From assembly GCA_013041745.1 (NCBI GenBank), contig JABDRN010000131.1, positions 1 through 41,333 of the forward strand: DNA of 41,333 nt, read 5' to 3'. Below the pieces are notes generated by a model. That model had not been told where the DNA came from. It did not search any database and was given only the letters and a program-made list of their open reading frames with translations. Shown here one piece after another: positions 1 to 41,333 of the stretch. Position numbers and translations under genes: made by a program. The first letter of the stretch is position 1; each line of letters starts with the position of its first letter. The DNA is from Gammaproteobacteria bacterium. GTDB taxonomy: Bacteria > Pseudomonadota > Gammaproteobacteria > SZUA-229.

Positions 1-330
1 AAGCAGGTCAGGACCTGTACGCTTGGAACCCCAGAGGAACGGACGATCATAGACAAACTCGCTGGCAACCGAGTAATGACCGTAACGCTCGGTCTCAGCA
101 CGGAAAGGGCGGATCATCTGAGAATGACAGCCGACACAGCCTTCACGTATGTAGATATCGCGACCCTCCAGCTGCAGCGCGGTATAAGGCTTCAGACCCT
201 CGACTGGCTCAGTGGTTGATTTTTGAAAGAACAATGGTGTGATCTGTGCCAGACCGCCCCATATGACAGCCAGAAGCGATAATACGATCAGCACACCGAC
301 TTTTGTTTCAGCTTGAACTTGAAGTGACAT
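1..330 (-). CDS. ccoO: cbb3-type cytochrome c oxidase subunit II, N-terminal part
   Basis: Partial gene: the ATG is at 330 and the reading frame stays open to the left edge of the window, giving 110 codons. The product begins with one membrane anchor (about residues 11-30, [16 protein letters not shown]) followed by a periplasmic domain. A c-type haem motif, CVGCH, lies near residue 67 and is followed by [10 protein letters not shown], a block typical of CcoO. CcoO is the mono-haem electron-transfer subunit that passes electrons from CcoP towards the haem-copper centre in CcoN. An AGGAG ribosome site precedes the start. It lies 20 nt downstream of ccoN, so the two are cotranscribed; ccoQ and ccoP are expected beyond the left edge. 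Confidence 0.95.
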
Positions 331-350
331 TACTTATTCTCCTCTAACGT

Positions 351-1775
351 CTAGTGCGCTGCTTGTGGCTCAGGGATTGCTGCTACCGCGGCTTTACCCT
401 GTGCAATTGTTTTAGTCAGGTTATATGCCATGATCAGCATACCAAGCAGGAACAGAGCGCCACCGCCTGCACGTACTATGTAGAACGGGTGCATGGCCTG
501 GACACTTTCAACGAAGCTGTATGTCAGTGTGCCGTCATTGTTGATCGCACGCCACATCAGGCCTTGCATGATGCCTGATATCCACATAGAAGTGATATAC
601 AGAACGATACCGACGGTAGCCACCCAGAAATGGGTCTCGATCATCTTTTTGCTATAGATCTCTGTATCGAATAATTTTGGAATCAGGAAGTACATGGAAC
701 CGATACTGACCATCGCAACCCAGCCCAGGGCACCGGAATGCACGTGACCGACGGTCCAGTCTGTATAGTGAGACAAGGCATTCACTGTCTTGATCGCCAT
801 CATCGGTCCTTCGAAGGTAGACATACCATAGAAAGATACTGAAACGATGAGGAACTTGAGTATCGGATCACTGCGCAGCTTCTCCCAGGCACCGGATAAT
901 GTCATGATACCGTTGATCATACCGCCCCATGAAGGTGCCAGTAAGATCAGTGAGAACACCATACCTAGTGACTGGGTCCAGTCTGGTAACGCTGTGTAGT
1001 GCAGATGGTGCGGACCGGCCCATATATATGTGAACGACAGGGCCCAGAAATGCACCACTGACAAACGGTAAGAATAAACCGGACGTTCCGCCTGCTTGGG
1101 AATGAAGTAATACATGATGCCCAGGAAACCCGCGGTCAGGAAGAAACCGACCGCATTATGGCCATACCACCACTGAATCATGGCATCCTGTACACCGGCG
1201 TAGGCTGAGTAAGATTTCAGGAAACTCACCGGGATAGCCATACTGTTGACGATGTGCAGCATCGCCACTGTAAGGATAAAGGCGCCGAAGAACCAGTTCG
1301 CCACGTAGATATGTTTAACTCGGCGCTTGGCAACAGTGCCAAAGAACACCACCGCATACGCGACCCAGACGACTGTTATCAGCAGGTCGATTGGCCACTC
1401 TAATTCAGCATACTCCTTTGATGAAGTGATACCCAGAGGCAGGGTCAACACCGCTAAAAGGATGACCAGCATCCAGCCGATAAAAGTGAACTGGGCAAGC
1501 GCTGGAGCAAACAAACGCACATGACAGGTACGCTGCACAACATAATAGGAAGTTGCGAACAGTGCTGAGCCACCAAACCCAAAGATAACAGCATTCGTGT
1601 GCAATGGACGCAAGCGACCAAATGTCAACCACGGTGTGTCAAAGTTAAGTACCGGCCACGCCATTTGTGATGCGATAAGCACCCCAATCAGCATACCAAC
1701 AATACCGAGGATGACAGTCACGATAGCAAACTGCCTAACAACGGTATAATCATATGTCATTGTTTCATTGTTCAT
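351..1775 (-). CDS. ccoN: cbb3-type cytochrome c oxidase subunit I
   Basis: 474 aa, a normal CcoN length, with about 12 membrane segments. This is the catalytic subunit of the high-affinity proton-pumping cbb3 oxidase and carries low-spin haem b plus the haem b3-CuB centre in the inner membrane. Family landmarks are visible: [18 protein letters not shown] near the N-terminus with a haem-ligand His, [13 protein letters not shown] (CuB region), the [13 protein letters not shown] block and [16 protein letters not shown] (haem ligand helix). The start chosen gives [10 protein letters not shown]; a second Met at residue 6 is also possible. It is first in a leftward ccoNO operon. cbb3 oxidases serve low-oxygen respiration, which fits the fnr gene nearby. 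Confidence 0.97.
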
Positions 1776-1805
1776 AAAAGTAGTCCGATTATTTATATTT
1801 GGTTA

Positions 1806-1835
1806 TCTATAAAACAGTTTCAGGAATTTAATCAA
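1806..1835 (-). promoter_or_regulatory. possible sigma-70 promoter for ccoNO
   Basis: On the minus strand a TTGATT (-35-like, 1830-1835) and a TATAGA (-10-like, 1806-1811) are separated by 18 nt and lie about 30 nt upstream of the ccoN start. I saw no FNR box at the expected -41.5 position, only isolated TTGAT half-sites. The call rests on hexamer similarity alone. Confidence 0.3.
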
Positions 1836-1925
1836 ATAAGTTTATTAGTATATTGTTATTCAATCAATGCCATAACGTCAGTAATGACTGAACTTGTCAG
1901 CAATAAATGACTCGTAGTCAGGATC

Positions 1926-2525
1926 TCAGTCGACAAATTGTGGTGCAAAACCATTCAACCAGAGAATCGCGGTCGCCACCATCATTATGATCAACGCCAC
2001 CATGCCTACCGCGAGTATTGAACTTGAGAACAGGAAGCCACGCTCTTGATCGATCCCCATCATGATTGGGACCCCGGTGTATAGCAGCTTCACAGAATAA
2101 GCCAGTGCGGGTAAGCCGATGACAAAGTTAAGCCACAAGATAGGTAAAAGCTCGACGAAGCCCACAAGGAACAGCGGCGTTGCGGTAAATGCTGCAAGGC
2201 GCACACAACGTGACAGGTTCTGTTCTGCACCATAGGTCTTGGCCATCCAGTGAATCATTGCCCCCATGCTGAAGACACCGACCAACATGACGAGATAATA
2301 TGCAATAGCGATAACCAGAGCGCTGTCAGGAGAAAGTTTTACCGCTTCACGAGCACCGAACTGCCAGCCAAACTGGGTCGTTCCTATATAACCGGACACT
2401 GGAGCAATCGCTGCCATGATGAAAACGTAGCCGCAATAACACTTGCCAATGCTGCACTCCACAGCAGCGATTTTTTTCCATTCTTCAGCGGGATTAAATA
2501 GGATTCCAATCAGATGTGACAACAT
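1926..2525 (-). CDS. YIP1-family integral membrane protein
   Basis: 199 aa with five likely membrane segments. The N-terminus (LIGILFNPAEEWKKIAAVE) matches the NP-x-EW start of bacterial Yip1-domain proteins, and the remainder has the usual spacing of hydrophobic helices. The family's molecular role in bacteria is not known; members often sit beside respiratory or stress genes. It lies between ccoN and fnr on the same strand, but 150 nt of non-coding DNA separates it from ccoN, so it may be its own unit. Two FNR-like sites and a good -10 hexamer lie upstream, which suggests oxygen-dependent expression. Family assignment is by sequence pattern only. Confidence 0.75.
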   Translation of the reverse strand: MLSHLIGILFNPAEEWKKIAAVECSIGKCYCGYVFIMAAIAPVSGYIGTTQFGWQFGAREAVKLSPDSALVIAIAYYLVMLVGVFSMGAMIHWMAKTYGAEQNLSRCVRLAAFTATPLFLVGFVELLPILWLNFVIGLPALAYSVKLLYTGVPIMMGIDQERGFLFSSSILAVGMVALIIMMVATAILWLNGFAPQFVD

Positions 2526-2580
2526 AAATTATCTCCGGTTTTTTAGTTATTGGTGTGAAACAATTTCCACAGATAATACA

Positions 2581-2594
2581 CTGATATAAATCAA
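2581..2594 (-). promoter_or_regulatory. FNR-like binding site
   Basis: The sequence CTGATATAAATCAA matches the FNR palindrome TTGAT-N4-ATCAA at all but the first base. Its centre is 62 nt upstream of the YIP1 gene start. If transcription starts from the -10 at 2622-2627, this site lies just inside the transcribed region and could have a repressive role. Alternatively it marks a second promoter. Confidence 0.55.
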
Positions 2595-2621
2595 ATTCAT
2601 ATCTCAAGAATATTCTGCGAA

Positions 2622-2662
2622 AGTATATTTGACGATAACAAAAAAGATATGACTTATGTCAA
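2622..2662 (-). promoter_or_regulatory. predicted FNR/CRP-activated promoter of the YIP1 gene
   Basis: A dyad ATGAC-TTAT-GTCAA (2649-2662) resembles FNR/DNR-type boxes. Its centre is 31 bp from the centre of a minus-strand TATACT hexamer (2622-2627), the geometry of class II FNR promoters (activator at about -41.5). The dyad differs from strict FNR consensus because C/G replaces T/A in each half-site, so another CRP/FNR-family regulator is possible. Confidence 0.45.
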
Positions 2663-2696
2663 ATCAGAACCATTCAAAACATGAAATTTTGTCAGG

Positions 2697-3437
2697 TTAT
2701 AGCTCTGTGTCACATTCGCCTACGATGGCTTTCAACCGCTGCATATCCAGAATCGTGATATGCCTGCGATCGACATCGATAATTTTTTCATTCTGAAAGG
2801 TAGCGAACAGACGGCTGACCGTTTCTACCGCCATACCAAGATAGTTTGCGATGTCCTGTCTCGGCATACTCAGGTTGAACTCATTATCTTTCCAGTGCCG
2901 CTCTTCCATGCGCGATGACAAGCTCAGTAAAAAACTGGCGAGACGCTCTTCTGCCGTCATCTTGCCTAGTAGCAGTAACAGCTTATGATCATTATTGACC
3001 TCTTTACCCATGATACGGCGCATCTGTTTTTGCAGGCCAGGCAGCACATGACAGAGATTTTCCAACTGATTCAGGGGTAATTCACAGACACTTGAGGTCT
3101 CAAGGGCCAGCGCATTACAGGTGTGGACCCCTTCAGCAAAGCCGTCGAGCCCGAGTAATTCACCAGGCAGGTGAAATCCTACAATCTGCTCGTCACCATT
3201 CGCGCTTTCCGTCATGGTTTTTACACAACCGGAGCGCACCGCATAGATAGCCCTGCTACTATCACCATCACGGTAAAGGAAGTCATTCTTATGTAATGGC
3301 TTGGGCTGATCGACGACAGCATCCATATTTAATAGCTCTGCATCGCTCATTCCATGTGGAAAACAAAGTTCACGTAGATTACATTCCTTGCAACTAACTT
3401 TTAAATGATCAACATCAATGCGCTTTAACGAACTCAT
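2697..3437 (-). CDS. fnr: FNR-type oxygen-sensing transcription regulator
   Basis: 246 aa with a CRP/FNR cyclic-nucleotide-like sensor domain (about 30-150) and a helix-turn-helix (about 175-235). Cys16, Cys19 and Cys25 in the N-terminus and Cys118 (TSSVCELP) match in pattern the four ligands of the oxygen-labile [4Fe-4S] cluster of E. coli FNR. The recognition helix reads YLGMAVETVSRLFATF, keeping the E-x-x-SR residues that read TTGAT half-sites. It should therefore be a true oxygen sensor rather than a CRP-like or DNR-like member. It is divergent from ccoI, and FNR-like sites occur upstream of the adjacent YIP1 gene and near 27430. Confidence 0.93.
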   Translation of the reverse strand: MSSLKRIDVDHLKVSCKECNLRELCFPHGMSDAELLNMDAVVDQPKPLHKNDFLYRDGDSSRAIYAVRSGCVKTMTESANGDEQIVGFHLPGELLGLDGFAEGVHTCNALALETSSVCELPLNQLENLCHVLPGLQKQMRRIMGKEVNNDHKLLLLLGKMTAEERLASFLLSLSSRMEERHWKDNEFNLSMPRQDIANYLGMAVETVSRLFATFQNEKIIDVDRRHITILDMQRLKAIVGECDTEL

Positions 3438-3481
3438 AGTTTAAGATACTGCCTGTGGTTTCATAGTTTTTAGCTCGATAG

Positions 3482-3505
3482 TATGACTGCAAGGATATTG
3501 TCATA
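3482..3505. promoter_or_regulatory. inverted repeat in the fnr-ccoI divergent promoter region
   Basis: TATGAC (3482-3487) and GTCATA (3500-3505) form a dyad with a 12-nt spacer in the 146-nt gap between the divergent fnr and ccoI genes. The half-site GTCATA also resembles the half-sites of the dyad at 2649-2662. No binding protein can be named. Confidence 0.3.
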
Positions 3506-3583
3506 TCTTCAAACCTTTATAAGTATAAGTCATTTAAACAATTGATTTAACGAACAACAAGCCTTTTTCACAAATAATAATCC

Positions 3584-6040
3584 ATGAATAAAAGCGCCGC
3601 ACCCATCCATTGCTTCCATTGCGGACTGCCCGTAGACAAAAGCCTTAACATCTTTGTGGAATATCAGGGTGAAAACAAGCCCATGTGCTGCTATGGCTGC
3701 CAGGCGGTATCACAGGCGATCATCGACAGCGGTATGGACGAATTCTATCGCTACCGCACCAGCAACCCTGAAAAGCCAGAAGAGATCGTGCCGGAGTTCC
3801 TGCAGCAGCTAAAAGCCTATGACTCGACGTCGGTACAGAAGAAATTCGTCAGCAGTACCGGTGATGAAAACATCCTGGAGGTATCTCTTATCCTCGAAGG
3901 CATCACCTGTGCCGCCTGCGTCTGGTTAAACGAGAAACACCTCAATTCTCTCGATGGCGTGATCAGCGCCAACATCAACTACAGCAACCATCGCGCCAGG
4001 GTGACATGGGATAATAACAAGATCCAGCTCAGCGATATCCTTGAGTCCATCTCGCGTATCGGCTACCTGGCCCACCCCTTTGATCCGGATGAGCACCAGC
4101 GGATCCTGGAAAAAGAACGCAAACAGCAGATCAGACGCCTGGGTCTTTCCGGCCTGCTGGGTATGCAGATCATGATATTTGCTGTCGCCATGTACACCGG
4201 TGAGTGGTGGGGTATCGAAGAGAGCTTCAAGCAGAGTTTTCGCTGGATCAGCCTGGCCCTGACCATACCTGTCCTGCTGTTTGCATCCAGCGTATTCTTC
4301 AAATCTGCTTATCGAGATCTGCGTAATATGCGTGTCGGCATGGATGTACCGGTATCACTGGGTATAGCCATCGCTTTCAGCGCCAGCCTGCTCAATACAG
4401 TACAAGGCAGCGGCGAGGTCTATTTTGACTCCGTTGCCATGTTCACCTTCTTTTTACTGAGTGCCCGTTATTTCGAACTCGGCACCCGCAAGCAGACCTC
4501 CGAGGCGACCGAGGCACTGCTAAACCTGAAGCCGGTGATTGCGACCCGCTTACGCAATTACCATGAGACAGCATCAAGCTCTATCGATGACCAGGAAAGT
4601 GTCGCGGTCAGCGAACTTGAACTGGGTGACACCCTGCTGGTGCGACCCGGAGAAGTTGTCCCGGCAGATGGCACCATCATCGATGGCAGCTCTGGCATCA
4701 ATGAATCCCTGATTACCGGCGAGAGCCTGCCGGTCACCAAAAGCAAGGGCGATGCGGTCATCGGCGGCAGCACTAATACCGAGAATCCCCTGATCATCCA
4801 GGTTTCCAAACTGGGGGAAGATACTGTACTGTCATCGATCCAGCGATTGATCGATGAGGCGCAGCATACCAAACCCGCCATCGCAAAACTCGCCGACCGG
4901 ATCGCCAGCTGGTTTGTCACCGTATTATTAAGTATCGCTGCGATCGTCGCCTACTACTGGTATACCGTGGACCCTTCGCAGTGGCTGGAGATAACCATCG
5001 CCACCCTCGTCGTCAGCTGCCCATGTGCGCTGTCACTGGCCACCCCCACCGCGATCACGGCCGCAAGCGGGCAGCTCGCCAGGATCGGACTGCTGCCGAA
5101 ACGGGCACACGCACTGGAGACGCTGGCTCATGCTACTGATTTCGTGTTTGACAAAACAGGTACCCTGACCGAGGGCAGGATCGAGCTGGAAGATATCATC
5201 CTGACAAGCGGTGACTTTGATAAAGAGACCGCGCTGATGCTAGCAGCCTCACTCGAGATGAGCTCGGAACACCCGATCGCCAGGGCTATCCTGTCTGCCA
5301 GAGAAGGTGAACTGAAGACGGTCAAGGAGCTGACACACACCACTGGCCAGGGGATACAGGGCGTGATCGACGACAAACACTGGTACATCGGCAACGCTGA
5401 CTTCATCCAGCAGCACTGCAGGGACGCATTCGACGACAGTGCGGATACTGCTAGCAGGATCTACCTGGCAAACGAAAAACAGAATATCGCGATCTTCGTG
5501 TTATCAGATAGCGTCAGAAATGAAGCAAGGCCGCTCATAGAGCAACTGCACGCAGAGAACAAAAACACCTGGCTCATGAGCGGCGACAGGGCTGAGAACG
5601 CACAGAGCATCAGCGACCAGCTCGGTATCCAGCATTGCCTTGCGGACCTGAAACCCGAAGACAAGCTGAGCAAGGTAAAGCAGCTACAGCAGCAGGGCGC
5701 AATCGTGGTAATGACCGGAGATGGCGTCAATGACGCGCCTGTACTCGCCGGCGCAGACCTGTCGATAGCCATGGGCAAAGGTACCCAGCTTGCTGCCGCT
5801 ACCGCAGACATGATATTGATCAGCAACAATATCGAACATATCTACCACGGTTACCAGATAGCAATCAAAACCCTGAGTATCATCAAGCAGAACCTGGGCT
5901 GGGCGCTGCTGTATAATGTCACCGCTATACCCGCAGCCGCAACCGGATATGTCGAACCCTGGCTGGCAGCGATCGGCATGTCGCTCAGCTCACTGGTAGT
6001 GGTAATAAACGCTTTGAGACTCAACAGGCTAAAATACTAG
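3584..6040 (+). CDS. ccoI: copper-translocating P-type ATPase for cbb3 oxidase assembly
   Basis: 818 aa, the usual length of CcoI/FixI. The N-terminal cap carries HCFHCGL (Cys10, Cys13) and MCCYGC, then a heavy-metal-associated domain with GITCAAC (Cys109, Cys112). The P1B ATPase core follows, with SCPCAL in the metal-transport helix (about residue 480), the phosphorylated Asp in DKTGTLTEG (about 523) and MTGDGVNDAP near 712. CcoI moves copper out of the cytoplasm so that CuB of CcoN can be metallated. The extra Cys-rich N-terminal cap separates it from detoxification CopA pumps. ccoS starts 3 nt after the stop. Confidence 0.96.
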   Translation: MNKSAAPIHCFHCGLPVDKSLNIFVEYQGENKPMCCYGCQAVSQAIIDSGMDEFYRYRTSNPEKPEEIVPEFLQQLKAYDSTSVQKKFVSSTGDENILEVSLILEGITCAACVWLNEKHLNSLDGVISANINYSNHRARVTWDNNKIQLSDILESISRIGYLAHPFDPDEHQRILEKERKQQIRRLGLSGLLGMQIMIFAVAMYTGEWWGIEESFKQSFRWISLALTIPVLLFASSVFFKSAYRDLRNMRVGMDVPVSLGIAIAFSASLLNTVQGSGEVYFDSVAMFTFFLLSARYFELGTRKQTSEATEALLNLKPVIATRLRNYHETASSSIDDQESVAVSELELGDTLLVRPGEVVPADGTIIDGSSGINESLITGESLPVTKSKGDAVIGGSTNTENPLIIQVSKLGEDTVLSSIQRLIDEAQHTKPAIAKLADRIASWFVTVLLSIAAIVAYYWYTVDPSQWLEITIATLVVSCPCALSLATPTAITAASGQLARIGLLPKRAHALETLAHATDFVFDKTGTLTEGRIELEDIILTSGDFDKETALMLAASLEMSSEHPIARAILSAREGELKTVKELTHTTGQGIQGVIDDKHWYIGNADFIQQHCRDAFDDSADTASRIYLANEKQNIAIFVLSDSVRNEARPLIEQLHAENKNTWLMSGDRAENAQSISDQLGIQHCLADLKPEDKLSKVKQLQQQGAIVVMTGDGVNDAPVLAGADLSIAMGKGTQLAAATADMILISNNIEHIYHGYQIAIKTLSIIKQNLGWALLYNVTAIPAAATGYVEPWLAAIGMSLSSLVVVINALRLNRLKY

Positions 6041-6043
6041 ACT

Positions 6044-6238
6044 ATGGATGTAATATACATACTGCTACCGGTTGCACTGGTGATCGTCATCATCATAATC
6101 GCGATCTTCCTCTGGGCGGTCAGATCTGACCAGTTCGATGACCTGGAAGGTCCGGCACACCGTATCCTGATGGATGATGATGACAGTGAACGTAAAATTA
6201 ATAAAACGTCGCCGCCATCAGACAAAGCACCCGACTGA
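6044..6238 (+). CDS. ccoS: cbb3 oxidase maturation protein CcoS
   Basis: 64 aa with a single N-terminal membrane helix (about 4-26, rich in Ile and Val). It is followed by WAVRSDQFDDLEGPAHRIL, the signature of CcoS/FixS, and an acidic tail. CcoS is needed for cofactor insertion into cbb3 oxidase. The short distance to ccoI indicates a shared transcript. Confidence 0.93.
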   Translation: MDVIYILLPVALVIVIIIIAIFLWAVRSDQFDDLEGPAHRILMDDDDSERKINKTSPPSDKAPD

Positions 6239-6246
6239 TCACGAAC

Positions 6247-6807
6247 ATGAGCTCAGCGCATGGCCAATGCTCTTTGTACCTGGTTCCCGATCAACCTGAT
6301 TTCACCGTCCAGGATTTCTCCAGCTTCGTCAGTGCATTACAGGATATCGGCCTGATATCGCACAGGATAAATTCTGATAATAACGATACTGACTACTATA
6401 GCGGCGAACGTTTTTTAGATTACATCGCTTACATGGGCTGCGCCCCGGCGATACAGTTTGAAGCCACTGATGAAAACCATGACTTCTGTTTTATAAAGCT
6501 GCACCGGTACGATGTTGCAGAACTGATTTACAGTAATACGCAATCGAGAGCGCCCCACTGCCCTGCCTGCAATAAACCGGTACGCAACTGGCAGCACAAC
6601 ATGAATAGTACAACCGTACTTTGTGATTCATGCGGTACTTCCTCTGACATCGAAAAATTTGACTGGCGAAAGATGGCTGGTTACGCCAGGCTATTTATTG
6701 AGATAACAGACATCTTCCCAAAAGAAGCCATCCCCCAGCAAATACTGCTGGATAAACTGTCAGCATTATCAGACACGAACTGGCAATATTTCTATAGCTG
6801 TCGGTAA
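6247..6807 (+). CDS. zinc-ribbon protein of unknown function in the cco cluster
   Basis: 186 aa, soluble, no signal peptide. The only recognisable element is a four-cysteine zinc-ribbon: CPAC (Cys105, Cys108) and CDSC (Cys126, Cys129), 17 residues apart. The N-terminal 90 residues look like a small alpha/beta domain with acidic surface residues, and the C-terminal 50 like helices. It begins 9 nt after ccoS and is probably cotranscribed with ccoIS. I do not recognise the family and do not assign a function. The position allows a role in oxidase maturation or regulation, but that is only guilt by association. The upstream ribosome site is weak. Confidence 0.7.
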   Translation: MSSAHGQCSLYLVPDQPDFTVQDFSSFVSALQDIGLISHRINSDNNDTDYYSGERFLDYIAYMGCAPAIQFEATDENHDFCFIKLHRYDVAELIYSNTQSRAPHCPACNKPVRNWQHNMNSTTVLCDSCGTSSDIEKFDWRKMAGYARLFIEITDIFPKEAIPQQILLDKLSALSDTNWQYFYSCR

Positions 6808-6876
6808 ATCAGTATTAGCCAATATCGCGATACAAGATTCCGCGCCTACAAGCAACCGCTTTCCCGTAGGAACGGA

Positions 6877-6899
6877 AAAAACTTTCAGGAACAGTTTTT
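6877..6899 (+). terminator. weak intrinsic terminator candidate after the ccoIS unit
   Basis: AAAAACT (6877-6883) pairs with AGTTTTT (6893-6899) over a 9-nt loop, so a run of T ends the stem. The stem is AT-rich and therefore weak. It lies 70 nt after the zinc-ribbon gene. Confidence 0.35.
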
Positions 6900-6907
6900 C
6901 ACTTAAG

Positions 6908-6995
6908 CCCCGACAGGGGTGAAGCATAGGGATATGCTGAATAATGTATTCCGCGATCTCTATCAGACAAATACTGCCGCCAAATAGTGTAAAAT
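6908..6995 (+). promoter_or_regulatory. hairpins and promoter-like sequence upstream of purD
   Basis: Two small stems stand close together: CCCC-gaca-GGGG (6908-6919) and GCATA-ggga-TATGC (6924-6937). About 50 nt further on, TGTAAAAT (6988-6995) followed by GCGCGC resembles the -10 and discriminator of growth-linked promoters. The nearest -35-like CAGACA (6964-6969) is spaced 20 nt away, which is long. If that promoter is used, the hairpins lie outside the purD transcript. Confidence 0.3.
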
Positions 6996-7028
6996 GCGCG
7001 CATCAATAATACCCACCCAGTAAAAAAA

Positions 7029-8321
7029 ATGAAAATTCTAGTTATAGGAGGCGGCGGCCGTGAACATGCCCTCGCCTGGAAAGCGGCACAATCACCTCTA
7101 GCCAGCCAGGTATTCGTCGCACCCGGCAATGCCGGCACCGCCCTTGAAAATAATATCGACAACGTCGACATCAACGGTGAAGACATCCCCGCTTTACTGG
7201 GTTTTGCACTCAAAGAACAGATCGATCTAACCATCGTCGGCCCGGAAGCAGCACTGGTCGAAGGTATCGTCGATACATTCACCGCAGCCGGCCTGAAGAT
7301 ATTCGGCCCGACGAAAGCCGCCGCGCAGCTGGAAGGATCAAAAGCATTTACCAAAGACTTCCTCCAACGCCATGGCATCCCGACCGCTTTTTATGGCAAC
7401 TTCACCGAGATCGAACCCGCCATTCAATATATCGAAGAAAAAGGCGCCCCCATTGTTATCAAAGCCGATGGCCTGGCCGCCGGCAAGGGTGTCATCCTGG
7501 CGCAGAATAATGAAGAAGCCATCGCTGCCGTCAAAGACATGCTGGCGGGTAACAAGTTTGGCGATGCCGGTGCCCGCGTCGTCATCGAAGAATATTTATA
7601 CGGTGAAGAAGCCAGCTTCATCTGCATGGTCGACGGCAAAAACATATTACCGATGGCCAGTTCACAGGATCATAAGGCGCGAGACAACGGTGACAAGGGT
7701 CCCAATACCGGCGGCATGGGCGCCTACTCTCCTGCGCCCGTCGTGACCGCCGAGATGCATGATCGCATCATGCAGCTGGTCATCGAGCCTACCGTCAAAG
7801 GTATGGCCGATGAAGGCAACAGCTTCATCGGCTTTTTATATGCCGGTGTCATGATCAACGATGAAGGCATCCCCAAAGTGCTGGAATATAACGTCCGCTT
7901 CGGCGACCCGGAGACGCAGCCGATCATGATGCGTCTGAAGTCCGACCTGGTGCAGCACTGCCTCGATGCCATCGACGGCAAGCTGGATACTGCCGAAACT
8001 CAGTGGGACCAGCGCACATCACTCGGCGTGGTATTGGCAGCAGGCGGTTACCCCGACAGCTACCACAAAGGTGATGTGATCAGAGGACTGCAAGGCACAG
8101 AAACCGAATCGACAAAAGTATTCCATGCCGGTACCGCTGAAAAAGACGACAACATCGTTACCAGCGGTGGCCGCGTGTTGTGCGCTGTCGCTCTTGGTAA
8201 TTCAGTAACCGAAGCACAACAGAAAGCTTACCAGGTGGTCGATAAGATCAGCTGGAACAATGTCTACTACCGGACTGACATAGGGCACCGCGCAATCGCC
8301 AGGGAAAACGCCGGCAGCTAA
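7029..8321 (+). CDS. purD: phosphoribosylamine--glycine ligase
   Basis: 430 aa, a full-length PurD. It catalyses the second step of de novo purine synthesis, joining glycine to 5-phosphoribosylamine with ATP in the cytoplasm. The N-terminus has the nucleotide-binding loop VIGGGGREHALAWK. The ATP-grasp core includes KADGLAAGKGV (about residues 144-154), EEYLYGEEASF and the metal-binding NVRFGDPETQ near residue 290. The start codon follows a purine-rich stretch. It stands alone here, with no purH upstream, although purH-purD pairs are common in Gammaproteobacteria. Confidence 0.97.
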   Translation: MKILVIGGGGREHALAWKAAQSPLASQVFVAPGNAGTALENNIDNVDINGEDIPALLGFALKEQIDLTIVGPEAALVEGIVDTFTAAGLKIFGPTKAAAQLEGSKAFTKDFLQRHGIPTAFYGNFTEIEPAIQYIEEKGAPIVIKADGLAAGKGVILAQNNEEAIAAVKDMLAGNKFGDAGARVVIEEYLYGEEASFICMVDGKNILPMASSQDHKARDNGDKGPNTGGMGAYSPAPVVTAEMHDRIMQLVIEPTVKGMADEGNSFIGFLYAGVMINDEGIPKVLEYNVRFGDPETQPIMMRLKSDLVQHCLDAIDGKLDTAETQWDQRTSLGVVLAAGGYPDSYHKGDVIRGLQGTETESTKVFHAGTAEKDDNIVTSGGRVLCAVALGNSVTEAQQKAYQVVDKISWNNVYYRTDIGHRAIARENAGS

Positions 8322-8407
8322 GAAAGATTTGCTACATCATGAGCGGGGGTCAGCGCTTCGCTCACGTTAGCAACTGTCTTAATACAATACCAGATATCCC
8401 TGGCAGC

Positions 8408-9481
8408 TTAGCTGCCGTGTGTCACCACAGCTTTAACCTGCACATAGACCTCTTTATCTAAATCTAACTGCAGCAATTCGAATGATTTCATCGAAATCAA
8501 CGAAAGCACTATATCCCGCCTGCAATCTATACGCAGCAAAACACGCCCGTCTTTTCTATCTAACACCGCTGACACTCTGCCTTTGATAATATTCAAGATA
8601 CTGCTTCCTGATGCCCTGTTCACCGCCAGGCTCACATCACTGGCAAAGATGATCAAGCGCACATGTTTACCGATCGCCATCATACCGGGCACCTGAAACT
8701 GGTTACCGTTTACCGTATGGATGGTCGATATATTAAATTCTTTTTCCTGCTTGGAAACACTGCCTTCGAGCACGACAACTGCATTATTAACGGTTGCCAG
8801 TGAAGACTGGGGCGAGACCAATGCATCACAGATATTGCCATTAAATACAGATTTCCCCTGACGCATAACAAGGATGTCGTCGCACAGGCGTAACATTTCT
8901 TCGATGTTATGACTAACGTATAAAGCGGGTATATTTAACTCCTCATGCAACCTTTCGAGGTAAGGCAATATCTCCTGCTTTCTACCCTCATCCAGCGAAG
9001 CCAGCGGTTCATCCAGCAACAGCATCCGTGGGTTTTTCAGTAATGCACGGCCGATTGCTACACGCTGTTTTTCACCACCGGATAACTGGTAAGAATACCT
9101 GCCCAACAGGTGCTCGATATTCAGCAGCTCGACCAGGTGCGAGCAATCGACTACATTACTATTTTCTGGATTACGCTGGGCACCATATTCCAGGTTCCCT
9201 TTAACCGTCAAATGCGGAAACAAACGACCCTCCTGAAAAACATAACCTATGTTTCTTTTCTGGCTGGAAAGAATTTTATTTTCGTCCAGCCAGGTCTCAC
9301 CGTTTACCCTGATTACACCTTGAACATCTTTTTCAAGACCAGCAAGGCAGCGTAATAATGTTGTTTTCCCAGAGCCAGAATGACCAAAGATACCCAGCAC
9401 TCCCCTGGATGGGATGACAAAGTCTGCCTCCACACAAAACGATCTGCGTCGTAATCGTATGCAACATTCTGAGGCGCTCAC
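8408..9481 (-). CDS. modC: molybdate ABC transporter ATP-binding protein
   Basis: 357 aa. The ABC ATPase domain has a Walker A GHSGSGKTT near residue 34, signature QLSGGEKQRVAIGRALL near 133 and Walker B MLLLDEPLASLD. A C-terminal Mop/TOBE domain (about 285-355), which can bind molybdate, is the mark of ModC. It energises uptake of molybdate, or tungstate, for molybdopterin enzymes. The start overlaps the modB stop by 4 nt (ATGA), so translation is coupled. The operon order is modA-modB-modC, with no modE in view. Confidence 0.93.
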   Translation of the reverse strand: MSASECCIRLRRRSFCVEADFVIPSRGVLGIFGHSGSGKTTLLRCLAGLEKDVQGVIRVNGETWLDENKILSSQKRNIGYVFQEGRLFPHLTVKGNLEYGAQRNPENSNVVDCSHLVELLNIEHLLGRYSYQLSGGEKQRVAIGRALLKNPRMLLLDEPLASLDEGRKQEILPYLERLHEELNIPALYVSHNIEEMLRLCDDILVMRQGKSVFNGNICDALVSPQSSLATVNNAVVVLEGSVSKQEKEFNISTIHTVNGNQFQVPGMMAIGKHVRLIIFASDVSLAVNRASGSSILNIIKGRVSAVLDRKDGRVLLRIDCRRDIVLSLISMKSFELLQLDLDKEVYVQVKAVVTHGS

Positions 9482-10149
9482 GATCTCACCTTGAGGCGAT
9501 GATTAAGCAGATACATGAACAGCATCGTGCCAAATGCAAATGCAAGCAATATAGCGGCCAGCACATGTGCCTGATCATACTCCAGCATTTCCACATGATC
9601 ATAAATCGCAATAGAAGCGACGCGTGTCTCACCGGGGATATTTCCGCCCACCATCAAGACAACACCAAATTCACCCAGGGTATGTGCAAAACCCAGAATA
9701 CCTCCCGTTAAAAACCCTCGTTTAGCCAGCGGTACTGCCACAGTAAAGAATGCATCTAGCGGTTTAGCACCAAGTGTATAGGCTGCTTCCATCATGTCAC
9801 GCCCAACTGATTCAAATGCATTCTGAATCGGCTGTACTACGAATGGAAGACTATAAATAACAGAAGCAATCACCAGGCCAGAGAAACTGAAGGTTAAGGT
9901 CTGCCCGGTAATATCCACCCACCAGCTGCCGATAGTACTCTGCGGACTCATAATAACCAGTAGATAAAAGCCGAGGACCGTCGGTGGCAGAACAATCGGT
10001 AATGCTACGACCGCCTCGATGACAGGCTTTATCCTGCTACTGGTGTTGGCCAGCCACCAAGCTGCAGGCGTACCGATAACGAGCAAAATTAATGTCGTCA
10101 ACATAGCCAGCTTGGCGGTCAGCAATAAAGGGTCAAGTCCGGGAAACAT
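9478..10149 (-). CDS. modB: molybdate ABC transporter permease
   Basis: 223 aa with five or six membrane helices and the binding-protein-dependent permease motif. The EAA loop reads MEAAYTLGAKPLDAFFTVAVPLAKRG (about residues 140-165). ModB forms the membrane channel as a dimer and docks on ModC. It is 34 nt downstream of modA and overlaps modC by 4 nt. Helix 2 carries ALPIVLPPTVLGFYLL, which is usual for ModB. Confidence 0.93.
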   Translation of the reverse strand: MFPGLDPLLLTAKLAMLTTLILLVIGTPAAWWLANTSSRIKPVIEAVVALPIVLPPTVLGFYLLVIMSPQSTIGSWWVDITGQTLTFSFSGLVIASVIYSLPFVVQPIQNAFESVGRDMMEAAYTLGAKPLDAFFTVAVPLAKRGFLTGGILGFAHTLGEFGVVLMVGGNIPGETRVASIAIYDHVEMLEYDQAHVLAAILLAFAFGTMLFMYLLNHRLKVRS

Positions 10150-10183
10150 ATGAACGGTCGGTTATTTGATAGCGATCGGATTA

Positions 10184-10951
10184 CTACAGGACATCATAAC
10201 CTGCAGCCTTGATAATTTTTTTAGCATGCTCACTTCGTATATATTGCGAGAACGCCTGCACAGCCGCAATGCCCTTTGCTTTATTCATCACTACCATCTT
10301 CTGCTTTATGGGTGAATGCATATCGGCAGGAACATCCCAGAAACACACACTTTCAACCTCTTTTCTGTCCTGTAACAGCGCCAGGTCAAACACCGATCTG
10401 GCAACAAAACCAGCTTGTGCGTTTTTTGTTGCAACAAACTGCAGCGCCTGTGCGACATTCTCACCGAATACGATTCTAGGTTCGAGTTCAGACCATAACC
10501 CCAGCTTTTCCAGGACCTGTTTTGACGCTGCTCCATACGGTGCTATTCTAGGATTTGCAATCGATAGACGCTGTAATGCTGCTGATCGCAATATTATCTG
10601 ACAGCTCCCAGGCAGCACGATATTTGAGACAAACACCAGCCTGCCGATGGCATAAACATAAGCCGAGGATGCTTCAGCCCTGCCCTCAGCCACTAATAGT
10701 TCAGGGCGTTTTTCATCAGCGGACATGAATACATCAAAAGGGGCTCCATGCTGGATCTGCATATACAGCTTACCTGTCGAGGCACTACTGATACGCAGCT
10801 CATGTCCACTCTGCCTGGTAAAATCATCCGACAGTAATCTTAGTGCATGCACAAAGTTACTGGACACTGCGACCCTCAAGGTATCGCCATGCGAGGTCAT
10901 AGCTGAAAACAGACAACTGATCGACAGCAGGATAGAACTGGCTAATTTCAT
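10184..10951 (-). CDS. modA: periplasmic molybdate-binding protein
   Basis: 255 aa. A signal peptide (about 1-22) precedes the mature start DTLRVAVSSNF. Blocks typical of ModA follow: SSASTGKLYMQIQHGAPFDVFMSADEKRPELL, with the Ser and Tyr residues that hold the oxyanion. GLWSELEPRIVFGENVAQALQFVATKNAQAGFVARS is the usual second lobe. It is first in modABC and captures molybdate in the periplasm. The 80-nt upstream gap ends in the next gene's stop, and I could not identify a ModE operator there. Confidence 0.92.
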   Translation of the reverse strand: MKLASSILLSISCLFSAMTSHGDTLRVAVSSNFVHALRLLSDDFTRQSGHELRISSASTGKLYMQIQHGAPFDVFMSADEKRPELLVAEGRAEASSAYVYAIGRLVFVSNIVLPGSCQIILRSAALQRLSIANPRIAPYGAASKQVLEKLGLWSELEPRIVFGENVAQALQFVATKNAQAGFVARSVFDLALLQDRKEVESVCFWDVPADMHSPIKQKMVVMNKAKGIAAVQAFSQYIRSEHAKKIIKAAGYDVL

Positions 10952-11031
10952 AGATATTTTTTACTCTAGGTGATCATATCGATGGCATTAGCAAACCCAT
11001 CATTGAATATTCACAATAATTGTTAAAAGAT

Positions 11032-12114
11032 TTATTTTACAGTAAAACCTATCCCCAACTGTATCTTATAAACAACACCCGTAGAGAAACTTCCATCATC
11101 ACGCTGACTGGCAAAATAACCCAACTTTCCCAGCATGGATTTATTGCCTGGATACCAGTTGAAGCGAAAACGGTTACCACCGGTATCATTAAGCACAAGC
11201 GATGCTAACAAGCTCTTGTTCCTGTCATAGAATACACCGGCACTATTTTTAAGCTTGACCTGTTTATCCAGGTTTAGATCTACTCGCTGAGTAGACTTCC
11301 CAATCCCCCAGGAAAAGCTGTCGCCGCCTTTCAAACGATGTGACAGGCCAAGCATATTATTAAGACCAGTATAGAGAAATAGATGAGCGTTACCGAGCTC
11401 AAAGAACGTTGGACGATATATATAATGCAATCCGGCATTGTTGATCCGTTCTTCACTTAGATCGTATACCTGCAGACTGGGCCAGATCGCAGGATCAAGG
11501 TAATCCATAACGAAGTTTGCTACTGCATCATTATGGAACAACAGCATACCAATCGGGCGAAAGATTATAAAATCAGCCACCTCGTCATCATCCGTGGTGG
11601 TATTCTTCTCAAGTACTTCCTGGAGAAACTCGGCGGTCATCGCCAGCACAACCGCGCTACTCGTCGCATATTCATAATCATGCACATGAAACCATTCCAG
11701 GTCTTTGCGATAAACCATACCGCCGCCCAGAAGGTGTAAAAAATAATTGGGGGCAGCCTGATAACTCTCGTTTGTATATTCACTATCGATCGGAAAAATC
11801 TGACGGTTAACAAAACGATTAAAACCACCTTCATTATCTATCGCCTGCTTTGGATCACCGAGGTGATCTAGTACGGTCTGTGTGTTTTCAGAAAAGTTAG
11901 AGGTGCCAAAATTTTCCGGTAACTGCAGGGTATCGAAGGTATAACTCAGGAAGTTACTGAACGGGGAATATAAGGAATCTGAGCCATAGCTGCGGGGCTG
12001 ATAGTAGGCTGGCGTGGCGTGTACAGCCTGCGCATGTATCACATAGAGCAACAGATAAAAAAACACCCGCAAATGCGGGTGTTTTTTTAAATCGTCATAT
12101 CGAGTGCATGACAA
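11032..12114 (-). CDS. exported protein of unknown function, possibly membrane-associated
   Basis: About 360 aa from a TTG at 12114. A signal peptide is clear (RVFFYLLLYVIHAQAVHA, then TPAYY). The middle has a His/Trp block (WFHVHDYEYATSS) and a polar helix with DDDEVADFIIFRPIGMLLF. This layout weakly recalls DUF3943 proteins. The C-terminal half alternates polar and hydrophobic residues like beta-strands. No ATG lies in frame before the signal peptide: the options are TTG 12114, 3 nt after the rho stop, or TTG 12072 inside the terminator loop, which gives a compact MRVFF signal peptide. The rho terminator hairpin is therefore within, or at the very start of, the coding sequence. Function unknown. 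Confidence 0.65.
   Translation of the reverse strand: MSCTRYDDLKKHPHLRVFFYLLLYVIHAQAVHATPAYYQPRSYGSDSLYSPFSNFLSYTFDTLQLPENFGTSNFSENTQTVLDHLGDPKQAIDNEGGFNRFVNRQIFPIDSEYTNESYQAAPNYFLHLLGGGMVYRKDLEWFHVHDYEYATSSAVVLAMTAEFLQEVLEKNTTTDDDEVADFIIFRPIGMLLFHNDAVANFVMDYLDPAIWPSLQVYDLSEERINNAGLHYIYRPTFFELGNAHLFLYTGLNNMLGLSHRLKGGDSFSWGIGKSTQRVDLNLDKQVKLKNSAGVFYDRNKSLLASLVLNDTGGNRFRFNWYPGNKSMLGKLGYFASQRDDGSFSTGVVYKIQLGIGFTVK
12057..12088. terminator. bidirectional-looking intrinsic terminator after rho
   Basis: A perfect 15-bp stem (12057-12071 with 12074-12088) has a GC core, CACCCGC/GCGGGTG, flanked by seven A and seven T residues, so a U-tract exists on either strand. It lies 30 nt past the rho stop. 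The hairpin overlaps the first codons of the exported-protein gene, which reads in the same direction. Confidence 0.9.
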
Positions 12115-12117
12115 ATG

Positions 12118-13374
12118 TCAGCCTTTCATAGAATCGAAGAACTCATCATTGGTCTTCGTCGTCTGCAGTTTACCCATGAGGAATTCGATGGCGCCGATCT
12201 CATCCATCGGTTGCAGCAGGCGACGCAGGATCCACATCTTCTGCAGCTCATCCGGCTTGGTTAGCAGCTCCTCACGGCGCGTACCGGAGCGGTTGATGTT
12301 GATCGCAGGGAAGATACGCTTTTCGGTGATACGACGATCGAGGTGGATCTCCATGTTACCGGTACCCTTGAATTCTTCGTAGATCACTTCGTCCATCTTG
12401 GAGCCGGTATCGACCAGTGCGGTCGCTAAAATCGTAATGCTGCCGCCCTCTTCGATGTTACGTGCTGCACCGAAGAAACGTTTTGGACGATGCAATGCAT
12501 GGGCATCGACACCACCGGTCAGCACCTTACCCGAGGAAGGTATGACGGTGTTATAGGCACGGGCAAGACGGGTGATAGAATCGAGCAGGATGACCACGTC
12601 TTTTTTATGTTCTGCCAGACGCTTGGCTTTTTCGATGACCATCTCGGCCACCTGTACGTGACGACTTGCCGGCTCATCAAATGTCGAAGACACCACTTCA
12701 CCACGTACGCTACGCTCCATCTCGGTCACCTCTTCCGGGCGCTCATCGATAAGCAGCACGATGAGATAACAGTCAGGGTTGTTGGCAGCGATCGATTGCG
12801 CGATATGATTCAGCATCATCGTCTTACCTGCCTTGGGAGGCGATACGATGAGGCCACGCTGCCCTTTACCGATCGGTGACATCAAATCGATGATACGTGC
12901 GGTGATATCTTCAGTACTGCCATTGCCACGTTCCATGATCAGGCGTTCATTCGGATGCAGCGGCGTCAGGTTTTCAAATGCGACCTTGTTGCGCGTATTT
13001 TCAGGCGACTCATAGTTGATCTGGTCGACTTTGAGCATGGCAAAATAACGCTCACCATCTTTCGGAGGCCGAATTTTTCCTGAAATGGTATCACCGGTAC
13101 GCATACTAAAGCGGCGTATCTGGCTGGGCGAAACGTAGATATCATCTGGCCCGGCCAGGTATGATCCATCAGCAGAACGTAAAAAACCAAAACCATCCTG
13201 CAGTATCTCCAGTACACCCTCACCAAAAATATCTTCACCTTTCTTGGCATGCGCTTTGAGGATAGCAAAAATGATGTCCTGTTTTTTAGAGCGAGAAACG
13301 TTTTCAAGTTTCATCGATGCCGCAATTTCGAGTAGTTCAGGAACGGGTTTTAGTTTTAATTCGGAAAGATTCAT
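12118..13374 (-). CDS. rho: transcription termination factor Rho
   Basis: 418 aa, normal for Rho. The N-terminal domain starts [18 protein letters not shown]. The cold-shock-like RNA-binding fold contains [29 protein letters not shown]. The helicase core has Walker A SPPKAGKT (near residue 180), the Walker B region [16 protein letters not shown] and the Q/R-loop segments expected of the hexamer. Rho ends transcription of untranslated RNA. It follows trxA on the same strand with a 147-nt gap rich in hairpins, matching the trxA-rho order of many Gammaproteobacteria. That gap is a plausible autoregulatory leader. Confidence 0.98.
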
Positions 13375-13486
13375 AATTTAGAAAGGCAAATAGATTTGAG
13401 TTTAAGATTTATTATTGATGCCTGTTGTCAGGTTTAGAGAGGCCAACAGACGGCAATGCCTCTTTAGAGTTTTTTTCAGATAATAG

Positions 13487-13520
13487 CTCCAGGCCCTGGT
13501 TAGAAGCCTGGTGTCTGGAG
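13487..13520 (-). terminator. hairpin directly after trxA
   Basis: CTCCAG (13487-13492) pairs with CTGGAG (13515-13520), and an alternative inner pairing CCAGG/CCTGG exists. It begins one base after the trxA stop codon. There is no T-run on the minus strand, so it may stabilise the trxA 3' end or attenuate read-through into rho rather than fully terminate. A second stem, AGAGGC/GCCTCT, is at 13438-13463. Confidence 0.35.
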
Positions 13521-13521
13521 A

Positions 13522-13848
13522 TTATAAATTGCTATCGATGAAGGCGGTTAGCTGTGATTTTGATAAAGCACCTACTTTGGTTGCTTCTACATCACCGTCT
13601 TTGAAGATCATCAATGTCGGGATACCGCGAATGCCGAACTTTGGTGGAGTTGCCGAGTTTTCATCGATGTTCAGCTTTGCCACTTTTAATTTACCGGTAT
13701 ATTCGCCAACTATTTCCTCGAGGATGGGTGAGATCATCTTGCAAGGGCCACACCACTCCGCCCAATAATCAACCAGCACAGGAATTTCTGACTTTAGAAC
13801 GTCTTCTTCAAATGAATCATCTGTAACGTAAACAATGTCGCTGCTCAA
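13522..13848 (-). CDS. trxA: thioredoxin 1
   Basis: 108 aa. The active site WAEWCGPCK has Cys33 and Cys36, and the cis-proline loop reads [10 protein letters not shown]. It is a cytoplasmic dithiol reductant for ribonucleotide reductase and other enzymes. The start is a TTG at 13848 with a TGAGG ribosome site 8 nt before it. The resulting N-terminus [13 protein letters not shown] matches the family well, and no ATG or GTG would give it. It stands upstream of rho and divergent from rhlB, a conserved gammaproteobacterial grouping. Confidence 0.95.
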
Positions 13849-13981
13849 CGTGAAACCTCATTTATATTGTTTGTTATGTAAAGAGTTATCGTGTTAACGA
13901 TGTAAGGATTTTTAATGAATAATCTTGCTTATTAATCTTTTCGGGTACGAAATATTCGGGAATCAAGATATTGATGTCCCA

Positions 13982-13987
13982 TATAAT
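13982..13987 (+). promoter_or_regulatory. -10 hexamer candidate for rhlB
   Basis: A perfect TATAAT lies 60 nt upstream of the rhlB start in the 199-nt divergent trxA-rhlB gap. No good -35 hexamer stands at 16-18 nt, so the assignment is tentative. Confidence 0.3.
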
Positions 13988-14047
13988 AGACTATTTTTTA
14001 AATTTGTACACCCCCAATTCTTTTAATTTAATGTAAGCTACGCCACC

Positions 14048-15376
14048 ATGAATCATCATCTAACAGAAACACGTTTCAAAGACTTCGATCTCGACCCCAG
14101 TATAATCAAAGGGCTGGACGAAGCCGGCTTTGAATTCTGCACCCCGATCCAGGCTCAGAGCATCCCGATCGCTTTAACCGGGAAAGATGTTGCTGGCGAA
14201 GCACAGACCGGAACTGGCAAAACCGCCGCCTTCATGGTGGCCTGTCTAAATCACCTGCTAACGAAGCCTTCTCATGAAAATCGCAAGAAAACAGATATTC
14301 GTACCATGATACTGGCACCGACACGCGAACTGGCAATACAGATACACAAGGATGCGTCAGTTATCGGAAAATATACGGGCCTGACTTTTGGTCTTGCTTA
14401 TGGCGGTACCGATTATGACAAGCAGCGACGCATCCTGGAAGATGGCGTCGATATACTTATAGGTACGCCTGGCCGCACTATCGACTTTTTCAAACAAAGA
14501 GTTTTCAGCCTAAAAAGATGTGAAGTGGTGATACTCGACGAAGCTGACCGTATGTTCGACCTTGGCTTCATCGATGATATGCGATACCTGCTGCGCCGTT
14601 GCCCTGAACCGGACAAGCGACTGAGCCTGTTATTCTCAGCGACGCTGTCTCATCGTGTAGGTGAGCTCGCCTACGTACACATGAATGACCCCGCTGAAAT
14701 TCGTGTTAAAGCCGAGACCAAGACAGCTGACAAGATCGAGCAATCGATTTATTACCCGGCAAATGAAGAAAAGATACCCCTGCTGCTGGGCCTGATGGAA
14801 AAGCTAAAGCCAACGCGCAGCATCGTATTCATCAATACCAAACGGGTAGCCGATAAAGTCTATGCATGGCTTGAGGGTAATGGTTACAAATCAGCATTAT
14901 TATCCGGTGATGTACCACAGAAAAAACGCCAGAGCCTGTTGAAGAAATTTCAGAATGGTGAGTTCAACACATTGGTCGCCACCGATGTTGCCGCGCGCGG
15001 CTTACATATCCCGGAAGTCAGCCATGTGTTTAATTTTGACCTGCCACAGTCCGGTGAAGATTATGTCCACCGTATCGGCCGTACCGCACGTGCCGGCGCC
15101 AGCGGTTTCGCCATCAGTTTTGCCTGCGAAGACTTCGCGCATTACATCATGGATATCGAAGAATATATAGACCAGAAGATCGGCAGAGAATCGGTAACCA
15201 GTGACCTGCTCATCGAACCGAAACCACCAATCAAGATGGAAAGACGTCCGAGGCCAAACAAATCTGGTGCGGGCGGTAACCGTGGCGCTGGAAACAGGAA
15301 TCAGAATCACAGCCAGAGGCATGGGCAGAACCGTGGCAGGGATAACAGACATAAACATAAAGACCGCAGAAGATAA
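14048..15376 (+). CDS. rhlB: DEAD-box ATP-dependent RNA helicase RhlB
   Basis: 442 aa. All DEAD-box motifs are present: the Q motif ([11 protein letters not shown]), [18 protein letters not shown] in [22 protein letters not shown], and [10 protein letters not shown]. The first residues ([32 protein letters not shown]) and [15 protein letters not shown] follow RhlB rather than RhlE or SrmB. The C-terminal 50 residues are a basic Arg/Asn/Gly/His tail, presumably for RNA contact. In E. coli RhlB is the degradosome helicase, and its gene is likewise a neighbour of trxA-rho. The start ATG has only a weak ribosome site. Confidence 0.93.
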
Positions 15377-15393
15377 GTCCCTTCGGCAATGAA

Positions 15394-15549
15394 AAGTGAA
15401 AAGTGAAAAATAAAAAAGCCCGTATGTACTTACCGGCTTTTCTGTTTTTGAACGAAGGCAGGGAATCTAATTGCTAGTATAAGACCTCTCCCGCTGGTCG
15501 AGATGACAAAATTAAAAGATTAAACCGCTCAATTTTTCACTTTTCACTT
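15394..15549. repeat. segment bounded by an 18-bp perfect inverted repeat
   Basis: AAGTGAAAAGTGAAAAAT at 15394-15411 is repeated as its exact reverse complement at 15532-15549, enclosing 120 nt. Each copy also contains the internal direct repeat GTGAAAA. The right copy abuts the purK stop codon. The enclosed DNA holds the rhlB terminator and no reading frame of note. It could be a small MITE-like or intergenic repeat element; a single copy in this window does not prove mobility. Confidence 0.6.
15414..15441 (+). terminator. intrinsic terminator of rhlB
   Basis: AAAAGCCCGTA (15414-15424) pairs with TACCGGCTTTT (15431-15441) over a 6-nt loop with one mismatch, and is followed by CTGTTTTTG. It lies 37 nt after the rhlB stop. 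The flanking A and T runs would let it work from the purK side too. Confidence 0.7.
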
Positions 15550-16686
15550 TCAGTCACCTGAAAGCGCATTAAAAACGCTCTCAGCCTCAATCAGCGCCGA
15601 ACCGACATCTTCAGCTAAAACGTTAAAGTGCCCCATCTTCCTGCCCGGACGTGCTTCTGTTTTACCATAGAGGTGCAGCTTGACATTATTCCGAGTAAAT
15701 ATAATTAGCCAGTCAGGCAGCCACAGATCACCAAGCATGTTCACCATGACCACCGGTGACATCAAGCGGGTATCGCCTGGCTTGAGTCCGCACATCATTC
15801 GAACCTGTTGCTCGAACTGTGAGGTGACACAGGCGTCCCTGGTATAATGGCCACTGTTGTGCGGTCGCGGCGCCATCTCATTGAAATACAGCGTATCATC
15901 GTCGCTGACAAAAAATTCAACAGCGAGGATACCGACATATGACATGGCATCAGCCAGTAGCGAAGCATTTTCTATGGCCAGCTGTGTTATCTCATCACTG
16001 ACACGCGCAGGCACGATACTCATATGCAGGATACCATTTCTATGCTGGTTCTCTGACACCGGAAAACTTGCCATCTCCGCAGCTGCATTTCTCGCTACGA
16101 TGGCAGAGATCTCACAGCGTATATCGATCTTTTTTTCCAGCACGCAGTCTACTTTACCAACATCAGCATAAGCATCGCCAAGCTCTGAATAATTGTTGAC
16201 GACATATTGCCCTTTACCATCGTATCCCATGGTATTGCTTTTCAGGATAGCGGGAAAGCCGACTTTATCAGCTGCCTTTCGCAGATCACTTTCCTGCTGT
16301 ATAGCCAGATAAGGTGCAGGCTGTAGACCGGCTTTTTGTGCAAACTGTTTTTCAAGATCACGATTCTGTGCGATCTCTAGAGACTCTGCCACCGGATAAA
16401 CCGTGGTTTTATCAGCGATAAAGCGAACGCTTTCAGAGGGGATATTTTCAAACTCCAGGGTGATGGCATCACACTGACCAGCCATTTCCTGAAGCGCGTA
16501 CTGATCCGTATAATCTGCGCAGATGTGCATATCAGCGATGTGACCAGCTCCGCAGTGAGGATCAGGATCCAGCACTACGACGCGGTAGCCCATAGTACGC
16601 GCAGCAACACAGAACATGCGGCCTAACTGACCACCGCCCAAGACACCTAGTGTTGCACCCGGTAAAATTTGCTTTGCAGTCATCAA
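15550..16686 (-). CDS. purK: 5-(carboxyamino)imidazole ribonucleotide synthase
   Basis: 378 aa, ATP-grasp fold. It converts aminoimidazole ribonucleotide, bicarbonate and ATP to N5-CAIR in purine synthesis. Landmarks are LGVLGGGQLGRMFCVAARTMG at the N-terminus, AILKSNTMGYDGKGQYVV (about 150-167) in the ATP site, and NEMAPRPHNSGHYTRDACVTSQFEQQ near residue 270. MM at the start leaves a one-codon ambiguity. It lies 26 nt downstream of purE in the same direction, so purEK is an operon. Its substrate bicarbonate links it loosely to the carbon theme of the window, but it is a normal housekeeping gene. Confidence 0.97.
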   Translation of the reverse strand: MMTAKQILPGATLGVLGGGQLGRMFCVAARTMGYRVVVLDPDPHCGAGHIADMHICADYTDQYALQEMAGQCDAITLEFENIPSESVRFIADKTTVYPVAESLEIAQNRDLEKQFAQKAGLQPAPYLAIQQESDLRKAADKVGFPAILKSNTMGYDGKGQYVVNNYSELGDAYADVGKVDCVLEKKIDIRCEISAIVARNAAAEMASFPVSENQHRNGILHMSIVPARVSDEITQLAIENASLLADAMSYVGILAVEFFVSDDDTLYFNEMAPRPHNSGHYTRDACVTSQFEQQVRMMCGLKPGDTRLMSPVVMVNMLGDLWLPDWLIIFTRNNVKLHLYGKTEARPGRKMGHFNVLAEDVGSALIEAESVFNALSGD

Positions 16687-16712
16687 TTATTTTTACCTGG
16701 ACAGTAAAACCA

Positions 16713-17237
16713 TCATTCAGATTCTGGCGGCAGAGTCATAGCAAATACAGTCTGTTGCTGCTTTGCTCTGAACTCAGACAATTTATCTGCCAGCGAGCTA
16801 TCTGTCACAGCAAGTATGGATATCGCAGACAAAGCTGCATTTGCGGCACCAGCCTCTCCGATAGCATAGGTCGCCACGGGAATACCTTTCGGCATCTGCA
16901 CTATTGATAATAATGAGTCCATACCTTTTAGATATCTTGAAGGTACCGGTACACCGAGAACAGGTAAAGTCGTTTTCGAAGCCAGCATGCCAGGCAGATG
17001 CGCAGCGCCACCAGCACCAGCGATGATCGCAGCGAAACCGTTGGCTCTCGCCGTATCAGCAAACTCAAATAACAGTTCGGGGGTACGATGCGCTGAAACC
17101 ACTTTCGCCTCATAGGGAACACCGAATGCCGCGAGCTGTTCCACCGCATGTTTCATAACTGGCCAGTCGCTCTGGCTACCCATTACTACGGCGATCTTCG
17201 TGGTACAATTGCCACCCTGGTCTTGTTGCGACATCAT
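16713..17237 (-). CDS. purE: N5-carboxyaminoimidazole ribonucleotide mutase
   Basis: 174 aa, class I PurE. It rearranges N5-CAIR to CAIR. The signature [17 protein letters not shown] (about residues 19-35) binds substrate phosphate, and SAHRTPE carries the catalytic His. [26 protein letters not shown] is the usual core. GGAG precedes the ATG at a good distance. A 10-residue leader before the first strand is slightly longer than in E. coli. It is the first gene of purEK. Confidence 0.97.
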
Positions 17238-17519
17238 AATGTCTCCAATCTTTCTACAGAAAAAACGGCCAATTTTATACGAATTTATATATTATTTATA
17301 CAGCAGCAACTGCTAAATACATCTCACACGCAGGTCTGTTCTGCGAGGTTTGTGCTTGAATTTAAAATAAACTTATATTTCAGTAATATTTGAAACTGTT
17401 ATAAATGTCAGGTTAGCGACATATTTTCACGATTATCATGTATTTATAAGAATTTTGTCTAAAGTTAAGGCAGCAGATCTTCTACTTTAGCGTCAAGGCT
17501 ATTTCAATCCAGGGCAAAC

Positions 17520-18026
17520 ATGCATCGGCGAATTAACAACTTCGAATACCGTTTTGTATACGGTAAAAAAGATAAGGCATTCCATTACCTGATCGTCTTG
17601 CCGATACTGTTCCTGTATTGCGCAAGCGTATTTGCCGGCGAAGCACCTAACCTGGCGAAACCCAAGATCGTGGTACCGGACAAGATAGCAGGTGTCAACA
17701 CCGTTAGCGCTGAACAGGTCATCGAGGCTCTAAGCTCTGATGATCCACCATTACTGATCGATGCCAGGATCAAAGATGATCGCGAATCCGGTTTTATTGA
17801 AAGCAGCGTCAGTCTGCCCGATATCGACACAAACTGTGATTCGCTCGCCAGTATCGCTGCTGATAATAAACAGCATCTGCTTTTCTACTGCAATGGTGTG
17901 CAATGCGGGCGCAGTGTGATTTCGGTAAAGATTGCACTTTCCTGCGGTTATAACTCTCTCTCCTGGTTTAGAGGAGGATTTGCCGAGTGGAAAGAGAAAG
18001 GTTTCCAGTACATAACAGACAAGTGA
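17520..18026 (+). CDS. exported rhodanese-domain protein
   Basis: 168 aa. A hydrophobic segment (about 24-41, YLIVLPILFLYCASVFAG) after a basic N-terminus is a signal peptide or anchor. The rest is one rhodanese domain (about 58-165): LIDARIKDDRESGFIESSVSLP, then the active loop FYCNGVQCGRS with two candidate cysteines. C-terminal WFRGGFAEWKEKGF is standard. Periplasmic rhodaneses carry sulfane sulfur or simply sense it. In a presumptive sulfur oxidiser this may serve sulfur trafficking, but the domain is too general to be sure. The weak ribosome site AGGG makes the exact start uncertain. Confidence 0.8.
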   Translation: MHRRINNFEYRFVYGKKDKAFHYLIVLPILFLYCASVFAGEAPNLAKPKIVVPDKIAGVNTVSAEQVIEALSSDDPPLLIDARIKDDRESGFIESSVSLPDIDTNCDSLASIAADNKQHLLFYCNGVQCGRSVISVKIALSCGYNSLSWFRGGFAEWKEKGFQYITDK

Positions 18027-18049
18027 TCCTTGTTAGAACCTAATCACTT

Positions 18050-20884
18050 ATGATAAGCAAATACCTGACACTGCAGAAGACATTAGCGATCACTATCCTG
18101 TTGATCGGTGTTCTCGGTATCGCCCTGGTCGTAGCGACTGATTTCACCTATCGTAAGGTTGCCTACAGGCAGCAGATCGACTCTATCAATCAGCTCATCG
18201 CCGTAAAATCTGCCGACCTAATAAAAAAACTATCTGAACGCCATAGAGAACTCGGAATCCGCTTGCAGAACGAAGCTGATTTCATCAAGGCTTTTACCGC
18301 CAGGGATATCAAAGGTATCAGCACCTGGTTAGACCAGGAGTTTAACCGTTACTATGTGACCATCGGCCTCATAAAACTCGAGAAAGTTCTGATCTTTGAC
18401 CAGGACTTTCGAATGATCGCCAATTCTGATCGCGGCATCGAGATCGCCAATAGAAACACTCGGCCATGCTCCCGCATAATATCCCAGATCAGCCAGCTAC
18501 CCGGTATAGAGAGAACCCGTCCTATATCTCAGCTATGTGAGTACAATAGCCGTCCATTGATGACCACAGTCATATCTATAGGAAGCATCAAACCCAAAGG
18601 CTATATACAGATAATTACTGACCCAGCACATATACTGACACAGATAGAAACAGAGCTGGCACTACCGTTAAAAATATTCAACCGTAATGAAGAGCTACTA
18701 CACCAGTCTATCAACTGGCCGATTAAAAACGATATTGAAAAACATCTTGTCAGCAGATACATGCTAAGAGATGGCAATGGCAGAACCGGCCTTATCATCA
18801 GCAGTGCTTCAGACATCACGACATTGATCAGCCAACTCGATGATACCCGCTACAAGGTAATACTCGGCGCAACGGCACTGACGCTCGTTACTCTGCTCAT
18901 CGCCTTTCTCATCTTGCATCGCGGCCTGTTACCCCTTAAACACTTGCGTCGCGCTGCGGACTGCAGCGCACGCGGAGAATTCACCTCTGTCAGCGAGACC
19001 GGTTACAACGAGATCAGCAAGCCGATTCACGCATTCAACATTATGGTCGAAAAAATACAGTCATTGATCGGCGACCTCACTAATGAGGTAGATGATCATA
19101 AAAAAACAGAAGATAAATATAGACAGGCGAAAGAAGTCGCTGAACTACATGCCCAGCATGCAAACCAACAGAGCAACTTCCTGCACATGACATTACAATC
19201 GATCGTCGATGGTGTGATAACCACGAGCATCGAAGGACACATTAATTCTATCAACCCGATGGCAGAGCAGCTGACTGGCTGGAGCGAGAACGAAGCAATC
19301 GGAAAACCGCTATTCCAGGTAATGCACGCCCTGGACGAAAACACCCAAAAACGTATCTACGATCCTATAGCAAACATCGAACATAAATCCGTACTGGATG
19401 AGCCCGTTGGCGCAACGCTGATTCAGAATAACAGCAACATCGAAACACCGGTGGAATATGTTGCAGCTCCGATGCGTGATCATGAAGACAAGATCGCAGG
19501 TATCGTGGTCATCATCCATGATGAATCAGTTCAACGTTCACTCAACCGACAACTGACTTTTCAGGCAACACATGATGCCCTCACCGGCCTCATCAATCGT
19601 TATGAGTTCGAGCGACGGCTAAAGAATGTGATTACCGCACAGACGGTACACGAATCAGTCAACACCCTGTGTTATATCGATCTCGACCAGTTCAAGCTGG
19701 TCAATGATACCTGCGGCCATACCGCCGGTGATGACCTGCTGAAGAAGATCACTTTATTACTACAGGACACACTGGGAAATGTCGGCACGCTGGCTCGGCT
19801 CGGTGGCGATGAATTTGGCCTGTTACTGGAAAACACCGATACCAGGAAAGCGCAGTCAGTCGCCCTGGGTGTGCTCGATGTTATCAAGAACTTTCATTTC
19901 ACCTGGAATGAAAACACCTTTACTATCGGAGCCAGTATCGGTATCGCATCGATTCCGAACAACGCACTCAACTGTGAAGAGATCCTGAGTAACGCTGACT
20001 CTGCCTGCTACCTGGCAAAAGAAAGCGGACGCAACCGGATCCAGGTATATACTGAAGAAGACGATAAGCTGTTAACTCAACAGCGTGAAATGCACTGGGT
20101 ATCACGCATCAACCACGCCCTCGAAGAAGGACGCTTCCAGCTGTATTTCCAGGAAATTATCTCGCTCAGGGATCATGAGCAGGCCTTCATCATGCACGGT
20201 GAAGTGTTGTTACGCATGATAGACAAAGAAGGCAATATCGTTTCGCCCAATCAGTTCCTGCCAGCAGCAGAACGCTACAATATGGCGACACTCATCGATG
20301 AGTGGGTAGTCGATAGATCCATACAGTGGCTGGCGTCACGAAAAGAAAAAGTATTAATCTCGATCAACTTATCAGGCATGTCAATCTCCAACCGGGACTT
20401 CCTGAATTTCGTCGTTTCCAGGATCAAACAGAACAAAGTCAATCCTGAACTACTGTGTTTCGAGATAACCGAGACGGCAGCGATCAACAACCTTGGTACA
20501 GCGATCCACTTCATGAATGTACTAAAAAAACTGGGCTGTTCTTTTGCACTCGATGATTTCGGCAGCGGTCTGTCTTCATTCTCATATCTGAACAGCCTGC
20601 CAGTCGATTATCTGAAGATCGACGGCACCTTCGTCATGGACATCGATAAAGACCCGATGCACTACGCGATGGTAAAATCGATCAATGAGGTCGGCCAGGT
20701 AATGGGTATCAAAACCATCGCTGAGTTTGCAGCTTCAAAGGACATCATCGACTGCCTGCGTGAAGTGGGTGTCGATAATGCGCAGGGTTATGCAGTTGCC
20801 CGGCCGGTAGCACTGGCTTCATTGTCAATCGAAGATAAAACACCGACATTGACAGCTGTTAAAGCCGACAAGTCAGCGAGCTAA
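18050..20884 (+). CDS. membrane PAS-GGDEF-EAL cyclic-di-GMP enzyme
   Basis: 944 aa. A first membrane helix (about 11-30) and a second (about 275-293) enclose a periplasmic sensor region of about 240 residues. A HAMP-like stretch, a coiled coil, a PAS domain (about 377-490, DGVITTSIEGHINSINPMAEQLTGWS), a GGDEF domain (motif GGDEF near residue 586) and an EAL domain follow. The EAL motif reads EVL (HGEVLLRM, near 717), a tolerated variant, and DDFGSG and KIDG are intact. The diguanylate cyclase inhibitory RxxD site before GGDEF is absent. It can in principle both make and break cyclic-di-GMP. It starts 24 nt after the rhodanese gene, so the two may be cotranscribed. Confidence 0.92.
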   Translation: MISKYLTLQKTLAITILLIGVLGIALVVATDFTYRKVAYRQQIDSINQLIAVKSADLIKKLSERHRELGIRLQNEADFIKAFTARDIKGISTWLDQEFNRYYVTIGLIKLEKVLIFDQDFRMIANSDRGIEIANRNTRPCSRIISQISQLPGIERTRPISQLCEYNSRPLMTTVISIGSIKPKGYIQIITDPAHILTQIETELALPLKIFNRNEELLHQSINWPIKNDIEKHLVSRYMLRDGNGRTGLIISSASDITTLISQLDDTRYKVILGATALTLVTLLIAFLILHRGLLPLKHLRRAADCSARGEFTSVSETGYNEISKPIHAFNIMVEKIQSLIGDLTNEVDDHKKTEDKYRQAKEVAELHAQHANQQSNFLHMTLQSIVDGVITTSIEGHINSINPMAEQLTGWSENEAIGKPLFQVMHALDENTQKRIYDPIANIEHKSVLDEPVGATLIQNNSNIETPVEYVAAPMRDHEDKIAGIVVIIHDESVQRSLNRQLTFQATHDALTGLINRYEFERRLKNVITAQTVHESVNTLCYIDLDQFKLVNDTCGHTAGDDLLKKITLLLQDTLGNVGTLARLGGDEFGLLLENTDTRKAQSVALGVLDVIKNFHFTWNENTFTIGASIGIASIPNNALNCEEILSNADSACYLAKESGRNRIQVYTEEDDKLLTQQREMHWVSRINHALEEGRFQLYFQEIISLRDHEQAFIMHGEVLLRMIDKEGNIVSPNQFLPAAERYNMATLIDEWVVDRSIQWLASRKEKVLISINLSGMSISNRDFLNFVVSRIKQNKVNPELLCFEITETAAINNLGTAIHFMNVLKKLGCSFALDDFGSGLSSFSYLNSLPVDYLKIDGTFVMDIDKDPMHYAMVKSINEVGQVMGIKTIAEFAASKDIIDCLREVGVDNAQGYAVARPVALASLSIEDKTPTLTAVKADKSAS

Positions 20885-20982
20885 GCGAACCGAGGTCAGC
20901 GAACCTGGGACAGAGACAAGCCTGGCTCTAAGCTAACCTGGTGAACGTGACCCCTAAATGAACAAGGAGCACATAATAAACC

Positions 20983-21441
20983 ATGAAGATCTGGGTAGAC
21001 GCAGACGCATGTCCGGTGGTCATCAAGGAAATATTATTTCGCGCAGCTGATCGTACCAGAGTAACAGTGACGCTGGTCGCTAATCAGTCGATAAAGATAC
21101 CTGCCTCACACCACATAAGATTCCTGCAGGTCAGGCAGGGCTTCGACGTCGCTGACAACGAGATCGTCAAACGTATGCAAGCCGGCGATCTTGTCATCAC
21201 CAGCGATATCCCGCTGGCTGCAGATGTCATCGAGAAAGGAGGTATCGCTCTCAGCCCTCGTGGCGAGCTGTATACTGCCAACAACATCAGGGCGCGATTA
21301 AACATGCGGGATTTCATGGAGACGCTCCGCTCAAGCGGCGTCGATACCGGTGGCCCACCTGCGTTGAGCCAGGGCGATAGAAAAGCATTTGCTGATCACC
21401 TGGATCAGATACTGACCAGGCATACTAAAAACAACAGGTAA
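20983..21441 (+). CDS. yaiI: YaiI/YqxD family protein (DUF188)
   Basis: 152 aa. The start [22 protein letters not shown] and the central [17 protein letters not shown]-type block (here [28 protein letters not shown]) define the family, which has a PIN-like fold with conserved acidic residues. Its biochemical role is unproven. An AAGGAG lies 13 nt before the ATG, which is a long spacing. There is no clear link with the neighbours. Confidence 0.9.
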
Positions 21442-21705
21442 CGGTCGCCGACACTTCTAACCATCATCGACACACATATACATATCATCTTGACACCCAA
21501 TGCCTTCATCAATGTTAGTGACGGTTCCCTGCTGGCACAGCTAGTGACCAACTATGATCTGAAACAGGGTCTGCAGATACTGGCGGCAGTGAATGTTCCT
21601 CCAGGCTCCGCGGGTAGCGAATATCGCGGCATCGACACAGGTATTGCCGGCTAGCAACTTAGTACCGAACCAGGCATATTTGCCCAGCTGGCATGGTATT
21701 TCTGA
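21442..21705 (+). pseudogene. decayed C-terminal tail of an outer-membrane beta-barrel protein
   Basis: Directly after the yaiI stop, one forward frame runs without an initiation codon through LTPNAFINVSDGSLLAQL and LKQGLQILAAVNVPPGSAGS. It hits a TAG at 21652 and then continues as QLSTEPGIFAQLAWYF before TGA at 21703. The alternating pattern and the terminal aromatic Phe are the hallmark of the last strands of an outer-membrane barrel recognised by BamA. The 5' part of the gene is gone and one in-frame stop is present, so this is a remnant. The original family cannot be named. Confidence 0.6.
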
Positions 21706-21846
21706 GCCAGCGTCAAATGTTTTCAGGGCAGAGTCCAGCGAGCACGCTGCACATCGATAAAGACCAGGCAATATTGTTAGCTCAAATATCGATGAATAAT
21801 AACCCTAATTTTAATAATTCTATTCGACGATATTAGCAATTTGCTA

Positions 21847-21852
21847 TATAAT
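21847..21852 (+). promoter_or_regulatory. -10 element of the SLC13-nhaD transcription unit
   Basis: A perfect TATAAT is preceded by TGCTA, so an overlapping TGC-TATATA extended -10 is also present. The -35 region is poor (TTCGAC at 21823-21828). It would start RNA near 21859 and give a leader of about 220 nt. Confidence 0.5.
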
Positions 21853-21857
21853 GGTGC

Positions 21858-22079
21858 GCTAACATTTCACCGGAGCTAATCCCGGTAAATACAGCTGCAA
21901 TAGTCATGATGGAAGTCGGGATACCCTTACGCGGTAGCACATTCCAGCCCACAGTACTAAAAGATGATGACGCTTTAGAGTAGTCACTCTAATCATTCCG
22001 CAGCTAAGAATGCTGTACTGGTGAACGAAGAAGCCACCAACCCGATTACGAACGAATACATAATCTTAAGAGAGGTTGC
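21858..22079 (+). ncRNA. structured 5' leader, candidate cis-regulatory RNA
   Basis: The leader holds several complementary segments. ACCGG (21869-21873) pairs with CCGGT (21882-21886). An exclusive alternative pairs ATCCCG (21879-21884) with CGGGAT (21917-21922). Downstream, CAGTAC (21952-21957) pairs with GTACTG (22015-22020) and encloses a hairpin TTAGAGT-AGTC-ACTCTAA (21975-21992), extended by ATGA/TCAT, plus CAGC/GCTG (22001-22015). This is a junction-like fold ending 60 nt before the ATG. Mutually exclusive pairing ahead of sodium-transport genes suggests a riboswitch-like element. I could not match it to a known class. A GAGAGG ribosome site lies at its 3' end. Confidence 0.45.
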
Positions 22080-24068
22080 ATGAACAAGCTTGCAGATGAA
22101 GAGAAGACTATCACCAAACCGGGAATAATAAACAAGAAACAGGTCATTGCTGCTGTGATCTTTGCCGCATTAGCTCTATACCTGGCCACTGTGGTACCGA
22201 CCATTCAGATCGCCTGGGTTAGCGCAATCTTAATATTGACCATCTACCTGTTTGCTTTTGAGATCGTTGGAGTCGATGTTGCCGCCATCAGCATCATGGT
22301 AATACTGGGACTGACATCATTACTCGCACCGTTCATGGGACTGGAACAAGGACTGGTTGACAACACACACCTGTTTGACGGCTTTTCATCGAATGCAGTG
22401 ATGTCGATCATCGCAGTGATGATTATCGGAGCAGGTCTCGACAAGACCGGCATCATGAGCAAGGTTGCCGGCTTCATTCTAAATATCGGCGGAACCACCG
22501 AAAAACGTATCATCCCGATCATTTCAGCCACTGTCGGTTTCATCTCGTCGTTCATGCAAAACGTCGGCGCCGCTGCCCTGTTCCTGCCGGTAGTATCCAG
22601 AATCTCAGCACGCTCCGGCCTGCCGATGTCACGACTGCTGATGCCGATGGGCTTCACAGCCATCCTCGGTGGCACCATGACCATGGTCGGCTCCAGCCCG
22701 TTGATCTTGCTCAATGACCTCATCCTCACTTCCAACAAAGCATTACCTACTGACCAGCAGATGGACACCTGGGGTCTGTTTTCTGTCACACCCATAGGTG
22801 CCGCGCTGATCATTACCGGTATCGCCTATTTTGTTATTGCGGGGCGTTTCGTATTGCCTAAAACCAAGAGTGAGAGCAGCACCAGCGGTGCAGACTCAAT
22901 GCAGTATTTCCGGAATGTCTATGGCGTCAACTATTCACTCTCAGAGGTCGAAGTTACTGAGGGCAGCCCGATGGTCGGCAAGCTGATCGATGAAGTCGAA
23001 AGTGTCTGCCGTATCCGTATCATAGCAACCAAACGCAAGAGCGATGAGATCAGGGTCGGCCCAGGCGCACTGGCGCGTGATATAGAGATTGAAGACGGCA
23101 TGATACTTGGCATCATCGCAGACCCAAACGATTTGGACAACTTCATCGAAAAAGGCCACCTTGAAAGACATACCAAGATAACAACCTTTTCTGAAGACCT
23201 GTCTGCGGCTAAGACAGGTGTCGCCGAAGTCGTTATTCCACCAGGTTCCAGCCTGATCGGCAAATCAGCACGCGATGTGTGGATGCGCAAGACCTATGGC
23301 CTTGCCCTGATCGGATTGCATCGCGAAGGTAAAACCCTGCGCGAAGGCGATGATATCCGCAATATGGAGCTGATGGCAGGTGACACATTAGTCGTGCATA
23401 CACCATGGATCGCGCTGGAGCGCATCGAGAAGAGTCGTGATTTCGTCGTGGTGACCACCGAATATCCGCGTTCGGAAGAAGTACGCCCGCACAAGATACT
23501 GCCTGCCCTGATCTTTTTTGGCATCGCACTGTTCATGGTGTTATTCACTGACATCCGGCTCTCAGTCGCTCTGTTAACCGGTGCCATGGGAATGGTACTA
23601 TCCGGTGTATTGAACATCGAAGAGGCCTACGAAGCGGTTAGCTGGAAGACGGTCTTCCTGCTCGCCTCACTTATCCCGCTAGGTCTCGCCGTTGAGACCA
23701 CCGGTACTGCAAAGTGGATCGCAGACCAGGTGCTGCTCGTCGTCGGCGGTATGGATATTTGGATCATCCAGCTTGCAATCGCCATACTCGCAACCTTCTT
23801 TACCCTGGTGATGTCCAACGTTGGCGCAACCGTACTTCTGGTACCACTGGCGGTCAATATCGCTATCGGCGCCGGCGCAAATCCTGCCGTATTCGCACTT
23901 ACCGTAGCCATCGCCACCTCTAACTCTTTCCTCATCCCTACACACCAGGTCAATGCTCTGATCATGGGTCCTGCGGGTTATAAGGTGTCTGACTTCATGA
24001 AAGCCGGTGGCATCATGACTGTCCTGTTCCTCGTCGTCATGATGATAATGTTGAACCTGGTATTTTAA
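22080..24068 (+). CDS. SLC13-family permease with TrkA-C domains
   Basis: 662 aa. Two membrane halves (about 20-265 and 475-662), each resembling sodium/anion symporters of the SLC13/ArsB-NhaD superfamily, flank a cytosolic insert with two TrkA-C (RCK_C) domains (about 290-360 and 380-455). Loops such as SFMQNVGAAALFLPV and GGTMTMVGSSPLILLND contain the Asn-Val/Ser-Pro type hairpin motifs of the superfamily. Relatives carry sulfate, dicarboxylates or other anions with sodium, and the RCK_C pair likely binds a ligand for gating. Substrate unknown. nhaD follows 20 nt later, so a sodium-coupled pair is plausible. Confidence 0.85.
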   Translation: MNKLADEEKTITKPGIINKKQVIAAVIFAALALYLATVVPTIQIAWVSAILILTIYLFAFEIVGVDVAAISIMVILGLTSLLAPFMGLEQGLVDNTHLFDGFSSNAVMSIIAVMIIGAGLDKTGIMSKVAGFILNIGGTTEKRIIPIISATVGFISSFMQNVGAAALFLPVVSRISARSGLPMSRLLMPMGFTAILGGTMTMVGSSPLILLNDLILTSNKALPTDQQMDTWGLFSVTPIGAALIITGIAYFVIAGRFVLPKTKSESSTSGADSMQYFRNVYGVNYSLSEVEVTEGSPMVGKLIDEVESVCRIRIIATKRKSDEIRVGPGALARDIEIEDGMILGIIADPNDLDNFIEKGHLERHTKITTFSEDLSAAKTGVAEVVIPPGSSLIGKSARDVWMRKTYGLALIGLHREGKTLREGDDIRNMELMAGDTLVVHTPWIALERIEKSRDFVVVTTEYPRSEEVRPHKILPALIFFGIALFMVLFTDIRLSVALLTGAMGMVLSGVLNIEEAYEAVSWKTVFLLASLIPLGLAVETTGTAKWIADQVLLVVGGMDIWIIQLAIAILATFFTLVMSNVGATVLLVPLAVNIAIGAGANPAVFALTVAIATSNSFLIPTHQVNALIMGPAGYKVSDFMKAGGIMTVLFLVVMMIMLNLVF

Positions 24069-24088
24069 GGGCATACTAGTACAAAGCC

Positions 24089-25516
24089 ATGAACTTACTG
24101 ATGAAACTCATGCCGGCACTCCTGCTTGCAACTTTTCCCGGGCTGGTTTTGGCTACAGAAAGCTCTGCCGCGCAACAGATAGATATGACAGGGCACTGGA
24201 TTGGCTTCCTGTCGATCATCATCTTCGTCGGAGCCTACCTCCTGGTGATGACCGAAGAGTTTACCGTCCTGCGAAAATCAAAGCCCGTGATCCTCGGTGC
24301 CGGACTGATCTGGGGCCTTATCGGCTGGTTCTATGCTAGCAACGGTATGCCACATGAAGCGGAGTACGCGGTAAGACACAACCTGGAAGAATACGCCGAA
24401 CTGATGCTGTTCCTGCTGGTAGCGATGACCTATATCAACGCCATGCAAGAGCGTCGGATTTTCGATGCTCTACGTGCATGGTTGGTTCGTAGCGGCTTTG
24501 GTTTTCGCTCGTTGTTCTGGATCACCGGTACGCTGGCCTTCTTCATCTCACCTATCGCCGATAACCTGACTACCGCATTACTGATGTGCGCGGTGGTGTT
24601 GGCCGTCGGTGGCGATAACAGTCGTTTCATCACCCTGGCCTGCGTCAATATCGTCGTCGGTGCAAATGCCGGCGGTGCGTTCTCGCCTTTTGGCGACATC
24701 ACAACGCTGATGGTCTGGCAGAAAGGTATCGTTGAGTTCTGGACCTTCTTTGCACTGTTCATCCCGTCAGCAGTCAACTACCTGGTGCCTGCCGTGATCA
24801 TGCACTTTGCCGTCCCCGATGTTAAACCAGAGGCATCAGGCGAACAGGTTAAGATGCAGCGGGGTGCCAGGCGTATCATCCTGTTATTCCTTGCAACTAT
24901 CGCGACCGCAGTGTCATTTCATAACTTCCTGTACCTGCCGCCGGTTATCGGCATGTTGACGGGGCTCAGTTACCTGCAGTTTTTCGGTTACTACCTGAAG
25001 AAGACTCATGGCAGACACCTGGACAAACCCGATAATCCAGAAAATCATGAAGACCTGGGCGCTTCACCTGCTCCCTTCGATGTATTCTCACCAGTAGCAA
25101 AAGCCGAGTGGGATACCCTGTTCTTCTTTTACGGCGTCGTGCTGTGTGTCGGTGGTCTCGGCTTTCTCGGTTACCTGAGCCTGATCTCGGAGTTGATGTA
25201 CACTGGCTGGGGTGCAACCAATGCGAATATCGCAGTCGGCTTATTATCTGCTATCGTCGATAACATCCCCGTGATGTTCGCGGTACTTACCATGAATCCG
25301 GAGATGTCTACTGGCCAGTGGCTGTTAGTGACACTGACCGCTGGTGTCGGCGGATCATTGCTATCGGTCGGTTCTGCTGCCGGTGTCGCGCTCATGGGAC
25401 AGGCCCGAGGAAAATATACTTTCTTCGGCCATCTCAAATGGACACCCGCAATCGCGGCCGGTTATTTCGCCAGCATCTACGTGCATATGTGGATCAACAG
25501 CACCTACTTTAGCTAG
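24089..25516 (+). CDS. nhaD: sodium/proton antiporter NhaD
   Basis: 475 aa with 11-13 membrane helices. The cleavable-looking N-terminus (LLLATFPGLVLATESSAA) is usual in NhaD, unlike most antiporters. The conserved core includes ISPIADNLTTALLMCAVVLAVGG and NAGGAFSPFGDITTLMVWQKG, holding polar residues within helices needed for cation exchange. IVDNIPVMFAVLTM is the matching motif in the second half. It exports sodium in exchange for protons at the inner membrane and would recycle sodium brought in by the SLC13 permease or other sodium symporters. It is second in a two-gene unit. Confidence 0.93.
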   Translation: MNLLMKLMPALLLATFPGLVLATESSAAQQIDMTGHWIGFLSIIIFVGAYLLVMTEEFTVLRKSKPVILGAGLIWGLIGWFYASNGMPHEAEYAVRHNLEEYAELMLFLLVAMTYINAMQERRIFDALRAWLVRSGFGFRSLFWITGTLAFFISPIADNLTTALLMCAVVLAVGGDNSRFITLACVNIVVGANAGGAFSPFGDITTLMVWQKGIVEFWTFFALFIPSAVNYLVPAVIMHFAVPDVKPEASGEQVKMQRGARRIILLFLATIATAVSFHNFLYLPPVIGMLTGLSYLQFFGYYLKKTHGRHLDKPDNPENHEDLGASPAPFDVFSPVAKAEWDTLFFFYGVVLCVGGLGFLGYLSLISELMYTGWGATNANIAVGLLSAIVDNIPVMFAVLTMNPEMSTGQWLLVTLTAGVGGSLLSVGSAAGVALMGQARGKYTFFGHLKWTPAIAAGYFASIYVHMWINSTYFS

Positions 25517-25619
25517 TGCTGGTTGGTTATTCTTCGAGCTGGAAATATCTGAAGACAGGCAATATTTGAGACGAACCTGCCTGCAACAAGGTTTACTGAC
25601 CCGGCAGACCTCTACCGGC

Positions 25620-26945
25620 TCAAGGCCATATGCCGCGCATCAAGGTCGCGTCAGCCACACGCTTGATCGCTACAATCAGTGCGGCGGTGCGAAAATCCGG
25701 AACACCACCCTCCCTGATTCCATCGTTTACATGATCATCAGGGTTATCACCCACGACACAGCCCTGCCAGTAATCAAATACAGCATCGACCGCCGCAAAA
25801 ATTCTTTTCTGCATTTTACTGTTGACTAATTCCAGGTCCCATTGCTCGTTGACGTTGTTCTGCACCCACTCATAGTAACTGACCGTAACGCCACCGGCAT
25901 TGGCGAGAATATCTGGAATAACGTAAATACCTCGCTGCTGCAGGATCTCATCAGCCGCAGGCGTAGTCGGATTATTGGCAGCTTCGACAACTAGCTTTGC
26001 TTTGATGTTTTTAGCGTTACTACTGTTTATCTGTAATGCAGTTGCAGATGGGAGCAGTATGTCACAGTCTATTTCCAGCAGCTCTTCGTTACTTATGGTC
26101 ATTGTATCCGGCATACCGACCACGGTGCCATTCTCATCTTTAAACTCAGATATCTTTTCTGGATCCAGGCCGCTGCTGGAATAGATACCGCCTTTGCTGT
26201 CACTGACAGCGACGATGGTCGCACCGTGCCGAAAAAATTCTTCCGCCGCTATAGAGCCAACATTTCCAAATCCCTGTATCGCAATGCGAGCACCGGCAAT
26301 CTCCTGCTGCTCAGGGATCAGCGCTTTAGACAGGAAATGCTGAGTGGCGAACATGCATCCTTTTCCCGTTGCTTCATGGCGGCCGAGAGAGCCGCCCAGA
26401 CTGATCGGCTTTCCGGTGACTACTGGACGATTATTTTTATCGGGATTCAACCGGTCATAAGTATCAAAGATCCACGCCATGGTTTGTTCATCGGTGTACA
26501 TATCCGGCGCTGGAATATCTGTCGACGGACCAATTATACTGAACAGCTCGGAAGTAAAGCGCCGAGTGATATGTCTAAGCTCATTAGGACTTAACTCTTT
26601 GGTGTTACAGACAACGCCGCCTTTAGCGCCACCAAACGGCAGATTGACCAGGGCACATTTCCAGGTCATCAGTTTGGCTAGAGAGGTAACTTCGTCGACA
26701 GTCAGATCAGGATGGTATCTTATACCGCCTTTACTGGGACCAAAAACACGGTTATGGATAACACGAAAGCACTCTATAGTTTTTACTGAACCATCATCCA
26801 GCTCTACCGGAAAGTTAATGATATGGATACGATTTGGTTCTTTCAGGTAATCAATAAGACCGGATTTTAAATCGACGATACGAGCAGCAGCTTTATCAAA
26901 CTGCTGCTCGCTTATCACGATCGGGTCAAGTATCTCTTCGCTCAT
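25620..26945 (-). CDS. Glu/Leu/Phe/Val-type dehydrogenase, probably glutamate dehydrogenase
   Basis: About 441 aa from ATG 26945, which has AGGAG 7 nt upstream; an ATG 18 nt earlier gives 447 aa but a poorer ribosome site. The N-terminal domain has GPSKGGIRYHP and PFGGAKGGV with the substrate and catalytic lysines. PAPDMYTDEQTMAWIFDTY is also typical. The Rossmann domain has IQGFGNVGS. The length and sequence fit NAD(P)-linked glutamate dehydrogenases of 410-450 aa. It interconverts glutamate and 2-oxoglutarate, joining nitrogen and carbon metabolism. It ends the long leftward run that contains the carboxysome genes, convergent to nhaD, and follows a small helical gene by about 80 nt. Confidence 0.9.
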   Translation of the reverse strand: MSEEILDPIVISEQQFDKAAARIVDLKSGLIDYLKEPNRIHIINFPVELDDGSVKTIECFRVIHNRVFGPSKGGIRYHPDLTVDEVTSLAKLMTWKCALVNLPFGGAKGGVVCNTKELSPNELRHITRRFTSELFSIIGPSTDIPAPDMYTDEQTMAWIFDTYDRLNPDKNNRPVVTGKPISLGGSLGRHEATGKGCMFATQHFLSKALIPEQQEIAGARIAIQGFGNVGSIAAEEFFRHGATIVAVSDSKGGIYSSSGLDPEKISEFKDENGTVVGMPDTMTISNEELLEIDCDILLPSATALQINSSNAKNIKAKLVVEAANNPTTPAADEILQQRGIYVIPDILANAGGVTVSYYEWVQNNVNEQWDLELVNSKMQKRIFAAVDAVFDYWQGCVVGDNPDDHVNDGIREGGVPDFRTAALIVAIKRVADATLMRGIWP

Positions 26946-27025
26946 CACTTGCTCCTGTTGCATGCAACGCCAGCCTTGCTCACCAGTTTATAACCGAGTC
27001 CCACAGATAGCTTATAGCATTGTTC

Positions 27026-27298
27026 TTACATTGATTTTCTTATTTTTTTATAACCTGCACGAAGCTCTTCAGCGACGAGTTTCAGGGCTTCACCGACATC
27101 TCCAGCTGACTCTTCTGTCACTTCGGCAACCGCTGAAGCTTTTGTTTTAAATTCCTCGAATCGCTTCTCTAGCTCTTGCCACTCTTGTTTTGCATCCATA
27201 CCAAGCAGATGCAACTGCACCTCAAGATTACCTCGCTCAGTATCAAGCTCTTTGAATAATTTCTCTGATTTATCGATCATTTTATCGGTAATACTCAT
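27026..27298 (-). CDS. small helical protein of unknown function
   Basis: 90 aa from the ATG at 27298, chosen because GGAGGT lies 7 nt before it; an upstream in-frame ATG would add seven residues. The sequence is nearly all charged amphipathic helix: Lys/Glu-rich heptads at about 5-60 and 68-90, with no cysteines and no membrane segment. I do not recognise a family; it looks like coiled-coil or surface-coating proteins. It lies between the PII-like gene and the glutamate-type dehydrogenase, all on one strand. A 227-nt upstream gap carries an FNR-like box and a matching -10, so it likely has its own promoter. Confidence 0.75.
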   Translation of the reverse strand: MSITDKMIDKSEKLFKELDTERGNLEVQLHLLGMDAKQEWQELEKRFEEFKTKASAVAEVTEESAGDVGEALKLVAEELRAGYKKIRKSM

Positions 27299-27396
27299 GA
27301 TTTCGACCTCCATAAACATTCAACATATAAATACCAAATGAGACAGGACTCAAAACATCGAACTCACTCTCCGACAATGAGACCTTATCATCTAAT

Positions 27397-27438
27397 AATG
27401 TATAAAAGCCTGTGCAAATAAGAATTGATTTAGGTCAG
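27397..27438 (-). promoter_or_regulatory. FNR-like site and -10 upstream of the small helical gene
   Basis: The plus-strand sequence TTGATTTAGGTCAG (27425-27438) keeps 8 of 10 FNR half-site positions. Its centre is 32 bp from the centre of a minus-strand TACATT (27397-27402), the class II spacing, and 133 nt from the start codon. The TACATT hexamer matches TATAAT at only four positions. Confidence 0.35.
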
Positions 27439-27523
27439 GCTACACTATTTTATACCAATAAATTTTCTTCATACAGATCGAAGATTACGATAACACCCCT
27501 CATAGCTATGCAAGGAGTTTTAA

Positions 27524-27871
27524 CTATATATCTGTTGAACTGTCAGCGTCACTAAACTTGACCAAACGTGTAACCTGGATATCTGATACGAAAACGACGC
27601 CTGAATGTTCGTTATAAAAAGGGGCGAAACCCTGCAGGATTGGACTGACGAGAGACTCAGGAACCGCAGCTATTATCATGATGAGCACATCATCCTCATT
27701 GAACATGACATGACCATCATGAAAACCATGACTACCTTTGCCCGAAATATTATTTACTATGGTGTATCCCTTTACGCCGATCCTGTCCAGTAAATCGGTC
27801 GCGAACTCCTGGTATTCACCCTCGATGATGATTTCGAGCTTTTTCAGATGATTGAATTTCAAATTATTCAT
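27524..27871 (-). CDS. PII-like signalling protein of the DAB operon, CPII-like
   Basis: 115 aa. The opening LKKLEIIIEGEYQEFATDLLDRIGVKGYTIVNNISGKGSHG has the PII ferredoxin-like fold pattern: first strand, helix, second strand, then the T-loop region, here HGFHDGHVMFNEDD instead of a canonical uridylylated T-loop. Canonical GlnB residues (Tyr51 context, the BC-loop TGxxGDGKI) are absent, so it is a divergent member. A carboxysome-associated PII-like protein (CPII) that binds adenine nucleotides and bicarbonate is known in other chemoautotrophs, and this is the likely counterpart. Its ATG overlaps the dabA stop by 4 nt, so translation is coupled to the carbon pump it presumably regulates. Confidence 0.8.
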   Translation of the reverse strand: MNNLKFNHLKKLEIIIEGEYQEFATDLLDRIGVKGYTIVNNISGKGSHGFHDGHVMFNEDDVLIMIIAAVPESLVSPILQGFAPFYNEHSGVVFVSDIQVTRLVKFSDADSSTDI

Positions 27872-30800
27872 AAAGCAAGAGCCTCCTGGTCTTTTACCAT
27901 ATCCGGATTATCTGGTGCATGATATTCCTGCCAGTCACCATTAGAATATATATGTGTCAAACCTGTTTGTGGATCACGTATTAACACACGTATCCAGCCA
28001 TTATGCATTAATCGTTTTACGCTAGATACACGATAGATCGCATTGACCACGTGGTCGAATGGGGCCTCGATCAGTGTTATCAAGCGCATCGGTTCATGAT
28101 ACGGTCGGCCATCAGCCAAAACAGTTTGTGCCGGCAAGCCCGTACGTAGGTCACTCAGGTTACCGGTCATTACGCCAAATCGGCCAGCCACATTATGGTA
28201 AACCTTGCTTCCGCTACCATAATGATCGTTATCGACGGTGGAAAAATAATGCTCCATATTTATCCACTGCCCAACGACCAGCGGACCGGTTAGAATATTT
28301 TCCAGCAGAAGCAACTTGCTATCTACGCGATAGTCATAGGAATGCAAGAAAGCTCGACCATCCAGTGAAAATGTTTTTGTCAGTGAACGCCGCCCGATAA
28401 TAAAATAAACATTACGTGATAACCCCCACTCCGGTCTTACCTGAGACCAGTCCATCGCATTACGCAGGGCCTGCTTGTCCGCATTATCAGCTGTCGGAAG
28501 ATCTGAGATAAAATCAAGACTGGGAACCCGCTCTTGCGCACAGAGTCGACTGGCTGCGACTAGATTACCACGTAATCGATCGAGATAGATCGGGTGTGTC
28601 GAGGGCAATAGATTCAGGTCATGTAATTCAACTTCATCTGTGGTCGTGTTATGCATGGCAGGGACAAACCAGGAGTCGTCAGGGATATTTACGCCCTGAT
28701 TTCTAAGTCGCTGCCTGACCGCCGGCTTGTTCGCCATGAGCGCTAAAATTCGTGCATTAAACTCACCTACGTTACCGCCACAAGCGCCGCAATCAAGGGC
28801 AGATTCATAAGGATTATTCTCTGACTGACTTCCATGACCGACAACGAGGATAAAGCGAGAAAAGTTTTTGACCAGGCCTATCGCATGTAATGCCTGTGAA
28901 ACAAAAACCACCTGCTCTTCTAGACTAAAACCAATCCGGCCGAGGCGTTCCATCTGCATACGCGCGTCATATGGATTAATATGATATGTTTTACGTAAGC
29001 GTTTAATAAAAGAACGCGCCTGATCGTTATCCAGTTTTAACTGCTCCAGCAATAGAGGTGTTACTAAATCATGACCCAATGCTGCTTCACGCAACTCTCT
29101 GACCAAATCATCTTTAATTCTTTCTGGAGGCACTTCAAACTCGAGCTCTATAGCTTGAGCAACTACAGCACGCTGTACAGCACGAACAATAGAATCTGCT
29201 TTACTGCGACTTAGCTTATCTATCAATAGATGTGTATGCGGTTTATGTTGATGTAGACCTGACCGCCAACGATTATATTTTCGTGGAGCAAGTGTCTTAC
29301 CTACCATATCGAAACCAAATATCCAGCCTATCGCCTCCACCGTAACAAACGGTGAAAGTATCGTTTCTTTAAGTTTATGTACCGCTTTTTCCATAACTGT
29401 GAAAGCAACAGAATCCTGAAACTCGTTCACTGTCATTTCCATTGCCAGGTTTTTTGGCGTCAGCAGTACAGGGCACAGGTGTGCTTCTGTGCCTTTACCC
29501 AGTTCGACAAAACTGACAGGGACACCAAAAAAGCCAGCGATGCCAAATGTCTGGTAGTCGCCAACCCCTTCCAGGTGCCTGCGCAATCTTTCAGAACGGA
29601 CATCGATACAGAAAAGTGCTTGCACAAATGGGCGCTTGTCGCTGCTAACCGGCGCCGTATCCTGAAAAGCATTCAACAGCTTATCAATGGCTGTTGCTTC
29701 CATTGCTTCTAGCCAGATCATACCTTCTTGCTGTTCCAGGTCTCGAATTATAAAAAGTAATGATGATAAATTTTCATCAGGAATGGTCTTTAGCCCTTGC
29801 TCAGCATTCGCACACTCAGCAAGTCGACTTACAGATTTTGCTAATATCGTCGCATCCCGCACTCGCTTGTCCTGCATGTGGCTTAATCCGAGCTCATCAA
29901 TTTTCTTAGCGTTATCTGTGAGTATTGCCTGCTCTACCTTTTGCGCCCAGCGAGGATTAATAGTTCTGCCATAGAGTTGATGACGCAAACAAGCTTGCAT
30001 TGGATGTTTTTTTACGAAAGCCTGTAATTCATCAAGATTACTCGGTATACCTTTGCGTGCACGGTCGTCTATCAAAGCCAGAGCCAAAGTCAGACGAACT
30101 GCAAGGAAATCAACCAGGTCACCGGGATGCTGCACACCTTGAAAATAATGTCGTGCATTTGACCGCCAACGAATGAAACCTGCCCAGCCATGCAAAACTG
30201 AAAGCTCACGACGGAAATAGCTCATCCATCGTTCTTTGGGAATATTCAAACGTTCCATCACATAAACAATAATGCCTTCAGGGTCTTCAGATACCTCAAG
30301 GATTTCACATATCCTTCGCCCTTTAAATAGAATACCCAAGTTACGAAAAGACACTTCACGCCAGGCGGAAAAGAAGCCGTCTTTTCTGTTTGGCATACCC
30401 CATGCAGACTGCCCTTCGTCAAAAAAGTTCAGACAACTCTTAATAACCAGTTCGTCAAGCTCTTCGCCTATCTCCGTATCAAACAAACTATCTAATCTTT
30501 CGTACAGCGGGCTATTATTGAGTAATGAACCGCACAATTTCTGAGTTAGCGCATCAACGTCTGGTTGACTGGACTCACACAGTTCTTCGCCACGTATAAC
30601 CGCTGCAATATCATTGCTACTGGCAAGTGAATTCGTGCACCTGCTATCATCAACGGTTAGCGGTGATTCCACTTTAGTCAGCAACGCCATCAACCAGCTA
30701 TGTATGTCGATACCTGCAATCGGCTCATGTTGACTAAGAAACTTTTCGACCAGGAAAGATAGCGACTGATGCGAAATTTTTTCCTCGTTGTAATACCTTT

Positions 30801-31002
30801 GATAGATATTGCGATGCAGAAATCCTCTGCCATGGAACAGCTTCTCTCCTTCCGCTATGGCATCTTTGAAACTTAGTTTCTCCAAACCCTGAAGCGGGTT
30901 ATGGTGAATAAAAGACCGCATCGGCCAAAACAATGGAATCGTTTCGCCCGCAACAAAAATCAAAGAGCGAATTTCGGCCTTCATTCCAATTGACAGACTC
31001 AT
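27868..31002 (-). CDS. dabA: DabA, zinc-dependent subunit of the DAB inorganic carbon pump (DUF2309)
   Basis: 1044 aa, a long member of the UPF0753/DUF2309 family. The beta-carbonic-anhydrase-like zinc site is intact: Cys465-Ile-Asp467-x-Arg469 (FCIDVRSER), His723 (VGHGSQSENNPYESALDC) and Cys738. DabA is cytoplasmic and peripheral, and hydrates CO2 to bicarbonate only when energised through the membrane subunit DabB. About 200 residues beyond the shorter DabA proteins are spread through insertions. The start overlaps the upstream membrane gene by 4 nt and the stop overlaps the PII-like gene by 4 nt. Assignment is firm from the motif set. Confidence 0.95.
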   Translation of the reverse strand: MSLSIGMKAEIRSLIFVAGETIPLFWPMRSFIHHNPLQGLEKLSFKDAIAEGEKLFHGRGFLHRNIYQRYYNEEKISHQSLSFLVEKFLSQHEPIAGIDIHSWLMALLTKVESPLTVDDSRCTNSLASSNDIAAVIRGEELCESSQPDVDALTQKLCGSLLNNSPLYERLDSLFDTEIGEELDELVIKSCLNFFDEGQSAWGMPNRKDGFFSAWREVSFRNLGILFKGRRICEILEVSEDPEGIIVYVMERLNIPKERWMSYFRRELSVLHGWAGFIRWRSNARHYFQGVQHPGDLVDFLAVRLTLALALIDDRARKGIPSNLDELQAFVKKHPMQACLRHQLYGRTINPRWAQKVEQAILTDNAKKIDELGLSHMQDKRVRDATILAKSVSRLAECANAEQGLKTIPDENLSSLLFIIRDLEQQEGMIWLEAMEATAIDKLLNAFQDTAPVSSDKRPFVQALFCIDVRSERLRRHLEGVGDYQTFGIAGFFGVPVSFVELGKGTEAHLCPVLLTPKNLAMEMTVNEFQDSVAFTVMEKAVHKLKETILSPFVTVEAIGWIFGFDMVGKTLAPRKYNRWRSGLHQHKPHTHLLIDKLSRSKADSIVRAVQRAVVAQAIELEFEVPPERIKDDLVRELREAALGHDLVTPLLLEQLKLDNDQARSFIKRLRKTYHINPYDARMQMERLGRIGFSLEEQVVFVSQALHAIGLVKNFSRFILVVGHGSQSENNPYESALDCGACGGNVGEFNARILALMANKPAVRQRLRNQGVNIPDDSWFVPAMHNTTTDEVELHDLNLLPSTHPIYLDRLRGNLVAASRLCAQERVPSLDFISDLPTADNADKQALRNAMDWSQVRPEWGLSRNVYFIIGRRSLTKTFSLDGRAFLHSYDYRVDSKLLLLENILTGPLVVGQWINMEHYFSTVDNDHYGSGSKVYHNVAGRFGVMTGNLSDLRTGLPAQTVLADGRPYHEPMRLITLIEAPFDHVVNAIYRVSSVKRLMHNGWIRVLIRDPQTGLTHIYSNGDWQEYHAPDNPDMVKDQEALAL

Positions 31003-31757
31003 AGCATCACCTCCGACATATAGAGGCCGCCAGCGACGAGCAAGAAAAAGGAAAGAATGAACAGCATAGCCATACTCTGACTGATATCCTCATATTGAAT
31101 TACCGCAGGATCACCGACCACAAGCTCATGTAACAGGCGGATACCTGACCAGCTCCATAACAACCAGACCAGTACGATCGCGAAAGCAATCGAAGGCATC
31201 ACCATTACAACATTATTAATATTACTCAATAGAGAGAAAAATGAGGGAAATAGAGGACTGCCTATTACTGCCAGCATTACGACAACAAATAAACCGGTCA
31301 TCCTCGGTTGCTCCTGCGCCAGTCCAGTTACCACCCCGGCGTAGGCCGACTCATACTGCCGCTCTAATCTAGCCACCAGAATTGCAAGTAGGGCTAAAGG
31401 CAGGCTAAAAGCGAAGGCATGCATCATCAAATCATCGAATCTAGCACCAAGGTAAACAGCGGTCCAGAGAAGAGACCAGGCTGATGTAGCAATAAATCCA
31501 GTCCAGACACTCAGTTCTTTTACTACCACCGTTCGGAAACTATATAAGATAGATGTGAGCAAGGCCCAAAGCACCAAGGTATCACCGATTTGGCTGGAAT
31601 CACTCTCAAGCAACCAAAGACCAGGTAGCGGCCAAACCAGTAACACGGGTACACGGATCCATGCAGAGCTGGCTCGCTGAAAAACGAAATTAAAAACGAT
31701 ACTCATCGGGAACAGCGGTAAAAAAAATGCTGCAAGAAGTAGACTCGTCGACTGCAT
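30999..31757 (-). CDS. third membrane protein of the DAB operon, NuoM/MrpD-like half
   Basis: 252 aa from ATG 31757, which overlaps the dabB stop as TGATG; a GTG three codons upstream is possible but has a poorer context. Seven or eight membrane helices are visible. The stretch GLAQEQPRMTGLFVVVMLAVIGSPLFPSFFSLL (about residues 143-175) resembles the region of NuoM/NuoN/MrpD antiporter subunits that reads roughly like 'GL ... P ... GLP ... F'. The protein is only half a subunit long, and the charged helix residues (Glu, Lys) used in proton transfer are not evident. It probably assembles with DabB in the membrane. Known two-gene DAB systems lack it. Confidence 0.75.
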   Translation of the reverse strand: MQSTSLLLAAFFLPLFPMSIVFNFVFQRASSAWIRVPVLLVWPLPGLWLLESDSSQIGDTLVLWALLTSILYSFRTVVVKELSVWTGFIATSAWSLLWTAVYLGARFDDLMMHAFAFSLPLALLAILVARLERQYESAYAGVVTGLAQEQPRMTGLFVVVMLAVIGSPLFPSFFSLLSNINNVVMVMPSIAFAIVLVWLLWSWSGIRLLHELVVGDPAVIQYEDISQSMAMLFILSFFLLVAGGLYMSEVML

Positions 31758-33436
31758 CACACCCACCTCAACAAAACATTAAGCCGTGTTGCAAGTCTGT
31801 CTAACCGACGTACGAGCGAGGTATAAAGCTCTATGATATAGAACTCGCGAGACAATAAGGCATAAAAAGCTAGCCATAGTGGTTTATAAACCCGTTCAAC
31901 ATAATATCCTTTGCGTGTGCCGTAATAAGTACGCAGCCAATTTGCGATAATTGTAAGCGTTATAATTATGACAATCGCATCGAACCAAAAAACGTCGATA
32001 CCAGCCGCAGCATACAAGCGCGCAGCAAACACCTGATCTGGGTATAGGAATAAATCGAAAGCATGGCTGATAAAGGTATAACCTAACACCACGATTACGA
32101 AAGAAGTTATCATAAGGGCGAACAAACGGGTGAAGTTTTTAGTTCGCATGCGGTAAGTCACAAACAATAACTGGGCGCCGGTTATCCAGCCGAAGAAGAG
32201 TAAAATAATGGCCCCTTGTTTATGAATAAAGTCTTGCGCGACTAACCAGTGTGCCAGGAATATAACTACAGCCGGTATTGCGAGCGTCATTACTGCCATC
32301 AACAACCAGGGCTTACGGTTTCTCGCCGGGCGCTTCGCTATAACAAAATTATATAAGGCATCTTTTGGAATACCATCATCTTGACGCGCTTTGCCGATGA
32401 CTCCGCCCGCACTTAAGAACATTGTGCCTTTGAATAGACCATGCGCTATCAAATGGTATATTGCCAGGGAAAAGGCGCCGACGCCACACTCCATGATCAT
32501 GAACCCCATCTGACCCATAGTGGAATATCCCAGGGCCTTCTTGATGTCATTTTGGGTTAGCATAAGTAACGAACCGAGTACAGCTGTCACCAGTCCGACG
32601 ACCAAAACCCAGTGTAATACGCCACTGGTCTCAACATACACCGGTGCAAAACGATTAATCAAAAAGCCGCCTGCATTAACGATTCCTGCATGCATCAGTG
32701 CTGATACAGGTGTCGGACCACTCATCGTATACGGCAACCATGTATGCAACAAAAATTGAGCAGAGCGAGCAAAAGCTGCCAGTGCGATTAACGAGCCAAC
32801 AACTTCAACAAGTGAAAAATCGAATACCGTTAACATATGAGGGTCAGCGGCAATACGCTCGAAGATGTATGAGAGAGACCAGCTACCAAACGCCTGATAG
32901 AGCAATACAGCGGCCAATATCAAGGGCAAATCACCAAATCGATAGGTTATCCAGGTCCAGAAGGCATAGCGGTATGCGGGGCGACTGCGCGCGTCATGAC
33001 CTAACAGGAAATACAACAGGATACCGACGAGGTGCCAGGCAATAACTAGCGTAATAAGGTCGCCAGCCACAACCATTAGCATCAGGCTACCAGTCATTAA
33101 ATCTAATAGAGTGAAAAACCTGCCATATCCGGGTTCTTCGACCATGTACCTGACAGAGTAGACGTGTACGATGAGACTAATAGCAGAGATGACCAGGCAC
33201 ATTAGAGTGCCTAGCGAATCGAAACGAATGACACCCCAGCTGAATAAAAGCGAATATTCTTGTACAGTCGGATCAGAAATTGCCAGCCAGAGTGTTATGC
33301 AGGCCAGGATAAACGTTAGCCAAAGTGACATTACACTAACGGTCGCAGCCCGTTTACCTAAGCGGCTGCAAAACAGTTGAGTCACGATTGCCGAAATAAA
33401 CGGGAGCGCGATCACTAACAAAATCAACTGCTGCAT
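31757..33436 (-). CDS. dabB: DabB, membrane subunit of the DAB inorganic carbon pump (NuoL/MrpA family)
   Basis: 559 aa with about 14 membrane helices. The antiporter-like core is clear: VIAWHLVGILLYFLLGHDARSRPA, LLHTWLPYTMSGPTPVSALMHAGIVNAGGFLI (the H-x-WLP...P-x-S-x-L-x-H motif) and NDIKKALGYSTMGQMGFM. The C-terminus continues past the core with extra helices. DabB is thought to use the proton or cation gradient to make DabA hydrate CO2 in one direction. It starts the tight unit dabB-membrane protein-dabA-PII-like, every junction overlapping. It is not complex I: no other nuo genes are present. Confidence 0.94.
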   Translation of the reverse strand: MQQLILLVIALPFISAIVTQLFCSRLGKRAATVSVMSLWLTFILACITLWLAISDPTVQEYSLLFSWGVIRFDSLGTLMCLVISAISLIVHVYSVRYMVEEPGYGRFFTLLDLMTGSLMLMVVAGDLITLVIAWHLVGILLYFLLGHDARSRPAYRYAFWTWITYRFGDLPLILAAVLLYQAFGSWSLSYIFERIAADPHMLTVFDFSLVEVVGSLIALAAFARSAQFLLHTWLPYTMSGPTPVSALMHAGIVNAGGFLINRFAPVYVETSGVLHWVLVVGLVTAVLGSLLMLTQNDIKKALGYSTMGQMGFMIMECGVGAFSLAIYHLIAHGLFKGTMFLSAGGVIGKARQDDGIPKDALYNFVIAKRPARNRKPWLLMAVMTLAIPAVVIFLAHWLVAQDFIHKQGAIILLFFGWITGAQLLFVTYRMRTKNFTRLFALMITSFVIVVLGYTFISHAFDLFLYPDQVFAARLYAAAGIDVFWFDAIVIIITLTIIANWLRTYYGTRKGYYVERVYKPLWLAFYALLSREFYIIELYTSLVRRLDRLATRLNVLLRWV

Positions 33437-33579
33437 ATTACAATCATTCCTCTAACGCCTAATTAATATAAACTGTTCACTCAAAACGAACCACACGATC
33501 GCGCGTTAAATATCCAACGATAATGCCCTGCTCTTGCTCCGCATTTCGCAAATTAGATAGTGGTGTTAAACACAGGGTA

Positions 33580-33621
33580 TTGATCTTGATCTTGATCTTG
33601 ATCTTTATCTTTATCTTTATC
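33580..33621. repeat. hexanucleotide tandem repeat upstream of dabB
   Basis: Four perfect copies of TTGATC (33580-33603) run directly into three copies of TTTATC (33604-33621). The two unit types differ by one base. The array lies 143 nt upstream of the dabB start in the 279-nt gap between dabB and the SulP gene. Hexamer length change would shift spacing but not a reading frame. Confidence 0.95.
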
Positions 33622-33639
33622 TTACATCACCGTGCCTTA

Positions 33640-33659
33640 CTAATTTATATATAAATTAG
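33640..33659. repeat. 20-nt perfect AT-rich palindrome after the SulP gene
   Basis: CTAATTTATATATAAATTAG is a perfect 20-nt palindrome located 57 nt past the SulP stop and 18 nt from the hexamer array. It may fold as a weak hairpin at the SulP 3' end or bind a dimeric protein upstream of dabB. No T-run supports a strong terminator. Confidence 0.6.
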
Positions 33660-33715
33660 AATCTTAACCACATAGACATTCAACCACATGGTGACTCAGC
33701 AATCATATCTGATCC

Positions 33716-35356
33716 TTAACTAACCGCCAGTTTCAGCGCTTTAGAGCGCTTATCTGTAATATTGTCCGCCGGTATCTTTTGCAGCACACCCAGCGTTGCA
33801 AGACGTTTCATCGGCTGCTGGTCATTAGCACCCACCACATAAACTGAACGGCCAGCATTAACCATATCAAGCATTGCCTCTTCCAGGGCCAGTGCTGAAG
33901 ATACTCCAAGATGTGGAACATCTTTCAGGTCGATCACAAGTGCCATGCAATCTTCGAATTGAGAATTTTTACGTGAGATCGCTCGTGATGTGCCAAATAT
34001 CATAGTACCCTTAAGGTGCAGCAACAAAACTTTACCCTCTGCGGATAGCAAAAGCTCTTTTTCTAGTGCAGACATCTCAAGATCCGTCTTCTTAGGATCT
34101 GTAACTGCTTTAACATCATCAGACTGCAACTCAGATAAACGCGTGATGGTCATCACATTGGCTAAAAATAATCCGATACCGACGGCCACGATCAGATCAA
34201 CAAAAACAGTAAGTGCGATGACACCGTATGTGATCAAAGCACCCTTACCAGAGATCGAATGTGCGCGCTTCAGGAAACCCCAGTCGATAATATCGACACC
34301 CACTTTCAGAGCGATCCCGGCCAGCACCGCGAGGGGGATGACAGATGTTAGATCTGCCGCCCATAACAACACGACCAGCAGTATCGCTGCCCTTACAAGG
34401 CCGGACAAGGCTGTCTGCGCACCTGCCTGTATACTGACCACCGTACCCATAGTGGCACCTGCGCCAGGGAGACCGCCAAACAAACCTGACATCACATTCC
34501 CAATACCTTGACCAACCAGCTCTTTGTCCGAGTCATGTTGATTACGCGTTAAGCTATCTGCGACAACAGATGTAAGCAATGCATCAATACAACCCAACAT
34601 GCCTAGTACAAGCGCATCGATCAACATCACTTTCATTTGATCTGCGCTGAACATTGGCATCTGGAAGTCAGGTAAGCCAGTAGGTATCTCACCGATACGG
34701 CGAATATCATCTGATGATATAAGGGTCAAAGATATCAGCGTGCACACAATTAATGCCGCCAGTTGCGGAGGTAAAAACCGTTTTAGCCTGCCCGGCATGA
34801 ATACAAGAATCATTACGGTTATCAATGCCAGCAGCGTTTCTTCTCCCTGGATATTTGAAAATAATACGGGTATTTTTTCGAGGATCCCGATGACGCCGCC
34901 AGCGGGTGCAGCCTGTCCAAGCAAGGGACCAATTTGAAGAATCACAAGGATAATACCGATACCAGACATAAAGCCGGAGACTACCGTATAAGGCATCAGT
35001 GTGACATATTTCCCTAAGCGCATGACACCAAACGAAATCTGGAACAGGCCTGCCATGATGACAACCGTAAAGGCCATTGCCATACCATTCTCCGGGTTCG
35101 TTGCGATCAACTCTGCTATCACAGCGGTGAAAACGACGGTCATGGGACCGGTTGGTTCCGAGATCAAAGTGGGCGAGCCACCAAACAAGGCGGCAAACAG
35201 ACCAACTAGAACCGCACCATATAGACCGGCTTCTGCACCGGCTCCCGATGCAACACCAAATGCAAGGGCCATGGGTAATGCAATGACCGCAGCTGTGACA
35301 CCACCAAAAACATCGCCATGTACATTTTTTAAATTTATTTCATTAAAAATCCACAT
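33716..35356 (-). CDS. SulP-family anion transporter, probable bicarbonate transporter
   Basis: 546 aa. The SulP membrane domain (about 1-400) starts NLKNVHGDVFGGVTAAVIALPMALAFGVASGAGAEAGLYGA and has LISEPTGPMTVVFTAVIA, the usual substrate-site helices. A STAS domain follows (about 440-545, MALVIDLKDVPHLGVSSALALEEAML). Family members carry sulfate, nitrate or bicarbonate, and cyanobacterial BicA is a SulP protein. Placement between cbbR and dabB in a carbon-concentrating island argues for bicarbonate, but the sequence alone does not settle substrate. It faces the same way as both neighbours, with gaps of 203 and 279 nt, so it probably has its own promoter. Confidence 0.9.
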   Translation of the reverse strand: MWIFNEINLKNVHGDVFGGVTAAVIALPMALAFGVASGAGAEAGLYGAVLVGLFAALFGGSPTLISEPTGPMTVVFTAVIAELIATNPENGMAMAFTVVIMAGLFQISFGVMRLGKYVTLMPYTVVSGFMSGIGIILVILQIGPLLGQAAPAGGVIGILEKIPVLFSNIQGEETLLALITVMILVFMPGRLKRFLPPQLAALIVCTLISLTLISSDDIRRIGEIPTGLPDFQMPMFSADQMKVMLIDALVLGMLGCIDALLTSVVADSLTRNQHDSDKELVGQGIGNVMSGLFGGLPGAGATMGTVVSIQAGAQTALSGLVRAAILLVVLLWAADLTSVIPLAVLAGIALKVGVDIIDWGFLKRAHSISGKGALITYGVIALTVFVDLIVAVGIGLFLANVMTITRLSELQSDDVKAVTDPKKTDLEMSALEKELLLSAEGKVLLLHLKGTMIFGTSRAISRKNSQFEDCMALVIDLKDVPHLGVSSALALEEAMLDMVNAGRSVYVVGANDQQPMKRLATLGVLQKIPADNITDKRSKALKLAVS

Positions 35357-35559
35357 TTTTTAACCCTATACAATCTCGACCATTGAGTGGCTTTTAGCCG
35401 CGGTCAGACAACGGCCACTATTCAAACTATAAAACCATTGCGATTTAATTACTCATTGAAAATATTCATTATGATCAATAGCATCTACACTCCATAGAAG
35501 ACTTCTGAAGCAAAAAACCACACTAAAAATTCTTTTTTCACAATGTTTTTAATACCTCG

Positions 35560-36606
35560 CTATTTAGCAGATTTTTTATCCTGTTTCGAAATCATGTCTT
35601 TAAGAGCCGGCCACATTTCTTCCACACGTTTTCGTATTATGGGCTCATATTCTATGGCAAACTCGAGGAAAGTTTTAGCGACCAGTGACAACTCCTTGTC
35701 TTTAAGGTGAACCAGGTACCATTTACGTAAGATGGGAAAACCCTCGACATCGAGCACAGCCAGAGGCCCATCGACGCCCTCGATCGCGAGAGTATGCAAT
35801 GACATGACAGAGATACCAAGGCCACCGAAAATTGCATGCTTGATAGCTTCAGTATTACCCAGCTCCATGCGCACGTTGGGTTTCAGCCCTCTGCTCTCAA
35901 AAATACGAAAAGTTATATCTCGAATACCTGATCCGGGCTCACGGATTATAAATGGCTCTTTTGCAATCTGTTCAAGCTTTATATTTTTCTTGCCAACCAG
36001 GGGGTGGTTGCGTGGTGCCAGAACAACCAGAGGGTTAGGGCCAAAAGGATAAGATACAACTTCCAGTCCATCTTCAGGCACCTGCCCCATGATATATAGA
36101 TCGTCCTCATTAGCATGCATACGCTCGATAACCGTATCACGGTTGGTTATCTTGAGAGACAGGTTTATGCCTGCATAGTCACGACTGAACTCACCCAGCA
36201 TCTCTGGTGCAAGATATTTTGCCGTGGTGATAACACACATATTCAGGCGACCACGTCTTAAACCCTTCATGTCTGAGATTTTCATCTCCAGGTTGACCAG
36301 GGTCTCGAAGACACTTTTACAGGCGTCGTAAACCTCGGCGCCCGCTTCTGTTGGTCGCACGTTTCGACCAACATGCTCGAATAAAGGCACACCTATCGCA
36401 TCAGATAGTTTTCGAATCTGCATGGAGACTGTCGGCTGAGTGAGAAATAATTCTTCTGCCGCACGGGTAAAGCTGCCGAGTCGGTAAATTGCTTCAAACA
36501 CCTGAAGCTGACGCAAGGTTGTATATCGAATCAGGTGATCAGGTACCGCAGATGGTGGCGTATAACTGTTATCGCTGGGTTTCGATATGTTTTTTGTCTT
36601 TTTCAT
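35560..36606 (-). CDS. cbbR: LysR-type regulator of carbon fixation, CbbR-like
   Basis: 348 aa. The winged helix (about 27-90) reads LRQLQVFEAIYRLGSFTRAAEELFLTQPTVSMQIRKLSDAIGVPLFEHVGR, close to CbbR proteins. The effector domain has IREPGSGIRDITFRIFESRGLKPNV, typical of CbbR. A basic N-terminal extension of about 25 residues and a Lys-rich tail make it longer than the usual 300-330 aa. CbbR activates Calvin-cycle and carbon-concentrating genes in response to metabolites such as NADPH or RuBP. Here it lies downstream of mcdB and upstream of the SulP gene on one strand rather than divergent from cbbL. Confidence 0.88.
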   Translation of the reverse strand: MKKTKNISKPSDNSYTPPSAVPDHLIRYTTLRQLQVFEAIYRLGSFTRAAEELFLTQPTVSMQIRKLSDAIGVPLFEHVGRNVRPTEAGAEVYDACKSVFETLVNLEMKISDMKGLRRGRLNMCVITTAKYLAPEMLGEFSRDYAGINLSLKITNRDTVIERMHANEDDLYIMGQVPEDGLEVVSYPFGPNPLVVLAPRNHPLVGKKNIKLEQIAKEPFIIREPGSGIRDITFRIFESRGLKPNVRMELGNTEAIKHAIFGGLGISVMSLHTLAIEGVDGPLAVLDVEGFPILRKWYLVHLKDKELSLVAKTFLEFAIEYEPIIRKRVEEMWPALKDMISKQDKKSAK

Positions 36607-36718
36607 GCTTCATTATCAGGTCTAACTGAAATCCATCATGTTTATCGCCGAATCATACTAAAGAAGCATGGCAGTGACTCAAGATTCACTTGATAAGCGG
36701 ATAGATAAACATATAACA

Positions 36719-36755
36719 CATCAGCTTATTGCGTAGACGACTAAAGAAGCTGATG
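36719..36755 (-). terminator. hairpin ending the carboxysome operon
   Basis: CATCAGCTT (36719-36727) pairs perfectly with AAGCTGATG (36747-36755) over a 19-nt loop, 30 nt after the mcdB stop. On the minus strand a weak T-rich stretch (TGTGTTATATGTTTATC) follows. It is the best end-of-operon candidate before cbbR, though a poor U-tract allows read-through. Confidence 0.5.
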
Positions 36756-36784
36756 AGACATATACCTGAATAATAATAGACAGA

Positions 36785-37027
36785 TCAGTCCGGCCAAACG
36801 CGCTTTGCAGCCTGATAGCTATCAGAAGCAGTTTTCTTTGACACGGCAGGTTTAGCTGCTTTTTTTGTTGCCTTAGCTTTATTTGCAGGCGCTGCTTTTG
36901 CTTTGCTCGCAGGTGCTGCCTTCTTCACAGGCGCTGTCTGTTTAGCATCTGGCACTTCTTTTGCACCCTGTTTGCTTACTCGCATGGAATCGAGCAACTT
37001 GCTCTTGGCTTGATCTGACGTTGACAT
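36785..37027 (-). CDS. mcdB: McdB-like carboxysome positioning adaptor
   Basis: 80 aa, basic and low complexity. An N-terminal segment SKLLDSMRVSKQ is followed by an Ala/Lys/Pro-rich disordered region with repeated units such as PASKAKA and PANKAKA. The tail KRVWPD keeps a single Trp (Trp78) two residues from the end. Small disordered proteins with such a C-terminal Trp, encoded right after a ParA-like ATPase in alpha-carboxysome operons, are McdB: they connect carboxysomes to McdA on the nucleoid. Its ATG directly follows the mcdA TAA. The call rests on position plus the Trp tail, since low-complexity sequence is poor evidence. Confidence 0.75.
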   Translation of the reverse strand: MSTSDQAKSKLLDSMRVSKQGAKEVPDAKQTAPVKKAAPASKAKAAPANKAKATKKAAKPAVSKKTASDSYQAAKRVWPD

Positions 37028-37648
37028 TTATACTACCTCTTGAATAAGTGAATTGATTTCCTCTACAGCGTCGGCGCCACGCTTACCAATGCCGAATACA
37101 CTTTTACCTTCAAGTGCACTGTTACGATAAATTGCTCGCCGCCTAATTGCAGTGTCAGCAACAGGCAAAGCAATTTCATTGAGAACTTCGCGGACAAGCT
37201 TCGACAACGTTGTACGTGATTCCAGCTGGTTAATGACCAGCAAAGCTTTTAATTCCGGGTTCGTCTCTCTCGCTTCTGCAATTGCTTTTTCAATGTGTAC
37301 CGTTGCCCACAGATCCATCGGTGATGGTTGCACCGGTATTATAGCGATATCAGCAAACTCAAGTACTGAAACACTCTGCGGGGATTTAACAGAAGGAGGA
37401 CAATCGATAAGCACAACATCGTTCTTACCAGAATATGATTGCGCTTGTTGCTTTAAAGAGAAAGTGGGTGCGTAGACAGGAAAGTGAACATTGTCACCAG
37501 CTATAGCACGCCACTGCAGGGACGATCCCTGTGGGTCAGCATCAATGACAGCGATGCTTGATTGATTTGAAATTCCAGCTGCAAGATTAACACTGAGAGT
37601 GGTTTTACCTGCGCCGCCTTTGTTACCTACTATGGCAATAATGGGCAT
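37028..37648 (-). CDS. mcdA: McdA, ParA/MinD-type ATPase for carboxysome positioning
   Basis: 206 aa. The deviant Walker A NKGGAGKTT carries both the signature lysine (Lys10) and the P-loop lysine (Lys15). VIDADPQGSSLQWR and VVLIDCPPS are the Walker A' and B motifs. ParA-like ATPases of this size coat the nucleoid, and in alpha-carboxysome operons they distribute carboxysomes together with McdB. It lies 9 nt after acRAF and directly before mcdB. A plasmid-type ParA is unlikely given the lack of parB and the operon position. Confidence 0.9.
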   Translation of the reverse strand: MPIIAIVGNKGGAGKTTLSVNLAAGISNQSSIAVIDADPQGSSLQWRAIAGDNVHFPVYAPTFSLKQQAQSYSGKNDVVLIDCPPSVKSPQSVSVLEFADIAIIPVQPSPMDLWATVHIEKAIAEARETNPELKALLVINQLESRTTLSKLVREVLNEIALPVADTAIRRRAIYRNSALEGKSVFGIGKRGADAVEEINSLIQEVV

Positions 37649-37657
37649 AAGTTAATC

Positions 37658-37918
37658 TCAGTTAGTAAATTGTTCAGCTAGACTATCTAATTTTGAAGCG
37701 AACTCATGCTGCATGTCGCTAATTTTTTCAACACCCTCTTCCAGATGGATGGTGATGTTTACATAATCACGTCCGAAGCCCATATCGGGATATAAATCGA
37801 CTTCTTCAGAGAGTTCCGCAGCTTTATCCAGGAAATCACGTAACGTGTGGTAATCCTGAAATTCATAGCGCCTTTCCAGGCGCACTGGTCGTGTGCGCTC
37901 TTGCCACTGTTGGCTCAT
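37658..37918 (-). CDS. acRAF, pterin-dehydratase-like Rubisco assembly factor
   Basis: 86 aa with the fold pattern of pterin-4a-carbinolamine dehydratase. The catalytic His-His-Pro stretch of the true enzyme is replaced by DLYPDMGFGRDYVNITI (about 41-57), so dehydratase activity is not expected. Such a degenerate protein, found in alpha-carboxysome operons, is the Rubisco assembly factor acRAF. It starts with an Arg-rich segment (RTRPVRLERRYEF). It lies between the bacterioferritin-like gene and mcdA, the usual position. Confidence 0.87.
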   Translation of the reverse strand: MSQQWQERTRPVRLERRYEFQDYHTLRDFLDKAAELSEEVDLYPDMGFGRDYVNITIHLEEGVEKISDMQHEFASKLDSLAEQFTN

Positions 37919-37966
37919 CGCTCATCTCCGGCTGATTATACAGTTTGGTGACGGGTCACCTTATTA

Positions 37967-38401
37967 TTACAATGTTTCGATCCATTGTAACAAATCTTTT
38001 TCATGAGTGCGTTCTTCGCTTAGCAATGCCTCAAAAAATAGACGACTATCTTTATCACCGGATTTTTCGCAATGCGAGGTCGCTGCCCCATATAAACCGA
38101 TCAATTCCCTTTCGAATGCCAGGTCGTGCTGCAATAGCTCATGTAATGTTTGTCCGAGGGACACAGGACGCAATTGTGATGCGTTCGGTGCCACCCCCAG
38201 AGCTAACATTCGACTGATAATACGTTCAGCATGCCCCATCTCTTCTTTGGACTCTGCGCGAAATTTTTCAGCCACATCGGCCAGCCCCCAGGATGCTACT
38301 AGCATTGCCTGTGTGCTGTACAGTTGTACCGCAGAGAGCTCGAGGCTCAGGGCACGACCGAGGTAACCTAATACGCGTTCGTCCGCGTTGATATGAAACA
38401 T
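37967..38401 (-). CDS. carboxysome-operon bacterioferritin-like protein
   Basis: 144 aa, a four-helix bundle. Ferroxidase ligands are all present with the exact E. coli bacterioferritin spacing (offset +3): Glu21, Glu54, His57, Glu97, Glu130 and His133. Met55 (EEMGH) corresponds to the haem-ligand Met52. The C-terminal short fifth helix is missing: the protein ends at DLLQWIETL rather than about 158 aa. Bacterioferritin-like genes are regular members of alpha-carboxysome operons, but their role is unsettled. An iron-handling or oxidation function tied to the carboxysome is inferred only from position. Confidence 0.88.
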   Translation of the reverse strand: MFHINADERVLGYLGRALSLELSAVQLYSTQAMLVASWGLADVAEKFRAESKEEMGHAERIISRMLALGVAPNASQLRPVSLGQTLHELLQHDLAFERELIGLYGAATSHCEKSGDKDSRLFFEALLSEERTHEKDLLQWIETL

Positions 38402-38436
38402 GTGTCCGTATTACTAGCCGTTCAACAACCAGTCAT

Positions 38437-38745
38437 TCAACTGCGCGACGCACCACTTGTTCCGTCAAGCACACCTTCAACTTCATTGTGTGGACGAGCA
38501 ATAATGTGCGCTGCTACCAGACCGTCGCCAACGCGTTCACAAGCATCAGCTCCAGCGCGTACTGCAGCATTAACCGCACCAGTTTCACCACGGACCAGTA
38601 CCGTCACGTAACCGCCGCCGACAAATTCACGTCCGATGAGACGTACTTCTGCTGCTTTAGTCATCGCATCAGCTGCTTCGATAGCGGGAACGAGTCCGCG
38701 TGTTTCAATCATGCCCAGAGCAATGCCGTAATTATCGTTAGCCAT
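38437..38745 (-). CDS. csoS1: carboxysome shell hexamer protein CsoS1 (second copy)
   Basis: 102 aa, a BMC-H fold. Residues 1-86 are identical to the upstream copy, including RLIGREFVGGGYVTVLVRGETGAVNAAVRAG with the small pore glycines. Only the tail differs: NEVEGVLDGTSGASRS here. Hexamers tile the facets of the alpha-carboxysome shell, and the pore passes bicarbonate and phosphosugars. It follows the other copy by 43 nt. The DNA differs from its twin at many third positions. Confidence 0.97.
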   Translation of the reverse strand: MANDNYGIALGMIETRGLVPAIEAADAMTKAAEVRLIGREFVGGGYVTVLVRGETGAVNAAVRAGADACERVGDGLVAAHIIARPHNEVEGVLDGTSGASRS

Positions 38746-38788
38746 GGTCTGTTTCTCCTATAACTTTAAGTTGGGTAATAAAATTACC

Positions 38789-39091
38789 TTATTTCTTAGC
38801 TTCACCTGCAGGTAATACAGGCTCAACTTCTTTGTGAGGACGAGCAATAATGTGAGCTGCTACCAAACCGTCACCAACGCGTTCACAAGCATCTGCACCA
38901 GCGCGAACTGCAGCGTTGACCGCACCAGTTTCACCACGTACTAATACTGTTACGTAACCACCGCCAACAAATTCACGTCCGATCAGACGTACTTCTGCTG
39001 CTTTGGTCATAGCGTCAGCCGCTTCAATTGCAGGCACTAAGCCGCGTGTTTCAATCATACCGAGTGCAATGCCGTAGTTGTCATTAGCCAT
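38789..39091 (-). CDS. csoS1: carboxysome shell hexamer protein CsoS1 (first copy)
   Basis: 100 aa, a BMC-H shell protein equal over residues 1-86 to the other copy; its own tail is KEVEPVLPAGEAKK. It has a strong Shine-Dalgarno sequence (TAGGAGTATG) before the ATG, fitting the large amount of shell protein needed. The 107-nt gap upstream holds a hairpin at the csoS4B stop. This copy corresponds in position to the csoS1C/A pair of other alpha-carboxysome operons; a longer csoS1B-type gene is not present in the window. Confidence 0.97.
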   Translation of the reverse strand: MANDNYGIALGMIETRGLVPAIEAADAMTKAAEVRLIGREFVGGGYVTVLVRGETGAVNAAVRAGADACERVGDGLVAAHIIARPHKEVEPVLPAGEAKK

Positions 39092-39183
39092 CTTTACATA
39101 CTCCTAAGTTTTAAGTTGTAGACTTTGTTGTTCAAATCATTAAATAAGTTACACAAACTGGTTATTTATATCCAAGTTGTTGC

Positions 39184-39199
39184 AACCGTTTTCTCGGTT
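39184..39199 (-). promoter_or_regulatory. hairpin at the csoS4B-csoS1 junction
   Basis: AACCG (39184-39188) pairs with CGGTT (39195-39199) and overlaps the csoS4B stop codon, upstream of a T/A-rich 107-nt spacer. A small hairpin between low-abundance vertex genes and high-abundance shell genes could protect or segment the mRNA. It is short and may be chance. Confidence 0.3.
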
Positions 39200-39456
39200 T
39201 ACTGACCAGTGTCAGCATCCCAAAAATCTATTATTCCCGCGACAGTCAGGTCCGTCAGTATCCTGAAGTCGCCCGCAGCAAACCGTGCTGCCGAACCACT
39301 GGATGTAAACACCCAGTTCCCCGGATTAACACCTACCGGGTCAACGGCAACCTGCGGGTTGCCGCTTTTGTCTCGCAATACGCGAAGACTTATATCTCGC
39401 AAACCTTCGACACGACGAGTGCATACCAGCGTATCGACTACCTGCATAATCTCCAT
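39199..39456 (-). CDS. csoS4B: carboxysome pentamer protein CsoS4B
   Basis: 85 aa, a BMC-P (EutN/CcmL-type) vertex protein. DPVGVNPGNWVFTSSGSAARFAAGDFRILTDLTVAGIIDFWD is diagnostic, with the Gly/Ser loops lining the fivefold axis. It starts MEIMQVVDTLVCTRRVEGL. Pentamers close the twelve corners of the icosahedral shell. It follows csoS4A by 22 nt. It is more diverged than csoS4A, as in other operons. Confidence 0.95.
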   Translation of the reverse strand: MEIMQVVDTLVCTRRVEGLRDISLRVLRDKSGNPQVAVDPVGVNPGNWVFTSSGSAARFAAGDFRILTDLTVAGIIDFWDADTGQ

Positions 39457-39478
39457 CTCGTGCTACCTGATCCGAGCC

Positions 39479-39742
39479 CTAAGCCTCGGACTCACCCTCC
39501 GGTTCCCAGTGATCGATGATACCGACGATGGTCAGATCGCTCGGGTACCCCTTGCTGCCAGCCGCTTCACGCGCTGCAGAACTACCGACACACAGGACCC
39601 AGTCGCCGGGGCGCGTACCCACCGGATCGACAGCAACTGCCAGTGCACTACCATCACGTACTACCTGGAGATGCTTGTGTTCCATCTCTGGTATGCGGTT
39701 GGTCGAAACCAACGGTTTCACTATCTGGCAAATCTTCATCAA
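39479..39742 (-). CDS. csoS4A: carboxysome pentamer protein CsoS4A
   Basis: 87 aa, BMC-P vertex protein, with DPVGTRPGDWVLCVGSSAAREAAGSKGYPSDLTIVGIIDHWEP. It begins MKICQIVKPLVSTNRIPEMEH, typical of CsoS4A. Its ATG overlaps the csoSCA stop by 4 nt, coupling translation of a low-copy corner protein to a low-copy enzyme. Confidence 0.95.
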   Translation of the reverse strand: MMKICQIVKPLVSTNRIPEMEHKHLQVVRDGSALAVAVDPVGTRPGDWVLCVGSSAAREAAGSKGYPSDLTIVGIIDHWEPEGESEA

Positions 39743-41277
39743 TGTCCTCCGGCTAACTCGGTCTTCACCGAACAGTCGAGTATCTCCAAGTTACCTGCAG
39801 CCTTGATGTCTCGCACCACCTGCAGGGTATGCAGCAGACCTTTCTCACTCAGGTCGCTGTAACGGCTGTGGAACGCATCCGACACCCGCTTACAATGTTC
39901 TTCCGCTCGCTCACGTGCCCCTGGTACATTACCGTGGTAATCAAACCTCACCACTATCGGTACCGGCAGTCCGTGCGAGACGTTCAGGCCCGTGAATATG
40001 CTGACACCCACATCCAGGTCACCGGCAGCCTCCTCAACCGTGTTGAGGTAGGAGAAGAACGTCAGGTTACGAAGTTGTACTTCCTCGAAACCGATACCTG
40101 CACCGATAAATCGTTCGGCGTGGCCGACGTCGCTGTAATGACCGTTATGGTACGCCCTTACATACTCGACCTGTGACAGGTTGTTCTTCAGCAGATAGGC
40201 CATGAACTTCGCCATGCCTTCCACCAGTGCCACACCACCTTTCTGGTTGATGTGGTCAGCGATCCATTGCTCGGCCTGTACTGCACCCATGTGTGCAGTG
40301 CTGTCGAAAACCTCCATGCTGTCGACGTAATTCTCCGGGTCGATCTCGCCGCTCGCGTCTGGCATGTGGATGCGTATCGCATCGGTATCCGTATCCATGC
40401 CGATCAACAGCGTGTCGATCGAGGCTCCGCAGCAATGCGTGTTCTGCACTGCCTGCTGGAAGCCTTTCAGCTTCGAGATACCGCCGGCAATAGCCGCGTT
40501 ATCATCGGAGCCATGTGCCGCACAACCCTGGTGAGCCGGATCCAGCGAACTGAAGTGGTATACGACCGTCTTCAGGTAACGCGTCGGCGCGTCAGCGGTG
40601 TTCGGTACACCTTCGCGGAATCGAACCAGCTCGGTTCGGGTCCACTTACCCAGGCTGTCCTCGATGTCAAACATCGCGCCGGCAAATGAGCGGCGACGTA
40701 CTGCCCCGGTTGGCAATCTCAATATATACCTGATGACATGTGCTGCACGGCCATCCGCACAGGGCGTAACATCCATCAGGTGGAAGCCACACTCTTCCAG
40801 CATCCTCTGGAAAGCTTCCTCATCACTGTTCCCCAGCGGCTCACTGGTGAACACGTCGTCGGCGAAGCGACGGTATGTCTGGAACAGCGACCAGGCAAAC
40901 AGGCTACGCATGTCCAGCTGATCTACCCAGGCATCTTCCAGCAGTATCGTCGGCAGTTCGAATCCGAGCTGCGATTGCGCGATACGCTGCGCCTTGTTGA
41001 CGAAATCTGCTTCGTGCTGCAGTGCCGAAATCTTTTTCAGAGCCGGCACGATTCCGTCGAATGCTTCCTTTACACTGCTCTCATAATCGAACAGCCTGTT
41101 GTTCTCACGTGCATCCGTCAGTGGATGCGCCTTTGCCAAATTATGGCCTGTAGCAGTATGCCGGGTGCTACTCGCTTCTGTACCGACTGCTGCTGCACCT
41201 GTTCCTGCTCCGGGCCTGCCACTAGGCGCACTGCCACCAACCCTTCTTCGATTCCTGTTGTTACTACGTTTCAGCAT
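39739..41277 (-). CDS. csoSCA: carboxysomal carbonic anhydrase CsoSCA (CsoS3)
   Basis: 512 aa. A disordered, Gly/Ser/Arg-rich N-terminus (1-45) precedes a helical domain, the catalytic domain and a C-terminal pseudo-domain. The zinc site of this divergent beta-type enzyme is complete: Cys173 with the Asp175/Arg177 dyad (TPCADGR), His241 and Cys252 (YHFSSLDPAHQGCAAHGSDDN), positions that nearly equal those of Halothiobacillus CsoSCA. It turns bicarbonate into CO2 inside the carboxysome, close to Rubisco. The ribosome site is weak. csoS2 should end within or just beyond the last 56 nt, but I could not fix its frame. Confidence 0.97.
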   Translation of the reverse strand: MLKRSNNRNRRRVGGSAPSGRPGAGTGAAAVGTEASSTRHTATGHNLAKAHPLTDARENNRLFDYESSVKEAFDGIVPALKKISALQHEADFVNKAQRIAQSQLGFELPTILLEDAWVDQLDMRSLFAWSLFQTYRRFADDVFTSEPLGNSDEEAFQRMLEECGFHLMDVTPCADGRAAHVIRYILRLPTGAVRRRSFAGAMFDIEDSLGKWTRTELVRFREGVPNTADAPTRYLKTVVYHFSSLDPAHQGCAAHGSDDNAAIAGGISKLKGFQQAVQNTHCCGASIDTLLIGMDTDTDAIRIHMPDASGEIDPENYVDSMEVFDSTAHMGAVQAEQWIADHINQKGGVALVEGMAKFMAYLLKNNLSQVEYVRAYHNGHYSDVGHAERFIGAGIGFEEVQLRNLTFFSYLNTVEEAAGDLDVGVSIFTGLNVSHGLPVPIVVRFDYHGNVPGARERAEEHCKRVSDAFHSRYSDLSEKGLLHTLQVVRDIKAAGNLEILDCSVKTELAGGH

Positions 41278-41333
41278 GTACGCTTCAACCCGGTATCGAC
41301 CACCTGGTAATCACTTGACAGTAACCACCCGGG

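Follow-up and report, generated by a model that had tools for sequence, protein, structure and literature searches.

The window, a stretch of 41,333 nucleotides from a gammaproteobacterial contig, carries a unit of four genes on its reverse strand in the order dabB (31757–33436, 559 aa), a third gene (30999–31757, 252 aa), dabA (27868–31002, 1044 aa) and, as the last member, a PII-family gene (PF00543; 27524–27871). The initial annotation had described the third gene as a 252-aa open reading frame made in step with dabB and dabA through TGATG and ATGA overlaps, and this description holds. The ATG of the third gene shares its A with the dabB stop codon (TGATG at 31757), and its TGA sits within the ATGA of the dabA start (31002); this 4-base overlap is usual across related loci. 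The starts of the third gene and dabA have good purine-rich Shine-Dalgarno sequences (GAGGTG and GGAGGTGAT). The genomic context, upstream and in the same direction, comprises a SulP-family transporter with a STAS domain (33716–35356), a LysR-family regulator (35560–36606) and a carboxysome block (36785–41277) of ParA-like, acRAF-like, bacterioferritin-like, two csoS1, csoS4B, csoS4A and csoSCA genes, named by sequence and conserved order. The products of the two adjacent csoS1-like shell genes (38437–38745 and 38789–39091) are near-identical, differing mainly in their tails. Elsewhere in the window (22080–25516) lies a tandem pair of transporter-like membrane proteins, the second of which (24089–25516) matches the CitMHS citrate transporter family.

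DabA belongs to PF10070 (E = 1.8e-250) and has the zinc-site residues C465, D467, H723, C738 and C741, which are conserved across all DAB classes. Within its finger helices (residues 535–571; 29290–29400), Glu556 corresponds to the finger residue Glu444 of DabA2. The best structural matches of the DabA model (pLDDT 73.6) were beta-carbonic anhydrases, with CsoSCA at a Z of 8.1, a value at the edge of meaning; no DAB2 entry stood among the matches listed. The adjacent DabB is a NuoL-like membrane subunit (PF00361, PF00662) with the half-channel residues K299, H328, H332 and K336, and these are kept in 64 of 64 DabB proteins from loci with the third gene. At the place of NuoL Glu144, the interface ion-pair residue, it has His135 (codon 33032–33034). 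Judged by these sequence features, and by the DAB1-type arrangement in which dabB and dabA flank a small membrane gene and PII comes after dabA, the locus most likely encodes a predicted DAB1-type CO2-hydrating pump in which the third gene supplies a third membrane subunit.

A single scan across 84,980 species genomes yielded 63 loci with the third gene, hosted by Gamma-, Beta- and some Alphaproteobacteria and by Verrucomicrobiota bins; two of these loci end inside the third gene. It is 240–256 aa long in nearly all complete copies. The initial annotation had proposed a survey for co-occurrence and held that widespread occurrence without dab genes would speak against it. The third gene was found only beside DabB and long DabA: dabB is directly upstream in 63/63 loci and dabA directly downstream in all 61 where the contig allows. 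Among 276 genomes of the class, the 30 with a strong match all have it next to a long-type DabA (for G223, the contig breaks off within dabA). Widespread occurrence away from dab genes was looked for in both sets of genomes and was not seen. A PII gene comes after dabA in 53/63 loci; the contigs of the remaining 10 stop short of that position. Only part of the set is near carboxysome genes, with csoS1 in the flank at 16/63 loci. In six comparisons of close relatives, dN/dS of the third gene was 0.07–0.30; dabA and dabB gave 0.065–0.11, and the constraint on the third gene was the weaker in all six. Across 59 sequences of its product, 18 positions are invariant and another 18 almost so. The third gene is under purifying selection and far from neutral. 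This selection, together with 63 conserved loci, rules out a chance open reading frame.

A resemblance to the NuoM type of antiporter subunit had been noticed near residues 143–175; it is real and extends well beyond that stretch. The single 252-aa sequence had no match in Pfam and a sub-threshold match to the NuoM model TIGR01972 in NCBIfam (23 bits, cut-off 263.8); it is not a full-length subunit. Searching PDB directly with this one sequence gave noise only, and a family profile was required. With a family alignment of 59 members, 38 of which match TIGR01972, a PDB profile search placed NuoM/ND4 chains best (3.5e-8 for 8e9g_M). The single-chain AlphaFold2 model (pLDDT 93.8, pTM 0.91) has no soluble domain, and its top structural matches in Foldseek and VIA-align were NuoM/ND4. 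Residues 1–252 superimpose on residues 223–487 of E. coli NuoM (VIA-align; Z 25.5, rmsd 2.3 over 251 residues), and the broken helices TM7 and TM12 of NuoM are both still broken. Taken together, the family profile matches and the structural alignment identify the third protein, whose fold is predicted, as TM7–TM14 of NuoM over its entire length. An internal copy of DabB was rejected as the origin, as profile comparison of the third protein with DabB gave nothing. As to which NuoM was the source, that of DAB loci with a full-length NuoM-like gene or that of complex I, an AU test gave p = 0.078, so that a shared clade is neither refuted nor demonstrated, the stem being too long at 9.8 changes per column.

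Proton-path positions were read by alignment of the 59 relatives to E. coli NuoM, six of them falling in TM7–TM12. All six are replaced, in agreement with the earlier remark that no Glu/Lys proton-path pair was evident. Lys234 is Phe in 59/59 (Phe12 in the window; codon 31722–31724) and His241 is Ser in 56/59. Glu407 is Leu or Met in 56/59, with Val, Ile and Thr once each, and acidic in none (Leu176 in the window; codon 31230–31232). His322 has given way to small or hydrophobic residues and His348 mostly to Phe, Met or Leu; Lys265 is Gln or hydrophobic in nearly all, at a position where the alignment is less sure. No conserved charge was found inside the membrane core of the third protein, and those conserved charges still present (R35, R75, R80, R134, R152, R207 and D224) are at helix ends or in loops. 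Because the NuoM proton residues are replaced and the remaining charges lie at the periphery, a proton path through the third protein appears unlikely from its sequence. The proposal that it is a degenerate antiporter half is thus borne out by the structural and profile match to NuoM combined with this residue loss.

We compared three classes of DAB: two-gene loci, third-gene loci, and loci in which a long DabA has full-length NuoM-like and NuoL-like partners (hereafter the NuoM/NuoL class). The 17 two-gene loci examined encode a short DabA (750–880 aa where the start is clear). In the NuoM/NuoL class (L069, L070, L071, L074–L079 and L134–L138), dabA has a full-length NuoM-like gene (486–524 aa) on its upstream side and a NuoL-like gene on its downstream side; genomes G028, G032 and G040, which belong to the same family as the window, also have this class, and NuoM has been noted near such long-DabA genes (COGNAT; PMC5700660, 2017). 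The NuoM partner keeps all proton residues (8/8), and Lys342 of the DabB is Arg where readable. In two genomes of this class the NuoL-like and NuoM-like parts form one 1045-aa protein encoded after dabA (L105, 799–3936; L106, 353–3490), and this fusion suggests that the two partners work side by side. The fused protein has lost several NuoM proton residues (Glu144 to Leu, His348 to Leu, Glu407 to Ala). In a DabA tree (quick search, midpoint root), the third-gene class forms one clade (support 100), which joins the NuoM/NuoL class and two odd loci (support 97).

The classes differ at three further features. At the NuoL Glu144 place, DabB of the NuoM/NuoL class has Glu in 11/11, the fused form included; that of the third-gene class has His in 51, Tyr in 8, Phe in 3 and Asn in 2 of 64; and that of the two-gene class has Ile, Val or Leu in 13/17. 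The finger Glu is kept in 59/59 DabA proteins of the third-gene class and 17/17 of the two-gene class, and in 0/11 of the NuoM/NuoL class. A net insert of about 80 aa just after the finger helix, contained in residues 576–684 of the window's DabA (28951–29277) and predicted to be helical, occurs in the third-gene class only, in which 167–170 residues separate the finger Glu from GHGS, as against 86–91 and 65–89 in the others. These changes are clade-level and therefore amount to few independent events; the tracking at the Glu144 place covers three clades, or about three events. Other arrangements were also seen: a 950-aa DabA (L081, 1250–4102) adjoins a SulP-family gene (4105–5781), the stretch read showing no DabB-like gene, and a 1077-aa DabA (L080, 5508–8741, and L107) has no antiporter-like neighbour in the stretch read. 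Contig C41 of the window's own genome encodes a 1063-aa protein in which two antiporter-like domains are fused (L139, 1719–5845); it adjoins a NuoH-like gene, with no DabA nearby, and looks like part of a complex of the complex-I or membrane-hydrogenase type.

We favor, at a probability of roughly 0.6, the reading that the third protein derives from NuoM, is proton-dead and caps DabB laterally in a DAB1-type pump, both its position and its passive role being deduced rather than seen. A NuoM-like antiporter subunit would have been cut down to TM7–TM14, leaving a protein that carries no protons and is probably a passive side-piece of the pump, not a second pump. Protons would pass via DabB and the DabA finger helix as in DAB2, the residues being kept in both. 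Since the DabB half-channel and the finger Glu are intact, proton entry and coupling could work as proposed for that pump. The half-subunit most likely packs against the lateral, N-terminal face of DabB, as NuoM does on NuoL in complex I, where it would seal or steady that face and help to hold the long DabA in place. In complex I, the half of NuoM that adjoins NuoL is the half retained in the third protein. This correspondence, and the way the residue at the Glu144 place tracks the type of partner, support the cap. The class-specific DabA insert counts against it: the insert follows the finger, and the half-subunit might sit on the C-terminal side of DabB. Covariation between the third protein and DabB gave scattered signals at a Neff of 35, which represents too few sequences.

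In DAB2, the DabA finger contacts the C-terminal side of DabB. The main alternative, which we nonetheless consider unlikely, puts the half-subunit there, beside displaced C-terminal DabB helices and the finger; the extra post-finger helices of DabA would dock on it, and it would tune how the finger moves and, through this, how proton flow is coupled to CO2 hydration. The restriction of the predicted helical insert to the third-gene class fits such a placement, as do conserved arginines that the third protein has at its helix ends and that could form a docking face, but kinship with NuoM predicts the opposite side of DabB. The third protein could instead be an assembly or stability factor that aids DabB insertion and stays outside the mature pump. 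The weaker selection on the third gene and the ability of the two-gene DAB2 to work without it (PMC13144422) are compatible with such a role; we nevertheless give it a low probability, given the strict 1:1 linkage with translational overlap and a sister class that keeps its NuoM partner at full length and has fused it to NuoL twice. The regular presence of PII after dabA raises the idea of a membrane end of nitrogen/carbon control, with the third protein as docking partner of the adjacent PII protein. PII could equally act on DabA, however, and the third protein has no soluble domain to offer, which makes this very improbable. Loss of all catalytic residues of the ancestor might be taken as the mark of a decaying remnant, yet that account is already contradicted by the selection result (dN/dS well under 1), and with so many invariant positions and no loss in 63 loci we hardly credit it.

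A NuoM half without proton residues predicts that the third protein lies against DabB and is dispensable for proton flow itself, and its identity predicts that DabB His135 depends on it. The class comparison offers a natural experiment in which a complex-I type antiporter would have been turned into a passive part. We tentatively extend this, at less than even odds, to a graded series of DABs that would run from a two-channel form (DabA with intact NuoM and NuoL), through a fused form with NuoM partly stripped and a form whose NuoM half is proton-dead, to the two-gene form. Between classes, the DabB residue at the Glu144 place would be retuned, so that protons moved per CO2 and gating would differ.

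The E. coli CCM reconstitution reportedly relied on DAB1 as its pump. The third gene as such is already known from Halothiobacillus, and the premise of the initial annotation that known DABs consist of DabA and DabB only does not stand: Halothiobacillus neapolitanus has a published three-gene DAB1, hneap_0907 (DabA1), hneap_0908 and hneap_0909 (DabB1) (PMC4633670, PMC7714395, PMC13144422). The middle gene was described as coding for a hypothetical protein, putatively transmembrane, located between NuoL and DUF2309 (PMC4633670, 2015) and as an unnamed interstitial gene of the mrpA family, PF00361, within a DAB1 that complements CA-free E. coli (PMC7714395, 2020); DAB1 has since been called three-subunit (PMC13144422, 2026). 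These three papers state neither a role for the third gene, nor its identity as NuoM TM7–TM14 with the proton residues gone, nor a partner-dependent DabB residue. The window shares with H. neapolitanus the gene order, a DabA of similar length (about 1046 aa there), PII after dabA and an adjoining carboxysome operon; the H. neapolitanus type genome is not among the 63 loci, and hneap_0908 was compared by description, with three Halothiobacillus sp. loci (L028, L040 and L061) as the nearest sequence proxies. Compared with NuoM/ND4 of complex I, the whole third protein aligns with TM7–TM14, TM1–TM6 are missing, and no Nuo genes lie beside the third gene. DAB2 (DabA2–DabB2, PDB 9rd0) has in common with the window the zinc-site motifs, the finger Glu and the DabB half-channel residues, but it lacks a third subunit, and its DabA is short and without the post-finger insert. 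Where the window DabB has His135, DAB2 has Ile151, a residue described as belonging to an ion pair close to the subunit interface and shown by mutation to be important (PMC13144422). The NuoM/NuoL class (COGNAT clade C) resembles the window in that a long DabA is accompanied by two antiporter-like membrane subunits; there, however, NuoM is full length with its proton residues in place, the order is M-A-L, the finger Glu is absent and the Glu of NuoL Glu144 is kept.
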